Shown: piece by piece, positions 1 through 64,000 of the stretch
Layout of the letters: the number at the start of each line of letters is the position of its first letter
Position numbering within the stretch: the first letter of the stretch is position 1
NCBI GenBank assembly: GCA_017416915.1
Contig: JAFQAN010000016.1
Span: forward strand, 28,622 to 92,621
From: Alistipes sp.
GTDB lineage: Bacteria; Bacteroidota; Bacteroidia; Bacteroidales; Rikenellaceae
DNA: 64,000 nt
Reading direction: 5' to 3'
Position numbers and translations under genes: made by a program
The notes under the pieces: generated by a model
The model's input: the letters and a program-made list of their open reading frames with translations, nothing else
What the model was told of the DNA's origin: nothing
The model's database searches: none

Positions 1-209
1 AGGTTGAAGATGCAGTTGTAGAGCCTGCCGAGCAGCCCGTGGCACGTCGTCGTGGACGTCCTCGCAAGAGTGCGCCCGTAGAGCAGACACCCACGGAGCA
101 GGCGCCTACGGAGGTGGCTTCGCAGCCTGCAACACGTCGCCGTGGTCGCCAGCGCAAGGGCGAGGAGGTGAAGGAGCTTTTCCCCTTCTATGAGCAGTCG
201 TTATTCTAA
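1..209 (+). CDS. C-terminal fragment of an unidentified protein with AT-hook-like basic repeats
   Basis: Reading from base 3, an open frame runs in from the window edge to TAA at 207-209. The roughly 68 visible residues are rich in Glu, Pro and Ala and contain two similar basic clusters, RRRGRPRK and RRRGRQRK, both resembling AT-hook minor-groove-binding motifs. The tail ends in ELFPFYEQSLF. The N-terminal part lies outside the window, so the family cannot be named. The gene ends 11 bases before the Nif3-family start and may share a transcript with it. Confidence 0.6.
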   Translation, partial: VEDAVVEPAEQPVARRRGRPRKSAPVEQTPTEQAPTEVASQPATRRRGRQRKGEEVKELFPFYEQSLF

Positions 210-220
210 ACCATACAACG

Positions 221-1021
221 ATGAAGATTAGAGAGATAGCCGAAGTTATCGAAAGTTTTGCTCCACTATCGTTGCAGGAGTCGTACGACAACTCGGGACT
301 TATCGTCGGACGCCTCGATGACGAGGTGCATAGTGCGCTCTTGGCGGTGGATGTTACCGAGGAGGTCTTGGATGAGGCGGAGCGCGAGGGCTGCGACATT
401 ATCATCACGCACCACCCGATAATCTTCCACCCGCTGAAACGATTTAACTCGTCGAACTATGTCGAGCGATGTGTCGAGCGCGCTATTCGTAAGGGTATAG
501 CCCTCTACGCTTGCCACACCAACCTCGACAGTGCGCCCGAGGGTATGAGCTATCACGTAGGCTCGATGATAGGTCTCGATGCTATGCGCGTGTTGCAGCC
601 TCGCCGCGACGACCCTACGACGGGCTTTGGTGTTGTGGGCGTTTTGCCTCGCGCAGAGGGTGTTATGTCGCTCTTGTCGCGTATTCAGACCATCTTTTCG
701 GTGGGTGCAGTGCGCTATGGAGACCTGCCCTCTCAGGATATGATGGTGCGCCGTGTGGCGATATGCACTGGCTCGGGTGGCTCACTTATCGACGAGGCGC
801 TGGCTGCCGATGCCGACCTCTACATCACTGCCGACCTCAAATATAACGACTTTATGAGGGGCGATGGACGTATGGTTATTGCCGATATAGGGCATTTTGA
901 GAGCGAATTTTGCGCAATTCGTCTTTTATTTGATATAATATCAAAAAAAATGTGTACCTTTGCGGTTCGCAAGAGTGTATGCTCGCGTAACCCGATACAC
1001 TATTTAGTCGGAAATATCTAA
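221..1021 (+). CDS. Nif3/YbgI-family dinuclear metal protein
   Basis: This 266-residue protein belongs to the Nif3-like family (YbgI in E. coli; often annotated GTP cyclohydrolase I type 2-like), which forms toroidal hexamers with a two-metal site of uncertain substrate. Expected ligands are visible: H64 and H65 in THHP, D103 in NLD, and H225 and E229 near the C-terminus in GHFESE, followed by the usual NPIHYL ending. The length matches the short YbgI type without the inserted PII-like domain found in the roughly 370-residue Bacteroidetes and Firmicutes forms. It reads into the zinc-ribbon gene 15 bases downstream, a pairing common in Bacteroidetes. A promoter for that gene lies inside the 3' end of this one. 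Confidence 0.85.
   Translation: MKIREIAEVIESFAPLSLQESYDNSGLIVGRLDDEVHSALLAVDVTEEVLDEAEREGCDIIITHHPIIFHPLKRFNSSNYVERCVERAIRKGIALYACHTNLDSAPEGMSYHVGSMIGLDAMRVLQPRRDDPTTGFGVVGVLPRAEGVMSLLSRIQTIFSVGAVRYGDLPSQDMMVRRVAICTGSGGSLIDEALAADADLYITADLKYNDFMRGDGRMVIADIGHFESEFCAIRLLFDIISKKMCTFAVRKSVCSRNPIHYLVGNI
929..962 (+). promoter_or_regulatory. Promoter inside the nif3 3' end, for the zinc-ribbon gene
   Basis: TACCTTTG at 955-962 matches the Bacteroidetes -7 box TAnnTTTG exactly. TTTG at 929-932 is a possible -33 element, 22 bases upstream. It would start transcription near base 968, about 70 bases before the gene at 1037. It overlaps coding sequence, so part of the match could be chance. Confidence 0.5.
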
Positions 1022-1036
1022 AATTGTATAACATAT

Positions 1037-1777
1037 ATGGCACAGAAGAAGACACACGACGTTGATTACTCGATGCAGGAGAAGATTATGGCACTCTACC
1101 AGTTGCAGAAAATCGACTCTCAAATCGACGAGATTAACAAGGTAAAGGGCGAGCTTCCCTTGGAGGTGCAGGACCTCGAAGATGAGCTTGCAGGATTGAA
1201 CACCCGCATCACGAACATCAACGCCGAAATCGAGGAGCTGAACTCCCTTACTCGTCAGCGTAAGAGAGAGGTTGATCAGGCGAAGATTATGATTACCAAC
1301 TACAAGGAGCAGCAGAACAACGTGCGCAACAACCGCGAGTTCGACGCTATTACCAAGGAGATTGAGTATCAGGAGTTGGAGATTGAGCTTGCCGAGAAGC
1401 GATTGAAGGAGTATGCTGCTACGATGAAGACCAAGAAGGCTCTTATCGACCAAACCAACGAGCTTGTTGAGGAGCGCACAATCGACTACAAGGCTAAGAA
1501 GGAGGAGTTGGAGTCTATCGAGGCGGAGACCGCACAGCAGGTGGCGGAGCTTACTGCCGAGGCTGAGAAGGCTAAGATGCCTATCGACGAGCGTCTGCTT
1601 ACGGCATACAACCGCATTCGTAAGAATGTTCACAATGGCTTGGCTGTTGTTACCGTTACGCGTGATGCTTGTGGCGGCTGCTTCAATCGCATACCTCCCC
1701 AGCGCCAGGTTGATATACGTCAGGGCAAGAAGCTGATTGTCTGCGAGTACTGCGGTCGTATCCTCGTCGCAGAGTAG
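1037..1777 (+). CDS. Coiled-coil protein with C4 zinc ribbon (DUF164/CdsZ-type)
   Basis: The 246-residue protein has a long, charged, heptad-like N-terminal region (about residues 10-190) predicted to form an antiparallel coiled coil. A C-terminal zinc ribbon follows with C212, C215, C236 and C239 in two CxxC knuckles (CGGC and CEYC). This layout is that of the C4-type zinc-ribbon family PF02591, whose chlamydial member CdsZ supports type III secretion; Bacteroidetes members are general housekeeping proteins of unclear role, perhaps binding nucleic acid. It follows the Nif3 gene by 15 bases and is closed by a strong terminator at 1812-1862. Confidence 0.8.
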   Translation: MAQKKTHDVDYSMQEKIMALYQLQKIDSQIDEINKVKGELPLEVQDLEDELAGLNTRITNINAEIEELNSLTRQRKREVDQAKIMITNYKEQQNNVRNNREFDAITKEIEYQELEIELAEKRLKEYAATMKTKKALIDQTNELVEERTIDYKAKKEELESIEAETAQQVAELTAEAEKAKMPIDERLLTAYNRIRKNVHNGLAVVTVTRDACGGCFNRIPPQRQVDIRQGKKLIVCEYCGRILVAE

Positions 1778-1811
1778 CACTCGGCTTGTGGGCGACTGCT
1801 CGCCGTGAACA

Positions 1812-1862
1812 AATGCCGTCAATGGAGACTCTTTGAAGAGTGTTCGTTGGCGGTATTTTTTT
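1812..1862 (+). terminator. Rho-independent terminator after the zinc-ribbon gene
   Basis: A two-part stem is visible: an outer stem atgccgtcaa with ttggcggtat (two G-U pairs) and an inner stem actctt with aagagt, followed by seven T. It ends the nif3/zinc-ribbon transcript before the yicC promoter. Confidence 0.75.
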
Positions 1863-1993
1863 GTGATGTGTGGTAAGTGTTGTTGCAAATAGAAACACAG
1901 GGTTTTGCAACAACAGCAACACTTGCCGTTGCTCTCTCGCTCGCTTTTTGTCTGTTTTCGTCGCCTATTACGCTCATTTTGCGAAAAAATTTG

Positions 1994-2001
1994 TATCTTT
2001 G
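1994..2001 (+). promoter_or_regulatory. -7 box of the yicC-gmk-nadD operon promoter
   Basis: TATCTTTG matches TAnnTTTG exactly and lies 38 bases before the yicC start. No clear -33 TTG sits at the usual 19-20 base distance; TTTG at 1978-1981 is closer than normal. Confidence 0.6.
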
Positions 2002-2039
2002 TCAGTTAATGTATATGTACCCGAACAAAAACTGAGTAT

Positions 2040-2912
2040 ATGATAAAGTCAATGACAGGCTTCGGTAAAGGCGAGGTCGCAGTTGGAGATAAGAAATTTC
2101 GTGTCGAACTACGTTCGCTCAACTCTAAGCAGCTCGACCTGAGCATAAAGCTTCCAGGTAGGTATCGTGCCGCAGAGGCCGAGGTGCGCAATATTGTAAC
2201 GCAGCAACTGCAACGAGGCAAGGTAGATTGCTTCGTGGCGGTGGAGAGTGTTGTGGCAGAGACGTCGGCACACATCAATAGCGTGGCATTTAGAGCGTAT
2301 GCCGAGGAGCTACGTAGAGTATGTGCCGAGACGGGTGTGCAGTGCGACGAAACGGCGCTCTTGCAGTCGGTGTTACGTATGCCCGATGTCATTACCGCCG
2401 AGGAGCGCGAGGTGTCTGCCGAGGAGATTAACGCCATTGTGGAGGCTACGCGCATAGCTGCCGAGGCGCTCGATAAGTTCCGTTGTCAGGAGGGAGCAAT
2501 ACTTATCGCCGACCTTATGAAGCGCATCGACCTTATCGAGCAGTACCGCAAAGATGTAGAGCCGTTCGAGGCTGCGCGTGTCGATACCATCAAAAACCGC
2601 ATCCGCGAGAGCTTCAACAAGCTCGCCTTGGAGGTGGATAACAACCGTTTGGAGCAGGAGATGATATTCTATATCGAGAAGCTCGACATCACCGAGGAGA
2701 AGGTGCGCTTGGATAACCACTGCCGCTACTTCCGTGAGGTGGCAGCCGAGGAGGAGGCGCCAGGACGTAAGCTCGGCTTTATCGCGCAGGAGCTTGGTCG
2801 CGAGATTAACACTATGGGGTCGAAGTCGAATGAGGCGTCGATGCAGCGTTTGGTGGTTAAGATGAAGGATGAGTTGGAGAAGATTAAGGAGCAGGTGCTT
2901 AATATATTATAG
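2040..2912 (+). CDS. yicC: YicC-family endoribonuclease
   Basis: The protein opens with MIKSMTGFGKGE and ends with a long charged helix containing GREINTMGSKSNE, the two signatures of the YicC/YloC family (N- and C-terminal domains PF03755 and DUF1732). Its 290 residues are the family's usual length. E. coli YicC is an endoribonuclease that acts on small RNAs; that activity is family knowledge, not something visible here. The gene starts a tight operon with gmk (gap of a few bases) and nadD, a gene order widely conserved in Bacteroidetes, and has its own promoter at 1994-2001. Confidence 0.88.
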   Translation: MIKSMTGFGKGEVAVGDKKFRVELRSLNSKQLDLSIKLPGRYRAAEAEVRNIVTQQLQRGKVDCFVAVESVVAETSAHINSVAFRAYAEELRRVCAETGVQCDETALLQSVLRMPDVITAEEREVSAEEINAIVEATRIAAEALDKFRCQEGAILIADLMKRIDLIEQYRKDVEPFEAARVDTIKNRIRESFNKLALEVDNNRLEQEMIFYIEKLDITEEKVRLDNHCRYFREVAAEEEAPGRKLGFIAQELGREINTMGSKSNEASMQRLVVKMKDELEKIKEQVLNIL

Positions 2913-2922
2913 GTAGGTGTTT

Positions 2923-3483
2923 ATGGGCAAGTTAGTGATATTTTCAGCGCCGAGTGGCTCGGGCAAGACAACTATCGTCCGCGAGTTGTTGAAGCGTTTT
3001 CCGCGCTTCGAGTTCTCAATATCGGCAACCTCGCGCCAGCCGCGCGGTCAGGAGCAGAATGGCGTAGATTACTACTTTCTAACGCACGAGGAGTTCCGCG
3101 CACGTGTCGAGCGTGATGAGTTTGTCGAGTGGGAGGAGGTATATGCTGGCACCTGCTATGGAACACTGCGTAGCGAGATGGAGCGTATATGGAGCAAGGG
3201 TAATATCATCGTCTTCGATGTCGATGTTATGGGCGGTATCAACCTAAAATCGCTCTTTAAGGATGACGCCTGCTCAATATTCATTATGCCGCCCTCTGTC
3301 GAGGAGTTGGAGCGCCGTCTGCGTGGTCGTGGCACCGATGCCGAGGAGGTCATTCGCAAGCGTATCGACAAGGCAGAGTTTGAGCTGTCAAAGTCGTCGC
3401 AGTTCGACTATACGGTCATCAACGACGACCTTGCGGTAGCTGTCGAGGAGGCTGCATCAATCATCGAAAACTTCTTAAAATAG
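2923..3483 (+). CDS. gmk: Guanylate kinase
   Basis: This enzyme phosphorylates GMP to GDP with ATP in the cytosol. The P-loop SAPSGSGKTT is near the N-terminus, followed by the GMP-binding stretch ATSRQPRGQEQNGVDYYF and the lid and core motifs expected of guanylate kinases. Length is about 186 residues, normal for the family. I place the start at the ATG at 2923 rather than the in-frame GTG at 2917, because it gives the conserved MGKLVIFSAPSG opening. It sits between yicC and nadD in one transcript. Confidence 0.93.
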   Translation: MGKLVIFSAPSGSGKTTIVRELLKRFPRFEFSISATSRQPRGQEQNGVDYYFLTHEEFRARVERDEFVEWEEVYAGTCYGTLRSEMERIWSKGNIIVFDVDVMGGINLKSLFKDDACSIFIMPPSVEELERRLRGRGTDAEEVIRKRIDKAEFELSKSSQFDYTVINDDLAVAVEEAASIIENFLK

Positions 3484-3489
3484 TGGCTT

Positions 3490-4305
3490 ATGAAAAAACG
3501 TATGTTGCTCTATTTCGGCTCGTTTGACCCTATTCACAACGGTCATATTGCCTTAGCCGAGTATGCTCTCGATAGAGACCTCGCCGATGAGGTGGCTCTG
3601 GTCATATCGCCCCAAAACCCCTTTAAGGCGGACTATTTGCAGACCCCCGAGATGATGCGTTACGAGATGGCGGAGCTGGCAACGAGCGATTCGCGCTACC
3701 CCGAGCGAATAAAGCCCTCGGTGGTGGAGTTCGTCTTGGAGAAGCCATCGTACACCATCCGTACGCTCGACTACCTGCGCGAGAACAATGGCGACGATAT
3801 GGAGTTTTCGATAATCACGGGCAGCGATATATGGGAGCGTTTCGACGAGTGGAAGGAGTATGAGCGCATCCTCAACGAGTATAAGATATATGTATATCCG
3901 CGCAAGGGCTACGAGGTAAAGAAGTTCGCCGACCGCATCACGCTGTTGGAGGATGCTCCCTACGTCGATATTTCTTCGACCGCCATCCGCGAGAGTGTAG
4001 AGCGAGGCGAGGATATTAGCTCCAATGTGTCGCCTCGCGTGGCAGATTACATCGCGAAGAGTCGTCTGTGGACGCTCGATAGCCGTATCGTGCGCCTCAC
4101 GTCGCTTATCGACGAGGGTAATGCCACGGCAGACCTCTACGTTGAGCGTGGCAAGTGCTACTACCGCCACAATGAGTGGGGTAAGGCTATCAATGACTTT
4201 AAGCGCGCTATGTCGCTCGACGAGAATCATACCGAGGCTCAGCAGCTCCACGATATGGTATATGAGATTTTAGCGTTCCGCTACAAGGATATATACAACC
4301 CTTGA
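3490..4305 (+). CDS. nadD: Nicotinate-nucleotide adenylyltransferase with C-terminal TPR extension
   Basis: Residues 1 to about 190 are a complete NadD, which adenylates nicotinate mononucleotide in NAD synthesis. The nucleotidyltransferase motif GSFDPIHNGH is at the N-terminus and ISSTAIRE near residue 160. Family members are usually about 190-200 residues, but this one has 271. The additional 70-80 residues contain a tetratricopeptide-like unit with the pattern LYVERGKCYYRHNEWGKAI followed by NDFKRAMSLDENHTEA. The reading frame runs through without a break, so this is a fusion, not a frameshift artefact. The role of the extension is unknown; it may recruit a partner. Confidence 0.88.
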   Translation: MKKRMLLYFGSFDPIHNGHIALAEYALDRDLADEVALVISPQNPFKADYLQTPEMMRYEMAELATSDSRYPERIKPSVVEFVLEKPSYTIRTLDYLRENNGDDMEFSIITGSDIWERFDEWKEYERILNEYKIYVYPRKGYEVKKFADRITLLEDAPYVDISSTAIRESVERGEDISSNVSPRVADYIAKSRLWTLDSRIVRLTSLIDEGNATADLYVERGKCYYRHNEWGKAINDFKRAMSLDENHTEAQQLHDMVYEILAFRYKDIYNP

Positions 4306-4317
4306 TTTTAGTGTAGG

Positions 4318-4902
4318 ATGATAGAGATTGACGATAAGATTGTGTCGCTCGACCTGCTTCGCGAGATGTTCGTGTGCGACCTTGCAAAGTGTAAGGGTAT
4401 CTGCTGTGTAGAGGGCGACTCGGGCGCTCCGCTCGACATCGACGAGGTGGATATTTTGGAGCAGGAGTGGGAGAGCTATGCCCCCTATATGACCGACGAG
4501 GGGCGTCGTGCTGTCGAAGAGCAGGGCTTTATGGTTGTGGATGTCGATGGCGACTATACCACGCCTTTGGTCGATGGTGCTGCGTGTGCCTACGCCTTCG
4601 AGGAGGCTGGTGTTACCTACTGCGCCATTGAACGTGCCTACCGTGAGGGTAAGTGCGCATTTATGAAGCCTATCTCGTGCCACCTCTATCCCATTCGTGT
4701 TACCCGCTTCCGCAATGGCTCGGCAGGGCTTAACTACCACCGTTGGTCGGTATGTAGTGGCGCTCGTGAGTGTGGTAAGAGGCTCGGTGTACCCGCCTAT
4801 AAGGCGCTACGTGAGCCTATTATACGCGCCTTTGGCGAGGAGTTCTACGCACAGATGGAGCTGGCTGCCGATATGCTTAACGAGGAGAATAACAAACAAT
4901 AG
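4318..4902 (+). CDS. DUF3109 family Cys-rich protein
   Basis: The 194-residue protein carries many cysteines in the DUF3109 arrangement: CDLAKCKGICC near residues 20-31, then C-A-Y, YCAIE, CAFMKPISCHLYPIR and CSGARECGKR. This resembles the YkgJ-type CxxxCxxCC metal or iron-sulfur proteins, and binding of a metal cluster is an inference from the cysteine spacing. No enzyme activity is known for the family. It lies 12 bases after nadD and 8 bases before the M23/LysM gene in the same operon, as in other Bacteroidetes. Confidence 0.8.
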   Translation: MIEIDDKIVSLDLLREMFVCDLAKCKGICCVEGDSGAPLDIDEVDILEQEWESYAPYMTDEGRRAVEEQGFMVVDVDGDYTTPLVDGAACAYAFEEAGVTYCAIERAYREGKCAFMKPISCHLYPIRVTRFRNGSAGLNYHRWSVCSGARECGKRLGVPAYKALREPIIRAFGEEFYAQMELAADMLNEENNKQ

Positions 4903-4910
4903 ATAGACCT

Positions 4911-6014
4911 ATGAAGAGGACGCTGTTAGCACTTTTAGTTATGCTTGGCTGCTACGTGGCACACGCCCAGCAGCGCGATACGTTGGCAGTAGTGCCTGCG
5001 GGCGCCGATAGCCTCGCGGTTGAGCGTGGTGTCGATAGCCTTGCAGTTGGGCGTGGCGTAGATAGCCTTGTTACGCCCGCTGATAGCCTGCGTGTTGAGC
5101 CTAAGGTGGCGCCGCCCATCCCCGTTAAGCCTGTGCCTACGTTAGGCAAGGAGAGCGTTATCGACACGCTGCCTACGGGTAACCCTGCGCTGAGCATCAT
5201 ACTATTTAACAATAATACGTGGCGCTATGTCCTCTCGGAGGAGTATAAGCGCGACAGCAAGGTCTTCGATGACCATTGGAATACCACCACGACAAACCCC
5301 TACTATGGTGTTGCTGTGGAGTCGCTACCCGAGAGTACGGTGATACAGCTTGTCGATTCGTTGGAGAGCTACCACTACCCCTATAAGGGCAATATGAGTT
5401 CGCGCTATGGACCTCGTCGTGGTCGTGCGCATCAGGGCGTCGATTTGCCGTTAAAGACTGGTGAGCCAATATATGCTGTCTTCGATGGCAAGGTGCGCTA
5501 CTCGCAATATTCGTCGAGTGGTTACGGTAACCTCGTTATCATACGCCACAACAACGGCTTGGAGACCTACTATGCCCACCTCTCGTCGCGCGATGTCGAG
5601 GCTGGCGACTGGGTTGTGGCGGGTCAGCAGATTGGCGCAGGCGGCAGCACGGGACGTAGTACGGGACCGCACCTGCACTTCGAGGTGCGCTACTGTGGTC
5701 AAACCTTCGACCCCGAGCGTATAATAGACTTTACCTCGGGCGAGTTGCGTCGCTCGGAACTACTGCTCAGACGTCGCCATTTCAGCATATACTCCAAGTT
5801 TGACCAAAACTTCGACGATGAGGAGGAGGTTGCCAAGCAGGAGGAGGCAGAGCGTAAGGCTGCTGCTGCGGTGCAGTACCATACTGTGCGGTCGGGAGAT
5901 ACGCTGAGTGCTATTGCAGTGAAGTATCATACCACCGTGTCGCGTATATGTTCGCTCAATGGCATTAAATCTACTACGACACTGAGTATCGGACGACGAC
6001 TTAGAGTGAAGTAA
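4911..6014 (+). CDS. Secreted M23 metallopeptidase with C-terminal LysM domain
   Basis: A signal peptide (residues 1-19, cut at HA-Q) leads into a low-complexity segment with near-repeats of the unit VDSLAV (about residues 28-65). The peptidase M23 domain spans about residues 160-275, with zinc ligands in HQGVD and the final HLHFE. A LysM peptidoglycan-binding domain forms the last 45 residues (HTVRSGDTLSAIA). It probably acts as a periplasmic endopeptidase, or as a regulator of cell-wall hydrolysis. The gene closes the yicC operon before the terminator at 6020-6051. Confidence 0.87.
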   Translation: MKRTLLALLVMLGCYVAHAQQRDTLAVVPAGADSLAVERGVDSLAVGRGVDSLVTPADSLRVEPKVAPPIPVKPVPTLGKESVIDTLPTGNPALSIILFNNNTWRYVLSEEYKRDSKVFDDHWNTTTTNPYYGVAVESLPESTVIQLVDSLESYHYPYKGNMSSRYGPRRGRAHQGVDLPLKTGEPIYAVFDGKVRYSQYSSSGYGNLVIIRHNNGLETYYAHLSSRDVEAGDWVVAGQQIGAGGSTGRSTGPHLHFEVRYCGQTFDPERIIDFTSGELRRSELLLRRRHFSIYSKFDQNFDDEEEVAKQEEAERKAAAAVQYHTVRSGDTLSAIAVKYHTTVSRICSLNGIKSTTTLSIGRRLRVK

Positions 6015-6019
6015 AAATC

Positions 6020-6051
6020 AAGAGCGGGTCTCATATCTGGGACTCGCTCTT
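6020..6051 (+). terminator. Terminator between the M23/LysM gene and znuC
   Basis: The arms aagagcgggtct and gggactcgctctt pair with G-U wobbles around a short loop. The genes on either side converge here, so it could serve both directions, but T-rich sequence is clearer on the plus side. Confidence 0.65.
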
Positions 6052-6133
6052 CTGTTTATATCTTTTTTAGTTTGTTGCTTCTCTCGTTTCGTCCTCACTC
6101 CTCACCCCTTGCGCTCTTCTCGCTCCGCACCCA

Positions 6134-6907
6134 CTATTTTTTGCAGTGTGGGCAGTCGTGGTGTTTGCCGAGGACGGTGTGTGGCACGTTGCCGTGGGTA
6201 ATAATCTGTATGGGGCAGTCGTAGTTGCGTAGTTGCTCCTCGGTGATGATGTTCGAGTCGTGGCGATGTACGTGTCTGTTCACACATACGATGCTCTTCA
6301 CGACGCTCGATATTGTGCCTATGTCGTGCGATACCATCACTATTGCCATACGTTCGGCGAGGTGGTGTAGCAGGTTGTATAACTCGTTCTCGAAGCGGTT
6401 ATCCACGAAGTTGGCAGGCTCGTCCAATATCAGGAGCTTTGGTTGCGATATTATCGCGCGGCAGAGCATAACACGTTGTAGCTGACCTCCCGATAGCTCG
6501 CCTATGGGACGTCGTGCAAGCTCCGTTAAGGCTGCCTGTTCGAGTGTTTGGTCGGTAAGACGTCGCTCTTCGCGAGTGTAGCGACGAAATATGCCGTGTC
6601 GCCCTTGTAGCCCCGACATCACAACCTCGCGTACCGATATGGGAAACTCTTTGTCGAACGAGGCTATCTGTGGCAGGTAGCCTATGTGGGGCTGTGTGCC
6701 GCGGTAAAGCTCCTTGGATAGCTCTATCGTGCCACTATAAGGCAGCAAGCCGAGTATCGCCTTGATAAGTGTACTCTTACCGCCGCCGTTGGGACCTATG
6801 ATGCCTACGAAGTCGTCTGTGAAGAGTTCCAAGTCGGCGTGTTCCAAGGCTACGGTGCTATCGTAGCGTACGCCGACGTCGCGCAGTGTTACTATCGCTC
6901 TACTCAT
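6134..6907 (-). CDS. znuC: Zinc/manganese ABC transporter ATP-binding protein
   Basis: This 257-residue ATPase has a Walker A motif GPNGGGKST, a signature LSGGQLQRV and Walker B LLILDEPANFVD, followed by the switch histidine in MVSHD. It is of the metal-uptake ABC class (ZnuC/MntB type). The C-terminus is histidine- and cysteine-rich (HGNVPHTVLGKHHDCPHCKK), which fits zinc sensing or binding. Its start overlaps the znuA stop by 8 bases, so the two are translationally coupled. No permease gene follows; the next gene downstream is the convergent M23/LysM gene. Confidence 0.87.
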   Translation of the reverse strand: MSRAIVTLRDVGVRYDSTVALEHADLELFTDDFVGIIGPNGGGKSTLIKAILGLLPYSGTIELSKELYRGTQPHIGYLPQIASFDKEFPISVREVVMSGLQGRHGIFRRYTREERRLTDQTLEQAALTELARRPIGELSGGQLQRVMLCRAIISQPKLLILDEPANFVDNRFENELYNLLHHLAERMAIVMVSHDIGTISSVVKSIVCVNRHVHRHDSNIITEEQLRNYDCPIQIITHGNVPHTVLGKHHDCPHCKK

Positions 6908-7751
6908 TGTCTCTGCATATTATCTCGGTTATGCGGCGTATCTCGCCCTCAATATCCTCCGCGAGTGGGTTGGTAGTGATAATCTCGACCTCTATCTGCT
7001 CAGCAATGGGGCGCACCTTGTCGGCGTTGTATTGCGGCTGTATGAGTATTGCGCTGATATTTAGGCTTGCGGCGCGCTCACTCAGCGTTGTCAGCTGCTT
7101 GGGCGTAGGCTCTTTGCCGTCGTGTTCGATGGCTATCTGCTCAATGCCGTAGTCGTGCGCAAAGTAGGTGTAGGCGGGGTGGTATATCATCATAGCATCT
7201 ACGCCCGCGAGGTCGATATACTCCTTGCAGAAGTGGTCTAATGAGTCGAGACGCTCTATTATGCGGTCGGCGGCAACGCTATATTTCAGCGAGTCGGGGT
7301 ATGCTTCGAGTACCGCATCGCGGATGTTGAGTGTTATCTGCTTCAAACATCTTGGCGACGTCCATATATGGGGGTCTATGCCGTGGGCGTGGTGGTGATG
7401 GTGGTGTGAGCAGCTGCCCTCGATAAGCTCTATGCCGTGGCTGAGGTTTACGATACGCTCCTTGGCGACACTCTTTGTGAGGCTCTGCTCGAAGTTGATG
7501 AGTCCCGTCTCGAAGACCAAACGTGCGTCGTTAAGCTCGGTGAGCTGACGTGCCGATGGCTCGAAGCTTTCGGGCGAAGCACCCTCGGGAACAAGTACCC
7601 GTACATCGAAGTCGTTGCACGTTAGCTCGTTCACGATGCCTCGTAGAGGTGTTATGGTTACGTATAGCGTTCGTTCGTTGTGCGTGTCGCCACTTTTGCC
7701 ACAGCCGATAAGCAGTATGGCGGTGAGTATTGTCGTAATGTGTCGTGTCAT
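6900..7751 (-). CDS. znuA: Zinc ABC transporter substrate-binding lipoprotein
   Basis: A lipoprotein signal peptide ends in LIGC with Cys17 as the lipidation site, so the protein should be anchored outside the inner membrane. It matches the cluster A-1 (ZnuA) family, with DPHIWTSP and YHPAYTYFA as metal-site regions and a His-rich loop (SCSHHHHHHAHG) typical of zinc scavengers. I choose the ATG at 7751 (283 residues). A longer frame begins at 7772, but it would start inside the -7 box at 7770-7777. It is coupled to znuC by an 8-base overlap. Confidence 0.87.
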   Translation of the reverse strand: MTRHITTILTAILLIGCGKSGDTHNERTLYVTITPLRGIVNELTCNDFDVRVLVPEGASPESFEPSARQLTELNDARLVFETGLINFEQSLTKSVAKERIVNLSHGIELIEGSCSHHHHHHAHGIDPHIWTSPRCLKQITLNIRDAVLEAYPDSLKYSVAADRIIERLDSLDHFCKEYIDLAGVDAMMIYHPAYTYFAHDYGIEQIAIEHDGKEPTPKQLTTLSERAASLNISAILIQPQYNADKVRPIAEQIEVEIITTNPLAEDIEGEIRRITEIICRDNE

Positions 7752-7769
7752 AGTGGTAAATATGTATGG

Positions 7770-7777
7770 CAAAGGTA
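7770..7777 (-). promoter_or_regulatory. -7 box for znuA-znuC
   Basis: On the minus strand the bases read TACCTTTG, an exact TAnnTTTG match, 18 bases before the znuA ATG at 7751. No palindromic Zur or Fur operator is evident nearby. Confidence 0.55.
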
Positions 7778-7796
7778 TAAAAAAGTATGCAAAAAT

Positions 7797-7828
7797 TTTG
7801 ATTTTTCGATGATTTTTTACGATATTTG
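7797..7828 (+). promoter_or_regulatory. Probable promoter of the flavodiiron gene
   Basis: TTTG at 7797-7800 and GATATTTG at 7821-7828, 20 bases apart, resemble the Bacteroidetes -33/-7 pair. The -7 box departs from TAnnTTTG at its first two bases. It leaves a leader of about 30 bases before the ATG at 7865. Confidence 0.45.
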
Positions 7829-7864
7829 CCCTATAACTAATAATTACTTAAAACTTCAAATACA

Positions 7865-9052
7865 ATGATTACTAACGTAACCGACAAAATAAAGTATATC
7901 GGTGTTGATGACCTGGATATAGACCTCTTTGAGAGTCAGTACGTTGTGCCTAATGGTGTGTCGTATAACTCATACCTTATCCTCGACGATAAGGTGGCGA
8001 TTATGGATACCGTAGATAGCCGTAAGAGCGATGAGTGGCTCGATAACCTCGACCGTGCGTTGGAGGGTCGCAAGCCCGACTACCTCGTTGTTCAGCACTT
8101 GGAGCCTGACCACGCAGGTACTATCGACCGTGTTATGGCTCGCTATCCCGCTATGCAGGTTGTGGCATCTGAGCGCGCCGTGAGGATGTTGCCGCAGTTC
8201 TTCTATGACGTCGATTTCGAAGGTCGCACAATCGCTGTAAAGGAGGGTGGTACGCTCTCGTTGGGTGGTCGTACGCTCCACTTCGTGATGGCGCCTATGG
8301 TCCACTGGCCCGAGGTTATGGTTACCTACGACGACAAGGATAAGGTCCTCTTCTCGGCTGACGGCTTCGGCAAGTTTGGTGCGCTGTCGCACGATGAGGA
8401 GTGGGCGTGTGAGGCTCGTCGCTACTACTTCAACATCTGCGGTAAGTATGGCGGTCCTGTGCAGACGCTCCTGAAAAAGGCTGCTGCGCTCGACATCGCT
8501 ATCATCTGCCCTCTGCACGGACCTATTCTAACGGAGAACTTGGACTACTACATCGGTCTATACGACACGTGGAGTCGCTACGACATCGAGAGTGAGGGTG
8601 TCTTCGTGGCGTATGCCTCAATCCACGGCAATACTGCGGAGGTGGCACGCCGCTTTGCCGATATTTTGCGCGCTAAGGGTGCTGTCAAGGTAACCGTCGC
8701 AGACCTCTCGCGTGATGATATGGCTGAGGCGGTGGAGGATGCCTTCCGCTATGGTAAGTTGGTTGTTGCAGCTGCGTCGTACGACTCGGATGTATTTCCT
8801 CCTATGCACGACTTCTTGTACCACCTCGCCATCAAGGGCTACTGCAAGCGCCGCATAGGTATCATCGAGAATGGCTCGTGGGCGCCGTCGGCAGGACGTG
8901 CTATGCGTAATATTATCGACCGCTTTAAGGATGTGTCGGTCATCGAGGATGTTGTAACGATTGTATCACGCCTCAAACCTTCGGATATACCCGCGTTGGA
9001 GCGCCTCGCAGACGAGATGTTGGCAGAGAAGTGCGATCGTTGCGTAGAGTAG
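7865..9052 (+). CDS. Flavodiiron protein (A-type flavoprotein, oxygen/NO reductase)
   Basis: The 395-residue protein joins a metallo-beta-lactamase-like diiron domain to a flavodoxin domain. Iron ligands are visible as H78, E80, D82 and H83 in HLEPDH, then a His in MVHWPE, an Asp in SADGFGKFG and a His in CPLHGPI. The FMN-binding loop of the flavodoxin part is ASIHGNTAEVA near residue 250. Flavodiiron proteins reduce oxygen to water or NO to nitrous oxide in the cytosol using rubredoxin or NADH-linked donors, which protects anaerobes. It stands alone, and its donor protein is not encoded next to it. Confidence 0.9.
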   Translation: MITNVTDKIKYIGVDDLDIDLFESQYVVPNGVSYNSYLILDDKVAIMDTVDSRKSDEWLDNLDRALEGRKPDYLVVQHLEPDHAGTIDRVMARYPAMQVVASERAVRMLPQFFYDVDFEGRTIAVKEGGTLSLGGRTLHFVMAPMVHWPEVMVTYDDKDKVLFSADGFGKFGALSHDEEWACEARRYYFNICGKYGGPVQTLLKKAAALDIAIICPLHGPILTENLDYYIGLYDTWSRYDIESEGVFVAYASIHGNTAEVARRFADILRAKGAVKVTVADLSRDDMAEAVEDAFRYGKLVVAAASYDSDVFPPMHDFLYHLAIKGYCKRRIGIIENGSWAPSAGRAMRNIIDRFKDVSVIEDVVTIVSRLKPSDIPALERLADEMLAEKCDRCVE

Positions 9053-9167
9053 CCTCGGAGCGGTGGCGGAGTACCTATGCCGCTTTCACGCCAAGTTGGT
9101 AACTACGCTCAATATCGCAACGACGATAGCTGCTGATATGGGAGATGCCGCCAGCGAACAAAACAAA

Positions 9168-9195
9168 AAAGAGAGGGGTTAATGCTCCTCTCTTT
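9168..9195 (-). terminator. Terminator of tRNA-Leu
   Basis: The perfect arms aaagagagg and cctctcttt flank an unpaired 10-base loop, and on the minus strand they are followed by a run of T. It lies just past the tRNA-Leu 3' end. Confidence 0.75.
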
Positions 9196-9198
9196 CTG

Positions 9199-9284
9199 TA
9201 CTCGGAACCGGGGTCGAACCGGTACGGGCATTACTGCCCACAGGATTTTAAGTCCGGCGTGTCTACCTATTCCACCATCCGAGC
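9199..9284 (-). tRNA. tRNA-Leu (anticodon TAA)
   Basis: Read on the minus strand, the 86-base sequence starts GCTCGGATGGTGGAA and ends with the T-arm GGTTCGACC and acceptor TCCGAGT plus discriminator A. The anticodon loop CTTAAAA gives anticodon TAA. A long variable arm (TGTGGGCAGTAATGCCCGT) marks it as a class II leucine tRNA. The first acceptor pair is a G-U. CCA is not encoded. A near-perfect promoter lies 24 bases upstream. Confidence 0.93.
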
Positions 9285-9307
9285 AACCGCGTGTCTTAAT
9301 GACGCCG

Positions 9308-9339
9308 CAAATTTACAATATTTATTTAATTCTGCAAAA
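9308..9339 (-). promoter_or_regulatory. Promoter of tRNA-Leu
   Basis: On the minus strand TTTTG (9339-9335) and TAAATTTG (9315-9308) are separated by exactly 19 bases, a consensus Bacteroidetes promoter. Confidence 0.75.
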
Positions 9340-9389
9340 TCTTTTGTAAGATTTGCTGTGCATCTTTTTCTCAGCGCCTCTTCGATGTG

Positions 9390-9872
9390 TTACTCTGTGG
9401 CGATGAGCAGTGCTACTGCCGTGGCAGATACGCCCTCTTCGCGCCCCTCGAAGCCGAGACGTTCTGTTGTGGTTGCCTTTACCGATATGCGCTCTGTGGC
9501 GATGCCCACCACCTCCGATAGGCGCTGACGCATAGTGTCGATATGGGGGCGTAGCTTAGGACGCTGCATAGCGATAGTGCAGTCAATGTTGCTTATCGTG
9601 AAGCCCTTTGCGCGTACAATATCAGTAACCTCCTTGAGGAGTTTTGTTGAGTCGATACCTCTGTATCGCTCGTCGGTATCGGGAAAGAGCTTGCCTATAT
9701 CGCCAAGTGCCAACGCGCCGAGTAGGGCGTCGCAGATGGCGTGTATGGCAACGTCGCCGTCGGAGTGAGCAACGCAACCCTTAGAGTGTTCAACCTCGAC
9801 GCCACACAACACCAAGCGTAGTCCGTCGGCGAGGGCGTGTACGTCGTAGCCGTGTCCTATTCTTATATCCAT
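9390..9872 (-). CDS. ispF: 2-C-methyl-D-erythritol 2,4-cyclodiphosphate synthase
   Basis: IspF cyclises the CDP-methylerythritol phosphate intermediate in the non-mevalonate isoprenoid pathway. The 160-residue length is typical. The family opening IRIGHGYDVHAL supplies the metal-binding Asp and His, and HSDGDVAIHA, GDIGKLFPDTD and the late substrate-binding segment are all present. It lies 13 bases downstream of the S26-like peptidase gene and probably shares its transcript. The other pathway genes are not in this window. Confidence 0.92.
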   Translation of the reverse strand: MDIRIGHGYDVHALADGLRLVLCGVEVEHSKGCVAHSDGDVAIHAICDALLGALALGDIGKLFPDTDERYRGIDSTKLLKEVTDIVRAKGFTISNIDCTIAMQRPKLRPHIDTMRQRLSEVVGIATERISVKATTTERLGFEGREEGVSATAVALLIATE

Positions 9873-9885
9873 AATCTTTTCGTTG

Positions 9886-10344
9886 TTATCTCTTTATACC
9901 TCGTTTGTAGTTTAGCCAGCGGCGCATCAGTGCTAAGGCGTAACGGCGTACGATGCGAGGTTGCCCAAGCCACATACGCTCCCTTATGCGCCACCAGCGC
10001 GATGTGCAGCTAACGCGTCTGCCGTTTTGGCGTATCACGCTATCTACCACGCCGATAATCTCGCTACGGCGACACTGCTCCCTCTGCTGGATGTTGCCGT
10101 CGCCCTGCAATGTAACCATATCATCTTTGATGCGAATGACGCGATGTACGATGATGCGTCTATCTGCCATACGAAACATTGCTGCGCGGTGCATAATATC
10201 CTCCGTATCGGTGGTGCGGTGTAGTACGATGCGGTCGCGGCCATAGCCCAAGAGTGGTAGCATACTATACCCCGTAACCACCATCTCGAAGCTCTCGCCA
10301 CGCTCTACAAGCTGTTCGATATTGTCTATTATAAGGTTATTCAT
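9886..10344 (-). CDS. Small S24/S26-type peptidase, Ser-His (SipW/ER-like) version
   Basis: This 152-residue protein has the signal-peptidase-like fold motifs GYSMLPLL (Ser27), IVHRVI (His67) and LQGDGN (residues 79-84). The lysine general base of type I bacterial signal peptidases is not evident, and His67 falls where ER-type and SipW-type enzymes have their catalytic histidine. No transmembrane segment is visible and the C-terminus is strongly basic, so it may be soluble or peripheral. It overlaps the HPr-kinase-like gene by 8 bases, after the exporter gene, which suggests that it processes something that complex exports. The substrate is unknown. Confidence 0.7.
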   Translation of the reverse strand: MNNLIIDNIEQLVERGESFEMVVTGYSMLPLLGYGRDRIVLHRTTDTEDIMHRAAMFRMADRRIIVHRVIRIKDDMVTLQGDGNIQQREQCRRSEIIGVVDSVIRQNGRRVSCTSRWWRIRERMWLGQPRIVRRYALALMRRWLNYKRGIKR

Positions 10345-11224
10345 TGCCTAAGATTGTTGAGTACGACAGCTCGGCAGCCTCCTTGTTAGGCAGGCACTCC
10401 AAGTGGTAGGTAGGCACACGTCTAAGTATCTCGCCGAGGGTGCTACATATAAGGTCTTGGAGGTAGTCGTCGTGTGCAAAGGCGGGCGGACACGAGGGCA
10501 ACAATGCTCCGATAGCGGCTATCGTAGGTAGCTTACGTATAGCGTTGTGTGGCGCTTGGCTAAGACGGCAGAAGCCCGCAATGGGGTACGACAGGTTGCG
10601 GTAGCAGGGTGTCTTGCCACTCCACGGCGAGCCATATACACGTGCCTCGCCATCTTTGAAGCGTATTATGGGCGAGTCGTCGTTGAGTAGGTGTGCATCC
10701 TCGATATTCTCTCGCCATAGACGCGTGTGCGTACTCTTGCCCGTGCCTGACTCGCCGAGAAAGAGGATGCAGCGTCCTCGCTTCTCGATTGTCGAGGAGT
10801 GTATGGCGATTGCCTGCTTCTCGCTGAGTACCACGCCAAACATCACCCACATAGCGAAGCGCATCTGCGAGATGTCGAGCGTGTCGTGGCATACGCTGTT
10901 GCCGACGATATGGTGCGTCGCGAGATCTATGTGGTAGAGCATCTCGCGCTCGTTGTCGCGGCGCTTTACGGCATAGAGGTAGCCCGTCGTGGTCTTCCAC
11001 AATTGGCACTCCGCCTGTGTCTCGGCGGCGTAGAAGTCCGATAGGTGGCGCTCGATAACAAATTCGTCGCGGCTAAGCTCCTCGTTTGCTGTAAAGGAGC
11101 AGTCTATTGTAGCCTCGCTGTCGTACTCTACCTCGAAGGGCTTAAAGCCACGTATCCCTGCTGCGGCAATGTCGATGTCGGAGCGGAGACGTATCTCTGC
11201 GATTATATAGTCGTAGTATCTCAT
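10337..11224 (-). CDS. HPr-kinase-like P-loop protein
   Basis: The 295-residue protein has a P-loop GESGTGKST near residue 155 followed by TRLWRENI, then LLNDDSPII and GSPWSGKTP, as in the HprK serine-kinase-like proteins found in peptide-modification loci. Its N-terminal half is specific to this group and lacks the DRTtGG domain of true HPr kinase. Homologues of this type (for example PadeK in the paeninodin lasso-peptide cluster) phosphorylate a peptide substrate; that is family knowledge. The ATG at 11224 directly follows the exporter stop codon, so coupling is likely. No phosphotransferase-system genes are nearby. Confidence 0.72.
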   Translation of the reverse strand: MRYYDYIIAEIRLRSDIDIAAAGIRGFKPFEVEYDSEATIDCSFTANEELSRDEFVIERHLSDFYAAETQAECQLWKTTTGYLYAVKRRDNEREMLYHIDLATHHIVGNSVCHDTLDISQMRFAMWVMFGVVLSEKQAIAIHSSTIEKRGRCILFLGESGTGKSTHTRLWRENIEDAHLLNDDSPIIRFKDGEARVYGSPWSGKTPCYRNLSYPIAGFCRLSQAPHNAIRKLPTIAAIGALLPSCPPAFAHDDYLQDLICSTLGEILRRVPTYHLECLPNKEAAELSYSTILGNE

Positions 11225-11225
11225 A

Positions 11226-12923
11226 TTATTCAAGTGTTATTACTCTGTTGCAATACTCCAAAGAGCTTTCGCGGTGTGCTATGATGACAATAGTTAGTGT
11301 CTTATCCTCCTCCGAAAGACGCTTTATGGCGGTGTTGATATTCTCCTCGGTGCGTCCATCAAGCGACGATGTCGCCTCGTCGAAGAATAGCACGTCGGCA
11401 CTCTTATATAGGGCGCGGGCGATGCCTATGCGCTGGCGCTGACCCCCCGAAAGACGGCTCCCCTGCTCGCCTATGCGCGAGTTAAGACCATCGGGCAGCG
11501 AGGCAACAAACTCTCGTAGGTCCGCAAGCTCGATTACACGCTGCACACGGTCGAGGTCTATGGTGTCGGCATCGCAGCCGAGGGCGATATTCTCAGCAAG
11601 GGTCATATCGGCGATAAAGACGTTTTGCGAGACGTAGCCGATGCTGTTTTGCCACTTGCGTATGTTCTTGTCGGTCAGCTTCTCGCCGTCGATGTATATG
11701 CCGCCTGCCGTAGGACGGTATAGACCCAAGATGAGGTTGAAGAGGGTAGTCTTGCCTACGCCCGATGTGCCGCGTATGCCCACGCACTCGCCCTTATGGA
11801 TGTTGAGCGATAGCGAGTTGAAGGTTGGCGTGGTGGCGTCGTCAAACTGGAAGCAGAGGTCGCGTAGCTCTATTGTATCGCTGAACGTGAAGCGCTCGTC
11901 GCACTGCTCCACCGCAGGATAGCTCTCATCTGTGCCGCTCTCGGCGAGGATATCCACCGAGTAGGCATTGTAGCGTATTGCGCTCCATCCCGACATTATG
12001 CTGCGTATGGATGGTATTAGACGCAGTGCCGCCACGGCAAAGATACCAAATAGCAGTCGCATATTCTCCATATTGCCGCTTATGCAGATGAACAGTAGCG
12101 TTGTCATACCTACGGCGAGTCCCACCTCGGTAAACATCTGTGGTAACATACCTATTGTCGCGTTCTTCTTGCGGAGGCTCACTGTCTCGTTCATTGCCTC
12201 TTCGAAACGCTTGAACATCTGCGGAAAAGCGCCACTTATCTCAACATCGGCATAACCTCGAAATGTCTCCGCTACGATGCGGCTCTTGGTGCGTTGTGCC
12301 TCGTTCTCGCGCTTACCTATGTCGCTGAGCTTACGGCGTACGACGACGTAGAATAGGGCGATAGCTGGGATGAATACTGCCAAGGCGAGAAGCGCTGCAA
12401 GGGGCGAGTACCACAAGAGCGACCCATATATGAGCAGCAGCAAAAGCACCTCCGAGGCTATCGACGCCACGGGTTTTAGTACCCCCGCTACAAACATTAG
12501 GCTGACCACATTGACATTGCGGGTGAGTATAGCGGAGTTGCTACGCTTGACGAAACCCAAGCCGCGATGGTGATAGTCGATGTAGAGACGCTCGGAGAGA
12601 TACTTATAGAGCGAATAGATGAAGTTGCGCTCCGAGCGGTAGAGTAGCAATACAAGGACGTTTTTGAGGATTATTATGCCCACCACGGCGAGACAAACGA
12701 CGACGACAAACTGCTCGTAGCTGTTGAACGATAGCGTGTTGTAGATGTCGCTAAGATAGCTGTTCGATGCTATATTCTCACTGTCGAGGATGAGAATAAG
12801 TATCGGAACAAGCATTGCCAAACCCACAAAGTTGAGTAGCGCACGCACAAAGATTGTCAGTGCGACCCATATCGCTCTGCGGCGGAATGTTGGCGGTATA
12901 ATCTTCCAAAACGAACTTTTCAT
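11226..12923 (-). CDS. ABC exporter with fused membrane and ATPase domains
   Basis: The 565-residue half-transporter has about six membrane segments in its first 310 residues and an ATPase domain after about residue 340, with Walker A GTSGVGKTT, signature LSGGQRQRIG and Walker B VLFFDEATSSLD. It is of the MsbA/lipid or peptide exporter type; no C39 peptidase domain precedes it. I choose the ATG at 12923 because the frame extended to 12944 would run through the promoter. It heads an apparent operon with the HPr-kinase-like and S26-type genes. Its substrate may be a modified peptide, or a lipid. Confidence 0.82.
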   Translation of the reverse strand: MKSSFWKIIPPTFRRRAIWVALTIFVRALLNFVGLAMLVPILILILDSENIASNSYLSDIYNTLSFNSYEQFVVVVCLAVVGIIILKNVLVLLLYRSERNFIYSLYKYLSERLYIDYHHRGLGFVKRSNSAILTRNVNVVSLMFVAGVLKPVASIASEVLLLLLIYGSLLWYSPLAALLALAVFIPAIALFYVVVRRKLSDIGKRENEAQRTKSRIVAETFRGYADVEISGAFPQMFKRFEEAMNETVSLRKKNATIGMLPQMFTEVGLAVGMTTLLFICISGNMENMRLLFGIFAVAALRLIPSIRSIMSGWSAIRYNAYSVDILAESGTDESYPAVEQCDERFTFSDTIELRDLCFQFDDATTPTFNSLSLNIHKGECVGIRGTSGVGKTTLFNLILGLYRPTAGGIYIDGEKLTDKNIRKWQNSIGYVSQNVFIADMTLAENIALGCDADTIDLDRVQRVIELADLREFVASLPDGLNSRIGEQGSRLSGGQRQRIGIARALYKSADVLFFDEATSSLDGRTEENINTAIKRLSEEDKTLTIVIIAHRESSLEYCNRVITLE

Positions 12924-12927
12924 AGCG

Positions 12928-12957
12928 CAAAGATACAAAATCAATCTTTAACAACAA
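12928..12957 (-). promoter_or_regulatory. Consensus promoter abutting the ABC exporter start
   Basis: On the minus strand TTG (12957-12955) and TATCTTTG (12935-12928) are exactly 19 bases apart. The box ends only four bases before the ATG at 12923, so the transcript would have little or no leader. Confidence 0.65.
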
Positions 12958-12962
12958 TAGAA

Positions 12963-15900
12963 TTACAGCTTTACAGTTAGAATCTCGCCCAACGACACAT
13001 ACCATACGTAGCCCTCTATGGTGTCGTAGCTCTCCATCCTTTGCATAAGCTCCATATATGCCTTTACCTGCTCGGTATGCTCCTTATCGATGACCTCCCC
13101 GAATTTGTAGTCCACGACAATCACACGCCTCTGGTCAATCATCACCCTGTCGGGGCGGCGTAACTCGCCGTTGTGGATAATCTCCGACTCGCGTTTTACG
13201 TCCGACCACTTGTTGCTAAACCACTCTGCTACACGGCTATCTGCCATTGCCTCCTCGATTTGGCGGCGGATGTTGTCTGCCTCCACACTATCCACGATGC
13301 ACCCCTTCTCCAAGCGCCTGATGGCGGCGTAGAGGTCTTCAAGGGTGGTGGCGCGCTCGAAGATGCTGTGTAGCTTGATGCCTTTGTAGCGTGCCGCTGT
13401 ACTCTTGTAAAGCTCCTCGTCGATGTAGCGTCTGCGTGGGTAGTATATCGCAGTCTCGGGCGTGAACGAGCTATATGTGTCGAGGATGACCTCCTTGACC
13501 CTCTCTTTGCTCCTCTTCTTTTGGTCGATGGTATGATGTTCGAGCTTTTTGCCGAAGCAGTACGTTGTCTTAGTCTCGTTCTCTGACGTGGTGGTGGTTA
13601 TCCCCTCGCCACATACTACCTTCGCGGCGTTGGCAACGAGTTGATATACATCGCTAATGCCCTCAGGGTTCTTGGGTGGTGGCGGTGTGAAGAGGTATAA
13701 CTCCTGTGAGGCACGTGTTACGGCGACATAGAGCATATTTATCATATCGACGTGGCTCATAACGTATTCGCGGTAGTAGTCGTGCTTAAATGCTGACTCC
13801 TTCATCGAGCTGCCAAAAGCCACGGGGAAGTCTCCAATCTCGGCAATCTCCTTTTCGCTATTGTCGGCTGTTGCCCAAACAATGCTGGGTGTTTTGCCCC
13901 GCGATATAGCCTTCCACTTGCAGTAGGGGACGATGACTAATGGTCGCTCCAAGCCCTTTGCCTTGTGTATGGTGGTAATCTCGATAGTGTTGTCGCTCAT
14001 CTCGACTGTGAGGTTGGCTTCGTGTCCGCGATCATCCCACCAGCTGAGGTAGTTGGGTATGTCGGCGATGCGCGACGACGAGAAGGCGATAACCTGCTCG
14101 TGCATAGCTTGTAGGTAGGCTATGCAGTCGGTACGCTCGTTCAGGTGGAAGCGTGTAACGATGCTCTCGAATGCCTCCACGGGCGATAGGTGCGATACCT
14201 GACGTAGGAAGCTCTGCTCGTCGTTGTCGAACGTGTGGTCGAAGCTATATCCAAGATAACGGTTATAGATGCCTCGCTCGATGTCGTTTGCGGGGTTGAT
14301 ACACAGTCTCAAAACCGAGATGATAAACTCCGTGATGTCGTTGCCCTCGATTGTCAGCGAGTCCAGAGTGAGGATGTTGAAGCCTACCTCGCCTTGCGAC
14401 GTGAACTTCTCGCGCTTGTAGCGGAAAAGCTCGTCGGCAATCTTGCGACCATCACGACCACTACGTGCCAAGATAAGGATGTCGCTGTAACGGTAGCCTC
14501 GGGCAATAGCGTCCTCGATAACCTCTATAAAGGGGGGCGTCGTGCTGTTGTGTACGCACACCTCGGCATAGCCCGTAAACTCGCTCTTCTTGCCTACTTT
14601 CTGTTTGTGCCCGTCGTATGCTAACCGAATAACGTCTTTAAGCTCGTCGTGAATTGCTTGGTTTATCTCGTTGTTTGATAGTGCCGTGTCTATTGTGCTG
14701 TTGAGAAACTCGTTCTCGCGCTCCACAACCTCTTTGATGAGCATATTGTTGAACTTAACCACACTTTCGAGGCTTCGGTAGTTGTGCGTTAGGCTCTCTA
14801 TCTGTGTGTCCTCCCTGCCCAGGTCGCGGTATGCAATATCTTTGAGCAGTCGCCAGTCGCCGCCTCGCCAACGGTATATCGACTGCTTGACGTCGCCCAC
14901 GATAAGTACCGATGTGTCCTCGTTCGATGCCATAGCATTTTTTAGCAGAGGCAACATATTGTTCCACTCACGCGTGGCGGTATCTTGGAACTCGTCAATC
15001 ATATAGTGTTCGTAGCGGTTACCCACCTTCTCGTAGATGAATGGAGCGTTGCTATCGTTCACGAAGCCCGATAGTAGGTGTTTTGTGTCGCCCAGGAGCT
15101 TGGTATTCTCGGCGTTACATATTGCCACCACCTCCTCGTGGAGGTCGGCAAGAAGGGCATAGCTGCGATAGTTGCTTTTAAGCATCTTCGCAGTGTTTAT
15201 GGTAGCTATGTTGCTGTCGTAGGTCTCGCACAGGCGCTGTGCATAGGGCTGCATCTGTTGTGCTGCACCCTTTACCGTAGCATCGGCAGAGGCAACATAC
15301 CACGCTGTGGCATCCTTGGCGGCTTTGCGCAAAGTGTCGCTTGGGGCTTTTAGCTCGCCGTCGGCATATCTAAGTAGTGCAAATACGAAACTGCGTGAGC
15401 CTCCCTTAAACGCACTTGGCTGCAAGTTGTACTGCTCGATAATCTTCGTACACTGCTCTGCGCACTCCTTTATTGTCTCTTTTGCGCTATCGCTACGCTG
15501 AACAATCTCGGTAACTTTGCTCAACAGCTTGCTCTTGTCTTGCTTCATCTCGTCGATGCTTCGACCCTTGAATAGCTCCTTGCCTAAGGCCTGCAAGTCG
15601 CCACGCATATCCCATCTTGTGCCTTCGTCGAGTCGCTCTTGGGCAAACTCCAATAGCCACTTTTTTAGCTCCTCGTTCTCGGCTATGCGTTCGATAAGGG
15701 CATCGGCACCTCGTCCCAGCAGTGTGTCGGGGTTTAGCTCGATGTTGTAGTCCATATCGATATCCAGCTCTTTGAGAAAGGCTCGTATTATGCGCTGGTA
15801 GAAGCGGTCGATGGTAAGTACGCTAAATCGAGAGTAGTCGTGTAGAATATTCTTGCGGGCAAGCATCGCTCGCTGACGTATGAGCTCTTCGCTGTAACCA

Positions 15901-16139
15901 AGCTCTGTTTGCAGCTGTTCGAGGTAGCTGCTCTTATCGCCTGATGCCAGAGCGTGAATATCTTTGAGTATTCGGCTCTTCATCTCCTCGGTAGCCTTGT
16001 TCGTAAAGGTTACGGCGAGTATTGCGCGATACAGCTCTGGGCGCGCAATAACATCCTTGATGTATTTGTATGCAAGCTGGTAGGTCTTACCCGAACCAGC
16101 ACTTGCACTGAGTATTATTGCTCGCTTTTGCGTCTGCAT
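12963..16139 (-). CDS. addA: AddA/RecB-like UvrD-family helicase-nuclease
   Basis: This 1058-residue protein has UvrD helicase motifs in order: Walker A ASAGSGKTY at the N-terminus, MIDEFQDT (motif II), GDVKQSIYRWRGG (motif III), NYRS, TIHKAKGLE (motif V) and VAVTRASQELY (motif VI). The C-terminus carries a RecB-type nuclease core, RPDRVM then VVDYKFGE. With the AddB-like partner upstream it should process double-strand breaks for recombination and degrade foreign DNA. Its start overlaps the addB end by 25 bases, which implies coupled translation. The assignment as AddA, not another UvrD nuclease, depends on that partner. Confidence 0.85.
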   Translation of the reverse strand: MQTQKRAIILSASAGSGKTYQLAYKYIKDVIARPELYRAILAVTFTNKATEEMKSRILKDIHALASGDKSSYLEQLQTELGYSEELIRQRAMLARKNILHDYSRFSVLTIDRFYQRIIRAFLKELDIDMDYNIELNPDTLLGRGADALIERIAENEELKKWLLEFAQERLDEGTRWDMRGDLQALGKELFKGRSIDEMKQDKSKLLSKVTEIVQRSDSAKETIKECAEQCTKIIEQYNLQPSAFKGGSRSFVFALLRYADGELKAPSDTLRKAAKDATAWYVASADATVKGAAQQMQPYAQRLCETYDSNIATINTAKMLKSNYRSYALLADLHEEVVAICNAENTKLLGDTKHLLSGFVNDSNAPFIYEKVGNRYEHYMIDEFQDTATREWNNMLPLLKNAMASNEDTSVLIVGDVKQSIYRWRGGDWRLLKDIAYRDLGREDTQIESLTHNYRSLESVVKFNNMLIKEVVERENEFLNSTIDTALSNNEINQAIHDELKDVIRLAYDGHKQKVGKKSEFTGYAEVCVHNSTTPPFIEVIEDAIARGYRYSDILILARSGRDGRKIADELFRYKREKFTSQGEVGFNILTLDSLTIEGNDITEFIISVLRLCINPANDIERGIYNRYLGYSFDHTFDNDEQSFLRQVSHLSPVEAFESIVTRFHLNERTDCIAYLQAMHEQVIAFSSSRIADIPNYLSWWDDRGHEANLTVEMSDNTIEITTIHKAKGLERPLVIVPYCKWKAISRGKTPSIVWATADNSEKEIAEIGDFPVAFGSSMKESAFKHDYYREYVMSHVDMINMLYVAVTRASQELYLFTPPPPKNPEGISDVYQLVANAAKVVCGEGITTTTSENETKTTYCFGKKLEHHTIDQKKRSKERVKEVILDTYSSFTPETAIYYPRRRYIDEELYKSTAARYKGIKLHSIFERATTLEDLYAAIRRLEKGCIVDSVEADNIRRQIEEAMADSRVAEWFSNKWSDVKRESEIIHNGELRRPDRVMIDQRRVIVVDYKFGEVIDKEHTEQVKAYMELMQRMESYDTIEGYVWYVSLGEILTVKL

Positions 16140-18988
16140 ATCTTATTATAATCACATAGGTTACAAATCTTCTTATCTTCATCGACCTGTCTGAACGGCG
16201 TGTCGTAGTCGAATAGCTCATCGAGACACGCCTCTAACTCGCTCTCGAACTCCTCTTTACACTCGCTAAAACGCTCCAAGTGGCTGTTGTTTAGCTTGTT
16301 GATGAGCTTCGGCGAGTAGCCGTCGGTAAGCATCTGTGAGGCAAAGTACAACGAGGGCAACGTGTCGCAGTTGCTCGTGCGATGAACTATGTCGGCATAG
16401 AGCATCGTCTGAAATATGTTTGATACACGCTCCTGGCTGTCGCCTTTGAATAGGTTGTTTATGCCGTTGAATACAAGGTGTGGCGTATTGCCGCTCTTGT
16501 AGTCGATGATTTGTCGTGTGCCGTCCGCAAGCAGGTCGATGCGGTCGGCACGTCCTGCGATATTTACCTTGCGACCATTTGCGATAGGGTAGCGACACTT
16601 TACGTCATTCTCCAAACAGTGGATGCTATACCCCTCTTTTTCTACGTCATACCGCATTATGCCGTTAAGGATGTACTTGACGATGATGTCGCGTACGAGT
16701 AGCGTGTCGCCCGAGAACTCTGGCGAACGATCCTTGTCGGTCTTGTATATTACCTTGCAGATGTTTCGGTTTACCGCCTCCTCGACGGTGCTACGTTTGC
16801 GCAGTGTCTCAATTATACGTTGTGGATGTTGGCTACCTACGACCTTGTTCTTGACATATAGCTCCTCCATCGTCTCGTGCAGAATCAGACCGAACGTAAG
16901 AGCGTCTATCGTATCGTTGATGTCGTTTGTGCTACTTAGGTGGGCAATAGATGCGAAGTAGAACTTCATAGGACACTCAACATATCGAAATAGCGATGTG
17001 GGCGAGAGCATCGACCTCTTGTCGTCTGCATTGAACGCCGCCTCGTCAAGGTAACGTTCGAGCATCTTACGCTCATATTCGCCCTTTTTTATCTCTATTG
17101 GCGGGTTCTCATTAAGGCTTAAATCGACACCCACGGAGTACTTCTCGACGGGATATTTCGACTCGTAGTCGAGTTGGTAGATGTAGCGACTACACTCGCC
17201 CGTACTCTTCTCGTCGGCCTTTGAACAGTAGAGCATCGTAACACTCTCGGAACGCTGCACAAGGCGATAGAAGTAGTAGGCGTACATCGCTTCGTGCTGC
17301 TCGGGTGTGGGTAGCTCGTAACCTGCGCGTAGGTTGTAGGGGATAAACGATGACTGCGAGCTGCGGTCGCCAGGGAACGTGGCGTCGGTCATTGAGAGGA
17401 TGATAACATTCTTGAAGTCGATGTTTCGCGTCTCCAAGATACCCATTATCTGAATACCTTTCAAAGGCTCTCCCTCGTAGGGTATGGTTATCGTTTGCAG
17501 GTGCTTGCGTAGCAGCGATATGAATACCTTATTCGAGGTCTTAATATTGCACTTAGCAAGCGAACGTGTAGTCTTTGTAACCTCTTCGAGGACGATGCGT
17601 ATAAACTCGCTCTGTAACGGGTCTTTGCCCACGTCGGAGTCGGACAATAGCGACAGTGTTCGTTGTAGCTGCAACGATAGTGTCTGCCAATCGTCGGCTA
17701 CGGTAAATATCGAGCCGAGAATCTCGTTTTTTGCCAGCGAGGAACCCTCGATAGATGGTATGCGGTCGCGTAGAACACGCTCTAATAGCTTGTTGGCTAC
17801 CTCTTTGCAGCTATCGACGATGTAGGGGTGTGATAGTATGCCCGTAACATCGACGTGATAGAATATATCCTCCGTGTCGCGCCTATGACTATGTGTATGC
17901 AGGTCGATGATGCGCTCGATAAACGTATATGCTAACGTTGTCTTGATAGGGTAGCCCATCGTTACGTTTACCTGCTTAATCTCCTCGGGGATGGAGTGCA
18001 GTAGTGGTATGAGCAGGCTCTCGTCGGTCAGCACAATTGCCGTGCGCTTGTCTCGCTCCTCGGCGGGAAGCTTACGTAGTATCTCGGCTACATACTTGCA
18101 CTGAGCAATGTTCGATACGCAGCCTACCGACTTAAATCTCTTAGTCTTGCCGTAGAAGTTGTTGTGCGATATTGCGTCGTGGTCGGCGTAAGCCTGTAAG
18201 TTTTTGCGCAGAAATAGCCCCGCCTCGTGTTCGCTGTTGGCTACGTAGTAGTTGTCGTAGTCCCAGTAGAAGTCGGCACCCTTGCTGCTGCGTTTTAGAT
18301 AATCGAAGAGTATTCGCTCACTCTCGGAGAGGGCGTTGAAGCCCGCCACGATAAAGTGCTTGTCGATAAGCTCTATCTCTTCGCCGCGCTTGATGCGCTC
18401 GGCAGCCACACGATAGACCAACCCAGGATAGCCTATTCCGAGCGTTTCGAGTCGTTGGCGATACTCGGTGTAGATGGCGGGTAGTGTGCGCCATATCTTC
18501 AAAAACGCCTCTTTGTGCTTGGTGAGAGTCTCTTTGTCGGTTACGCTTGCCCAAAACGAACGTATGCAGCCTATGTGCGACTCGTCAAGGTAGCTTAGGT
18601 CTGCCTCCAACTCTTTGAGGTCGTTGATGTTGCGTAGGATGCGGTTGGCATCGACCATATATTTGTCGATAAGGTCGAAGTCCGAGATGAGCATATCGCC
18701 CCAAAAGTAGAATTTATCAAACTCCTCCGAGGGGTGGTACTTTTTATATATCTTGAAAAGCTCGCTAAGAAGCACTATTCGCTCGCCGCAATCAATGCCC
18801 GATATTGTCTCCATTAGCTCATTGATAGAGGTCCACGTAGGTTGCCATGTGGGGCTATCGACCAAAGAGGTAAGCGCATCGTTGAAAAATACCCTTGCTC
18901 TAAGCGATGGGAACATTATGGCCAATGACGATAGGTCGTTAGAGTAGCGCGATAGTAGGTCGGCTGCCAACTCTCTTTGAAAAGACAT
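16115..18988 (-). CDS. addB: AddB-like PD-(D/E)XK nuclease subunit
   Basis: The 957-residue protein resembles the Bacteroidetes AddB/inactivated-helicase class. A RecB-type nuclease core lies in the last 250 residues (GRADRIDLLADG then IIDYKSGNTP). An iron-sulfur staple is suggested by ECPMKFYF about 280 residues from the end together with CNLCDYNKIC close to the C-terminus. No Walker A motif is evident at the N-terminus. I start it at the ATG at 18988, three codons inside a longer frame that would use TTG. The upstream DUF2807 gene ends 10 bases before, so the three genes may be one transcript. Confidence 0.83.
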   Translation of the reverse strand: MSFQRELAADLLSRYSNDLSSLAIMFPSLRARVFFNDALTSLVDSPTWQPTWTSINELMETISGIDCGERIVLLSELFKIYKKYHPSEEFDKFYFWGDMLISDFDLIDKYMVDANRILRNINDLKELEADLSYLDESHIGCIRSFWASVTDKETLTKHKEAFLKIWRTLPAIYTEYRQRLETLGIGYPGLVYRVAAERIKRGEEIELIDKHFIVAGFNALSESERILFDYLKRSSKGADFYWDYDNYYVANSEHEAGLFLRKNLQAYADHDAISHNNFYGKTKRFKSVGCVSNIAQCKYVAEILRKLPAEERDKRTAIVLTDESLLIPLLHSIPEEIKQVNVTMGYPIKTTLAYTFIERIIDLHTHSHRRDTEDIFYHVDVTGILSHPYIVDSCKEVANKLLERVLRDRIPSIEGSSLAKNEILGSIFTVADDWQTLSLQLQRTLSLLSDSDVGKDPLQSEFIRIVLEEVTKTTRSLAKCNIKTSNKVFISLLRKHLQTITIPYEGEPLKGIQIMGILETRNIDFKNVIILSMTDATFPGDRSSQSSFIPYNLRAGYELPTPEQHEAMYAYYFYRLVQRSESVTMLYCSKADEKSTGECSRYIYQLDYESKYPVEKYSVGVDLSLNENPPIEIKKGEYERKMLERYLDEAAFNADDKRSMLSPTSLFRYVECPMKFYFASIAHLSSTNDINDTIDALTFGLILHETMEELYVKNKVVGSQHPQRIIETLRKRSTVEEAVNRNICKVIYKTDKDRSPEFSGDTLLVRDIIVKYILNGIMRYDVEKEGYSIHCLENDVKCRYPIANGRKVNIAGRADRIDLLADGTRQIIDYKSGNTPHLVFNGINNLFKGDSQERVSNIFQTMLYADIVHRTSNCDTLPSLYFASQMLTDGYSPKLINKLNNSHLERFSECKEEFESELEACLDELFDYDTPFRQVDEDKKICNLCDYNKICRRKSEQ

Positions 18989-18998
18989 ACGCAACAAT

Positions 18999-19730
18999 TT
19001 ACTTGGTCATTGTAATCTCTCCTCCAAATACGGGAATTTCACGGCGTAAAATCTCGGGATAGGTGTTGTAATATATCTTGCCACCTGTGGCCGTCTTAGC
19101 CTCCAAACGCTGCGAAGCATTGACCTTTACGATGGCATTGTGTGCCGATGTAACCACCGTGGACATACTCTCCAAATCAAAGGCGTCGTACTCAGCACTC
19201 GCAATCTCTGCCGTCTGATAGAGCGCCTTGCCGCTCAGTACAACACGACACTTTCCAGTGATGTCTATCATCAGGTCCATAACGTCGATGTTTGCCACAA
19301 ACTTTGCGTCGCTCGAAATTCGTATGTCCAAGAGGGGTGATGATAGCGTCCCCTCCACCGAGGTATCCGCCTTAGATATGGCGATGTCGCCCAGTTCGTT
19401 GAAATAGACCTCTACCTCGGTTATGCTCTCGCGTTTGAGGTCGTTGCGCTCACGAATTTTAAGCACACCGTTCTTGTCGGTCTCTGCCGTAAACTTCGAG
19501 GTGTAAACGCCCTTGGTATCGTAGATGATGTAGGGGGCGTCGTCCTTGCCAATCTTGATGAGTTTTAGCTTGATGGGAGCATCGACATCAATGGCGCTGA
19601 AACTCGTAGTCCACTGCTTAATTGGGTTGCTGTCGGCGATAGGCGTCGAAGCCTCGATAGTCGGAACATTTTGTGCGCATACGTGCGCGATGCTCATAAC
19701 GGCAAAAAGGGTGGCTATAAGGTGTCTCAT
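18999..19730 (-). CDS. Secreted DUF2807 (GIN domain) protein
   Basis: The 243-residue protein begins with a signal peptide (cut near VCA-Q, residue 19). It continues with the beta-strand-rich DUF2807 pattern, in which short stretches such as DISITGKCRVVLSGKA-like segments recur along a beta helix; the visible core is about residues 45-235. Such proteins are exported to the periplasm or surface and have no established function. The gene sits directly upstream of addB, an association that probably reflects transcription, not function. No clear TAnnTTTG box precedes it. Confidence 0.72.
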   Translation of the reverse strand: MRHLIATLFAVMSIAHVCAQNVPTIEASTPIADSNPIKQWTTSFSAIDVDAPIKLKLIKIGKDDAPYIIYDTKGVYTSKFTAETDKNGVLKIRERNDLKRESITEVEVYFNELGDIAISKADTSVEGTLSSPLLDIRISSDAKFVANIDVMDLMIDITGKCRVVLSGKALYQTAEIASAEYDAFDLESMSTVVTSAHNAIVKVNASQRLEAKTATGGKIYYNTYPEILRREIPVFGGEITMTK

Positions 19731-19854
19731 ACTATACGATTGTTAATAGGTTTTAATCTATTAAAAAGCAAATCTCGCTTTCAAACCACTAAGTTATGAA
19801 ATAAAAACGAATTAACCAAGTATTTGACGAATAAATTAGCGGTATATAGACCAA

Positions 19855-20418
19855 TTAGCCGATTTTTACAACAGAAAAGAGCGCCCCGCTACGTCGGGCT
19901 GCCTCAATGCCTACCTCCGAGTCCTCGAAAATGATGGTCTCGGCGGGCGTTACATTCTCTATCTGCATAGCTCGAAGGAAGCACTCGGGGTCGGGCTTTG
20001 CTGTGGTTACGTCGTCGCCCGTAAGGATGCCGTCAATACCCTCGTTTAAGTTCAAGTGTCGAATGACGTTGGCGATGTTATCTCGATGCCCTGTCGATAC
20101 TATCCATACCTTTACTCCACCCTTGCGCTGTGCCTGACACCACTCCCAAAGCGGTGTATTCAGCCTTACAGAGTCGAAGTAGTTGGGGTATAACTCAATC
20201 TTTCGGCGGCGAAGACGCGATATTGTCTCGGGGTCCTCGAAGCCGAGCATACGCATAAACTCCATACAACGAACGCCGAAATATTTTGATAGATACTCCT
20301 CTTCGCTAAGCGTAATTCCTACCTCGGATAGAGTCTTGATGTAGGCGGCAGCGTTGGCTTGTCGAGTGTCTGCCAAAGTGCCGTCGAAGTCGAGTATAAT
20401 TAGCTTTAACTGAGCCAT
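19855..20418 (-). CDS. HAD-family phosphatase (phosphoglycolate phosphatase/beta-phosphoglucomutase type)
   Basis: The 187-residue enzyme has all four HAD motifs: DFDGTLADT with the nucleophile Asp at the N-terminus, STGH (motif II), a Lys in TTAKPDPECF (motif III) and FEDSEVGIEAA (motif IV). The helical cap between motifs I and II is of type C1, as in phosphoglycolate phosphatases and beta-phosphoglucomutases. The exact substrate cannot be read from the sequence. The ATG at 20418 lies one base after the stop of the upstream M23 gene, so I prefer it to a longer frame from 20451. Confidence 0.8.
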   Translation of the reverse strand: MAQLKLIILDFDGTLADTRQANAAAYIKTLSEVGITLSEEEYLSKYFGVRCMEFMRMLGFEDPETISRLRRRKIELYPNYFDSVRLNTPLWEWCQAQRKGGVKVWIVSTGHRDNIANVIRHLNLNEGIDGILTGDDVTTAKPDPECFLRAMQIENVTPAETIIFEDSEVGIEAARRSGALFSVVKIG

Positions 20419-20419
20419 G

Positions 20420-21361
20420 TTAATCGAATGATTGCATGCTTGATAGCGCAATGTTTTTTATGCGGTGATACTCCTCGGGATTCAGCTCCATAAAGAAGTA
20501 GTGTATCGGATCAACGCGCATATCGTTGAAGATAACTTCGTAGTGTAGGTGTGGTGCAAACGATAGACCAGAGTTGCCCGACATTGCTATAATGTCGCCA
20601 CGCTTTACCACATCGCCAACCTTAACTCGTATGTCGAGTAGGTGGCTATACGATGTCTCGTAACCGTTGCCGTGGTCTATTATTACGGCCTTGCCGTGCG
20701 AAGAGTTCTTCTCCGACAGCGACTTTATCCTACCGTCGGCAGTGGCAAATACGGCTGTACCCTCGGGTACAAGGTAATCGACGCCGTGGTGTTCGCGCAT
20801 TGTGCGGTGGAATGGGTTGATGAGAGGCTTTTTGCCAGCAGCAAGAAGCGTCAGTTGTCGATTGTTCACGGGTTGTATCGAGGGTATATAGTCGAGCTGT
20901 ACGTCGTTTGCCAACATCGTATAGCTAAGGTCGTCGCTCGAACGCTGCATTGTCTGTGCTATATCCTCTGCCCTCTTGCGGCGTGATGTGAGCTGCTGAG
21001 ATAGCTCATAATTATTGGTCGATACCAACTCTTTGAGTAGCTCATATCGGCTGTTCGAGTAGTCCGAAGAGAGGTCGTAGGGATTCGACTCGAAGAGTTT
21101 GCGGAAGACATTTTCGTCGCGAGCAACTACATTATCCATTACAAGAGATAGAGAGTCGTAACGCTCTGATAATATGTCGTATTGCTCGCGCAGCTGGTCT
21201 GTCGAGTGGCGCAGCTCTCGCTCACGTGGCATATCGACCGTCAATGTTAGAATTATGTGCCAAGCCACAATCATACCGACCCATACCAAGCCTTTGAGTA
21301 GGTGTGGTATGATGCGCTGTTTTAGCCTCTTTGGAGCTGATATGTTATCGTTGTGAGCCAT
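20420..21361 (-). CDS. Membrane-anchored M23 metallopeptidase (first of a tandem pair)
   Basis: This 313-residue protein has one N-terminal membrane anchor (about residues 20-45), a charged coiled-coil stretch to about residue 110, and a C-terminal M23 domain. The zinc ligands are visible in HHGVD and the late HLHYEV motif. Bacteroidetes proteins of this layout cut peptidoglycan crosslinks or regulate wall remodelling. The gene follows its paralogue at 21364 by two bases. The two share domain order but differ in the linker, which indicates an older duplication. Confidence 0.86.
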   Translation of the reverse strand: MAHNDNISAPKRLKQRIIPHLLKGLVWVGMIVAWHIILTLTVDMPRERELRHSTDQLREQYDILSERYDSLSLVMDNVVARDENVFRKLFESNPYDLSSDYSNSRYELLKELVSTNNYELSQQLTSRRKRAEDIAQTMQRSSDDLSYTMLANDVQLDYIPSIQPVNNRQLTLLAAGKKPLINPFHRTMREHHGVDYLVPEGTAVFATADGRIKSLSEKNSSHGKAVIIDHGNGYETSYSHLLDIRVKVGDVVKRGDIIAMSGNSGLSFAPHLHYEVIFNDMRVDPIHYFFMELNPEEYHRIKNIALSSMQSFD

Positions 21362-21363
21362 CG

Positions 21364-22311
21364 CTATTTCTCGGTCGATTTTTCAAGTTGATTCATTAGG
21401 TCGATGTATGCCTCCTCGGACATATCTTTGTTGAAGTAGTGTATCGGGTTTACGGTGTTGTCGCGGTAGCGCACCTCGTAGTGTAGATGCGGACCCGATG
21501 ATACGCCCGTATTGCCCACTTCGCCGATAACCTGACCGCGTGTTACACTGTCGCCCACCTGCACGTAGCGTTTCGAGAGGTGTGCATAGCGGCTTTTGTA
21601 GCCGAAGCCGTGGTTTACCTCGATTAGCTCTCCGTAGCCGTTTCGCCACTGAGACTGTGATATGACGCCGTTGCCCGAGGCATATACAGCAGTACCTATC
21701 GGCGCTGTGAGGTCGATACCCTCGTGCTTACGCCAGATGCCCAATGTGGGGTGCATACGCATACCGTAGAGGCTACTTACGTGGCGCAGCTTTGTGCGGT
21801 CGATAGGCCATATTGCGGGGATGACTGTCGAGAATTCCTCCTTGTTCTCTGCCATCTGCTGCGTGGTGTCGAGCGAAACTGACGCGTAGTAGATGTTGCG
21901 AGTAAGGCGGTCCATCTGTCGCCACGTATCGGTCATCAGTTCGCTGTATGTGTCGTTTTGCAGTGCTGCGTACTTCGAATCGTTGTAGTCGGAGTATATC
22001 TGCGGCATTGCGATAGTATCGACACCGAGCAGTGGACGATAGACGTAGTGGTCGCGGTGCTTGATGTCGGCAATGGTGTTCTCTGCCAAAGCGATACGCT
22101 CTTGCAGAATTTGATACTCCTTTTCGATAGCTCGGTTTTCGCGTCGTATCTTTGCCATCTTGGGTGTGTCGTGCCAGATGCCGACGACCATATTTCCGAC
22201 GAGGGCAATGATGAGGGCAATGACAATCTTGGTCAATATGCGAGTACCTCTCGACCATCGCTTAGTCGAGTGATCTGTTGTTGCACCCTCTATTTTTGGC
22301 GTTATGCCCAT
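21364..22311 (-). CDS. Membrane-anchored M23 metallopeptidase (second of a tandem pair)
   Basis: The 315-residue protein has a single membrane segment near residues 27-50, a helical linker and a C-terminal M23 domain with HEGID and HLHYEV ligands. It heads the minus-strand set M23-M23-HAD and has its own promoter at 22352-22382. I use the ATG at 22311, because the codon in front of it in the longer frame is TTG. Like its neighbour it is probably a periplasmic wall endopeptidase held in the inner membrane. Confidence 0.86.
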   Translation of the reverse strand: MGITPKIEGATTDHSTKRWSRGTRILTKIVIALIIALVGNMVVGIWHDTPKMAKIRRENRAIEKEYQILQERIALAENTIADIKHRDHYVYRPLLGVDTIAMPQIYSDYNDSKYAALQNDTYSELMTDTWRQMDRLTRNIYYASVSLDTTQQMAENKEEFSTVIPAIWPIDRTKLRHVSSLYGMRMHPTLGIWRKHEGIDLTAPIGTAVYASGNGVISQSQWRNGYGELIEVNHGFGYKSRYAHLSKRYVQVGDSVTRGQVIGEVGNTGVSSGPHLHYEVRYRDNTVNPIHYFNKDMSEEAYIDLMNQLEKSTEK

Positions 22312-22351
22312 CAATTGTAAATAAATTTATTAAAAAATCAATTTAACGCTA

Positions 22352-22382
22352 CAAATTTACAGTAAAATGTGTAATTTTGCAA
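22352..22382 (-). promoter_or_regulatory. Promoter of the tandem M23 genes
   Basis: On the minus strand TTG (22382-22380) and TAAATTTG (22359-22352) are 20 bases apart. Its -33 element overlaps the end of the alaS -7 region on the other strand. Confidence 0.65.
22372..22379 (+). promoter_or_regulatory. -7 box of alaS
   Basis: TAATTTTG matches TAnnTTTG exactly and precedes the alaS ATG at 22422 by 42 bases. It lies inside the frame extended to 22377, which supports the later start. Confidence 0.6.
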
Positions 22383-22421
22383 CCGCGTAATAAATATAGG
22401 AGTAAAATTAATTATTTAGAT

Positions 22422-25031
22422 ATGGATTCAAATCAAGTTAGACAAGCGTTTTTGGATTTCTTCCAGAGCAAGCAGCATCAAATTGTGCCTTCGGCACCGA
22501 TGGTTGTTAAGAACGACCCGACGTTGATGTTTACCAATGCAGGTATGAACCAGTTTAAGGATATATTTTTGGGCAATGCTCCCCGCAAATATCCGCGTGT
22601 TGCCGATACGCAGAAGTGTCTGCGTGTGTCGGGTAAGCACAATGACTTGGAGGAGGTAGGTCACGATACCTATCACCACACAATGTTCGAGATGCTCGGC
22701 AACTGGTCGTATGGCGACTACTTCAAGAAGGAGGCTATCGAGTGGGCGTGGGAGCTTCTTACGGAGGTATATAAGCTCGATAAGAGCCGTATGTATGCTA
22801 CCGTCTTTGAGGGTAGCGAGGAGGATGGCGTGGCCTTCGATCAGGAGGCTTACGACTATTGGAAGCAGTTCCTGCCCGAGGACCATATCATCCGTGGCAA
22901 TAAGCACGATAACTTTTGGGAGATGGGCGAGACAGGCCCTTGTGGCCCTTGTAGCGAGATACATTTCGACTTGCGCGATGCCGACGAGGTGGCAAAGACA
23001 CCTGGTCGTGATATGGTAAATATGGGTCATCCTCAGGTTATCGAGATTTGGAACCTTGTGTTTATGCAGTTCAACCGCAAGGTTAACGGCTCGTTGGAGG
23101 CGTTGCCTGCAAAGAATGTTGATACGGGTATGGGCTTCGAGCGCCTCTGTATGATTTTGCAGGGCAAGAAGTCTAACTACGATACCGACGTATTCCAGCC
23201 TACGATTGCACGTATTGCGGCTCTCTCGGGCAAGGAGTATGGCAAGGACGAAAAGTGCGACGTGGCTATGCGTGTTATTGCTGACCACCTCCGCGCTATA
23301 TCGTTCTCTATCGCCGACGGTCAGCTTCCCGCTAATGCCAAGGCGGGATATGTCATCCGCCGTATCTTGCGCCGTGCTGTACGCTATGGCTACACCTACC
23401 TCGGCTTTACCGAGCCGTTCATCTGCAAGCTGGTCGATGGTCTGACGAAGCAGATGGGACACCAGTTCCCCGAGTTGGTAGCTCAGCAGACCCTTATTGA
23501 GCGCGTTATTGAGGAGGAGGAGGCATCGTTCCTCCGTACCCTTGCTACGGGTATCAACCTGCTCGATGGCGTCATCCGCAAGTCGGCTAACGGCAAGATT
23601 TCGGGTAAGGATGCCTTTGTGCTTTACGATACCTACGGCTTCCCTATCGACCTTACCGAGCTTATCGCCAAGGAGCAGGGTGTAGAGGTCGATATTGAGG
23701 AGTTCGAGAAGGAGTTGCAGGTGCAGAAGGAGCGCTCACGAAATGCCGCTTCGCAGGATATAGACGATTGGCAGGAGCTGCTGCCCATCACCGAGAGTAC
23801 GTTTGTAGGTTACGACACCCTTACCTCGGATGTCCGTATCGCGCGCTATCGCCGTGTTAAGAGCAAGAATACGGTAACTTATCAGTTGGTATTCGACCAC
23901 ACGCCGTTCTATGGTAACTCGGGCGGTCAGGTTGGCGATACAGGCTACATCGAGAGTGCTAACGAGAAGATAGAGATTATCGCTACCGAGAAGGAGAATG
24001 GTCTTATTATCCACGTTGCCAAGCAGCTTCCCGAGAATCCTGAGGCTCAGTTCCGCGCAGTGGTTGATGCCGAGGCTCGTCAGCGCGCCGCCAACAACCA
24101 TACGGCCACCCACCTCGTAGATTACGCTCTGCGCACGGTGCTTGGTACTCACGTTGAGCAGAAGGGTTCGATGGTTGGTCCTATGGGTCTGCGTTTCGAC
24201 TTCTCGCACTTTCAGAAGGTTACTGCCGAGGAGTTGCGTGAGGTGGAGCGCCTTGTAAATAGGCTCGTTCGTGCCAACTATCCTCTTGTCGAGAACCGCG
24301 AGGCTACTATGGCTGAGGCTGAGGCGGCTGGCGCTATTATGCTCTTTGGCGAGAAGTATGGAGACAAGGTGCGTATCGTGAACTTCGGTCCTTCGACAGA
24401 GCTTTGTGGTGGTACTCACACCTCGGCCACGGGTACTATCGGTATGTTCAAGATTATCAGCGAGAGCGCTATCTCGGCGGGTGTTCGCCGTATCGAGGCT
24501 GTTACGGGCGAGATTGCCGAGAATATGATATACTCTGCACAAGATATGATTTCGTCAATCGAACAACTCGTACACAACCCCAAACTGGTGCAGGCTATCG
24601 AGAAGATGCTCGAAAATAACGACTCTCTGAGCCGCGAGGTTGAGCAGATGCGTAAAGAGAAGGTTGCGGAACTCGCCGACCGTCTCGCTTCGACGCCGAT
24701 GCGTAACGGCGTAGTACTCATCTCGCACACGGCGAAGTACCAGTCGGAGATGGTTAAGGATTTGGCATTTACTTTGCGTCAGCGTGTCGAGCGCTTGGTG
24801 ATGGTTATCGGTAACGTTCACGACAATAAGCCTACGCTTAACATTATGCTCTCGGACGACATCGTTGCTTGTGGCGTTGATGCAGGTGCTGTTGTTCGTG
24901 AGGCTGCGAAGCTTATCAACGGTGGTGGCGGTGGTCAGAAGCACTATGCTACGGCAGGTGGTAAGAATATCGACGGCTTGCAGGCTGCTATCGACAAGGC
25001 TGTCGAGTTGATTATGGAGAAGTTGAATTAA
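22422..25031 (+). CDS. alaS: Alanyl-tRNA synthetase
   Basis: The enzyme attaches alanine to tRNA-Ala. The class II catalytic core opens with [11 protein letters not shown] and [12 protein letters not shown]. The editing domain has the zinc-binding HTATH motif and [10 protein letters not shown], and the C-Ala domain ends with the [14 protein letters not shown] stretch. From the ATG at 22422 it has 869 residues, the normal length. The frame could be read from 22377, but that would start inside the -7 box. gpmI follows after 16 bases in the same orientation. Confidence 0.96.
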
Positions 25032-25047
25032 AAAAGAGTAAGATATT

Positions 25048-26574
25048 ATGAGTCAGAAAGTTTTATTGATGATTTTGGACGGTTGGGGCAATGGCGACCA
25101 CTCTAAGTCGGATGCCATCTACTCGACCAACCCCGAGTATATCAACGCTATGACTAAGGCATATCCCCATGCCGAGTTGAAGACCGACGGCGAGAACGTG
25201 GGTTTGCCCAACGGACAGATGGGTAACTCGGAGGTTGGACACCTCAATATCGGCGCGGGACGTGTCGTCTATCAGGACCTTGTTAAGATTAATCGCGCTT
25301 GTGCCGATAACTCGATACTCGGTAACGAGGAGGTTGTCAAGGCATTTGAGTATGCTAAGGCTAACGGTGTGAACGTACACTTTATGGGTCTTGTGTCGGA
25401 TGGCGGTGTTCACTCGTCGCTCGACCACCTCTTCAAGTTGTGCGACATATCGGCTCACTATGGCATCGACAACACCTTTGTTCACTGCTTTATGGATGGT
25501 CGCGATACCGACCCTCGCAGCGGTAAGGGCTTTATCGAGGCTTTGGAGCAGCATATGGCAACGTCTAAGGGTCAGATTGCCTCGATTATCGGTCGTTACT
25601 ACGCTATGGACCGCGACAAGCGCTGGGAGCGTGTGAAGATTGCTTACGATCAGCTTGTCGATGGCGTTGGCGAGGCTGCTACCGATATGGTTGCCGCTAT
25701 GCAGAAGTCGTACGACGAGGGTGTTACCGACGAGTTTGTTAAGCCTATCGTCCACGTTGATAGCGAGGGTAAGGCTATCGGCACTATCAAGCCCAACGAC
25801 TTGGTTATCTTCTTCAATTACCGAAACGACCGCGCTAAGGAGCTTACTATCGTACTTACGCAGCAGGATATGCCCGAGGAGGGTATGCACACTATGCCTC
25901 TGTACTACTGCTGTATGACCCCCTACGACGCTAAGTTCGAGGGTCTGCACATCCTCTTCGATAAGGAGAACGTGCCTAATACCATTGGCGAGTATATCGC
26001 CGAGCAGGGCTTGAAGCAGCTGCGTATCGCCGAGACCGAGAAGTATGCTCACGTAACCTTCTTCCTCAATGGCGGCCGCGAGGATAAGTTTGCCGAGGAG
26101 GATCGTATCTTGGTGGCATCGCCTAAGGTCGCAACCTATGATTTGCAGCCCGAGATGTCGGCATACGAGGTTAAGGATAAGTTGGTAGAGGCTCTTGGCG
26201 AGCAGAAGTACGACTTCATCTGCCTGAACTTCGCAAATGGCGATATGGTAGGTCATACGGGCGTGTATGAGGCTATCGAAAAGGCTGTTAAGGCTGTTGA
26301 TGAGTGCGTTAAGGATGTTGTCGAGGCTGCTAAGGCTAACGGCTACGAGGTTGTTCAGATTGCTGACCACGGTAACGCCGATAACGCTATCAACCCCGAC
26401 GGTACACCCAATACGGCTCACTCGCTCAACCCCGTACCTATCGTGGTTGTGTCGGATAGGGTAGCACGTGTTAAGGATGGTATCTTGGCAGATGTTGCCC
26501 CCACGGTACTCGACCTTATGGGCTTGAAGCAGCCCGCCGAGATGACAGGTAAGTCGTTGGTAGAGTATAAGTAA
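25048..26574 (+). CDS. gpmI: 2,3-bisphosphoglycerate-independent phosphoglycerate mutase
   Basis: GpmI interconverts 2- and 3-phosphoglycerate in glycolysis with manganese. The 508-residue length is normal. The metal-site opening MILDGWGNG, the phosphoserine region [18 protein letters not shown] and the late metal-binding DHGNADN motif are all clear. It is probably read from the alaS promoter and is closed by a terminator at 26595-26618. A 509-residue open frame on the opposite strand is only its shadow. Confidence 0.95.
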
Positions 26575-26594
26575 TACTTGCCATATAAACACAA

Positions 26595-26618
26595 CAAGCC
26601 GTCCGAGTGGGCGGCTTG
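26595..26618 (+). terminator. Hairpin terminator after gpmI
   Basis: The arms caagccg and cggcttg are perfect and flank a 10-base loop; flanking aca and tgt extend the stem. T-rich sequence follows only loosely. Confidence 0.6.
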
Positions 26619-26694
26619 TGTGTTATATATGGGTCTGAGAGGTGTATGATTAAAAAACACCGCTACTTATGTAGAAATAACTATGGTGTTAGTG

Positions 26695-27027
26695 TTACCA
26701 ACCCATAATATCCTTAGGAAGAATAATTTTATCATCTTTACTTGTTGTAAATTTATTCGGATCGTGTGCTATTTTTGCAGCGAGTTCATTTCTTAATTTA
26801 TGACTCTTCGCTTTTTGCACTTTCTTTACACTATATTCATATGTGTAAAAACCTAATGATATACAAATTGATAATACTGACACTATGAATAGGAACCAAC
26901 ATATCATAGCAAGACAACATAGCCCATTCTTGCACGCATAAAATACTCCTATATAGGATATAATAAGGCAAATTAAATTCTGATTGAAATACTTGCCCCC
27001 AAATATTGAAAATACGCTATTATCCAT
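26695..27027 (-). CDS. Small membrane protein of unknown function
   Basis: The 110-residue protein has two predicted membrane segments (about residues 16-35 and 38-62) and a charged, cytosolic-type tail of about 45 residues. I do not recognise a family. It has several cysteines in the membrane part (CLII, CKNGLCC, CW). The surrounding sequence is more AT-rich than the housekeeping genes to the left, and it lies next to a large repeat lipoprotein, which suggests an accessory region. No consensus promoter is apparent, so the call rests on frame length and membrane pattern. Confidence 0.5.
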   Translation of the reverse strand: MDNSVFSIFGGKYFNQNLICLIISYIGVFYACKNGLCCLAMICWFLFIVSVLSICISLGFYTYEYSVKKVQKAKSHKLRNELAAKIAHDPNKFTTSKDDKIILPKDIMGW

Positions 27028-27131
27028 AATTTAAGAATGTTATATAATTAATATCCGTATTACGTCTTTTTAACAAATTATAGATACTCCTAAAATAATT
27101 TCTAAATTAATTTAATACAAAAATATCTGCC

Positions 27132-29411
27132 TTAAAAGTTATACCCAAATATTTTATCGGAATAGTCGCGCCAATAACTTGCCGACTTATACGCGCTGAC
27201 AGACTCCATAGGCACATATATTCTAACAGATGTTGCATTTGTATCAATACGAAAACCAGTTGGTGGAGTTGTGGGTTTGCAATAGACCGTCTGCAGCCAG
27301 TAGCAACGATAGAATGCATTTTCTCCAATCTTAGTAACGCCACTGCCAATAGTTACGCTTGTCAGCGCGGTGCAACCACAGAATGCATAACTTCCAATCG
27401 AAGTAACGCTATCTGGAATGGTAATACTTCTCAGTGAGGAGCAATCATAGAATGCAGAAGAATCAATCGTAGTAACGCTTTCACCAATAGTTACACTTGT
27501 CAGCGAGGTGCAATCACTGAATGCAGAACCTCCAATCGAAGTAACGCCATTGCCAATGGTTACACTTGTCAGCGAGTCGCAATAACGGAATGCATAACTT
27601 CCAATCTTAGTAACGCTATTGCCAATAGTTATACTCGTCAGCGAGTCGCAATTATAGAATGCCATCTCTTCAATCGTAGTAACGCCATTGCCAATGGTTA
27701 CACTTGTCAGCGAGTTGCAATTATAGAATGCATAACTTCCAATCTTAGTAACGCTGTCGCCAATAGTAACCTTTGTAAAATCTGCTCCAATGAATTTTCC
27801 TTTGTCGAGGGATGTTGCAGATGGTATATTACAATTAACAATTAGCTCCCCTGTGCAACCAGAGAATGCATGACTTCCAATCGAAGTAACGCTTTCGGGG
27901 ATAGTCATGCTTGTCAGCGAGGTGCAACCAGAGAATGCAGACTGTCCAATCGAAGTAACGCTTTCGGGGATAGTCATGCTTGTCAGCGAGGTGCAACCAG
28001 AGAATGCATGTTCCCCAATCTCAGTAACGCTATCGGGAATAGTTATACTTGTTAGCGAGCGGCACTCATAGAATGCAAAATCTCCAATCTTAGTAACGCC
28101 ATTGCCAATAGTTACACTTGTCAGCGAGGTGCAGCCATAGAATACCCAACTTCCAATCGTAGTAACGCTATCGGGAATAGTTATACTTGTCAGCGAGTCG
28201 CAATAACGGAATGCATATTCCCCAATCTCAGTAACGCTATCGGGGATGGTTATACTTGTCAGCGAGGTGCAATCAGAGAATGCATAATCTCCAATCAAAG
28301 TAACACTATCTCCAATAGTAACCTTTGTAAAATCTGCTCCATAGAATGCTCCTTCGTCGTACCATGTTGCAGATGGTATATTACAATTAACAATTAATTC
28401 GCCTGTGCAACCATAGAATGCAGAACCTCCAATCAAAGTAACACTATCGGGAATGGTTATACTTGTTAGCGAGGTACAACCACTGAATGCAGAATTTCCA
28501 ATCGACGTTAGATTAACAAAATATTGTAGTTCATCAAAGGATTTTACCGCATGAGCATAATCACCAAAGAACGATTCCGGGTAGTTGCCTTCGATAACCT
28601 TAACTTGTGCTGCCTCCTTATACGATAGTTCACCATCATCGTTGCTATCATATCGCTCTATACACACCTGTTTAACAATAGGGTCAGCAAAGTCTATAAC
28701 AGGTTGCGCCTTTTGGCTAATATTAAAGCACTGTAGTATATCACCGCCTTTTGCACAAAGATTTACAGTTGCGCTACGTTCTTCGCTGCCTTCATTTTTA
28801 GCTACATTCAAAGTCAATGTCTCCTCTCTCACCGCGCGAGTATCTGCTAAGCTTATCCAAGCTAATGCTTCGTTAGGTATAATAACGTCGTATTCGAGGT
28901 TGGTAGTTACTTTAACAGCAACTGTACCCCCATCAGCCTCTACAATGTAATTACCCTCGCTGTCCGTGTCAAAAACCTTCTCTACACCTTTCTGTTTGAA
29001 ACTTACGCTTTGTAACACCTTGCCATCAGCGCCTTTCAACTCAACCGTTGCGCTCCGCTCGTCAAATGACTCGTTCTCGGCAACGGTAAATATCAATGTC
29101 TCCTCGCGTACGGCACGCGTATCAGCGACGCTCAACCACGATTGAGCCTCTTTATCAATAACTACATCATATTCGAGGTTGGTAGTTACTTTAACAGCGA
29201 CTGTGCCACCAACTGCCTCTACAATGTAGTTGCCATCGCCATTGATTTCGAATACGGGCTTCTCTGTGTCGTCGTTGCCGTCGTCGGGCTTCTCGTCGTT
29301 GCCATCATCGGGTGTTTCAGTCGGGGTGTTGGTTGGCTCGTTTACGCCTTCCTCCTCGCACGCCGTTGCAAACAAACCAATAAGCGCAAAAAGTGTTAGT
29401 AGTTTTTTCAT
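27132..29411 (-). CDS. Surface lipoprotein with BACON domains and BspA-type leucine-rich repeats
   Basis: A lipoprotein signal peptide (Cys18 in FATAC) is followed by a repetitive acidic linker (DGNDEKPDDGNDD, residues about 34-50) that fits surface export. Two consecutive BACON domains (about residues 53-145 and 150-240) share VEAxGGTVAVKVTTNLEYDV and ADTRAVREETL. An EF-hand-like segment YDSNDDGELSYKEA follows. The rest is about 18 BspA/LRR_5 units of 23 residues with the pattern LTSITIPDSVTxIGxxAF. A 45-residue insert type (ELIVNCNIPSAT then GADFTKVTIGDSV) occurs twice. BspA-type proteins bind host matrix or other cells; the ligand here is unknown. Confidence 0.87.
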   Translation of the reverse strand: MKKLLTLFALIGLFATACEEEGVNEPTNTPTETPDDGNDEKPDDGNDDTEKPVFEINGDGNYIVEAVGGTVAVKVTTNLEYDVVIDKEAQSWLSVADTRAVREETLIFTVAENESFDERSATVELKGADGKVLQSVSFKQKGVEKVFDTDSEGNYIVEADGGTVAVKVTTNLEYDVIIPNEALAWISLADTRAVREETLTLNVAKNEGSEERSATVNLCAKGGDILQCFNISQKAQPVIDFADPIVKQVCIERYDSNDDGELSYKEAAQVKVIEGNYPESFFGDYAHAVKSFDELQYFVNLTSIGNSAFSGCTSLTSITIPDSVTLIGGSAFYGCTGELIVNCNIPSATWYDEGAFYGADFTKVTIGDSVTLIGDYAFSDCTSLTSITIPDSVTEIGEYAFRYCDSLTSITIPDSVTTIGSWVFYGCTSLTSVTIGNGVTKIGDFAFYECRSLTSITIPDSVTEIGEHAFSGCTSLTSMTIPESVTSIGQSAFSGCTSLTSMTIPESVTSIGSHAFSGCTGELIVNCNIPSATSLDKGKFIGADFTKVTIGDSVTKIGSYAFYNCNSLTSVTIGNGVTTIEEMAFYNCDSLTSITIGNSVTKIGSYAFRYCDSLTSVTIGNGVTSIGGSAFSDCTSLTSVTIGESVTTIDSSAFYDCSSLRSITIPDSVTSIGSYAFCGCTALTSVTIGSGVTKIGENAFYRCYWLQTVYCKPTTPPTGFRIDTNATSVRIYVPMESVSAYKSASYWRDYSDKIFGYNF
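27340..28510 (-). repeat. 69-base tandem repeats coding the leucine-rich units
   Basis: The DNA repeats with a 69-base period, with stretches of near identity such as gtcagcgaggtgcaacca appearing many times. They are in-frame coding repeats of the BspA-type lipoprotein and offer substrate for copy-number change by recombination. Confidence 0.85.
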
Positions 29412-29483
29412 AGTAATATAAATTTGAAGTTAAAATTGTTTCAAACTTTATTACCATACAACTCCTATACGGTGGGTTATATA

Positions 29484-29728
29484 TAAAAAGAAAAGTGTGG
29501 AGTTGATTTCGTCTATTATAATGGAGGTTGTGGAATGACCCGAACTAAAACAAACGATACAATGCCCCACACTTGGATAGTATGGGGTATGCACAGAAAA
29601 GTGCATAGTCACACATAACTATACAAGAAATGAGTGTCATTCGTTTCTCCTTTAGTTCTGAAAACTTCCACATTTCCATTATAGGATATCGAAAACACTT
29701 TCAATATGTCTGCTATTTATGCAATAGC
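29484..29728 (-). ncRNA. Long imperfect inverted repeat transcribed from its own promoter: folded RNA
   Basis: Four collinear blocks pair across an 83-base centre: 29517-29525 with 29675-29683, 29529-29535 with 29666-29672, 29542-29549 with 29651-29658, and 29552-29557 with 29641-29646. An outer pair joins 29492-29498 with 29695-29701. The interrupting internal loops are small and similar in size, as in a folded RNA. The centre holds a stem tatgcac/gtgcata and a stem cccca/tgggg. On the minus strand a promoter lies just upstream at 29733-29763 and a T-rich stretch follows the distal end. It could be a stand-alone small RNA, a type I toxin-like message, or the leader of the lipoprotein mRNA. 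Confidence 0.5.
29545..29640 (-). CDS. Candidate 31-residue hydrophobic peptide inside the folded RNA
   Basis: The frame from ATG (29640) to TAG (29545-29547) reads MTLISCIVMCDYALFC and on to GALYRLF: four cysteines, one Asp, one Lys, one Arg and otherwise mostly hydrophobic. A strong ribosome site AAAGGAG lies at 29653-29647, six bases before the ATG. Both the ribosome site region and the start flank pair with the 3' end of the frame in the inverted repeat, which would hide the start. A longer in-frame version could begin at 29679. Short frames arise by chance, so this is a proposal, not a firm gene. Confidence 0.35.
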   Translation of the reverse strand: MTLISCIVMCDYALFCAYPILSKCGALYRLF

Positions 29729-29732
29729 ACTA

Positions 29733-29763
29733 CAAAATTAAAAAGAATTTCCGAAACGAACAA
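29733..29763 (-). promoter_or_regulatory. Consensus promoter upstream of the folded RNA and the BspA-type gene
   Basis: On the minus strand TTG (29763-29761) and TAATTTTG (29740-29733) are 20 bases apart. Transcription would start near 29726, directly before the inverted repeat. The -33 element lies in one arm of a separate inverted repeat, cgaacaa (29757-29763) with ttgttcg (29780-29786), which could be an operator or a terminator of upstream transcription. Confidence 0.6.
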
Positions 29764-29887
29764 CACTCTTCGGGGACATTGTTCGGCGAGAATACAAAAT
29801 ATCCTATAAATAATATGTGTGTCAATTAGAGTGATATGTCGGGAAAGGAGGAAATAAGAGTTCGTTCGTGCAAATCTCATACACCAA

Positions 29888-29923
29888 AACAACAAGAGAC
29901 ACCCTGCGGGCGTCTCTGTTGTT
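29888..29923 (-). terminator. Terminator hairpin of the duplicated tRNA end
   Basis: Arms aacaacaagagac and gtctctgttgtt pair around accctgcggg-type loop sequence. It occupies the same position relative to the tRNA remnant as the tRNA-Ala terminator does to the tRNA. Confidence 0.6.
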
Positions 29924-29946
29924 TGTGGAGGATATGAGATTCGAAC
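29924..29946 (-). pseudogene. Remnant of a tRNA-Ala 3' end
   Basis: 23 bases identical to the 3' end of tRNA-Ala (30071-30093 at the intact copy) are present, covering the acceptor 3' strand and most of the T-arm. The neighbouring bases diverge, and no anticodon or D-arm follows. It cannot be a working tRNA and looks like an attachment-type or tandem-duplication remnant. Confidence 0.7.
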
Positions 29947-30037
29947 CCGCGTTACCGCGGAGCATATAATATTTACATTCCTCCTGTCCTCCTTTGGGAA
30001 AGGAGGAAATAAGAGTTCGTTCGTGCAAATCTCATAT

Positions 30038-30073
30038 ACAACAAAAGGCATCCATAAGATGCCTTTTTGTTGT
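30038..30073 (-). terminator. Terminator of tRNA-Ala
   Basis: Arms acaacaaaaggcatc and gatgcctttttgttgt form a strong stem with loop cataa. The stem touches the tRNA discriminator base. Confidence 0.75.
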
Positions 30074-30146
30074 GGAGGATATGAGATTCGAACTCACGAC
30101 CTCTTGCATGCCATGCAAGCGCTCTAACCAACTGAGCTAAACCCCC
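30073..30146 (-). tRNA. tRNA-Ala (anticodon GGC)
   Basis: Read on the minus strand it begins GGGGGTTTAGCTCAG and ends TTCGAATCTCATATCCTCC plus discriminator A. The anticodon loop ATGGCAT gives GGC. The G3-U70 pair, the identity element of alanine tRNAs, is present. The acceptor has one U-U mismatch (positions 6 and 67). CCA is not encoded. A consensus promoter lies 12 bases upstream and a strong terminator follows directly. Confidence 0.92.
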
Positions 30147-30157
30147 ATTCGCTGTTG

Positions 30158-30189
30158 CAAAGATATAGCTAATTTTCAAAACTGCAAAA
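30158..30189 (-). promoter_or_regulatory. Promoter of tRNA-Ala
   Basis: On the minus strand TTTTG (30189-30185) and TATCTTTG (30165-30158) are exactly 19 bases apart, a textbook match. Confidence 0.75.
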
Positions 30190-30202
30190 TAATTGCCATA
30201 TT

Positions 30203-31102
30203 TTATATCTCCGATATAGAGCTTAGGCGTTGGCGGATATAGCTGCGGAAGTCCTCCGAGTCGATAATGCGGATGTCGTCGGCAAGTCCCAAGTAGAAGC
30301 GCCCAATGCCCAAATAGTTGCATACCTCCGTGTCGAGCAGCCAGTGCGAAGCATCCGTCTGTCGTAGGTCGCGCTCGGCGAGAGGGTACTCCTCGATAAG
30401 CAGATTGTGCGCAAGTATGCCGAGTTCGAGCTGTACGCGGTGAAGCTCAAAGCCCGTAGTACGGAAGATGTCGATATGTCCCTCTTGGTGGTCTGCCTTA
30501 TGTTGCCACTCGCTGTCGAGAATATCGACCGAGCCTACGCGCGATGTGTTGAAGAGCTTGTTCATACCGCTCTCAGGCTCGTAGCACCACATCTGCACAT
30601 AGTTGGTCGTAAAGCCAAACGGCTCGACGATGCGGTTGCGGCAGCCCGTGCGCGCAGAGGCGTAGTTGCGCAGCACCACCTGGCGGCGCTGGTCGATAGC
30701 CTCGATGATGCGGTTTATATTCTCCGCGTTTTTGCCCTTTACTATGCTGCTTGCCATCGACGTACAGTTATATACCGACGTGAGCTTCTTACGTAGATTC
30801 TGTTTGAGCATATTGGTATCATCCAAGCCTGCAATAAGCTGATTTACAATATGTGCCTCCTCGTCGGTAAAGTGTATGAGCTGCGATATGTCCTGAAAAT
30901 GTTGGCTCTCCTTGCCAAGCTTATAGACGCCGCCAGGGAGCTTATGCACCACAAAGCCTGCATCCTTAAATGTCTCTATGTAGCGATATATCGAGCGGTA
31001 CGAGGTGTCGAGACGCTCGGCAAGCTCCTCGACAGTATAGTTGATATGTCCCGTCATCAGCTTCATCAGACGCAACAGACGCTCTACCTTTGGTTGATCC
31101 AT
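30203..31102 (-). CDS. WYL-domain transcriptional regulator
   Basis: The 299-residue protein has an N-terminal helix-turn-helix of the HTH_11/DeoR type (VEELAERLDTSYRSIYRYIETF, in two parts over residues 22-45) and a WYL-type ligand-sensing region in the middle, followed by the C-terminal WCX extension. Many WYL regulators sense nucleic acids or nucleotides and control defence or DNA-repair genes, but no such gene is adjacent. It may control itself. The promoter box TACCTTTA at 31130-31123 departs from consensus at the last base. Confidence 0.78.
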   Translation of the reverse strand: MDQPKVERLLRLMKLMTGHINYTVEELAERLDTSYRSIYRYIETFKDAGFVVHKLPGGVYKLGKESQHFQDISQLIHFTDEEAHIVNQLIAGLDDTNMLKQNLRKKLTSVYNCTSMASSIVKGKNAENINRIIEAIDQRRQVVLRNYASARTGCRNRIVEPFGFTTNYVQMWCYEPESGMNKLFNTSRVGSVDILDSEWQHKADHQEGHIDIFRTTGFELHRVQLELGILAHNLLIEEYPLAERDLRQTDASHWLLDTEVCNYLGIGRFYLGLADDIRIIDSEDFRSYIRQRLSSISEI

Positions 31103-31205
31103 AGTACATCGGTTTTATATTGTAAAGGTACGCACTTTTTCTGAAATAGAGGCCAAAATGCCAAAAAATATTGCAACTTTGACACAGGTTGTCAAACGGT
31201 AGCAA

Positions 31206-31213
31206 TACTTTTG
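31206..31213 (+). promoter_or_regulatory. -7 box for the small zinc-ribbon gene
   Basis: TACTTTTG matches TAnnTTTG exactly, 38 bases before the ATG at 31252. TTTG at 31178-31181 is 24 bases upstream, slightly further than usual. Confidence 0.5.
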
Positions 31214-31251
31214 CACGAAATGTTTAATGTATAACCTAAAAATGTTTTGTT

Positions 31252-31455
31252 ATGGGTGTGATTTATAAGATGCAGTGCGACTGTGGAACGTCGTTTGACC
31301 ATCAGGCGGGCGTCGGCTTCTTCTGTATGTGCCGTGATTGTGGCGAGCAGCAAGATGAACATTCTCCCTTTCGGTGTCCTGTGTGCAACAAGCGTTTCGA
31401 CCCCGATAGCGACCTCTTTGCCGAGAGTGTAAAAGAGGTTATACAGTGGGATTAG
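31252..31455 (+). CDS. Small zinc-ribbon protein
   Basis: The 67-residue protein has cysteine pairs CDC near residue 9, CMCRDC near residue 26, and a final CPVCNKRF knuckle, as in small zinc- or rubredoxin-type binding domains. The function is unknown. Its stop codon abuts the stop of the convergent kinase-like gene with no base in between. A consensus -7 box upstream supports expression. The pattern of cysteines makes chance coding unlikely. Confidence 0.62.
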   Translation: MGVIYKMQCDCGTSFDHQAGVGFFCMCRDCGEQQDEHSPFRCPVCNKRFDPDSDLFAESVKEVIQWD

Positions 31456-32469
31456 TTACTCCTCGTCCCTGATAGGTATGGCGATAAGACGCTCGCCAAG
31501 CTTAACGCGGCATACACCATTGCGTGGCTCAAAGCCCATATCGTAGAGCGGCGGAATGACCCACTCGTAGCCACGACGGTAGCCCCATAGGTGGTAGTGG
31601 TGGTCCAACTCGACATCAGACGACACGCTGTCTGCGGCGGGGCGCAGAGCGTACTCCAAATACTCTTTAAGCTCGAAGATGCCGAGGTAGTGCGACCTCA
31701 CGGAGTAGGCTATGCGGTAGTGTGCAGCATCGCCACGCTCCTCAAAGATGCGTAGGGCATGCTCCATAGCTTTGTCGCTCTTGGTAATCACATCCTTAGG
31801 CTCGAAAAGTGTCTTATCTTCGCGTATATAACGCTCCATCGTCTCGCGGTCGTGAGCGAGGGCGGCAAGAGCCGTAGATATTATGGCTATTGGGAAGTCG
31901 TCGATAAGCTTCGAGTTGTAGTGAGGAGTGCGGCGCGGATGGCGATACTCCTCGGTGCCAAGCTCCTCGGCGGGCTGATTGTTTAGCTCCAAGTCCCACG
32001 CGCCGTCGAAGTCGATTAGCTCCATTTCTCCGTCGGGACGTACTATGATGTTTTCGGGCTTTATGTCGCCGTGCGCACCGTCAGCCGCCAATGTGCGGCA
32101 AGCTAAACGGTCGAAAGCTTGGCTTAGTGCCTTATAGTCGGATGTGGGGTTGCCTATGTATGTGTCGAGCGGCTGACCCTCTACCCACGGCGTCAGGACG
32201 ATGTCGATATACTCGATGCGCCCAGCCATAGTATATACGCCCAACTCCTTGCGCATATATGCCGAGCCATAAATGTAGGCGGTATTACGCTTGGGGCGGA
32301 AGTAGCACTTTACCAGATAGCGACCCTCGCGACCCATCACACGGCATCGTGCTGTAACGGTATTGTTACCTACGGCGATGGTATCCTCATCCACCCATAT
32401 CTGGTCGAGTGTCCGCAGATATTTGACATTCGACAATAGGGTATTTCGTATTGCGATACAATCGACCAT
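31456..32469 (-). CDS. Protein-kinase-like protein with WG-type C-terminal tail
   Basis: Residues up to about 200 show a protein-kinase fold signature: a lysine in YLVKCYF, the catalytic loop HGDIKPENIIV and the metal-binding IDFDGA in place of DFG. The C-terminal 40 residues (YHLWGYRRGYEWVIPP) look like one WG-type beta repeat. I use the ATG at 32469 (337 residues). A frame extended to 32586 would run through the promoter at 32490-32497. The substrate is unknown; such Bacteroidetes proteins are sometimes grouped with Ser/Thr kinases and sometimes with lipopolysaccharide kinases. Confidence 0.68.
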   Translation of the reverse strand: MVDCIAIRNTLLSNVKYLRTLDQIWVDEDTIAVGNNTVTARCRVMGREGRYLVKCYFRPKRNTAYIYGSAYMRKELGVYTMAGRIEYIDIVLTPWVEGQPLDTYIGNPTSDYKALSQAFDRLACRTLAADGAHGDIKPENIIVRPDGEMELIDFDGAWDLELNNQPAEELGTEEYRHPRRTPHYNSKLIDDFPIAIISTALAALAHDRETMERYIREDKTLFEPKDVITKSDKAMEHALRIFEERGDAAHYRIAYSVRSHYLGIFELKEYLEYALRPAADSVSSDVELDHHYHLWGYRRGYEWVIPPLYDMGFEPRNGVCRVKLGERLIAIPIRDEE

Positions 32470-32489
32470 AGGAACAATGATTTGCAAAA

Positions 32490-32520
32490 CAAAGGTACGA
32501 ATATTTAGCCCGAATAGCAA
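32490..32520 (-). promoter_or_regulatory. Promoter of the kinase-like gene
   Basis: On the minus strand TTG (32520-32518) and TACCTTTG (32497-32490) are 20 bases apart. It sets the start of the gene at the ATG at 32469. Confidence 0.65.
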
Positions 32521-32561
32521 ATCTTTCCTCAATGATTTGGAGTTATGGGCAGATATAAACA

Positions 32562-32596
32562 AAAAAGCGTTGCGAGAATATCGCAACGCCTTTTTG
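32562..32596 (-). terminator. Strong hairpin terminator at the distal end of the capsule operon
   Basis: The perfect stem gcgttgcga/tcgcaacgc, flanked by A-run and T-run, can act in both directions. It closes the capsule operon after the gene at 32614. Confidence 0.85.
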
Positions 32597-32613
32597 CTAC
32601 AATAGCTAAATAT

Positions 32614-33012
32614 TTACATAATATCTTCGTTAGCCATAAAATAGAACTGCTTTGCAAATAGGTCGTAGCTGTTCAGTTTGGTAAATACCTCGGGAAACGA
32701 CCAACCATAGTACTCGCAACGTTTAACCCATATATCGTATTTATTGGCATATTTCTCTGACTTGTTTTCGGGATAATCTACCAAGCGCGCTACCGCCATA
32801 AAGTCGCTATATATCATATCTTGAAGTTCCTTGTCAAATGTTGGAGACTTTGTGGCAGATAGATATAGGAGCTTATCCATCTTTGACTCCTTATTGCCAT
32901 TAATCTTCTCCAATATTGCCTCTACATTGCTGCATAAGGTCCAAAATTTGACAATGAGAAGTATGCTTAAAACGATGCTTGCGATGTATAACAAAATAAT
33001 AATAAAATCCAT
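32614..33012 (-). CDS. Small membrane-anchored hypothetical protein
   Basis: The 132-residue protein has one N-terminal membrane segment (residues 4-24) and an acidic, mostly helical remainder. No family is recognised. It is the last gene before the strong terminator at 32562-32596 and lies 21 bases past the NTP_transf_5 gene, so it is probably co-transcribed with the capsule operon. The body includes several aromatic residues (YYGWSF, YDLFAKQFYF). Confidence 0.5.
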   Translation of the reverse strand: MDFIIILLYIASIVLSILLIVKFWTLCSNVEAILEKINGNKESKMDKLLYLSATKSPTFDKELQDMIYSDFMAVARLVDYPENKSEKYANKYDIWVKRCEYYGWSFPEVFTKLNSYDLFAKQFYFMANEDIM

Positions 33013-33033
33013 ATCGTAATAATTTTAGTTATT

Positions 33034-34140
33034 CTACCTTAGTGTCTTTGGCTTTAAGAGGTGGCTATATACCTGCACAATAAACGTGTGGAAAAGTCCT
33101 TCACGATGCACCAAGCGGTGCTTCCAGCGGTTTGCCCACCAACGGCGAAACTTGAATACAAGGCGTTTTAGGATGTTGCCCTTTGGCGCCTTCTCCGAGA
33201 ACTCGGGTGATATGATGTCGCCCAAGACGCGCTCTTCGAGAGCCGCGTTGCGTTCAAAGTCGGGGACATACTCCTTCGCCAACCCGAAATGGTCGATAGA
33301 TATGGCGTTGAGCGAGTCGAGGAACTTGTGCATATTCATCTCGCGGGCGTAGTTGCTGAGCCACACCCAATCAACCTCAGCGTGGTAGCGCTTGACAAAT
33401 AGCGCCCAGTCGATAACCTGGCGGAAGTTTAGCTCCGTAGAGGCGAAGTGCGATGCGGCGTGGCGCAACAAAAAGAGGGCATTGAGGTTGGGCGATGGAA
33501 GATATACCGCCGAGCTACCTACCTCGACAACCTCGCCCTTGTCCTCGTTGGCAAGGCGTTTTAGCTCGCGCTCGATATGCTTGCTCGACGTGTGGGCGTG
33601 GATATTGATGAAGTCGTAGTGGTTCTCGATGAGGATGCCGTTGATTACGAAGGTGGTGTGATGATGCACATCCTCGTCAATCTTAATGCCTTTCTCTTCG
33701 CGTAATAATCTGTCCGCCCGCTCCTGCTCGCCATATAGCCAGATGTCAATGTCGCCGCACTCGCGATGCTCAGGAGTAGGGTATAGGAGGCTTATGCCAT
33801 AGCCTTTGAGTAGCATCATACGAATATCGTGGCTCTTGTAAAATGCAGCGAGCTTGCTAATAAGAGCCTCTTGGCGACGATAGCGCTTGACGATATTGTC
33901 GATGCTGAGTGCCCATTGCAATTTCACCGTGCGTTCAGGTAGTTGCTCGGTGCAGAGCAGACCTTCATTGGCAAGTTGTTCGATACCCTCCCACGCGATA
34001 GCGATAACGCCCTGCTTAGCAGCAAGTTTGAAGATGTCGGTCCAGTCGATGCGCTCGACGGGTTGCCAACGCTCGGTACTCTTTGTCAGTGCAACAAAGA
34101 TGATGTTTATCAGTATTTTCGCCGTATCGTTACTTCTCAC
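33034..34140 (-). CDS. NTP_transf_5 family nucleotidyltransferase-like protein
   Basis: The 368-residue protein has the features of Pfam NTP_transf_5 (PF14907): LLKGYGISLLYPTPEHRECGDIDIWL, with the paired acidic residues in DIDI acting as the metal site, followed by a histidine-rich stretch. It starts with GTG and overlaps the aminotransferase stop by one base (TAGTG). Members of this family occur in lasso-peptide and other peptide-modifying loci (PadeN in the paeninodin cluster), and also next to glycan genes. Its position at the end of the capsule operon suggests that it modifies the product or a lipid; the substrate is unknown. Confidence 0.7.
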   Translation of the reverse strand: MRSNDTAKILINIIFVALTKSTERWQPVERIDWTDIFKLAAKQGVIAIAWEGIEQLANEGLLCTEQLPERTVKLQWALSIDNIVKRYRRQEALISKLAAFYKSHDIRMMLLKGYGISLLYPTPEHRECGDIDIWLYGEQERADRLLREEKGIKIDEDVHHHTTFVINGILIENHYDFINIHAHTSSKHIERELKRLANEDKGEVVEVGSSAVYLPSPNLNALFLLRHAASHFASTELNFRQVIDWALFVKRYHAEVDWVWLSNYAREMNMHKFLDSLNAISIDHFGLAKEYVPDFERNAALEERVLGDIISPEFSEKAPKGNILKRLVFKFRRWWANRWKHRLVHREGLFHTFIVQVYSHLLKPKTLR

Positions 34141-35387
34141 TATCGTACAATGTTAGCCTTGATCTGCTCGACAATATAACGTGCATCATCATCGCTTACA
34201 CACGGACCGCTGGGAAGACACATACCTTGTTCGAAGAGCCTCTCACTTACTCCATTGGTGTAGGCGGGTGCATTTGCAAAAACAGGCTGTTTATGCATAG
34301 GTTTCCACAGAGGACGTGCCTCAATGCCAGCCTTGTCGAGAGCAATGCGCAGTGCCTCAACATTGGCGTTAGGCTCGCAGTCGGTATGTAGTGATGACGC
34401 GGCGTGAACAACGCTTCCTGCACCACCAACAGCACCCTGCACGGCAGTATCGTATGCATGCTCCTGACCTATAACCTTCAAATTGGGGTCGATAACGATA
34501 GTGTTTAGCCAGTAGTTACTATCGTATCTCTCAGATGGGTTTTCGTGTAACGTAATACCCTCGACATCAGCTAAAAGCTCTCTATATACATCGCAAAGGT
34601 GCTTGTGGTGTGCGATGTGATCAGCGGCTACGGTCATCTGTCCACGACCGATACCTGCGCATATATTGGACATGCGGTAGTTGTAGCCTATGTGTTCGTG
34701 CTGATAGTATGGGTACGCCTCGCGAGCTTGTGTAGCGTAGAACATAATCTCGTTCTTAGCGGCGTTGTCTTCGCAGATGAGCGCGCCACCTCCCGAGGTG
34801 GTAATCATCTTGTTGCCGTTGAACGAGAGTACGCCGTACTTGCCAAATGTGCCACATACCTTGCCATCATATTTAGATCCGAAGCCCTCGGCAGCATCCT
34901 CAATGACAGGAATGTCGTATTTGCGGCTTATTGCCATAATCTCATCAATTTTTGCTGGCATACCGTAGAGATAGACAGGAACAATAGCCTTTGGCTTCTT
35001 GCCAGTTTTTTCGATGCGGTCGATGATTGCCTTTTCCAGGAGTACAGGGTCCATATTCCAAGTCTCCTCTTCCGAGTCGATGAATATGGGTGTTGCTCCG
35101 AGGTATGTGATAGGATTTGCCGAGGCGCAGAATGTGAAAGACTGACATAATACCTCATCGCCAGCTCCAACGCCACACGCAATAAGGGCGAGATGAACGG
35201 CGGCTGTACCAGCCGAGAGAGCAACAACTTTCTTATCTTCGCCGACGAACTTTTCGAGGTCTGCCTCAAAGCCGTTCACATTAGGACCAAGGGGTACTAC
35301 CCAGTTAGTGTCAAATGCCTCTTGTATAAACTTTTGTTCCTCGCCCGACATATGTGCCAAGCAGAGGTAGATTCTATTTTGTGCCAT
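34140..35387 (-). CDS. DegT/DnrJ-type sugar aminotransferase (WcfR/PglE-like)
   Basis: The 415-residue PLP enzyme has the expected patterns, SAGTAAVHLAL for phosphate binding, a PLP Asp in VIEDAAEGFG and the Schiff-base Lys in SFNGNKMITTSGGG. Family members aminate the 4-keto-6-deoxy sugar made from UDP-GlcNAc by PglF/WbpM-type dehydratases. Together with the dehydratase at 56620 and the initiating transferase at 42608 this suggests a 4-amino-4,6-dideoxy sugar such as AATGal or a bacillosamine precursor at the reducing end. It is coupled to the NTP_transf_5 gene by one base. The exact sugar is an inference. Confidence 0.83.
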   Translation of the reverse strand: MAQNRIYLCLAHMSGEEQKFIQEAFDTNWVVPLGPNVNGFEADLEKFVGEDKKVVALSAGTAAVHLALIACGVGAGDEVLCQSFTFCASANPITYLGATPIFIDSEEETWNMDPVLLEKAIIDRIEKTGKKPKAIVPVYLYGMPAKIDEIMAISRKYDIPVIEDAAEGFGSKYDGKVCGTFGKYGVLSFNGNKMITTSGGGALICEDNAAKNEIMFYATQAREAYPYYQHEHIGYNYRMSNICAGIGRGQMTVAADHIAHHKHLCDVYRELLADVEGITLHENPSERYDSNYWLNTIVIDPNLKVIGQEHAYDTAVQGAVGGAGSVVHAASSLHTDCEPNANVEALRIALDKAGIEARPLWKPMHKQPVFANAPAYTNGVSERLFEQGMCLPSGPCVSDDDARYIVEQIKANIVR

Positions 35388-35389
35388 AA

Positions 35390-36646
35390 TTAGTAAACTC
35401 CATTTTTAAGATATGATAGTATGTCGTTCATATTAAATCCTTCAAGATTGCGTCCAACCTTTCTGATGTCATTGTCAAATAACTTGATATACAAATCTAT
35501 TGTTTCAGTGATAACATCACAATTTATATCTAAATACTTTGCTAATGACTCTAATGGTACTAATCCAGTGGGTATATCCTCTTCGATATATCTTAATTGA
35601 GGAACCGAATTACTTTGATATGTAGGCGTGCGACCAATAGTATCTGATAAAGATTCTCCTTCAATTCGTACAACACCATATGTAATATCTAACCAGTGTT
35701 GTGCGGATAACACTGAATTATTGAGATATTCAGTAAAGGTTCGACGAATCTTTCTAAGGATTTCAATATCATCTTCGTGTTCTGCCTCTAATGCACGTAA
35801 CCCATTCGTGAGTTTTCGCCATATATCTTCACGTGGCGCACTCTTTAAGCCGAATACACTCATCCCGAGCTTATTGGCAATTTGAAGACGGACTTGATCA
35901 ATTTCCTCCAATACCTTGCCAACATCCTTTCGTTGAGCTATACCCTCAACATAGAATGAGAATTGTCTATTTTCATCTTCCGCTTTCCTAATGCCATCAA
36001 TATTTAGTAGATAGGTGGCACAATGAAAAACAGCTCCAATATTATTTAGTGATGTTAGTGCAGGTATATGTGTTACCGCTGCCTGTGGGAACAGAGTTTT
36101 AATAGACCTTACACTATCTTGTGTAAATGTGCCTTCCAAAGAACAGACCCAAGTTCGTTTACGACGCTTAATAACAGATGTCGTTGGACTTGGTCTTTTG
36201 CACGAATAGGGACATGTCGAAAAGCAAACTATTGGATAATGTTCTCCCAGAATCTTCCATAAATATGGTGAAGCTATTGTACGTGATGGCGACAGAATAA
36301 TAGGGGGGCGTTTAATTCCCAAACTATCAACCGTAGCCATATCTCTTGCAGCCGACTCTTGATATATTGAGGGTAAAGCTACAATGATTACATCTGCCTG
36401 ACTGACAAGTGTTGTTACGTCTGTTGTTACAATAGAGTCCCCAAGAGCAACAAATCTGCTTGGCTCGTGATTTGAGTTTTGAGGTCGTTCTAAAACAACT
36501 CCCCCTAATTTATTTATCGCTTCTACACTCTCGTTGCCATTTTTAGAGCCTCGGGCATATCCAATAACCTTATAACCTCTACTAATAAAGTCTGCAAAAT
36601 ATGCTAATCCACTTTGAGAGCTGATACCGTAAATGCCGATTGTCAT
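35390..36646 (-). CDS. Opine-dehydrogenase-like NAD(P) oxidoreductase
   Basis: The 418-residue protein has an N-terminal dinucleotide-binding region (MTIGIYGISSQSGLAYFADF) and a C-terminal helical domain with the octopine/nopaline dehydrogenase-type stretch DIPTGLVPLESLAKYL. It also has an internal SLEGTF and HIPALTSLNNIGAVFH, as in that family. Opine dehydrogenases reductively join an amino acid to an alpha-keto acid. In this operon it could make an N-carboxyalkyl amino acid, as decorates some bacterial polysaccharides, but that is an inference. The nucleotide-binding motif is imperfect (GIYGISSQSG instead of GxGxxG). It lies two bases past the aminotransferase. Confidence 0.62.
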   Translation of the reverse strand: MTIGIYGISSQSGLAYFADFISRGYKVIGYARGSKNGNESVEAINKLGGVVLERPQNSNHEPSRFVALGDSIVTTDVTTLVSQADVIIVALPSIYQESAARDMATVDSLGIKRPPIILSPSRTIASPYLWKILGEHYPIVCFSTCPYSCKRPSPTTSVIKRRKRTWVCSLEGTFTQDSVRSIKTLFPQAAVTHIPALTSLNNIGAVFHCATYLLNIDGIRKAEDENRQFSFYVEGIAQRKDVGKVLEEIDQVRLQIANKLGMSVFGLKSAPREDIWRKLTNGLRALEAEHEDDIEILRKIRRTFTEYLNNSVLSAQHWLDITYGVVRIEGESLSDTIGRTPTYQSNSVPQLRYIEEDIPTGLVPLESLAKYLDINCDVITETIDLYIKLFDNDIRKVGRNLEGFNMNDILSYLKNGVY

Positions 36647-36654
36647 TTTATATG

Positions 36655-37707
36655 TTATATATTTTTTGTTAGACCTAACTTGTGTCCAATTTTTTTGAAT
36701 TTCTGCCGTAATGTCATTGTGTCTGTAATAATGAACTCTATAATAGGACGAATGTGTCTAAAAGAGAACCAATATATATTCCATATTTTACGATTGCTGA
36801 ATATGAAATAAAATAGTTTAGATGCTCTATGTTTATGGCACTGTCCAAATACCACACTGCCATCTTTATTGATATCAGTTTGATAAACTTCAATACTAGT
36901 GATTTGTTTATGTTCTATGGATATGATGGGTATCAGAGATTGGCACATCCAAAACATTTTAGCATTCTTATTGGGCGTTTTATAACCAATTCTTGAAAAG
37001 CAAAAATTCCCTAATCCATAGAATATATATTTGTCTTTATATACTTCATATGGCTGAATGGCATGACTATGTGTTCCGATTATGATATCTGCGCCATCAT
37101 CAATTATCTGATGAGCTAATGATGGTTGGTAGAAATCTGGAAGACTTCCACCCTCTGTGCGACCTCCCCAATGTAGTAGAACAATAACGATATCATATTT
37201 TCGTTTATATTCTTGTATCTCTTTTTTGACTCTTTGATAATCAAAAATATTTACATATACTTCCGCGCCATTGGGAATGGTAGGATTTGTATCTTTATGT
37301 ACAAAATTCAATATACAAATAGAAGAATCATTATTCTCGATTATTAAAGGCTTTTGCGCATCTTCAATGTTTGTTGCTGCACCGATATGGCGAATATTAT
37401 TATTATTTAGAAACGATATGGTGTTTTCGAATCCCTCCTTCAATGTGTCATATGCGTGGTTATGAGCGAGTTCTACTATATTTACACCGATGTGTTTAAG
37501 GTAATTCAGAGTGCTTTGTTTTGTTTTGACCCTGGTATATTTAGATAAATTTTCACCGAGGCCTTCACATAGTGACTCTAGATTGCCAACTATATATTCG
37601 TTGTTTTGGAGAAATTCCCCAACCTTATCAAATGGTCTTAATCCAGACTCGTACAATGAATTATATATATCATTAAATGATATATCTCCTAATACAGCAA
37701 TCTTCAT
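36655..37707 (-). CDS. CapA-family (PGA_cap) protein
   Basis: The 350-residue protein matches the poly-gamma-glutamate capsule CapA family: GDISFND at the start, NLES, ELAHNHAYD, LLHWGGRTEGG and IIIGTHSHAIQPYEVY, the metallophosphoesterase-type motifs with metal-binding His and Asp. CapA proteins assist poly-glutamate capsule or polymer assembly in Bacillus, but distant relatives act elsewhere. It sits between the reductase and the opine-dehydrogenase-like gene in one operon. No CapB or CapC gene is present, so a role with a different amino-acid-bearing polymer is possible. No export signal is visible. Confidence 0.8.
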   Translation of the reverse strand: MKIAVLGDISFNDIYNSLYESGLRPFDKVGEFLQNNEYIVGNLESLCEGLGENLSKYTRVKTKQSTLNYLKHIGVNIVELAHNHAYDTLKEGFENTISFLNNNNIRHIGAATNIEDAQKPLIIENNDSSICILNFVHKDTNPTIPNGAEVYVNIFDYQRVKKEIQEYKRKYDIVIVLLHWGGRTEGGSLPDFYQPSLAHQIIDDGADIIIGTHSHAIQPYEVYKDKYIFYGLGNFCFSRIGYKTPNKNAKMFWMCQSLIPIISIEHKQITSIEVYQTDINKDGSVVFGQCHKHRASKLFYFIFSNRKIWNIYWFSFRHIRPIIEFIITDTMTLRQKFKKIGHKLGLTKNI

Positions 37708-37713
37708 CTTAAT

Positions 37714-38550
37714 TTATTGAAAATGTTTACCGTAGCCTTTATTCTGATTCAAAGATGAAATATACTTCATTTGTTCGTCTGTCAGAGAAAAATCAAATAT
37801 CTCTAAATTTTCTTGAATTCTTTTTGGATTACTTGATCTAACCACGGTGATAATGTCTTGTTGTACAAGCCAACGAAGTATAATTTGACCAACACTCTTG
37901 TTATGCTGTTGTGCAAATTGAATTAGAGTTTCGTTATTCATAATTTCAGGTAAGATATTACCTCTTCCAAATGGAGAATATGCCTCAACCACTATTCCTC
38001 TATCGTTGCAGTATTGTATTATATCTTCCATTGTATTGTATGGGTGTATCTCTATTTGGTTTATCATAGGGATGCCCCCAACCTCCTTATACAATGTGTC
38101 AAGTTGCTCTTGGTTAAAGTTTGATACGCCAATTGCTTTTACTTTCCCTTTGTCGTATAGAGATATAAGTTCTTGATAAGCTTTCGTATTGTATTTAAAA
38201 GGTGAGTGAAGTAAGAAAATGTCAATAGAATCCACTCCTAATAATTTGCATGAATTTTTATATGCGCGACTGACGGACTGTTTATCAAGATGCAAGTAGC
38301 GACGATGTCCTAAATATTGCGTAGCACATATCTTGGATGTAATTAATATTTTGTTCCTATCCAAAATGTTATTCTGAATTGCAAATCCAATATCCCCTTC
38401 GTTCCCATACATATGTGCTGTATCGTATAACTCGTATCCAGCTGAACCTGCAAATTTTAGGGCATCAATAAGATGTCGCCCTTTAAGTGGGTATGTTCCC
38501 ATCCCAATCATAGGAATTTTTAGCTGATTAGGTAGCACTTTGTACTCCAT
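37714..38550 (-). CDS. Aldo/keto reductase
   Basis: The 278-residue protein is an aldo/keto reductase by its motifs: GMGTYPLKG at the N-terminus, DTAHMYGNE with the catalytic Asp and Tyr, ITSKI with the Lys, FLLHSP with the His, and GVSNFNQEQL and LRWLVQQDI in the NADPH-binding half. It reduces a carbonyl using NADPH. Its place between the CapA-like gene and an ATP-grasp gene, all in the same direction, suggests a step in making the special substituent. The substrate is not predictable from the sequence. Confidence 0.85.
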   Translation of the reverse strand: MEYKVLPNQLKIPMIGMGTYPLKGRHLIDALKFAGSAGYELYDTAHMYGNEGDIGFAIQNNILDRNKILITSKICATQYLGHRRYLHLDKQSVSRAYKNSCKLLGVDSIDIFLLHSPFKYNTKAYQELISLYDKGKVKAIGVSNFNQEQLDTLYKEVGGIPMINQIEIHPYNTMEDIIQYCNDRGIVVEAYSPFGRGNILPEIMNNETLIQFAQQHNKSVGQIILRWLVQQDIITVVRSSNPKRIQENLEIFDFSLTDEQMKYISSLNQNKGYGKHFQ

Positions 38551-38570
38551 ACTGTACGTCCTCCTTAATA

Positions 38571-39539
38571 TTATATATAAGACTTCAATATCTCATATTT
38601 AGGTATTCCATCGCAAGTCTGCGTACACTGACCTGGGCAGAAATTACCTTCAATTAATTCAAACCCTTTTGGAGTTATTGCAACATCCCAACCTACATAT
38701 CTGGCGTTTGGCATAACTTGACTTACCCTTCTAATGTAAGATTCTAGTTCTTGAATCATTGGAACTTTGTATCCAACAAAATTTATGCCTGTTTCAGGAT
38801 GAGATGCAAGCCAATACCCTTTTGGATTGTAGCCCTCTTTATCAATCTTTCCCGTCGTCATATCAACGTGGCACATAACACCTCCACTATGGCAATTGCT
38901 AACAATAATTTTCTTAGTGCCAATCATTAGCAAAACATTTAAGAGATGAAATTCTCCATTTTGATCTATACAAGTCTCTACTCTAAGCGTCTGTAAAGAA
39001 GCTGGGTTAAGTTTTGCAATATCTGGGTGGTTAATCAATTTCTCCTCAATCATATATTGTTCTTTGCCAGCAGCCGCTTTATACTTGTCTATAAATTTGT
39101 CTGCCATTGTAGAATTAATTACAGATATTCCTATTCCCCAAGTTGAGTTAGTTGGCTTAATTACAACTTCGTCGTGAGATTCAATGAATTTACGAATATC
39201 CTCAATAGAAGAGTTTGCAGTGTATATCCAATCTCTTGTAACAAAATCCTTGAATCGCTCACTAAAAAGGTTCTTATGTGCCAATGTCTTGCGGGCATCG
39301 TCATCATAAAATGCTTTATAAAATAGTCTTTTATTACCTGATGTTACATACTCGGCTCTTTCTTTGCTTGATTTTTCAAAGAATTTTAACGAAATGTAAT
39401 CATCTGATAAAGCACCGTACTTTACAATGCAATATATCATATCAATATATCGAAATAGTTTGTATTTATTGTACGGTTTAGGAATTAAACTCAATGATAG
39501 CCAAGAAGCTTTTAACTCTCGAAAAATTCTCTTAATCAT
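38571..39539 (-). CDS. ATP-grasp protein related to sugar-transfer ligases (PF14397-like)
   Basis: The 322-residue protein has the pattern of ATP-grasp ligases found beside glycosyltransferases: VVIKPTNSTWGIGISV (ATP-binding loop near residue 125), MIEEKLI, TLRVETCID, then GWDVAITPKGFELIEGN with the metal-binding Glu and Asn at the C-terminus. Members of this group join an amino acid or carboxylate to an amine or sugar. In this operon it is one of two ATP-grasp genes and could load the amino-acid-type group onto the polymer. The donor and acceptor are unknown. Confidence 0.7.
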   Translation of the reverse strand: MIKRIFRELKASWLSLSLIPKPYNKYKLFRYIDMIYCIVKYGALSDDYISLKFFEKSSKERAEYVTSGNKRLFYKAFYDDDARKTLAHKNLFSERFKDFVTRDWIYTANSSIEDIRKFIESHDEVVIKPTNSTWGIGISVINSTMADKFIDKYKAAAGKEQYMIEEKLINHPDIAKLNPASLQTLRVETCIDQNGEFHLLNVLLMIGTKKIIVSNCHSGGVMCHVDMTTGKIDKEGYNPKGYWLASHPETGINFVGYKVPMIQELESYIRRVSQVMPNARYVGWDVAITPKGFELIEGNFCPGQCTQTCDGIPKYEILKSYI

Positions 39540-39551
39540 AGTATCTACGTG

Positions 39552-41381
39552 TTATTTAATTACTAATCTATCTTTCTCAGATATAATGTTCTTGTTGATG
39601 TGGTCATCGACAAGGTTAATCATTCCATATTTAGTCGGTGATGTTATAAAATCACCCTTATATTTAGTATTAATGATGCCTGGCGCGCTAATAATTTTGC
39701 GCTCAATAGCTGTCGAAAGAGTGTTTGCGTCTGCTACGTATTTGGTAAGCTGCTCAATAGTTGTATGCTCCGTGTATATAGGATTCAATTTGGCAATTTC
39801 CGCGAGAAGATACGAACACTCTTCGATGAGATATTTTCGACGCTCAACGATAATGGGGTTGTTCATCTCTTTCATAATCTCAGCTTGATATTTCCTAAAT
39901 ATTCTGACGGCACGTCTAACTAATTTAGAGCTGTCAATAATATCCTCAGCAGTGGCTGCGTGGTTCGCCTCGCAGTAACTAACAACATGTAGAATATTGG
40001 GGTTCATCATCATCTGCATAAGAGTAGAGCGACCGAGTTGCCATTTCGCCTTATTCATATCTGGACTCAATGACTCGATTCCTGTGCGAGCTTCAATAAC
40101 GATATTCGCAGGATTAGTTCTGCCGTTTGACATTTTACGAGCCATATCAAGACCTGCTGACATCTTTGCTAAGTCTGCGTAATCGCCCGTTTCCTTAGGT
40201 TTGTTGAACTGCATTTGGAGTACCATGTTTTGTACCCCGCACATCGTCATAACTGCGCTGATTAGTGCGTAACTGGTTGCGATAAGCGTATCGTGTGCCA
40301 AACGAGAACTCCATTGGTTGGGATCATTCATTTCAACAGGTATCCCTAATGATGCCAATGTGCGAACTGCTTCAAAGTGTTCGTGTATAGATTCTCTAAC
40401 ATTGTGAGGACCTCTGCCATCTAACTCATTAAACCAAAATAGTGGGATGGCCTGATGCGCTCCTCTTAATAGCCCGATTTCAAGACATTCGTGTATGAAT
40501 GGTACAATGCCAACCACATGGCAATATGGTTTCATCGCTGGAAAATTTCCACATCTTGAAGCCATATATAATCTCCTAAGATCATCTTTTGTCTTGTATG
40601 GAACGCCACCGTCATTCTTCCTGTTCTCAAACATTTCTGGGTGTCCATAAAAACGCTGAGATAGGTCAGATGATCCTAATGAAATCTCATCAATAACTCT
40701 GGCTTCAGAGAGCATTCTAATACCCTCTACGGTTGGCTCAATATCTTGTGCTGGGACGCCATAGTGGCTTCTTAATACAGGAATATCCGACTCTTTGATG
40801 CGCGACATAAAATTATTAGTCGCATCAATAGAGGGTATTCTAAGAGGAGGTTCATTCTTGTACTCATCATTGGCTATAACTTCGTCAGCTAATTGATTAA
40901 GAATTTCTATACCCTTGGGTGCTATTTCTTCGCGGAGAGATTCAATAATGTTTCTCTTCTCTTTAACATCAAAAAAGTCGAGTGTCTCTACAACTCTATC
41001 CATTACCTCGGGATAAGGCTCGCACAATTCAATAGGAAATGGTAGTAGATGTAAGTTCTCCTTAATTATCTTGATTGTTTCTGGAAGTCCTGCAAACGAA
41101 ATCTTGATGTCGTCATCAGTTTTAAGTAGTCCAGTTTCAACAAACTTATGTAGCACATTTTGTAACTGCTCAAAACCAATCTTAGGCGTTAAGCGATAGC
41201 TCAAACCAATGTACTTTGGTTGATATTTCTTTATCGCATCGAATAGATCGTCGTAAGTATTAGAGGGTTTTACTATTAATGAATTTACACCTACTAATTT
41301 TGCTATTTTGGCAGCATTATGCATGCCTTCCGTGTGTGGATCGTTGGCAAGTGAAGATGCCACAAAGAAATTATTGTTCAT
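39552..41381 (-). CDS. Cobalamin-binding protein with methylaspartate-mutase-E-like barrel
   Basis: From the ATG at 41381 the protein has 609 residues. It begins with a B12-binding domain whose DxHxxG motif is D14, H16, G19 in NDPHTEG, followed by the expected YIGLSYRLTP strand and a Gly-rich strand ISFAGLP. Residues from about 190 on resemble the TIM barrel of glutamate mutase subunit E, with LRSHYGVPAQDI and SLGSSDLSQRFYG. This would be a fused small-plus-large subunit. True glutamate mutase makes 3-methylaspartate from glutamate with adenosylcobalamin; whether this one does is an inference. It overlaps the ATP-grasp gene by 11 bases. Confidence 0.62.
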   Translation of the reverse strand: MNNNFFVASSLANDPHTEGMHNAAKIAKLVGVNSLIVKPSNTYDDLFDAIKKYQPKYIGLSYRLTPKIGFEQLQNVLHKFVETGLLKTDDDIKISFAGLPETIKIIKENLHLLPFPIELCEPYPEVMDRVVETLDFFDVKEKRNIIESLREEIAPKGIEILNQLADEVIANDEYKNEPPLRIPSIDATNNFMSRIKESDIPVLRSHYGVPAQDIEPTVEGIRMLSEARVIDEISLGSSDLSQRFYGHPEMFENRKNDGGVPYKTKDDLRRLYMASRCGNFPAMKPYCHVVGIVPFIHECLEIGLLRGAHQAIPLFWFNELDGRGPHNVRESIHEHFEAVRTLASLGIPVEMNDPNQWSSRLAHDTLIATSYALISAVMTMCGVQNMVLQMQFNKPKETGDYADLAKMSAGLDMARKMSNGRTNPANIVIEARTGIESLSPDMNKAKWQLGRSTLMQMMMNPNILHVVSYCEANHAATAEDIIDSSKLVRRAVRIFRKYQAEIMKEMNNPIIVERRKYLIEECSYLLAEIAKLNPIYTEHTTIEQLTKYVADANTLSTAIERKIISAPGIINTKYKGDFITSPTKYGMINLVDDHINKNIISEKDRLVIK

Positions 41382-42600
41382 ACATTGATCGTAAAAATAT
41401 GTCATTGCCAGTTGCATCCAAAACTTTAATATTGCTTATCGCATATTGAATCTTGTCATGGAGTTCTTGCGGAGTATTAGCTTTTATTAATATGGATCCA
41501 ACTCGATTGCTACTACCTTGAGGATGTAGTACCTCAGTTCCTGATGATACCGTTTGCGTGAAGCTGTCGATAATGTTTTCTGATATAAGTTTGTCTGTTC
41601 CGACTATTTTGTCGAACACTCCACCTATTGTGTATAAGTGGCATCTAGACATACATTTAGCCTCGCATTGAATATCCATGGATACTTTTTTATTAACCAT
41701 TGCATCAATATTCGCATTTAATATGTTGAAGCCAGTATATTCATGGATAGTCTTATATTTTGCACCACCTCCAATTCTTGCTGAGAACTCAATAACAGCT
41801 ATGTCGTCGCCATTCACAATTAACTGTATCAATAATGGAGAATATGTGAGATTATATGCCTGAGCAATCTTGTTTGCAATAGACTCTATTTGCTCATATA
41901 CACCGATATTTAGAGAGGGCGGAATTATACTTTGGTATATAACCATCGTAGCATCGTTTACCTTGTATTTATTTAGTTGGCTCATCATTAGTATAGTAGC
42001 TTTTCCATCATTAATAAAAGCATCAACACTAATTTCAATACCCTCTTTAAATTCTTCGACTATCGCTGTATGCGTGCGGCTAAATTGTTGTGCTTGTTGA
42101 ATATATTTAATACATTCTTCAATGGTCTCTACTCGCCTCACGCCCTTTGAACCATTACAATCCGCAGGCTTAACAATCAAGGGGAATTTTAATGATGCTA
42201 TATCGTCATAGTTGTCATCCTTAATTACGCAATGCTTGGCTGTCGGGATATTATTTTTTACCATAATATCCTTCATTCGCTCTTTATTTGTTAGGTTGAG
42301 GGCTTGATTGTATGAAAGGTAACACGGTAAATTGAGCTTCTCTGCAACGTATGCCATAATGGGCAGTGGCTGATCTCCACACGTGATTATAATCATATCA
42401 GCATTTTCCTCCCTTGTCGATTCTAAAACAGCATCCTGATCCATCGTGCTGATTTGAAGATGTCTGTCTGCATAAGGCTTTGCAACAGGATTCTCGGCGT
42501 AGTCAATTAATATAATCTCTACATTCTCATACTTCTCTCGCAAAGATTTTATAAGAGCGATTTGGTCATTGCCCCCAGCGAGTACCATTATCTTTTTCAT
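41371..42600 (-). CDS. ATP-grasp carboxylate-amine ligase
   Basis: The 409-residue protein has a pre-ATP-grasp Rossmann-like start (MVLAGGNDQIALIKSL), the ATP-binding loop FPLIVKPADCNGSKGV near residue 150 and the metal-binding VIEFSARIGGG near residue 300. It resembles the carbamoyl-phosphate-synthase-like and D-Ala-D-Ala-like ATP-grasp proteins that make peptide-type bonds. It overlaps the cobalamin gene by 11 bases, so the two are probably made together. With the other ATP-grasp protein at 38571 it is a candidate for attaching an amino-acid-like group. The substrate is unknown. Confidence 0.72.
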   Translation of the reverse strand: MKKIMVLAGGNDQIALIKSLREKYENVEIILIDYAENPVAKPYADRHLQISTMDQDAVLESTREENADMIIITCGDQPLPIMAYVAEKLNLPCYLSYNQALNLTNKERMKDIMVKNNIPTAKHCVIKDDNYDDIASLKFPLIVKPADCNGSKGVRRVETIEECIKYIQQAQQFSRTHTAIVEEFKEGIEISVDAFINDGKATILMMSQLNKYKVNDATMVIYQSIIPPSLNIGVYEQIESIANKIAQAYNLTYSPLLIQLIVNGDDIAVIEFSARIGGGAKYKTIHEYTGFNILNANIDAMVNKKVSMDIQCEAKCMSRCHLYTIGGVFDKIVGTDKLISENIIDSFTQTVSSGTEVLHPQGSSNRVGSILIKANTPQELHDKIQYAISNIKVLDATGNDIFLRSMYEQ

Positions 42601-42607
42601 AGGCTAA

Positions 42608-43219
42608 TTAATTGTGTCCGTTAAATCCAACTGAGCCAACTTTATCAGATGACGAATTGATATCCTTGCGTGAAATAACGTTTTTGACAGTTAAGAATAT
42701 AATCTTAATATCTAAGATAATTGAAATGTTATCGACGTACCATACATCCAACTTAAACTTTTCTGTCCATGTAATAGTGTTTCTGCCATTAACCTGCGCC
42801 CAACCTGTAACACCAGGACGAACTTCGTGACGACGAGCTTGCTCTGGTGAATATAACTCTAAGTATCTAATCATTAGTGGACGAGGACCGATTAACGACA
42901 TATCTCCCTTCAATACATTGATTAGCTGTGGAAGCTCATCAATCGAATAATTTCTAATAAATTTGCCGACCTTGGTTAATCGTTTTTCATTAGGAAGCAA
43001 CTTCCCCTCGGCATCGCGCTCGTCGGTCATCGACTTGAATTTGATGACCTTAAATATCTTGGCATCTTTACCAGGACGCTCCTGGGTGAAGAACGCTCCT
43101 GCTCCCTTATTGGCAATCATTAGCCAAATGGTGATTATTATCAATATCGGAGACAGCACAAGCAACGCCGTGAGCGATATCCAAAAATCAAAAAAACGCT
43201 TGAAAAAGTGCTTATACAT
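42608..43219 (-). CDS. Initiating phosphoglycosyl transferase (PglC/WcfS-type)
   Basis: The 203-residue protein has one N-terminal hydrophobic stretch (residues 10-35) that enters the membrane as a re-entrant helix. The monotopic PGT core follows with FFTQERPGKDAKIFKVIKFK in two parts, SIDELPQLINVLKGDMSLIGPRP, and the late GRNTITW. These enzymes move a sugar phosphate from a UDP sugar to undecaprenyl phosphate and begin repeat-unit assembly. The donor could be the 4-amino sugar produced with the aminotransferase at 34140, as for WcfS in B. fragilis PSA; that is an inference. Confidence 0.85.
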   Translation of the reverse strand: MYKHFFKRFFDFWISLTALLVLSPILIIITIWLMIANKGAGAFFTQERPGKDAKIFKVIKFKSMTDERDAEGKLLPNEKRLTKVGKFIRNYSIDELPQLINVLKGDMSLIGPRPLMIRYLELYSPEQARRHEVRPGVTGWAQVNGRNTITWTEKFKLDVWYVDNISIILDIKIIFLTVKNVISRKDINSSSDKVGSVGFNGHN

Positions 43220-43224
43220 ACGGG

Positions 43225-44439
43225 TTAGTGTTTACAATGTTTGATAATCGTGTTATATGTATGATTGGTCGTATAGTTGTTAATAAAGAAGTTATAACCA
43301 TTATCGCCCATCTGCTTAATATCGGACTGTAACATCCTATCAACTGCCTCTACAAATCGCTCAACAGAGTTGCTGGGACACCAATACCCATAACCGTTCT
43401 TCTCGGCGATTGATCCTGTATCACAATTGGGGTCAGTTGCCGCAATAATAGACTTGTGTTCCATTATGTAGGGCAGAAGACGACTTGGATAGTTAGGTAT
43501 TGTAAAGCGATAGTCCAAGAAAATGAGTCCAACATCACACGATGAAGCTAACATATCATAGTCTGTCTTGGGTAACGCTTTGAATAGTGAGACCGCTGAG
43601 GGTTTTGCCTCGTCATACCACGTGCGCAACTTTGAGTATTCTGTGCCGTTGCCGATAATTACAAAGTGGCAGTCGTTACGCTCTGCTACCGCCTTCATAC
43701 ACTCGATAAGGAATGGAATACCCTGAGGCTTGCCCATGTTGCCCCCATATATGAAGATAGGTCTATCCTGCGGTAAGTTATATTTTGCTCGTATATCGGA
43801 TGTGTTATTAATCTTCTCCTTAGATGGTATATCGTATGAGTTTGGGGCGACCTCTACTATGCTGGGATCGACCTCCCTGTTGTGCTTGATAACGTATTCT
43901 ACATTTGCGGGGCTCATACAGCCAATGTAGTCAGATATACGGTACAGTAGCTTCTCTTTCCTGCGGAATGACTTGTATAATATGCCCTTAACTCCTGTTT
44001 TTGATAACATCCCAATATCAATGGCATTTTGCGGGAATATATCTTTTAGTAGCAAATATGTCAGGGCCTGCGGATTTTGCTTCTTGGCATATTGAATTAC
44101 CTTTGTAAAGGTAATAGGTGGGGTAGAGTAGAGTATCAAATCAAAACTAACTTTGCCCCAATACTTTTTGAGCGCTCTTGTAAACTGATACTCCATCAAA
44201 ACCTGTCCTATACCCTTCTCTATAACATTTGTCTTCGTAAGGTTAAGTGTGCGGACGCCAAGAAAGTTGAAGCCGTTTCCCTTAGTCAGTTCTGTTTTTC
44301 GCTTTGATCGTCTCTCGTTGGGGGCAATAATATATACACTATGCCCCTCCTCTATGAACTTGCGAACAAGGTCGGTATATATTCCGCTTGTTTCAATATT
44401 GCGTAGCCCTGAGGACATTGTTAAGAAAAGGACATTCAT
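43225..44439 (-). CDS. Family 4 glycosyltransferase (WbuB-like)
   Basis: The 404-residue protein has the GT-B fold of GT4: FLTMSSGLRNIETSGIY at the start, IYGGNMGKPQGI near residue 230 for the second domain, and YIMEHKSIIAATDPN in the C-terminal part. It lies directly next to the fnlC gene and the initiating transferase. WbuB, the homologue next to the fnl genes in E. coli O26-type clusters, transfers L-FucNAc; transfer of FucNAc to the first sugar is therefore likely but inferred. It is followed by the initiating transferase after five bases. Confidence 0.8.
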   Translation of the reverse strand: MNVLFLTMSSGLRNIETSGIYTDLVRKFIEEGHSVYIIAPNERRSKRKTELTKGNGFNFLGVRTLNLTKTNVIEKGIGQVLMEYQFTRALKKYWGKVSFDLILYSTPPITFTKVIQYAKKQNPQALTYLLLKDIFPQNAIDIGMLSKTGVKGILYKSFRRKEKLLYRISDYIGCMSPANVEYVIKHNREVDPSIVEVAPNSYDIPSKEKINNTSDIRAKYNLPQDRPIFIYGGNMGKPQGIPFLIECMKAVAERNDCHFVIIGNGTEYSKLRTWYDEAKPSAVSLFKALPKTDYDMLASSCDVGLIFLDYRFTIPNYPSRLLPYIMEHKSIIAATDPNCDTGSIAEKNGYGYWCPSNSVERFVEAVDRMLQSDIKQMGDNGYNFFINNYTTNHTYNTIIKHCKH

Positions 44440-44450
44440 AGAGTTTGGTT

Positions 44451-45635
44451 TTAGAACTTTCGCCAGACCATCTTGTTTACGACGCCAGTGTACGACTGAA
44501 TCAACTTCACAACCTTCGTCGATACATTCTCGTCCGTATAGTTGGGTACAGGGATGCCATTGTCCCCCTCCTTGACCATCTCAACTGCCGTATCTACCGC
44601 CTGCAACAGCGACTTCTCGTCAATGCCCGCCAGAACGAAACATCCCTTATCCAATGCCTCGGGGCGCTCCGTAGAGGTGCGGATGCACACCGCTGGGAAC
44701 GAGTGTCCTACACTTGTGAAGAATGAACTCTCCTCAGGTAAAGTACCACTGTCGCTGACAACTGCATAGGCGTTCATCTGTAAGCAGTTATAGTCGTGAA
44801 AACCGAGTGGCTCGTGCTGGATAACGCGCTTGTCCAACTCAAAACCACTCGCCGTTAAACGGTTACGGCTGCGGGGGTGGCAAGAGTAGAGTATTGGCAT
44901 ACCATATTTCTCCGCCATCTTGTTAATTGCCGTAAACAGCGATGTGAAGTTCTTCTCGGTGTCGATATTCTCCTCGCGGTGTGCCGAGAGCAGGATGTAG
45001 CGACCCTTTTCCAAGCCCAAGCGCGCGTGGATGTCTGATGCCTCTATGTCGGCGAGGTTGTTGTGTAGCACCTCAGCCATAGGCGAGCCAGTAACGTATG
45101 TGCGCTCCTTAGCCACACCCGAAGCATTGAGGTAGCGGCGTGCGTGTTCCGAGTAGCAGAGGTTCACGTCCGAGATAATATCTACAATGCGGCGGTTTGT
45201 CTCCTCGGGGAGGCACTCGTCGAAGCAGCGATTGCCTGCCTCCATATGGAAGATAGGGATGTGAAGACGCTTAGCGCCTATAACCGAGAGGCACGAGTTT
45301 GTGTCGCCGAGTACCAATACTGCGTCGGGCTTTACCGCCACCATAAGTTTATACGAGGCGTTGATGATGTTGCCCATTGTTGCGCCGAGGTCGTCGCCAA
45401 CGGCATCAAGATATACATCGGGGTTGTCGAGCTTCAAATCGCGGAAGAATACGCCATTGAGGTTGTAATCGTAGTTCTGTCCTGTGTGCGCCAGCAGGCA
45501 GTCGAAGTACTTACGACACTTATTAATAACCGCTGCGAGGCGGATAATCTCGGGGCGTGTACCCACGATGATAAGCAGTTTAAGACGACCATCGTCCTTA
45601 AACGATACATCTGAAAAATCCTGTTTCAGTTCCAT
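44451..45635 (-). CDS. fnlC: UDP-N-acetylglucosamine 2-epimerase-type enzyme (FnlC/CapG)
   Basis: The 394-residue protein belongs to the non-hydrolysing UDP-GlcNAc 2-epimerase family: VGTRPEIIRLAAVI, HTGQNYD, VLGDTNSCL, HMEAGNRCF and LLSAHREENID, and the late VSDSGTLPEESSF. In the company of FnlA and FnlB it is the C-2 epimerase that completes UDP-L-FucNAc, acting on the FnlB product, instead of the ManNAc-making WecB. It lies 29 bases past the acyltransferase gene. The role is inferred from the neighbouring pair. Confidence 0.85.
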   Translation of the reverse strand: MELKQDFSDVSFKDDGRLKLLIIVGTRPEIIRLAAVINKCRKYFDCLLAHTGQNYDYNLNGVFFRDLKLDNPDVYLDAVGDDLGATMGNIINASYKLMVAVKPDAVLVLGDTNSCLSVIGAKRLHIPIFHMEAGNRCFDECLPEETNRRIVDIISDVNLCYSEHARRYLNASGVAKERTYVTGSPMAEVLHNNLADIEASDIHARLGLEKGRYILLSAHREENIDTEKNFTSLFTAINKMAEKYGMPILYSCHPRSRNRLTASGFELDKRVIQHEPLGFHDYNCLQMNAYAVVSDSGTLPEESSFFTSVGHSFPAVCIRTSTERPEALDKGCFVLAGIDEKSLLQAVDTAVEMVKEGDNGIPVPNYTDENVSTKVVKLIQSYTGVVNKMVWRKF

Positions 45636-45664
45636 ATCTATATCTAATTTTTATTGTTTCAAAT

Positions 45665-46684
45665 CTATGCCTTTCCAAGCATTACTCGCGATAGGTTGCG
45701 CGATTTTGATATAACTTTTACTATTGCCAAGCTCGCCGTAAACACCACGATACTCAATAGTAGTTGTAGTATCGGCTGCGAGATGTTGATCTCATACTTT
45801 TGTGCCACCTCCACAAATAGATCTTGTGTAAGGTATATGCCGAGCGTCAGCTGCCCGATTTGTATCCCCGAACTGATAAGTGCCGACGAGCCAAAGCGTC
45901 TAACAACACCCTCAGCTACTAAGTACAGAGGGATGATTGTTACTGTTCCCGCTACGAGCATATGTGCGTAATACTTTATATATGCGTCGGTAGGCAAATA
46001 CTTGAAAAAGTAAAATACGCCACCTGCTCTATACGTTACGTAGCATCCTACAACTGTTACGAGGCAGACTCCGCAAATCGCTACCTTATGCTTTGCTATC
46101 CACTCCGATACTCGATACTGGCTAAACAGCATACCTCCGATAAAGAAGGGTAGCATAGCCTGGAACGAGGTTAGGTGTGGTAGTGGCAAGCTGCGCGGTA
46201 TAAGCATAACTGCGATATAGGCTATCAGCAAGCCGTAGTTGCCGCCAATCTTCAATGCTGCGTATGATAAGAATATACAATACAGCAGCACCCATATAAA
46301 CCAATAACCGTAGGCTATCTCGATAAGCCAATCGTGGACTACGCCGCCAAGGCTCATTGCCCCTTGATGGTATATTATGCCGTTGATGATGAACTTTATT
46401 GTGGCAAAAATGACCATCGGTATTACGATGCCTCGTATGCGCTTCAATGCGAGTTCTCGTGGTGAGGTTCGACTAAACGACTTATACGATGCGCAGCCAC
46501 TCAGAAAGATAAAGAGCGGCATCTCGAACATCGTAACGACCTTGAATATCGGAATATTCAGGTAGGCACTGCCGTAGCCCGTATGCTGAAAGCAGTGTCC
46601 CGATATTACGCAAAATATCGCAACGCATTTCAGCAGGTCCCAGACGCCATTTCGTCGTGTAGCTATCGCCTCGGTCGCAATCAT
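45665..46684 (-). CDS. Membrane acyltransferase (Acyltransferase_3 family)
   Basis: The 339-residue protein has about ten membrane segments and the family-3 acyltransferase start WDLLKCVAIFCVISGH, with the histidine that is usually catalytic. This family O-acetylates sugars in membrane-bound intermediates or polymers. It lies between fnlB and fnlC, overlapping the fnlB end by four bases (ATGA), so it was made part of the FucNAc cassette. It may acetylate the FucNAc residue or a neighbouring sugar; the target is not certain. Confidence 0.78.
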   Translation of the reverse strand: MIATEAIATRRNGVWDLLKCVAIFCVISGHCFQHTGYGSAYLNIPIFKVVTMFEMPLFIFLSGCASYKSFSRTSPRELALKRIRGIVIPMVIFATIKFIINGIIYHQGAMSLGGVVHDWLIEIAYGYWFIWVLLYCIFLSYAALKIGGNYGLLIAYIAVMLIPRSLPLPHLTSFQAMLPFFIGGMLFSQYRVSEWIAKHKVAICGVCLVTVVGCYVTYRAGGVFYFFKYLPTDAYIKYYAHMLVAGTVTIIPLYLVAEGVVRRFGSSALISSGIQIGQLTLGIYLTQDLFVEVAQKYEINISQPILQLLLSIVVFTASLAIVKVISKSRNLSRVMLGKA

Positions 46685-47889
46685 CGATTATCTACCTTCT
46701 CGAAGAATGTGTCGGGGTGTGCGGGGTCGAATGACTCATTTGCCCACATTACGGTAACCAAATCCTCGGTATCGGATAGGTTGATGATGTTATGTGTATA
46801 GCCTGGAAGCATATGTATAGCCTCGATATTTTCGCCCGAAACCTCAAATTCGATAATCTCGTCCGAGCCAATCTTGCGCTCCTGAATAAGACCGTGTCCG
46901 CTTACAACGATAAAGAACTCCCACTTGGTGTTGTGCCAATGTTCACCCTTTGTGATGCCAGGTTTAGAGATGTTTACGCTAACCTGACCACACTTCTCGC
47001 TACGTAGCAACTCTGTGAAGCTGCCGCGAGCGTCGATGTTCATCTTCAACTTAAACGATGTCTTTTCCTTGGGAAGATACGACAAGTAAGTAGAGTATAG
47101 CTTCTTGGCAAACGAGCCGTTGGGTATCTCGGGGACAACGAGCGTTGATGGTTGCTTGTTGAAAAGCTCCAACAAATCGACAATTTCGCCAAGTGTAACC
47201 TTATGCGTGATAGGTGCGGCACAGTAGCGGCCATCCTCACGCAATACGGTATCTACGCCGTCGAACTCGCAGTGATGCTCCTCGCCTTTGAGTGCTGCAA
47301 CCATCTCATCTACAAGGTCGTCGATATAGAGCAGTTCGAGCTGTGTCGAACGGTCATTAACGGTGATTGGCAAGTCGTTAGCGATGTTGTTGCAGAATGT
47401 AGCAACTGCCGAGTTATAGTTCGGGCGGCACCACTTGCCAAAGAGATTGGGAAAGCGATATACTAACACCTTTGCGCCGCTATTAGCACCATACTCGAAG
47501 AATAGCTCCTCGCCCGCCTTCTTACTCTTGCCGTAGTCGCCGTCGGCATATCGACCTACAAGTGTCGCCTGTATTGACGACGAGAGCATCACGGGACAGT
47601 TATTGCCGTGCTTTTTAAGGGTGTCGAGTAGGGTAGAGGCGAAGCCAAAATTACCCTGCATAAACTCCTCGGGGTTTTGAGGGCGGTTCACGCCTGCGAG
47701 GTTGAATACGAAGTCCGCCTTGCGGCAGTAGTCGTCTAATTGTTCAGGCGTAGAGTCAATGTCGTACTCATATATCTCTCCGATATTTATCTCGCCATAA
47801 CTCTTGTTTTTGCCCTCGGCAATGGTGCGTAACTGTGCTACAAGGTTTTTACCAACAAAACCCTTTGCGCCTGTAACGAGAATATTCAT
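46681..47889 (-). CDS. fnlB: UDP-L-FucNAc pathway reductase/epimerase with cupin domain (FnlB/CapF)
   Basis: The 402-residue protein joins an N-terminal SDR domain (NILVTGAKGFVGKNL) to a C-terminal cupin domain with metal-binding His in GEHWHNTKWEFF and HMLPGYTHNI. This is the layout of CapF, which epimerises and reduces the FnlA product using NADPH in UDP-L-FucNAc synthesis. It lies four bases past fnlA and overlaps the acyltransferase by four bases. Both domains appear complete. Confidence 0.88.
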   Translation of the reverse strand: MNILVTGAKGFVGKNLVAQLRTIAEGKNKSYGEINIGEIYEYDIDSTPEQLDDYCRKADFVFNLAGVNRPQNPEEFMQGNFGFASTLLDTLKKHGNNCPVMLSSSIQATLVGRYADGDYGKSKKAGEELFFEYGANSGAKVLVYRFPNLFGKWCRPNYNSAVATFCNNIANDLPITVNDRSTQLELLYIDDLVDEMVAALKGEEHHCEFDGVDTVLREDGRYCAAPITHKVTLGEIVDLLELFNKQPSTLVVPEIPNGSFAKKLYSTYLSYLPKEKTSFKLKMNIDARGSFTELLRSEKCGQVSVNISKPGITKGEHWHNTKWEFFIVVSGHGLIQERKIGSDEIIEFEVSGENIEAIHMLPGYTHNIINLSDTEDLVTVMWANESFDPAHPDTFFEKVDNR

Positions 47890-47893
47890 GTTG

Positions 47894-48934
47894 TTATCTC
47901 TTTGCCAATTCCTCCTGAATATATGTCAGCGTGAGCATCTTCTCCTTAACCTGCTCGACGCTCAGTAGCTCGGTATTGTTTGAGTTGAACTCGGTAAGTG
48001 TGTTACGCTGTGCATCGCCCTCGCTGAAATACTTGTCGTAGTTTAGACCGCGCTTGTCGCTGGGGACGCGGTAGAAGTTGCCCATGTCGATAGCGTTGGC
48101 ACACTCCTCGTTAGTAAGCAGTGTCTCATACATCTTCTCGCCGTGGCGGATGCCGATAACCTTGATATCCTCCTTGTTGCCGCCAAAGAGTTCGCACACA
48201 GCCTCTGCCTGGGTCTTAATGGTGCAAGCGGGAGCCTTCTGCACGAGAATATCGCCACTTGTACCGTGTTCAAAGGCGAAGAGTACCAAATCAACAGCCT
48301 CCTCCAACGACATGATGAAACGTGTCATACGAGGGTCGGTCAGAGTGATAGGGTTGCCGTTGCGAATCTGGTCAATCCACAATGGGATGACCGAGCCACG
48401 TGAACACATAACATTGCCGTAGCGAGTGCAACAAATCTTCGTCTTGTCGGGAGATATGGTGCGGCTCTTTGCCACGATAACCTTCTCCATCATCGCCTTC
48501 GATGTACCCATGGCGTTTACGGGGTATGCAGCCTTATCTGTTGAGAGACAAATTACAGTCTTGACGCCCTCCTCGATAGCTGCGGTGAGGACATTCTCAG
48601 TGCCTATGACGTTGGTCTTGACGGCCTCGATGGGGAAGAACTCGCATGATGGTACCTGCTTCAATGCCGCTGCGTGGAAGATGTAATCTACGCCGTGCAT
48701 AGCGTTCTTTACCGACTGCAAATCGCGGACATCGCCAATGTAGAACTTAATCTTCTCGGCCACATCGGGCATCTTTGCTTGAAACTCATGACGCATATCA
48801 TCCTGTTTCTTCTCATCGCGCGAGAATACGCGAATCTCGCCGATGTCGGTGCGTAGAAATCTATTAAGTACTGCATTGCCAAATGAGCCTGTACCTCCTG
48901 TGATAAGGAGTGTCTTTCCTGTAAATAATGACAT
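47894..48934 (-). CDS. fnlA: UDP-GlcNAc 4,6-dehydratase/5-epimerase (FnlA/CapE)
   Basis: The 346-residue SDR enzyme has the dinucleotide motif ITGGTGSFGNAVL, DVRDLQSV, HAAALKQVPSCEFFP and STDKAAYPVNAMGTSK, typical of the CapE/FnlA/Cj1293 group. It starts UDP-L-FucNAc synthesis from UDP-GlcNAc by dehydration and C-5 epimerisation. It precedes fnlB by four bases. The gene trio is complete in this window, so L-FucNAc or a relative is very likely in the polymer. Confidence 0.9.
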   Translation of the reverse strand: MSLFTGKTLLITGGTGSFGNAVLNRFLRTDIGEIRVFSRDEKKQDDMRHEFQAKMPDVAEKIKFYIGDVRDLQSVKNAMHGVDYIFHAAALKQVPSCEFFPIEAVKTNVIGTENVLTAAIEEGVKTVICLSTDKAAYPVNAMGTSKAMMEKVIVAKSRTISPDKTKICCTRYGNVMCSRGSVIPLWIDQIRNGNPITLTDPRMTRFIMSLEEAVDLVLFAFEHGTSGDILVQKAPACTIKTQAEAVCELFGGNKEDIKVIGIRHGEKMYETLLTNEECANAIDMGNFYRVPSDKRGLNYDKYFSEGDAQRNTLTEFNSNNTELLSVEQVKEKMLTLTYIQEELAKR

Positions 48935-48936
48935 AT

Positions 48937-50163
48937 CTATCTGTTTTTGTTTGTTAATATTTCGTCGTATAATTCAATGTATTTGTCGAAACACGTTCGC
49001 TTGTCGAAGTTCTCCACGACGCGCTTGCGACACTCTTCGGCGTAGTGAGCTTTGCCTTTGTCGCAAATATCCACTATCGCGTCTCTTAGACCCTTGACGT
49101 CGCCTGCTCGCTCAACCACAATGCCCGTGTATGGCGTTATTGGCTCGGGACTACCGCCTGTGCGGTAGGTTATTACAGGTGTGCCACAAGCCATCGCTTC
49201 GAGATTGGTCGTTGGGAAGGTGTCAGCGTATGTGGGATTGACAAAAACGTTAGCTTCGCTGTAAAGCTCCGCTAATTCAGCGACAGAGTTGGTGCGCGGT
49301 ATGCCCACAATACCCTCGGGCAGCTCTGCAATAGTCTTCTCGTTAAGACCGACCAAGACTATTGTGTAGCTCTGGTCGAGTTGCTCGCGTAGTTTGTAGA
49401 AGTCGAAGATGCCCTTGTCGGCGCTCCACGCTGAGGCTACACCTAATACGATGCGCTGTTTAGGGTCAATGCCAAGTTGGGACCTTATTCCAGACTCTCT
49501 ACAAGGGACAAACGTTGCTATGTCGATACCGTTGTAAATTCGGTGTATTCGGCTATTTGCGAAGAACGATTGATGGGCCTCCTCTGCTAACCACTCTGAT
49601 ACAGGAACTATTACCAATCTGTCGCCCAACGAGGTGAAGTATTTGCGTTTTAGCGCATAGTTCTGTGCCGAGCGGTCGATGTATGTCTTGGGGTAGCTTT
49701 TTTTGTATTTACAGTCGTAGCATCCGCTCTTCCACTTGTCGCACCCGCTTTTTATGTAGTGTGCGCATCTTCCCGTGAATGTCCAGCAGTCGTGCAACGT
49801 CCATACTACGGGAGTATCTACGCTTTGCAAATACTCAAACAAAATAGGGTAGTTGATGAAGTCGCCGTGAATGTTGTGTAGATGGATGATATCGGGCTTA
49901 ATCTGCTTAATCTGCTTAATGAGCTTACGGGTAGCGCAGCGCGATAGAAGACCGTGGCGGTCAAACCAACGGGCAATGCGTCGATGCCATTTAAGGCTCA
50001 ACTTTGAGCCGAGTCTCAGCAATACGGAGCGCGATGGATTTACGTAGTAACCGTATGCCAAATAGCTCTTTCCTCCGCGATCTAATATACGTTCGCCAAT
50101 CTGCTCGGCAATTTTACCTGTCGAACCCCAATTCGCCGTAGTATTGATTTGCAGGAGAATCAT
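48937..50163 (-). CDS. Family 4 glycosyltransferase (tandem pair, first copy)
   Basis: The 408-residue GT4 protein begins LLQINTTANWGSTGKIAEQI and carries the Cys pattern CAHYIKSGCDKWKSGCYDC, then FVNPTYADTFPTTNLEAMACGTP in two parts for the nucleotide-binding domain. It lies eight bases past its paralogue at 50172 and two bases ahead of fnlA. The two copies share most motifs, so they arose by tandem duplication, and each probably adds a different sugar in repeat-unit assembly on the cytoplasmic face. Confidence 0.82.
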   Translation of the reverse strand: MILLQINTTANWGSTGKIAEQIGERILDRGGKSYLAYGYYVNPSRSVLLRLGSKLSLKWHRRIARWFDRHGLLSRCATRKLIKQIKQIKPDIIHLHNIHGDFINYPILFEYLQSVDTPVVWTLHDCWTFTGRCAHYIKSGCDKWKSGCYDCKYKKSYPKTYIDRSAQNYALKRKYFTSLGDRLVIVPVSEWLAEEAHQSFFANSRIHRIYNGIDIATFVPCRESGIRSQLGIDPKQRIVLGVASAWSADKGIFDFYKLREQLDQSYTIVLVGLNEKTIAELPEGIVGIPRTNSVAELAELYSEANVFVNPTYADTFPTTNLEAMACGTPVITYRTGGSPEPITPYTGIVVERAGDVKGLRDAIVDICDKGKAHYAEECRKRVVENFDKRTCFDKYIELYDEILTNKNR

Positions 50164-50171
50164 AGAGTTGA

Positions 50172-51353
50172 TTATCTTTTACTGAGTATCTCGTTGTAGA
50201 GTTCTATGTATTTCGCAAAACACTTATCCTTATCAAAGTTCTCTTCGGCGTGCTTGCGACAAGCGGCAGAGTAGTACTGCTTGCCATTGGAGCGTATTTG
50301 CTCAATAGCTTTTACAAGTCCATTGATGTCGCCCTGTTCAACAACAAAACCCGTTTCGGGTGTTATTGACTCAGGGCTGCCTCCCGTTCGATAGGTGATT
50401 ACAGGTGTTCCACAGGCCATTGCTTCAAGATTTGTTGTCGGGAATGTGTCAGCGTATGTCGGGTTAATGAACACGTCTGCTTGGCTATACAGGTTTGCCA
50501 ACTCGTCAGCAGAGTTGGTGCGAGGTAGCCCTATAATTCCCGTAGGTAATCTGTCGATCTCTTCTTGTTTTATACCTACAACAGTTATTTCGTAGCTATT
50601 ATTGTCTAATAATTCGCGCAGTTTACAGATGTCTGATAGGCCCTTATTTGATATTGCGATAATACGAGTGATATTTGCTTCTTCCCTCTCTTTTGGAGAA
50701 AAGACGTTTATGTCTATGCCGTTGTGAATTACCATAGATCTGCCATTGCAGAGATGCGATACGCTTACAAAATCATGTAGCCAATTAGAGCATGTAACAA
50801 TATTAGTGTTTTTTTTCTTTGAAAATAGGCGTTTTTTCAATTGAAAGTTACGTTCAGAAAAATCTGTTAAAGCAGAAGGATAAACCGAACCATATTGACA
50901 TTTTTTACACCCTGTTTTCCATTTGTAGCAATCGACTGAAATGAAATGCGCACAATGTCCAGTGAATGTCCAGCAGTCGTGAAGAGTCCAAACGATAGGA
51001 ATATCTGTTTTGTTGAGATAATTGAATAAAATCTTGTAGTTAAGATAATACCCGTGGATGTTGTGTAGATGGATGATATCAGGCTTAATCTGCTTAATCT
51101 GCTTTATAAACTTCCGAGTAGCACAACGCGATGCTAAACCGTGGTTATCGAGTAATCGAGACTCCATTACGTGCCAATAAATACTCAGTTTTGAGCCTAT
51201 TTTTATTAGCTTAGATCTGCTCGTATTTACGTCTCTACCGTAGGCAATATAACTCTCCCAGCCCTGCTGCATGGCAAGTTCGCCTATCTGTTCTGCAATC
51301 TTGCCCGTAGATCCCCAATTAGCGGTCGAGTTTATTTGAAGAAGAGTTGGCAT
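50172..51353 (-). CDS. Family 4 glycosyltransferase (tandem pair, second copy)
   Basis: The 393-residue protein mirrors its neighbour at 48937: LLQINSTANWGSTGKIAEQI, CAHFISVDCYKWKTGCKKC and FINPTYADTFPTTNLEAMA. The DNA sequence in the shared regions is also very similar (for example the shared aatctgcttaatctgctt). The middle third has drifted and is more AT-rich. It adds one sugar to the repeat unit; the donor is unknown. It follows the GT4 gene at 51363 by nine bases. Confidence 0.82.
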   Translation of the reverse strand: MPTLLQINSTANWGSTGKIAEQIGELAMQQGWESYIAYGRDVNTSRSKLIKIGSKLSIYWHVMESRLLDNHGLASRCATRKFIKQIKQIKPDIIHLHNIHGYYLNYKILFNYLNKTDIPIVWTLHDCWTFTGHCAHFISVDCYKWKTGCKKCQYGSVYPSALTDFSERNFQLKKRLFSKKKNTNIVTCSNWLHDFVSVSHLCNGRSMVIHNGIDINVFSPKEREEANITRIIAISNKGLSDICKLRELLDNNSYEITVVGIKQEEIDRLPTGIIGLPRTNSADELANLYSQADVFINPTYADTFPTTNLEAMACGTPVITYRTGGSPESITPETGFVVEQGDINGLVKAIEQIRSNGKQYYSAACRKHAEENFDKDKCFAKYIELYNEILSKR

Positions 51354-51362
51354 AAAATAAAG

Positions 51363-52382
51363 TTAAATATAGCATTGAACTTGGGCATTCTCAATCTCTT
51401 CGAAATCGAGCGTAGATATGTATTCTCTCATTTTATTGTATAATTCGATCTCTTGGATTGATTTTACACAATTACGTAAACTATCTTCGTCGTTATTTTT
51501 GAAGACAAGTCCATTGAGTCCCTCCTTTATAATTTCATCCGCGCATCCAACTCTATCGCTCACTATGACTGGAATACCATTATTCAGTGCCTCTTCGACA
51601 ACTACTCCCCATACTTCCGAGTAAGAAGGAAGTACAAATACGTCGTGATTTTGATAGATAGCAGGCAAATCCTTGTTTGGAATAGCTCCCGTAAAAACAA
51701 TATTGTTTGAGGCTATACTCTTTAACTCACTCTCTAATTCTCCAAAACCAACAATTGTCAAAGTGCAGTTAGGCAACGAATTAAAGACATTAATTAGGAA
51801 GTGGAGATTTTTAACAGCGGTAAGTCTGCCTACGTAAATAAACTTTGTTACTTGGCCTCGTTCAATGTAAGCGGGCTGCTTAATATAGTTGAATATACCA
51901 ACACCTTTGGTGATAATAGTATCTCCCTTATATCCCAGCCTATCTACTAACTCTTTTTGACTTTTGCCAGATGCATATACTTTTGAAATACGAGATATGA
52001 AAATACGTTTGATAAACCCTTTAAGGCCGCTTGTTGTCGATTCTAAATAGCTCGATTCAACGACGACGGCATTTTTTCTTTTAGCTGAAATAAATGCCCC
52101 GACCCATAGCGGTATCGAATCCCAACCGCTGAGAATGAGTTCTCTATATTTAGTTGATATCAGGATTTTGGATATCTGAATGATGCGTTTGAATCCCCTA
52201 TCTTTTAGATGTATATGCTCAAATTGCATCGCTCCATTATAGAAATCTTCATTTCTACCATGAGAATGATCCCAAGTATATATTACTAAAAGCTTACATT
52301 GTTTATTAATTTCGTTGTATAGATTAATCTTATAAAAAGATGGCAGATTAGTAATGATAATCTTATCTACTGATTTTTTCAT
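51363..52382 (-). CDS. Family 4 glycosyltransferase
   Basis: The 339-residue protein has GT-B features: FIYVGRLTAVKNLHFLINVF for the second domain, FVLPSYSEVWGVVVEEALNNGIPVI in two parts, and the acidic EALN typical of the donor site. I start it at the ATG at 52382 (MKKSVDKIIITNLPSFYK) instead of the frame at 52457, because the shorter form overlaps the acetyltransferase end by only 20 bases and gives the usual GT4 opening. The sugar donor is unknown. Confidence 0.78.
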   Translation of the reverse strand: MKKSVDKIIITNLPSFYKINLYNEINKQCKLLVIYTWDHSHGRNEDFYNGAMQFEHIHLKDRGFKRIIQISKILISTKYRELILSGWDSIPLWVGAFISAKRKNAVVVESSYLESTTSGLKGFIKRIFISRISKVYASGKSQKELVDRLGYKGDTIITKGVGIFNYIKQPAYIERGQVTKFIYVGRLTAVKNLHFLINVFNSLPNCTLTIVGFGELESELKSIASNNIVFTGAIPNKDLPAIYQNHDVFVLPSYSEVWGVVVEEALNNGIPVIVSDRVGCADEIIKEGLNGLVFKNNDEDSLRNCVKSIQEIELYNKMREYISTLDFEEIENAQVQCYI

Positions 52383-52887
52383 TGGTAAGCATATTTCTAA
52401 TTGGACGAGCAGGATTTCCCGCAACGCGAATATATGGTTCAACATTTTTGGTAACAACGCTTCCTGCCGCTACGTGTGCCATAGTCCCTATTGTAATTCC
52501 TGGTAGAACAATCGAGCCAGTGGATACTACGGCTCCGTTACCAATGGCAACATCCTTAAATGTCCCCTCTTTTTCTATACAATTTCCATCTGGCGAAAAG
52601 CGATGTGTGCCAGTAACCACGATGGTACGACTCCCTAATTTTGCATAATCCCCAATGCTTATTGTGCTACCTCCTGCCCCGAAAATTAAAGCATCGTGGC
52701 CAATAAAACAACCATCTCCTATAATCAAATTCATTGTTCCGTATATTTTCGCAGAAGAAAATATCTCCACATTTTTGCCCACTTTAGCTCCTGCCCATCT
52801 AAGCAGTTTTGCCTTAAATTTATGGCAATGTGTTGTGGGCAGTAATTTGAAAATTAAAGAGCAAATAAAAAGTTTTTTAGTATTCAT
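52363..52887 (-). CDS. Hexapeptide-repeat acetyltransferase
   Basis: The 174-residue protein is a left-handed beta-helix acyltransferase with many hexapeptide repeats (IGDGCFIGHDAL, ISIGDYAKLGSRTI, IGNGAVVSTGSIVLPGITIG). It resembles the WbbJ/serine-acetyltransferase-like O-acetyltransferases of sugar loci. Residues H in TGTHRFS and the late VAGNPARPIR are family positions. It probably acetylates a sugar of the repeat unit before or after polymerisation. It lies seven bases past Wzy and overlaps the GT gene downstream. Confidence 0.8.
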   Translation of the reverse strand: MNTKKLFICSLIFKLLPTTHCHKFKAKLLRWAGAKVGKNVEIFSSAKIYGTMNLIIGDGCFIGHDALIFGAGGSTISIGDYAKLGSRTIVVTGTHRFSPDGNCIEKEGTFKDVAIGNGAVVSTGSIVLPGITIGTMAHVAAGSVVTKNVEPYIRVAGNPARPIRNMLTNEKISR

Positions 52888-52894
52888 GTTTCGT

Positions 52895-54049
52895 TTATTT
52901 AATTTTGTTACTAAGAGCTACACCAAATAATAAGAATGGTATAAAATTGGTCGTTCCAGGTCCATAAGGATAGGTGGGTTCTGCTAAACTCGTAATAAAG
53001 GATACTAAAATGATTGCCCATCCGTAATGATAAGGGGATAATAAATTTGCATTAAAAAGCCCCTTAATTATTGAAACGGCCAAATAAAGATATAAGAACA
53101 TCCATGGCAACGAGCCTATAATGCCGTATGATGATAATTTAAGGAAAAAGTAATTGTGTACCCAACCAATATCTCTGTTAAGTGTTAAATTGCCCCACAA
53201 GGGACTGATGGTGAAAATATCTATACTATCAACAATTACTTCTCCTCGACCAGAAGTGATGTCGTCTTCTCTATTTCTTGTAAAACTATCAATGAAGTAA
53301 TCTGAAAGATAATAAACAATGCAACAAATAATTGCAATTGCAATAATATACCTGACTAATGATATATTTTTATTAGATTGCTTCAAATATTTGAAAATAA
53401 CAAAGCTAGATATTGATATGTATGTAATTGATGCAAATCTAGCTCTAATAGTCAATATTTCCACAAATATTACTATTGAACATAGTGCTAGTAATATCCT
53501 AAGTGTATTAGGAATGTGTGTTGTTAATGCCACAAGAAGAGACATAACTCCAGCAATACATAGAATGGGTCCGAATGAATTTTTTGCATTCGTGAGATAT
53601 GTATCCAAAATTTCAAATCCGCCAATATTCGTGTAAATTTGCATTAAACCAACGTATATCGACATAATTATGTATGTACAGCATATGAGCAAGATTTGTT
53701 TGTGAGAATATTCTGATGACGCCCCAATTATTAATGCAATTAAAGGAATTGTTAATGTCCTAATTTCCATTAGACTTTTTATAAAACCAAATGCGTATAG
53801 TCCCAATATTACAATTCCAATCGCAACTAATGATAAAGTATAAACCTTTATTTCAGAGTATTTCCATGATTGCCATATGTCTACGATTGATAATATGACA
53901 ATGGCTGTTAATGTAATTAAGACGTAAGACATTGTTCCATTTCCAGTATACTCGCCCTCATTATTGAAGTACATAGGGTGATAACCGAAAATTATTAAAG
54001 CAATTAATGTTATTAATAGCAGGAATCTGGTATGTTTAATTAAGCTCAT
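52895..54049 (-). CDS. wzy: O-antigen/capsule polymerase Wzy-like
   Basis: The 384-residue protein is almost entirely hydrophobic, with about ten membrane segments and one large hydrophilic loop containing TRNREDDITSGRGEVIVDS, a feature of Wzy/O-antigen-ligase proteins. It should polymerise repeat units on the periplasmic face. It overlaps the flippase end by 14 bases. No other polymerase candidate is in the operon. Members of the family diverge strongly, so the call rests on topology and position. Confidence 0.75.
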   Translation of the reverse strand: MSLIKHTRFLLLITLIALIIFGYHPMYFNNEGEYTGNGTMSYVLITLTAIVILSIVDIWQSWKYSEIKVYTLSLVAIGIVILGLYAFGFIKSLMEIRTLTIPLIALIIGASSEYSHKQILLICCTYIIMSIYVGLMQIYTNIGGFEILDTYLTNAKNSFGPILCIAGVMSLLVALTTHIPNTLRILLALCSIVIFVEILTIRARFASITYISISSFVIFKYLKQSNKNISLVRYIIAIAIICCIVYYLSDYFIDSFTRNREDDITSGRGEVIVDSIDIFTISPLWGNLTLNRDIGWVHNYFFLKLSSYGIIGSLPWMFLYLYLAVSIIKGLFNANLLSPYHYGWAIILVSFITSLAEPTYPYGPGTTNFIPFLLFGVALSNKIK

Positions 54050-55319
54050 TTCTTTTGAGAGTAATTAATAGACTAAATAAATATCCAATTTGCCATAATA
54101 GCGTTACAATGGCGCCAGTTAAAGCTCCGTGACCAAAATGTATAATGGCAAAATATAGTGTTACAAGAATTCCAATATCTCTTATTAAGCGGGAGTACAG
54201 TAAGAACCAGTTCTTGCCATGCGCCATAAATTCTTGCGTGAGAACATTTGTAAGACTATTTATTACTGCTGTAAATACACAAACGTTTAGCACCGCTTGC
54301 AATCCGCTAAAACTCTCGCCGTACCATGACGTAATCCATCCTGATAATGCCAAGATTACTATGAACGGTATAAATGTTGAGACAAAATTGATTGCCAGCA
54401 ACTTTTTTAGCACACTTTTGTTACGATCATTATCTTTATTGCTTGCAGATAGATGTGTTAGCGCAACATTTCGTAGTGCGCCAGGAATAAATAAGATGAC
54501 AGCCATCCATTGACTCGCCGCAGATGATAGCCCAACTTCTGTATAATCTGAGAGTTTTACTAATATTAAGAGATTGCCCCAATGTGTGATTGAATATAAA
54601 CTCTCTTGGAGTGCGATAGGAATAGAGAACTTTACAACCTCTTTAACATACTCTCGATTAATCTTGCCGTACTTATTTTTGTCGGTTATACATTTATTGA
54701 TGGTAATTTTGTTTAGAACGGCATTGAAAATAAGCGAGACAATCAATGCAATTATAGCTCCGTTAAAATAGAAGAGGTATGTCAATACTACGCTCGCCAC
54801 AAAAGTAAAGATGCCTGCGATTGTGTTATTTCTGGCTAACTCCTTATATGCGCCAAAGCCTGATAGCTCTCCTGTTTGAGTAGTATTTACCGCATTGAAT
54901 ATTACAGCAATAGCAGATAGACGAAGCGCACTTGTAAGATGCGGCGCTTCTAACCAAATCGCAACCTGTTTTGCACCAATAATGAGTAACAGAGCAATAA
55001 AACCACTCATCACAAATGTAATAATAGTAGCGATTTTATGTGTGTCCACAATGCGTTTATGATCATTGGTAGTCCTGCTTTCCGCAATAAATTTTGTAGC
55101 GGAGTAGCCCAATCCTAATGATGAGAACATCGCAATCATCATCAATGTATTCTTGATGGTACCGTATTCTCCATAAACTTCACTACCCAAAAAACGGGCT
55201 ACCGCAATTCCAGCTATAAGCGACAGTCCCTTGCCTGCGGCGCTGCCTACCAATGCCCAAAACGAGTCCTGGAATAGGCGACTTTGTTTTAATCGATATG
55301 TTATGTTGGATAATTGCAC
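54036..55319 (-). CDS. wzx: Oligosaccharide flippase Wzx-like
   Basis: The 427-residue MATE-like protein has about twelve membrane segments and begins RLFQDSFWALVGSAAGKGLSLIAG, as in the polysaccharide biosynthesis flippase family. It moves the lipid-linked repeat unit across the inner membrane. The start codon is GTG at 55319. It lies 12 bases past Ugd and overlaps Wzy by 14 bases. No transmembrane alternative occurs in the operon. Confidence 0.82.
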   Translation of the reverse strand: MQLSNITYRLKQSRLFQDSFWALVGSAAGKGLSLIAGIAVARFLGSEVYGEYGTIKNTLMMIAMFSSLGLGYSATKFIAESRTTNDHKRIVDTHKIATIITFVMSGFIALLLIIGAKQVAIWLEAPHLTSALRLSAIAVIFNAVNTTQTGELSGFGAYKELARNNTIAGIFTFVASVVLTYLFYFNGAIIALIVSLIFNAVLNKITINKCITDKNKYGKINREYVKEVVKFSIPIALQESLYSITHWGNLLILVKLSDYTEVGLSSAASQWMAVILFIPGALRNVALTHLSASNKDNDRNKSVLKKLLAINFVSTFIPFIVILALSGWITSWYGESFSGLQAVLNVCVFTAVINSLTNVLTQEFMAHGKNWFLLYSRLIRDIGILVTLYFAIIHFGHGALTGAIVTLLWQIGYLFSLLITLKRNELN

Positions 55320-55331
55320 TTTGAATACTTT

Positions 55332-56576
55332 TTAATCTCTTCTGAAAATATCTCGTGTATATACCTTGTCGGCGACGTCGTCCAATATCGCATCGTAGCG
55401 GTTGGCGATAATCGCTTGACTATCAGCTTTGAATTTCTTAATGTCATTGACTACCACCGAGCCAAAGAACGATGTGCCGTCCTCCAACGTGGGTTCGTAG
55501 ATGATTATCTTTGCCCCCTTCGCCTTGATGCGTTTCATAACCCCCTGAATTGATGACTGGCGGAAGTTATCCGAGTTGGATTTCATCGTGAGGCGATATA
55601 CGCCCACCGTAACCTCTCGCTCTTTATTGGCATCCCACATGCTCGACCCTACATAGTAGCCAGCCTTATGTAGCACTTGGTCAGCGATATAGTCTTTGCG
55701 GGTACGGTTGCTCTCCACAATAGCCGTCATCATATTTTGCGGAACATCGGCATAGTTCGCCAAGAGCTGTTTGGCATCCTTCGGTAGGCAATAACCGCCA
55801 TAGCCGAACGACGGGTTGTTGTAGTGTGTGCCGATGCGTGGGTCGAGACCTACGCCCTCAATAATTGCTTGTGAGTCGAGTCCCTTCATCTCGGCGTATG
55901 TATCCAGCTCGTTGAAGTAGCTTACGCGCAGAGCAAGGTAGGTATTTGCGAAAAGCTTGACTGCCTCAGCCTCTGAAAGGCTCATATAGCGGATGGGAAT
56001 AGCCTCTTTAACTGCCCCCTGCTGCATTAAACTCACAAATATCTCCGCCTGCGCTTTGAGGTCTGGGCGAGACTTCGGGTAGCCGACGATTATGCGGGAC
56101 GGATAAAGACAATCGTGAAAAGCCGAACTCTCTCGTAAAAATTCGGGAGAGAAGAGCAGTTTAAGATTATCAACGCCCTCGTTATACTTTGCATACAAAC
56201 TCTCGCAATAGCCCACAGGAACGGTTGATTTGATAACAATAGTTGCGTGGCTGTTTACCTCCAAAATCTTATCTATTGTCTCCTCGATATGGTGTGTGTC
56301 AAAGTAGTTTTTATGAGGGTCGTAGTTGGTTGGAACAGCCACGATTATCAGCTCTGCGTTGCGGTATGCCGCCTCAGCATCAAGTGTGGCGCACAAGTCG
56401 AGATTTCGCTCGGTAAAGTACTTATCGATGCAGTCATCCTGGATAGGCGATTTCTTGCTGTTGATAAGATCTACCTTTTCGGGTATCACATCAACTGCAA
56501 CCACCTCGTTGTGCTGGGCAAGTAGGGTAGCGATGCTCAATCCTACGTAGCCTGTGCCTGCGACTGCAATTTTCAT
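55332..56576 (-). CDS. ugd: UDP-glucose 6-dehydrogenase
   Basis: The 414-residue enzyme begins [19 protein letters not shown] and has [28 protein letters not shown] and the catalytic cysteine in [13 protein letters not shown]. It oxidises UDP-glucose to UDP-glucuronic acid with two NAD. A uronic acid is therefore probably one of the sugars of the polymer, although other UDP-sugar dehydrogenases share these motifs. It lies 12 bases before the flippase gene. Confidence 0.88.
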
Positions 56577-56619
56577 AATAAGTGAAGTTCTATAAGTTAG
56601 TAAACAGCGTTATTCTCTG

Positions 56620-58554
56620 CTATTTGTTGCGTAGTTCTACATCCAATGCCTCAAACTGCGAGTTCTTCGATATGAACTCGGGGACGGTCTGCTTCATGAG
56701 GCGCACCATGTCGGGGATAATCACACGATTGGCATACTCTTCGAGGTCGTCTGCAACCTTGACTGCATCCGCATAGTCATACTCTCTAATCTTAGCAATG
56801 CGAATGCGCTCGTGTGTCGTCGGCATAGTATTCTCTGTATTTGAAAGTACCTCCTCGTAGAGCTTTTCGCCAGGGCGCAAGCCCGTGTATTCGATGTCAA
56901 TGTCCTCGCCAAGTGTCAGACCCGCCAACTTAATCATGCGCTTTGCTAAGTCCGCAATCTTCACCGACTCGCCCATATCGAAGACGAAAATCTGGTTGCC
57001 CGTAGAGAGCGTTGCAGCCTCCATCACCAGGCGGCAAGCCTCGGGGATAGTCATAAAGAAGCGTGTGATGTCGGGGTGGGTTACTGTTACAGGACCGCCC
57101 TTAGCAATCTGCTCGCGGAAGCGCGGTATTACCGAGCCGTTCGAGCCAAGTACATTGCCAAAGCGCGTGGTAACAAACTTTGTCTTGCCCTTCACCTCGC
57201 CCTTCTCTATGGCCAGACCGAGAGACTGTACGTAAATCTCGGCAAGGCGCTTGGTGCAACCCATTATATTAGTTGGGTTTACAGCCTTGTCGGTCGAAAT
57301 CATAACCATCTTCTCAACGTCATACTCGATACACTTGTCTGCGACATTTCGCGACCCTGTAACATTGACATATACACCTTCGCAAGGGTTCTCTTCCATA
57401 AGGGGAACGTGCTTATATGCCGCCGAGTGGAATACAATCTGCGGGCGATAGGTGCGAAACGCAAAGTCGAGACGCGCTCTTTGACGCACATCGCCGATAA
57501 TGGGCGTGAAGCTCAGCTCGGGGAAGCGCTCTTCGAGTTCGAGGCGTATATTGTGCATCGGAGTCTCAGCATTGTCGAACATTACAAGATGTTTGATGCC
57601 GAATGTTGCTAACTGACGACATAACTCCGAGCCGATAGAGCCTGCTGCACCCGTAACCATTATCGTCTTATCGCGGAAGTTCTCGATAATCTCGTGCATC
57701 GAAATCTTTATTTCGGGGCGTCCGAGAAGGTCCTCAATCTTTATCTCACGGATGGTCTGCTTCATAATCTTGCCGCCGACAACCTCGTCGATAGGGGGTG
57801 CGATAAGCACCTTCAAATCCATCTCCAAGCAATATTTAATCAGTCGCTCCTGCTCGGTCTTAGCTTCGCCGTCTGTTGAGAACAGCACACCGTCGATGTC
57901 GCACAACTCTTTGATATATGCCAAGTTATCTTGACTCTCGAAGTAATATACCTTGTGGTTTGAGATTGTGTGATTCTTCATTCGTGGGCCATAAGTTAGA
58001 AATCCCGCGATGATATAGTGTGTCGAATTTTGCAGACGTGTAATCTGTGCCACCGACTTGTCTCCTGTGCCGTATATGAGCAGACGTTGGCGACGCTTAT
58101 GGCTCTTTATTCGCTTTTTGATTAGGTCATACACGACGAGCATCATCACTCTGACAAGTATCAAGGCGCAGAGCGATATTATGCCGTCGAAAATCAGAAG
58201 GGCGATAAGATGCACATCCTCTATGCCCGTTGGTTGCCACGCCCAGATGCCGACAAGCAATGATAGCTCCTTGCCAATTACCGCCAACGTAAATTTGCCT
58301 ATTTCGCGCAGTGTCGAGTGGCGGATGACTGACTGATAGGTTTTGAAGACGTAGAACCAAATCAGCGAGAAGAGTAGTGCGCCGCCCAACCATAGCGATA
58401 GGATATGTGGGATGTGTGTGATTGGCGATACAAGAAGATGTATGAATATCAATGCACAAGCCGAAGCCACCGTCGATACAACGAGGTCTATTATTAGTAT
58501 CAGTTTTGCACTGAAATACTGATCCAAATGTAGCTTTTCAAGCAATCTTATCAT
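56620..58554 (-). CDS. Membrane-bound sugar nucleotide 4,6-dehydratase (PglF/WbpM-like)
   Basis: The 644-residue protein has about four membrane segments in its first 150 residues, a first Rossmann region, and a large SDR domain from about residue 290 with MVTGAAGSIGSELCRQL, SAAYKHVPLMEENP, STDKAVNPTNIMGCTKR and GFRDKT-type residues. This is the PglF/WbpM/CapD family that dehydrates UDP-GlcNAc to the 4-keto-6-deoxy intermediate. It is normally a first step in capsule operons and is the second gene here. Together with the aminotransferase at 34140 it should make a 4-amino-6-deoxy sugar. Confidence 0.88.
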   Translation of the reverse strand: MIRLLEKLHLDQYFSAKLILIIDLVVSTVASACALIFIHLLVSPITHIPHILSLWLGGALLFSLIWFYVFKTYQSVIRHSTLREIGKFTLAVIGKELSLLVGIWAWQPTGIEDVHLIALLIFDGIISLCALILVRVMMLVVYDLIKKRIKSHKRRQRLLIYGTGDKSVAQITRLQNSTHYIIAGFLTYGPRMKNHTISNHKVYYFESQDNLAYIKELCDIDGVLFSTDGEAKTEQERLIKYCLEMDLKVLIAPPIDEVVGGKIMKQTIREIKIEDLLGRPEIKISMHEIIENFRDKTIMVTGAAGSIGSELCRQLATFGIKHLVMFDNAETPMHNIRLELEERFPELSFTPIIGDVRQRARLDFAFRTYRPQIVFHSAAYKHVPLMEENPCEGVYVNVTGSRNVADKCIEYDVEKMVMISTDKAVNPTNIMGCTKRLAEIYVQSLGLAIEKGEVKGKTKFVTTRFGNVLGSNGSVIPRFREQIAKGGPVTVTHPDITRFFMTIPEACRLVMEAATLSTGNQIFVFDMGESVKIADLAKRMIKLAGLTLGEDIDIEYTGLRPGEKLYEEVLSNTENTMPTTHERIRIAKIREYDYADAVKVADDLEEYANRVIIPDMVRLMKQTVPEFISKNSQFEALDVELRNK

Positions 58555-58590
58555 AGTGAGTCTGTTTTGAGTATTTGTGCGGGTTGCTCC

Positions 58591-59139
58591 CTATTCAATC
58601 TTTTCTAAAAAACATTCAGGAATGTACGATGTCGCCACGGCAACTATGCCCTCAATGGCTACTACGAGTCGATGGTTACCCTTTATGCGCTTGATGTATC
58701 CCTCAGCTCCTTTGAAGATGCCGTCAATAACCCTTACGCGGCAACCTGTTGTCCACTCTGATGATACATCTCCTAAGTACTCCATCCCTAAGTCATCAAC
58801 CGATGTGATGCTGATGAAACGCTGCATCTGCTCATCGGGTATTATCGCAGGATGCTTCTCACCGCGGTTGGTGTAGAGCATCGCCTGATTGTTGAGCGTC
58901 GGTTGTAGCTCGGTGGCTTGCTGCGCAGTGCAGCGTACAAACATCAGCGATGCTATGGCTGGCTTACGACGTCTAATCTTTCTGCCGTTTACGATTTGCT
59001 CCACGCTCTTCATCGGAATATAACTCTCGATACTCTGAGTTTTGAGCAACGCCTCTATTTTGAGTGTTCTGTTGTAGAAGACCTTTACGGCGTACCAATG
59101 TTTTGGACTCTCGGATAGTGATACTTCGCTGATGTGCAT
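58591..59139 (-). CDS. UpxY-family transcription antiterminator
   Basis: The 182-residue protein is a NusG-like factor of the UpxY family that lets RNA polymerase read through capsule operons in Bacteroidales. It opens with KHWYAVKVFYNRTLKIEALL, has FVRCTAQQATELQ in the first domain and a KOW-type end, GCRVRVIDGIFKGAEGYIKR. It is the first gene of the capsule operon, directly behind the structured leader. No UpxZ partner gene follows; B. fragilis operons usually carry one. Its target is probably its own operon leader. Confidence 0.88.
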   Translation of the reverse strand: MHISEVSLSESPKHWYAVKVFYNRTLKIEALLKTQSIESYIPMKSVEQIVNGRKIRRRKPAIASLMFVRCTAQQATELQPTLNNQAMLYTNRGEKHPAIIPDEQMQRFISITSVDDLGMEYLGDVSSEWTTGCRVRVIDGIFKGAEGYIKRIKGNHRLVVAIEGIVAVATSYIPECFLEKIE

Positions 59140-59290
59140 ACTCTCTATTCCCTCGCTATCGGAACGTATGTTGCTCCAATGGCGCAGTAGTTGGGATTAA
59201 GTCGGCTCTTTCCGACGTGCGAAAAGCTGCTCGATCCGAGTGCTTTGTCGTAATCCCGAAACCAAATTTATGTGGTTTTTGATTTCGAAA
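59140..59290 (-). promoter_or_regulatory. Structured leader of the capsule operon
   Basis: The minus-strand leader is about 150 bases long from its promoter and contains no ATG. A long-range stem gggatta with taatccc closes a region with two inner stems, ctcg/cgag and gtcgg/ccgac. An additional stem aaacca/tggttt precedes it. This is a likely site for pausing and UpxY loading. Function is inferred from position and structure. Confidence 0.5.
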
Positions 59291-59292
59291 GG

Positions 59293-59323
59293 CAAAGGTA
59301 GTAAAAAAAAAGTAAACGACCAA
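59293..59323 (-). promoter_or_regulatory. Promoter of the capsule operon
   Basis: On the minus strand TTG (59323-59321) and TACCTTTG (59300-59293) are 20 bases apart. It is the only convincing promoter upstream of the operon. No flanking inverted repeats that could invert it are apparent. Confidence 0.7.
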
Positions 59324-59651
59324 GAAAGTTTACACTAAATTTCGTATGGTAATTTTTCTAAGGTTATATTGAACTTTATAATTATAGTAAAATATGGCAG
59401 AGTTTTAGTTCTTAAAAAGATGAAAATTTATCTATAACAGAATGAAAATTAATAGAGGTAGGGTAATTTTTATATTTCCTATTTTGACATATAATTTGAT
59501 TATATTTCTAATTGCTATTGAGGTGTTGCAGATTCATAGTATTTGAAACTTTTGACAATATTCGTGGATATATTTTTGCCGATTAAGTCCAGCTGTAACA
59601 AAAATTGTGCAATAATTTCTCTATGAGGCTACGTTGTTTAACAATTTTTTA
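59324..59651. other. AT-rich intergenic region between divergent promoters
   Basis: This stretch separates the capsule promoter from the -7 box of the SDR gene. It is AT-rich with no open frame of note. I see no clear hairpin, repeat or operator. It could hold regulatory sites that are not visible as patterns. Confidence 0.5.
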
Positions 59652-59659
59652 TACCTTTG
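59652..59659 (+). promoter_or_regulatory. -7 box of the SDR gene
   Basis: TACCTTTG matches TAnnTTTG exactly and precedes the ATG at 59697 by 37 bases. The nearest TTG (59634-59636) is 15 bases upstream, closer than usual. Confidence 0.5.
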
Positions 59660-59696
59660 TATATATTTGCTAAAACTGAGCTAAAACTACCTAATA

Positions 59697-60443
59697 ATGA
59701 AAAAGCGTATTCTTATAACTGGTGCGACTTCTGGTATTGGACGTGCCACTGCATTGCGCCTTGCCGCAGCAGATACCGAAATTATTATCACGGGGCGTCG
59801 CCTCGATCGTCTCGAAGCCCTTAAAGCTGAGATCGAGGCGCGAGGGGCAGAGTGTCAAGTACTCAATTTTGATGTTCGTTCCGAGAAGGAGTGTATCGAG
59901 AACTTAGAGCCTCTGGGACGTGTCGATATTTTGGTAAATAACGCTGGGCTTGCAGCGGGCTTGGAGCATATCGATTGTGGCGATACGGCAGATTGGGATG
60001 CGATGATTGATACTAATGTCAAGGGCTTGCTCTATGTTACGCGCATTATCAGCCGTGCAATGGTTGCTGCGGGCAAGGGTGGACACATCATCAATATAGG
60101 CTCTATTGCTGGCACTGAGCCATACGAGAACGGCGCTGTGTATTGTGCTTCAAAGCACGCCGTGCACGCAATTTCGCAGGCTATGCGAGCCGATTTGTTG
60201 AGTGCTGGCATCAAGGTTGGCGAGGTGCGTCCTGGTATGGTCGAGACCGAGTTCTCGGAGGTGCGCTTCCACGGCGACAAGGAGCGTGCTGCGTGCGTGT
60301 ATAGGGGTGTTGAAGCCTTGCAGGGCGAGGATATTGCCGAGGCTATACATTGGATGTTGTCGCTGCCTGCGCATATGAACGTGAATGACATTGTGCTTAT
60401 GCCGACTTGTCAGGCAGGAGCCTATTACACTTGTCGTAAGTAA
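59697..60443 (+). CDS. Short-chain dehydrogenase/reductase (YdfG-like)
   Basis: The 248-residue SDR enzyme has the dinucleotide motif TGATSGIGRA, the NNAGLAAG motif, a catalytic serine in IGSIAG and the YCASK motif near residue 150. It resembles the YdfG/L-allo-threonine dehydrogenase group, which oxidises 3-hydroxy acids with NADP. It is divergent from the capsule operon, has its own promoter, and is followed 17 bases later by the sialidase gene. A link to sugar metabolism is not shown. Confidence 0.87.
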   Translation: MKKRILITGATSGIGRATALRLAAADTEIIITGRRLDRLEALKAEIEARGAECQVLNFDVRSEKECIENLEPLGRVDILVNNAGLAAGLEHIDCGDTADWDAMIDTNVKGLLYVTRIISRAMVAAGKGGHIINIGSIAGTEPYENGAVYCASKHAVHAISQAMRADLLSAGIKVGEVRPGMVETEFSEVRFHGDKERAACVYRGVEALQGEDIAEAIHWMLSLPAHMNVNDIVLMPTCQAGAYYTCRK

Positions 60444-60460
60444 TTGAAAAATAGTGAGTG

Positions 60461-62044
60461 ATGAAAAATATATTAAGTTTGTTTGTATGTCTATTTATGG
60501 GTGTTGCAACGCTTGTTGGCTGCGAGAAAGACCCCAAAACAGATGACCAAATACCTACTCCAACCATCACTTTTGAGTGTGGCGAAACATTGAGTATTGG
60601 GGGAGAGGCTGCCCCCGTGGTGGCATATTTTACTATCGAAAATCGAGACGACTCTACAACCCCCTCTGCGAAGTGTGATGCCGAGTGGGTGTCGGAGTTG
60701 GAGGTAATTGCCTCGGTGGTAAAGTTTCAGGTGTCGGCAAATGATAGTCGCCTGCCTCGCCAAGCAACAATAACGCTTAGTTGTGGTGGCTCGGAGGCAA
60801 AGTTGCTTGTTGTGCAGAGTGAGCTGTCGCGCCGTTACGATCTGTTTCCGCTGCTAAACAACTCGGATATTCCATATCGTATCCCCGCGGTTGCTGTAAC
60901 TAATGATGGCACTATTCTCGCTGCGGCTGATTATCGCCATAGTGGGGCAGATATAGGTGTCATAAATAATGGACGTATAGATTTGCATATCCGTCGTAGC
61001 CAGGATAACGGTGTTACGTGGGATGCAATTACCCCTATTATTGAGGGACAGGGTGCATCATCGCCCGATTTTATGAATGTCGGCTATGGCGATCCGTGTA
61101 TCGTGGCAGATAGGCTGAGTCCTCGTGTGCTGCTGATGAGCTGCGCAGGAAATGTCTCGTATCAGGCTGGCACTCGTCAGCGTCATCAGTGTATAGCACG
61201 TTTTTATAGCGAAGATGGGGGCTTGACATGGGGCGCACCTGTCGATATTGCGGAGAGCATATACTCAAAATTTGATAACTGCTCGTTTGGACCCGTTAAT
61301 GCAATGTTCGTAGCCTCTGGACGCATTATGCAGAGCCGCACGACTAAAATAGCTGACTACTATCGCCTCTATTGTGCCGTTATTATGCGTGATAGAAGCA
61401 ATACGCCTAAGAACTTCGTGCTGTACTCCGATGATTTTGGACTATCTTGGGAGGTGCTTGGCGGTGTTAGCAAGGCTCCCATTTCAGGAAATTGCGACGA
61501 GCCAAAGGTGGAGGAGCTGCCCGATGGCTCGATACTTCTAAGCTCGCGTTGGAATGGAGGTAGATACTTCAATATATACCGATTTGAAGATGCTGTTGCA
61601 GCTACGGGAACTTGGGGTAGTGCAGCTTTCTCTGGAAGCTCGAACAATGGTGTCGAAGCTCGCGAAAACTCTACTAATGGCGAAGTGTTGATTATCCCTG
61701 CAAGACGAGTTGCCGACGACGCCAAGGTCGATTTGCTTTTGCAGTCGGTGCCTCTCGGCCCTGGTCGTAAGAGTGTTGGTATTTACTATAAGTCGTTGGA
61801 GTACGATACCGACTATGCGTCGCCGAGTGCAATTGCCTCAAATTGGGAGGGGGTATATCAGGTTACAACCCTCAATTCGGCATACTCTACAATGATTTGG
61901 CAGCACGACGATAGATTGGCTTTTTTGTGGGAGGAGACCACATATTGTGAAGGACTGCCGCCCTATGGAGGTTACACTATCGCATACGATTGCTTTACCC
62001 TTGAAAAGATTACCAACGGAGAGTATCGCTACTGTGCCGAGTAG
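60461..62044 (+). CDS. BACON/GH33 sialidase lipoprotein
   Basis: The 527-residue protein has a lipoprotein signal (Cys21 in LVGC), a BACON-like domain (about residues 35-120), and a GH33 exo-alpha-sialidase domain. The YRIPA motif carries the Arg of the active-site triad. Asp boxes are seen in SQDNGVTW, SEDGGLTW and SDDFGLSW, and AADYRHSG and DEPKVEE hold further catalytic-site positions. It would release terminal sialic acid from host or dietary glycans at the cell surface. I use the ATG at 60461, because the codon before it is GTG. Confidence 0.83.
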   Translation: MKNILSLFVCLFMGVATLVGCEKDPKTDDQIPTPTITFECGETLSIGGEAAPVVAYFTIENRDDSTTPSAKCDAEWVSELEVIASVVKFQVSANDSRLPRQATITLSCGGSEAKLLVVQSELSRRYDLFPLLNNSDIPYRIPAVAVTNDGTILAAADYRHSGADIGVINNGRIDLHIRRSQDNGVTWDAITPIIEGQGASSPDFMNVGYGDPCIVADRLSPRVLLMSCAGNVSYQAGTRQRHQCIARFYSEDGGLTWGAPVDIAESIYSKFDNCSFGPVNAMFVASGRIMQSRTTKIADYYRLYCAVIMRDRSNTPKNFVLYSDDFGLSWEVLGGVSKAPISGNCDEPKVEELPDGSILLSSRWNGGRYFNIYRFEDAVAATGTWGSAAFSGSSNNGVEARENSTNGEVLIIPARRVADDAKVDLLLQSVPLGPGRKSVGIYYKSLEYDTDYASPSAIASNWEGVYQVTTLNSAYSTMIWQHDDRLAFLWEETTYCEGLPPYGGYTIAYDCFTLEKITNGEYRYCAE

Positions 62045-62055
62045 AGCTTCTGCCT

Positions 62056-62508
62056 ATGAGACGACTTCTGCTACTGGTGTTGCTGTTTGCGCCTTTCTAT
62101 GTAGAGGCGCAGTCGCATATGTATCGAGGTGGCTCAACATATACCTCTAATATATTATACACGTTCGATGGGAAGTATCTATATAGGGGTAACTCAACCT
62201 ACTCATCCGATATAATATATACGTTTGACGGGCAGCGAGTCTATCGGGGCAACTCTACATATTCGAGCGATATTCTACTTACGTTTGATGGTCGCTATAT
62301 CTACGAGGGCAACTCTCGCTATACGAGCGATACGCTCCTGACGTTTGATGGTAAGTACCTATATGCGGGACGTTCGACGTATAGCTCGGATATTGTATGT
62401 ACGTTTGAGCGTCGCCACATATTTGCAGGAAACTCGACATATTCGAGCGATATTCTATATACGCTCAATGGTGAGATACCTGTGGCACTGCTTGTGTTAT
62501 TGATGTGA
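62056..62508 (+). CDS. Secreted protein of six 20-residue repeats
   Basis: The 150-residue protein has a signal peptide (residues 1-19) and six tandem 20-residue units from residue 23 to about 142, with the consensus YRGNSTYSSDILYTFDGKYL. The last unit runs into a hydrophobic end PVALLVLLM. The first three units are almost identical; the fourth and fifth vary at several positions. Such a repeat can form a beta-rich solenoid or propeller-like structure. The function is unknown. It lies 11 bases past the sialidase gene, so the two are probably co-transcribed. Confidence 0.7.
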   Translation: MRRLLLLVLLFAPFYVEAQSHMYRGGSTYTSNILYTFDGKYLYRGNSTYSSDIIYTFDGQRVYRGNSTYSSDILLTFDGRYIYEGNSRYTSDTLLTFDGKYLYAGRSTYSSDIVCTFERRHIFAGNSTYSSDILYTLNGEIPVALLVLLM

Positions 62509-62540
62509 GATGAGATAATGGTTTAACTAAATTTTACGTG

Positions 62541-63344
62541 ATGGACTACCTATTGATACTTTTGGGCCTGTCGTTCGCCGTGTCGGCTGTGGGCTGGCTC
62601 TACTTTATCTACTTTTTTAGCATCGGCTACGGCTTCTCTATATCGGCATTGTCGGTCGCTACGGCTGTTATATTTTGGGATGTTTTGACACTCCCCGTAG
62701 CAATACTCTGTGGCGTACTTTTCATCTATGGCATACGTCTGGCGATGTATCTGCTGCTTAGAGAGCGCCGCTCGGCATCGTATAAGAAGATACTGTATCA
62801 GCCCGAGAATACCACAAAGAAGCCCCTCTTTGTGATGTTTATGATTTGGACCTCTTGCGCTCTGCTCTACGTCGGTCAGATAAGTCCTGCTACGTTCTAC
62901 CTCTTTAACCTTGCCAGGGGCGCTGCTGTGTGCGAGTGCTGGGCGTGGGCGGGTGCCGTCATCGCTGCATTGGGTGTCGTTATCGAGATGGTGGCAGATG
63001 CCCAGAAGAGCGCCGCTAAGCGTGTCAATGCTCACCGATTTGTCGATACGGGTCTGTATCGTGTTGTGCGCTGCCCCAACTACTTCGGCGAGGTGCTTAT
63101 GTGGACTGGTAGCTATGTCATCTGCTTTGGTGCTTGCTGCACTGTTTGGCAGTGGGTCATCGCTACGCTTGGATATATTGGTATCGTCTATGTGATGTTT
63201 AGTGGTGCGCGTCGCTTGGAGCTTCGCCAAACTCAGACTTATGGTAACGACCCTGAATTTCAGGCATATATCAAGCGTACACCGCTGATTATCCCGTTTG
63301 TGCCTATTTATAGTGTTGCCAAGCACACTTGGCTAAAAGGGTAG
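62541..63344 (+). CDS. DUF1295/steroid-5-alpha-reductase-like membrane protein
   Basis: The 267-residue protein has about six membrane segments and the C-terminal motif FVDTGLYRVVRCPNYFGEVLMWTGSY typical of DUF1295 (PF06966), related to steroid 5-alpha reductases and isoprenylcysteine methyltransferases. The substrate is unknown; such proteins reduce or methylate lipids. The ATG at 62541 is used, because the earlier codon in frame is GTG. It follows the repeat protein after 32 bases. Confidence 0.8.
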   Translation: MDYLLILLGLSFAVSAVGWLYFIYFFSIGYGFSISALSVATAVIFWDVLTLPVAILCGVLFIYGIRLAMYLLLRERRSASYKKILYQPENTTKKPLFVMFMIWTSCALLYVGQISPATFYLFNLARGAAVCECWAWAGAVIAALGVVIEMVADAQKSAAKRVNAHRFVDTGLYRVVRCPNYFGEVLMWTGSYVICFGACCTVWQWVIATLGYIGIVYVMFSGARRLELRQTQTYGNDPEFQAYIKRTPLIIPFVPIYSVAKHTWLKG

Positions 63345-63350
63345 TGGGGT

Positions 63351-63566
63351 ATGAGTGCGCCGAGTATAGACAATTCTACATCGGACGAGCGACGTGCCTA
63401 TGTGCGAGAGGCGTGGCGGTGTCTGTCGGATTGCGAGTCTTGCGGAAAGTGTAAGATACTCCGAGGACGTGAGGCGGAGATGCTCTATGCCGACTATATC
63501 GACGGCAAACGGTCCTATATGGATATTACCTTAGAGATACGAAATATGACATATAAGGCTCTCTAA
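63351..63566 (+). CDS. Small protein with CxxCxxCxxC motif
   Basis: The 71-residue protein has a cluster of four cysteines, CLSDCESCGKC, within the first 40 residues, preceded by a short acidic start and followed by the charged region EAEMLYADYIDGKRSYMDI. The cysteine spacing resembles small zinc- or iron-sulfur-binding proteins, but the family is not recognised. It lies six bases past the DUF1295 gene and is followed by a terminator at 63615-63640. Confidence 0.6.
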   Translation: MSAPSIDNSTSDERRAYVREAWRCLSDCESCGKCKILRGREAEMLYADYIDGKRSYMDITLEIRNMTYKAL

Positions 63567-63614
63567 TACCACTTCAATGTGTTATTGGTGGCCTTGTTGT
63601 GTTGTGGCTGAAAT

Positions 63615-63640
63615 TCATTAAGAGGCTTAATGAGCTTTTT
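63615..63640 (+). terminator. Terminator after the small Cys-rich gene
   Basis: The perfect arms tcattaag and cttaatga flank a 3-base loop, followed by gcttttt. It ends the set of genes that begins at 59697. Confidence 0.75.
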
Positions 63641-64000
63641 AGAATAACCTTGCCCGCTTAGTCATTCCTATATTTATTTATGGGGATATTGCCCCTTGTA
63701 CGGATGTATTATAGACTGCCCTGCCGCGTCATAGCAACTCTATTTTTACACCATATTCTGCATTTGAGAAAATTTTGATTATCTTTGTTACGGCTTACGA
63801 CTTTAAGCGTTAAGCCAATACATATAATGAGACATTTATTGTCGTAATCTTCAACATCGAAACTTGGCGGTTTTACACAAAACGAAGATTAGCAATCAGA
63901 TGTCCACGATAGGTGTATATATCCACCACTGACATTGGCTCAGTGTGTGCTTATATATCATCCTGCGTGGGCTTTCTGTGTTGCTTATTCGTTTTGTAGG
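63641..64000 (+). other. Noncoding end region with a promoter and hairpins
   Basis: No convincing gene is seen. TATCTTTG at 63780-63787 is a consensus -7 box. Directly after it, ggctta (63792-63797) pairs with taagcc (63811-63816), and aatcttc pairs with gaagatt further on. A stem cactga/tcagtg occurs near 63930. The transcript could be the leader of a gene starting beyond the window, or a small RNA. Confidence 0.4.

Follow-up and report, generated by a model that had tools for sequence, protein, structure and literature searches.

The question raised by this capsule locus of an Alistipes genome is which compound is made by a cassette of six genes, one of which codes for a cobalamin mutase-like protein. 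As judged from sequence, the explanation that we consider best, and moderately probable as a whole, is that this protein (MUT) and an opine dehydrogenase (ODH) would together make a rearranged opine-type amino acid, used elsewhere as a solute and here as a decoration of capsule sugars.

The cassette and its capsule locus

In the window, by which we mean the whole stretch of 64,000 nucleotides analysed, open reading frames for all six cassette genes were found on the minus strand, at the positions given by an earlier note on this DNA, which had described them as lying on one strand with gaps of a few bases. Indeed, the intergenic spacing is 6 to 20 bases, with the exception of MUT and GRASP, where the longest MUT frame overlaps by 47 bases; comparison with its relatives suggests that the true MUT start is probably Met13, at about 41381. 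The cassette and the neighbouring genes of the locus are the following:

34140-35387, minus strand: AT, DegT-type sugar aminotransferase, LegC-like (below the cut-off of that model) and perosamine-synthase-like
35390-36646, minus strand: ODH, 418 aa, matching Octopine_DH at 4.7e-25
36655-37707, minus strand: CAPA, CapA-like protein, matching PGA_cap at 1.5e-56
37714-38550, minus strand: AKR, aldo/keto reductase, DkgA-like, matching Aldo_ket_red at 2.5e-44
38571-39539, minus strand: ST, sugar-transfer-associated ATP-grasp protein (PF14397), matching ATPgrasp_ST at 1.1e-42
39552-41417, minus strand: MUT, cobalamin mutase-like protein in a single chain, assigned via its family alignment
41371-42600, minus strand: GRASP, ATP-grasp ligase, matching ATP-grasp_4 at 6.3e-16
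42608-43219, minus strand: PGT, initiating sugar-phosphate transferase (Bac_transf)
44451-48934, minus strand: UDP-N-acetyl-L-fucosamine-type genes, for a WecB-type 2-epimerase, an NF047837-like reductase and an FnlA-like protein, the last two scoring below the model cut-offs
45665-46684, minus strand: acyltransferase, inside the preceding group
55332-59139, minus strand: head of the capsule operon, with a UDP-glucose 6-dehydrogenase-like protein, a PseB-like dehydratase (Polysacc_synt_2) and the UpxY antiterminator

A flippase is also encoded in the locus. The capsule setting proposed by the earlier note is thus borne out by UpxY, the flippase, the initiating transferase and the sugar-nucleotide genes, and the home of the cassette is an UpxY-type capsule locus of the sugar-polymer type. 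The genes are also found together elsewhere, a check proposed by that note: in another member of the Rikenellaceae (L016) the cassette has identical order, with 67-80% identity to the window.

A single-chain cobalamin mutase-like protein

Used as a single query, the window MUT gave nothing better than chance in Pfam, NCBIfam, PHROGs and the PDB, and a plasmid search returned no match; therefore confirmation of its assignment as a B12 and glutamate-mutase-like protein had to come from its family, represented by an alignment of 79 rows (homologues, including the window row). The B12-binding model PF02310 is matched by 64 of the 79 rows, the window row not being among them. PF06368 (Met_asp_mut_E), the sole barrel model matched in Pfam by the family, is found in 29/79 rows at E-values up to 0.01, again not in the window sequence, and its cut-off of 26.6 bits is passed by two homologues, L117 (36.4) and L109 (26.7). 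In NCBIfam the MutE model matches 6 rows and the MutS model 33/79 (best E-value 1.7e-12); a model dedicated to the family was found in neither Pfam nor NCBIfam.

Residues 26-31 of MUT, DPHTEG, form the DxHxxG motif. Its base-off His28, on which the earlier assignment depended, is invariant together with Gly31 (79/79), while Asp26, present in the window, occurs in 34/79 rows and is Cys in 45. Glu483, also found in 79/79 rows, aligns to a Glu of glutamate mutase which presumably binds the adenosyl ribose. As read from family alignment and profiles, MUT is one chain with an N-terminal B12 domain and a probable glutamate-mutase-E-like barrel, and on this point the earlier note is supported. The genome also carries a cobalamin adenosyltransferase (PF01923), so that a supply of AdoCbl is plausible.

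The opine dehydrogenase as constant partner of MUT

The Octopine_DH domain of ODH scores 88.8 bits against a cut-off of 30; ODH finds the solved relative 1bg6 at 2.9e-21, and the ODH profile matches a solved opine dehydrogenase at 1.6e-106; His208 and Asp357, which we take from CENDH to be catalytic, are invariant in 50 rows. No second PF02317 gene was found in the assembly. ODH accompanies MUT in 70 of 83 loci, in 58 of them as a same-strand neighbour and in 36 of these 58 with overlapping genes, in hosts that include Bacillota, Chloroflexota and Asgard archaea, among others. Many operons consist of ODH and MUT alone. The widely conserved unit is thus the pair of MUT and ODH, not the six-gene cassette, and no other gene accompanies MUT as constantly as ODH. 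The proposed joint role of the pair is favoured by L013, where AT (64% identity) and GRASP (42%) are kept, with MUT (28%) and ODH (22%) both belonging to another subfamily; against it stands L018, which has MUT, GRASP, ST and AKR but no ODH within 10 kb on either side. Other genes recurrent near MUT code for amide-forming partners (Asn synthase and ATP-grasp proteins), D-Ala-D-Ala-ligase-like ATP-grasps and an alanine-racemase-like protein.

The c-di-AMP riboswitch is typical of osmotic-stress and cell-wall genes. It was found (RF00379) directly upstream in 15 of 84 MUT loci, and the stand-alone operons under its control lie far outside capsules; both these operons and the constancy of ODH had escaped the earlier note. 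No RF00379 element was found in the window, in six further loci, including three of haloalkaliphile Bacillaceae, or in the Halanaerobiales loci L078 and L092, and for cobalamin riboswitches neither the window nor any of the 54 relative loci scanned gave a match that reached the Rfam threshold.

Ligases and other accompanying enzymes

MUT is accompanied by an ATP-grasp ligase in 16 polysaccharide loci. GRASP recurs beside MUT in such loci; among solved structures its relatives are the L-amino-acid ligase 3vot and 4dim, which bears the name phosphoribosylglycinamide synthetase. ST scores 146.7 bits with PF14397 (cut-off 31.4) and was found by blast in 10/16 of these loci, and AT in 11/16. A place of AKR and CAPA among the core genes was weighed but dismissed, since each is present in 6/16 polysaccharide loci, for AKR all of them in Bacteroidota, and both fall outside the widely conserved set. 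The nearest NCBIfam model of CAPA is the lasso-peptide epimerase MslH, far under the cut-off (60.6 vs 700 bits), and its solved relatives, the 8gq9 group, which we take to be MslH, bear the PDB name 'poly-gamma-glutamate synthesis protein'. CAPA may thus be a metal-dependent epimerase, and the role of poly-glutamate helper given to it by the earlier note is doubtful.

A proposed pathway

The family profiles suggest that MUT would act as an AdoCbl-dependent carbon-skeleton mutase, in a glutamate-mutase-like mode, but one in which the two subunits are fused and the substrate pocket differs. ODH and MUT would form a two-enzyme route, whose chemistry, substrates and order of steps we infer; starting from a keto acid and a common amino acid, it would yield an N-(carboxyalkyl)-type amino acid that is rearranged and bears several carboxylates. 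Where the operon stands alone, the product is probably a compatible solute, switched by the c-di-AMP riboswitch in some Bacillota; in Bacteroidales it would have been recruited to decorate capsule sugars by means of ATP-grasp ligases. In the window locus, GRASP and/or ST would use ATP to activate a carboxylate and couple it in amide linkage, the most likely acceptor being an amino sugar made by AT, and AKR and CAPA would tune oxidation state or stereochemistry. The amino-acid-type building block joined by ATP-grasp ligases, as envisaged by the earlier note, fits this setting; the conversion of glutamate to 3-methylaspartate, suggested there as its chemistry, is not supported.

Relationship to glutamate mutase and alternative functions

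If MUT were in effect a glutamate mutase, 3-methylaspartate would be attached to sugar by the ATP-grasp proteins and ODH would have a side role. We regard this as unlikely, even though the domains are glutamate-mutase-like and MutL, a partner protein of glutamate mutase, is encoded near MUT in four loci (L043, L046, L053 and L072, with L043 and L072 verified by Pfam); MutL is absent among the scanned window genes. In favour of the glutamate-mutase-like mode of the proposed pathway, the MUT barrel aligns colinearly with glutamate mutase E in hhalign over 365 columns with a score of 34.4, against 20.7 for the best of 30 column shuffles, 16.1 on reversal, 15.7 for ODH and 24.0 for methylmalonyl-CoA-mutase-like rows. 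However, the hhalign probability is 9-22%, compared with 90.6% between glutamate mutase and the methylmalonyl-CoA-mutase-like rows, which makes MUT a remote relative of glutamate mutase; a custom-built glutamate mutase HMM captures 8/79 rows, the window row remaining outside. The arginine claw R66/R100/R149, presumably glutamate-binding in glutamate mutase, is not seen at the aligned positions of this low-confidence alignment: R66 corresponds to His and R149 to Tyr (each 79/79) and R100 is unaligned, while other arginines, at 206, 216, 335, 372 and 444, are each invariant (79/79, weak alignment). With no counterpart of these glutamate-binding arginines in the weak alignment, the proposed formation of methylaspartate is unsupported. 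Moreover, a true glutamate mutase E occurs alongside MUT in 6 of the 28 MUT-bearing genomes searched, and the constant partner of MUT is ODH.

When 148 Bacteroidota genomes were searched for glutamate mutase E, seven partial matches turned up, all of them weak; L096 lies barely above the cut-off, at 26.9 bits with its neighbours in the frame. By eye, five of the seven loci (L096 and L098-L101) read as methylmalonyl-CoA mutase and were set aside.

Alternatively, ODH and MUT might serve in the breakdown of an amino acid or opine by fermenting anaerobes, the capsule copies being secondary recruits. Many hosts are Bacillota of presumably anaerobic life, and MutL lies beside some MUT copies; yet the upstream c-di-AMP riboswitch, the recurrent amide-forming partners and the presence in polysaccharide loci indicate biosynthesis rather than catabolism, and we hold this function to be improbable.

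It is very unlikely that MUT methylates an amino acid or a sugar as a methylcobalamin-dependent methyltransferase. Among solved structures, the best relatives of its B12 domain are indeed methyltransferase-type corrinoid proteins, and among the NCBIfam corrinoid models MtgC matches 39/79 rows (best 2.3e-9), more than MutS, pyl_corrinoid 31 and MetH 7. However, the B12 fold begins near the N-terminus with no helical cap domain before it, by eye, Met_asp_mut_E is the only Pfam barrel model matched, the best MutS E-value beats the best MtgC one, and MutL is associated with the family.

Hardly to be expected is a stand-alone product that serves as cell-wall or peptide building block and not as free solute. 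Cell-wall remodelling genes are also under c-di-AMP riboswitches (PMC9337991), and the D-Ala-D-Ala-ligase-like and alanine-racemase-like neighbours would fit; against this, ODH and MUT are the sole members of many operons, and Asgard archaea, which to our knowledge lack murein, have the pair as well. Finally, a poly-glutamate-like peptide capsule built by CAPA and the ATP-grasp proteins is suggested by the PGA_cap domain, the PDB name of the solved relatives and the two ligases, but is barely credible, CAPA having no N-terminal signal or anchor evident by eye and occurring in only 6/16 polysaccharide loci, and the window locus being one for a sugar polymer.

Significance and comparison with known systems

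To return to the proposed rearranged opine, a widespread mutase-like family tied to ODH, and partly to the c-di-AMP riboswitch, would suggest a stress solute (or wall component) that has so far escaped recognition, and its presence in a capsule locus a capsule substituent of a new kind; both proposals are directly testable in culturable thermophiles. Tentatively, these products may represent a new class of rearranged opines formed via a two-enzyme radical pathway, serving Bacillota as a c-di-AMP-controlled compatible solute, perhaps halophiles and Asgard archaea as a solute too, and recruited, perhaps repeatedly, to decorate surface sugars through an amide bond. The number of known B12 mutases acting on carbon skeletons is small, and we know of no opine dehydrogenase described together with a mutase. 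To judge by the titles and abstract openings of the publications found, none connects an opine dehydrogenase to a cobalamin mutase, and none describes a sugar-transfer-associated ATP-grasp protein in company with the two; gene lists for the ydaO riboswitch may already name these genes.

MUT shares with glutamate mutase GlmS/GlmE and MutL the base-off-His B12 domain, a probable MutE-like barrel, the Glu at the aligned adenosyl site and, in four loci, MutL. It differs in being a single fused chain with the B12 domain first, instead of separate S and E subunits, in its claw arginines, which are not aligned, in its opine dehydrogenase partner, in its setting and in the remoteness of the similarity. 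2-Methyleneglutarate mutase, which we take to be a single-chain AdoCbl mutase of about 600 residues, is similar in this respect; its B12 domain is presumably C-terminal and its context nicotinate fermentation. Within the CENDH/octopine dehydrogenase family (PF02317, PDB 1bg6 and 3c7a) the ODH profile matches over the full length, with the His/Asp pair invariant, but the window branch is longer. The pyrrolysine route PylB-PylC-PylD offers an analogy, as it likewise unites a mutase, a PylC-like ATP-grasp and a dehydrogenase in one pathway, and an ATP-grasp of the cassette matches the PylC-like model TIGR03909 at 1.9e-13, below its cut-off; as differences, PylB presumably belongs to the radical-SAM enzymes and PylD is not known to be an opine dehydrogenase. 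The gene ablA, for the N-epsilon-acetyl-beta-lysine precursor, differs in coding for a lysine 2,3-aminomutase, which we take to be a radical SAM enzyme, and in having no opine dehydrogenase. It is likewise a mutase gene for an osmolyte under a c-di-AMP/Na+ riboswitch (PMC9337991). ST, in turn, is a clear member of the sugar-transfer-associated ATP-grasp family, but one that occurs here together with an opine dehydrogenase and a B12 mutase-like protein.

Organization of the capsule locus

The six genes that the earlier note had grouped as a cassette are all confirmed by ORF calls and domain search, on the minus strand and with the ends and domains it assigned. Together with an adjacent aminotransferase gene and the genes lying 3' of the cassette, they are arranged as follows:

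31456..34140: kinase- and WG-repeat-like protein (both matches weak, below cut-off), a small ORF and an NTP_transf_5 protein, 3' of the cassette
34140..35387, minus strand: AT, DegT aminotransferase
35390..36646, minus strand: ODH, opine dehydrogenase
36655..37707, minus strand: CAPA, PGA_cap protein
37714..38550, minus strand: AKR, aldo/keto reductase
38571..39539, minus strand: ST, sugar-transfer-associated ATP-grasp protein (PF14397)
39552..41417, minus strand: MUT, fused cobalamin mutase-like protein
41371..42600, minus strand: GRASP, ATP-grasp ligase

By domain search, the surrounding locus is of capsule type. An UpxY antiterminator, a UDP-glucose dehydrogenase-like protein and a PseB-like dehydratase form its head; a WecB-type 2-epimerase, FnlA-like and reductase-like proteins and an acyltransferase are also encoded, as are a flippase, a Bac_transf initiator and the DegT aminotransferase. 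NTP_transf_5-like genes are likewise found downstream in two homologous loci, L016 and L021. The window comes from contig C32, in an assembly totalling 1.97 Mb (completeness 92.8%, contamination 2.0%); it also encodes a BspA-type leucine-rich-repeat protein with BACON domains (27132-29411) and, on visual inspection, a sialidase-like repeat protein that is probably a lipoprotein (60458-62044), followed by a small short-repeat protein (62056-62508).

The mutase-like family and its predicted active site

As a single sequence, the window MUT has no match better than chance in Pfam, NCBIfam, PHROG or PDB. Homologues occur in 5 of 395 genomes of the phylum and in 3 of 61 relatives, the window's own included in both counts; a genome_contigs search yielded 490 confirmed stretches, and 80 loci were retained from these. 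Among the hosts are Bacillota, Chloroflexota, Bacteroidota, Ignavibacteriota and Hydrogenedentota and, on the archaeal side, Lokiarchaeota, Heimdallarchaeota and Bathyarchaeota. The N-terminus of a profile built from a 79-row family alignment retrieves B12 proteins from PDB, the best at 1.7e-8 and glutamate mutase S at 0.0022. When rows were scanned singly against Pfam, 64/79 matched PF02310 and 29/79 the glutamate mutase E-chain model PF06368, with no match to either from the window row; NCBIfam models recognized were MutS (33/79, best 1.7e-12), MutE (6/79), the methyltransferase corrinoid protein MtgC (39/79, best 2.3e-9), a related corrinoid model (31/79) and MetH (7/79).

A PF06368 search of 28 MUT-bearing genomes picks up both MUTs, two of them above the 26.6-bit cut-off (L117, 36.4; L109, 26.7), and true glutamate mutase E, present in six genomes. 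A purpose-built glutamate mutase HMM includes eight of the 79 rows, the window row not among them. Compared by hhalign with glutamate mutase E (six rows), the family reaches only low probability (full alignment 14.8%, barrel 9-22%); the barrel match is colinear over 365 columns and scores 34.4, against 20.7 for the best of 30 column shuffles, 16.1 for the reversed profile, 15.7 for ODH and 24.0 for methylmalonyl-CoA-mutase-like rows. Since glutamate mutase and the latter rows match each other at 90.6%, MUT is the more remote relative.

The B12 motif described earlier is borne out, His28 and Gly31 being invariant (79/79 each). Glu483 (79/79) pairs, in a weak alignment, with Glu327 of the reference glutamate mutase row, equivalent to Glu330 of Clostridium cochlearium, an adenosyl ligand. 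Of the glutamate-binding arginines, Arg66 aligns to a His and Arg149 to a Tyr, both invariant, and Arg100 has no aligned position, in an alignment not strong enough to locate all residues; other arginines (206, 216, 335, 372, 444) are conserved in 79/79. Thus MUT probably acts in a glutamate-mutase-like manner on a substrate other than glutamate.

Association with opine dehydrogenase and other genes

By blast to the window ODH, an ODH was recognized in 70 of 83 MUT loci (the window, L014, L015 and L044 left out): in 58 it is an immediate same-strand neighbour, in 11 it shares the strand without being adjacent, and in one it lies on the opposite strand. Within adjacent pairs ODH comes first in 45/58 and the genes overlap in 36/58. 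In 12 of the 13 loci lacking ODH, one flank or both extends for less than 2.4 kb; the true exception is L018, where MUT shares a capsule locus with GRASP, AKR and a pair of ST-like genes, and where ODH is absent within 10 kb either side. The cassette ODH is the only Octopine_DH gene found in its genome assembly; among PDB entries, N-(1-D-carboxylethyl)-L-norvaline dehydrogenase is matched both by the ODH profile (1.6e-106) and by the window ODH alone (2.9e-21).

In 84 loci, same-strand genes up to six positions away from MUT were clustered by sequence; the counts follow these clusters, with Pfam run on single members. Asn synthase (11/84), alanine-racemase-like (7/84) and one broad ATP-grasp cluster (25/84) were found; the recurrent amide-forming enzymes (Asn synthase, ATP-grasp) fit a carboxylic amino acid as product. 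MutL occurs in four loci (L043, L046, L053, L072; PF13941 confirmed in L043 and L072), between ODH and MUT in L043 and directly 5' of MUT in the bathyarchaeotal L046 and L053. In three Lokiarchaeota loci (L050, L055, L056) the pair adjoins an alanine-racemase-like gene, with a D-Ala-D-Ala-ligase-like ATP-grasp also in L056; Asgard archaea are not known to have murein.

Free-standing operons and the c-di-AMP riboswitch

Of 54 relative loci searched with Rfam, 15 carry the c-di-AMP riboswitch RF00379 above threshold. When a model derived from seven of those was run over the window and 84 loci (1.37 Mb in all), it returned exactly these 15, and none in the window itself. Each riboswitch is on the same strand as MUT, ending 13-257 bases 5' of ODH or, in L045, 190 bases 5' of MUT; 12 fall in one clade of the tree, those outside being L045, L074 and L084. 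Bare two-gene ODH-MUT operons are found in the Bacillaceae Amphibacillus, Halolactibacillus and Natronobacillus (L030, L032, L038), which are haloalkaliphiles; no c-di-AMP riboswitch was found there.

In free-standing operons, ODH and MUT would together generate a rearranged opine-type amino acid serving as solute. Because c-di-AMP riboswitches also serve cell-wall genes (PMC9337991), a cell-wall building block was weighed as an alternative stand-alone product, and the overall reading and its more novel form were graded slightly lower; the alternative itself seems very improbable.

Occurrence in polysaccharide loci

Sixteen rows, the window included, were labelled polysaccharide-associated by our own call from neighbouring genes, and partners were scored by blast to window proteins. 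An ATP-grasp gene is near MUT in 16/16 (of a different cluster in L026 and L040, one member checked), ODH in 14, AT in 11, ST in 10, AKR and CAPA in six each; the window's arrangement of genes recurs in L016, at 67-80% identity. These loci come from Bacteroidota, Hydrogenedentota and Bacillota, a spread that suggests repeated recruitment; on the tree two changes of label suffice, and well-supported branches force only one, with 48 unlabelled rows left out. L013, a very long branch, retains AT and GRASP, but its MUT and ODH both belong to a different subfamily, which suggests that the pair was swapped as a unit.

Solved relatives of GRASP are 4dim, named phosphoribosylglycinamide synthetase (8.5e-24), and the L-amino-acid ligase 3vot (4.2e-14), and those of AT are sugar aminotransferases, with perosamine synthase. 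CAPA resembles the 8gq9 group, which carries the PDB name poly-gamma-glutamate synthesis protein and is presumably the epimerase MslH; its NCBIfam match is also MslH, far below cut-off, and CAPA is possibly an epimerase. In the window, GRASP and/or ST would couple the product, as a decoration, to a sugar amine that AT supplies. We lean slightly towards this overall reading, a rearranged opine-type amino acid used as solute in free-standing operons and as sugar decoration here. More tentative, with the balance somewhat against it, is the proposal of a new pathway in which ODH and a fused mutase produce a new class of rearranged opines, a c-di-AMP-controlled solute in Bacillota recruited for amide decoration of polysaccharide. 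A literature search, with published c-di-AMP riboswitch gene lists outside its scope, found no paper on the MUT-ODH pair. As an enzyme, MUT belongs to a known type, of which it is a new form; the mutase-ODH pathway, if true, would be new.
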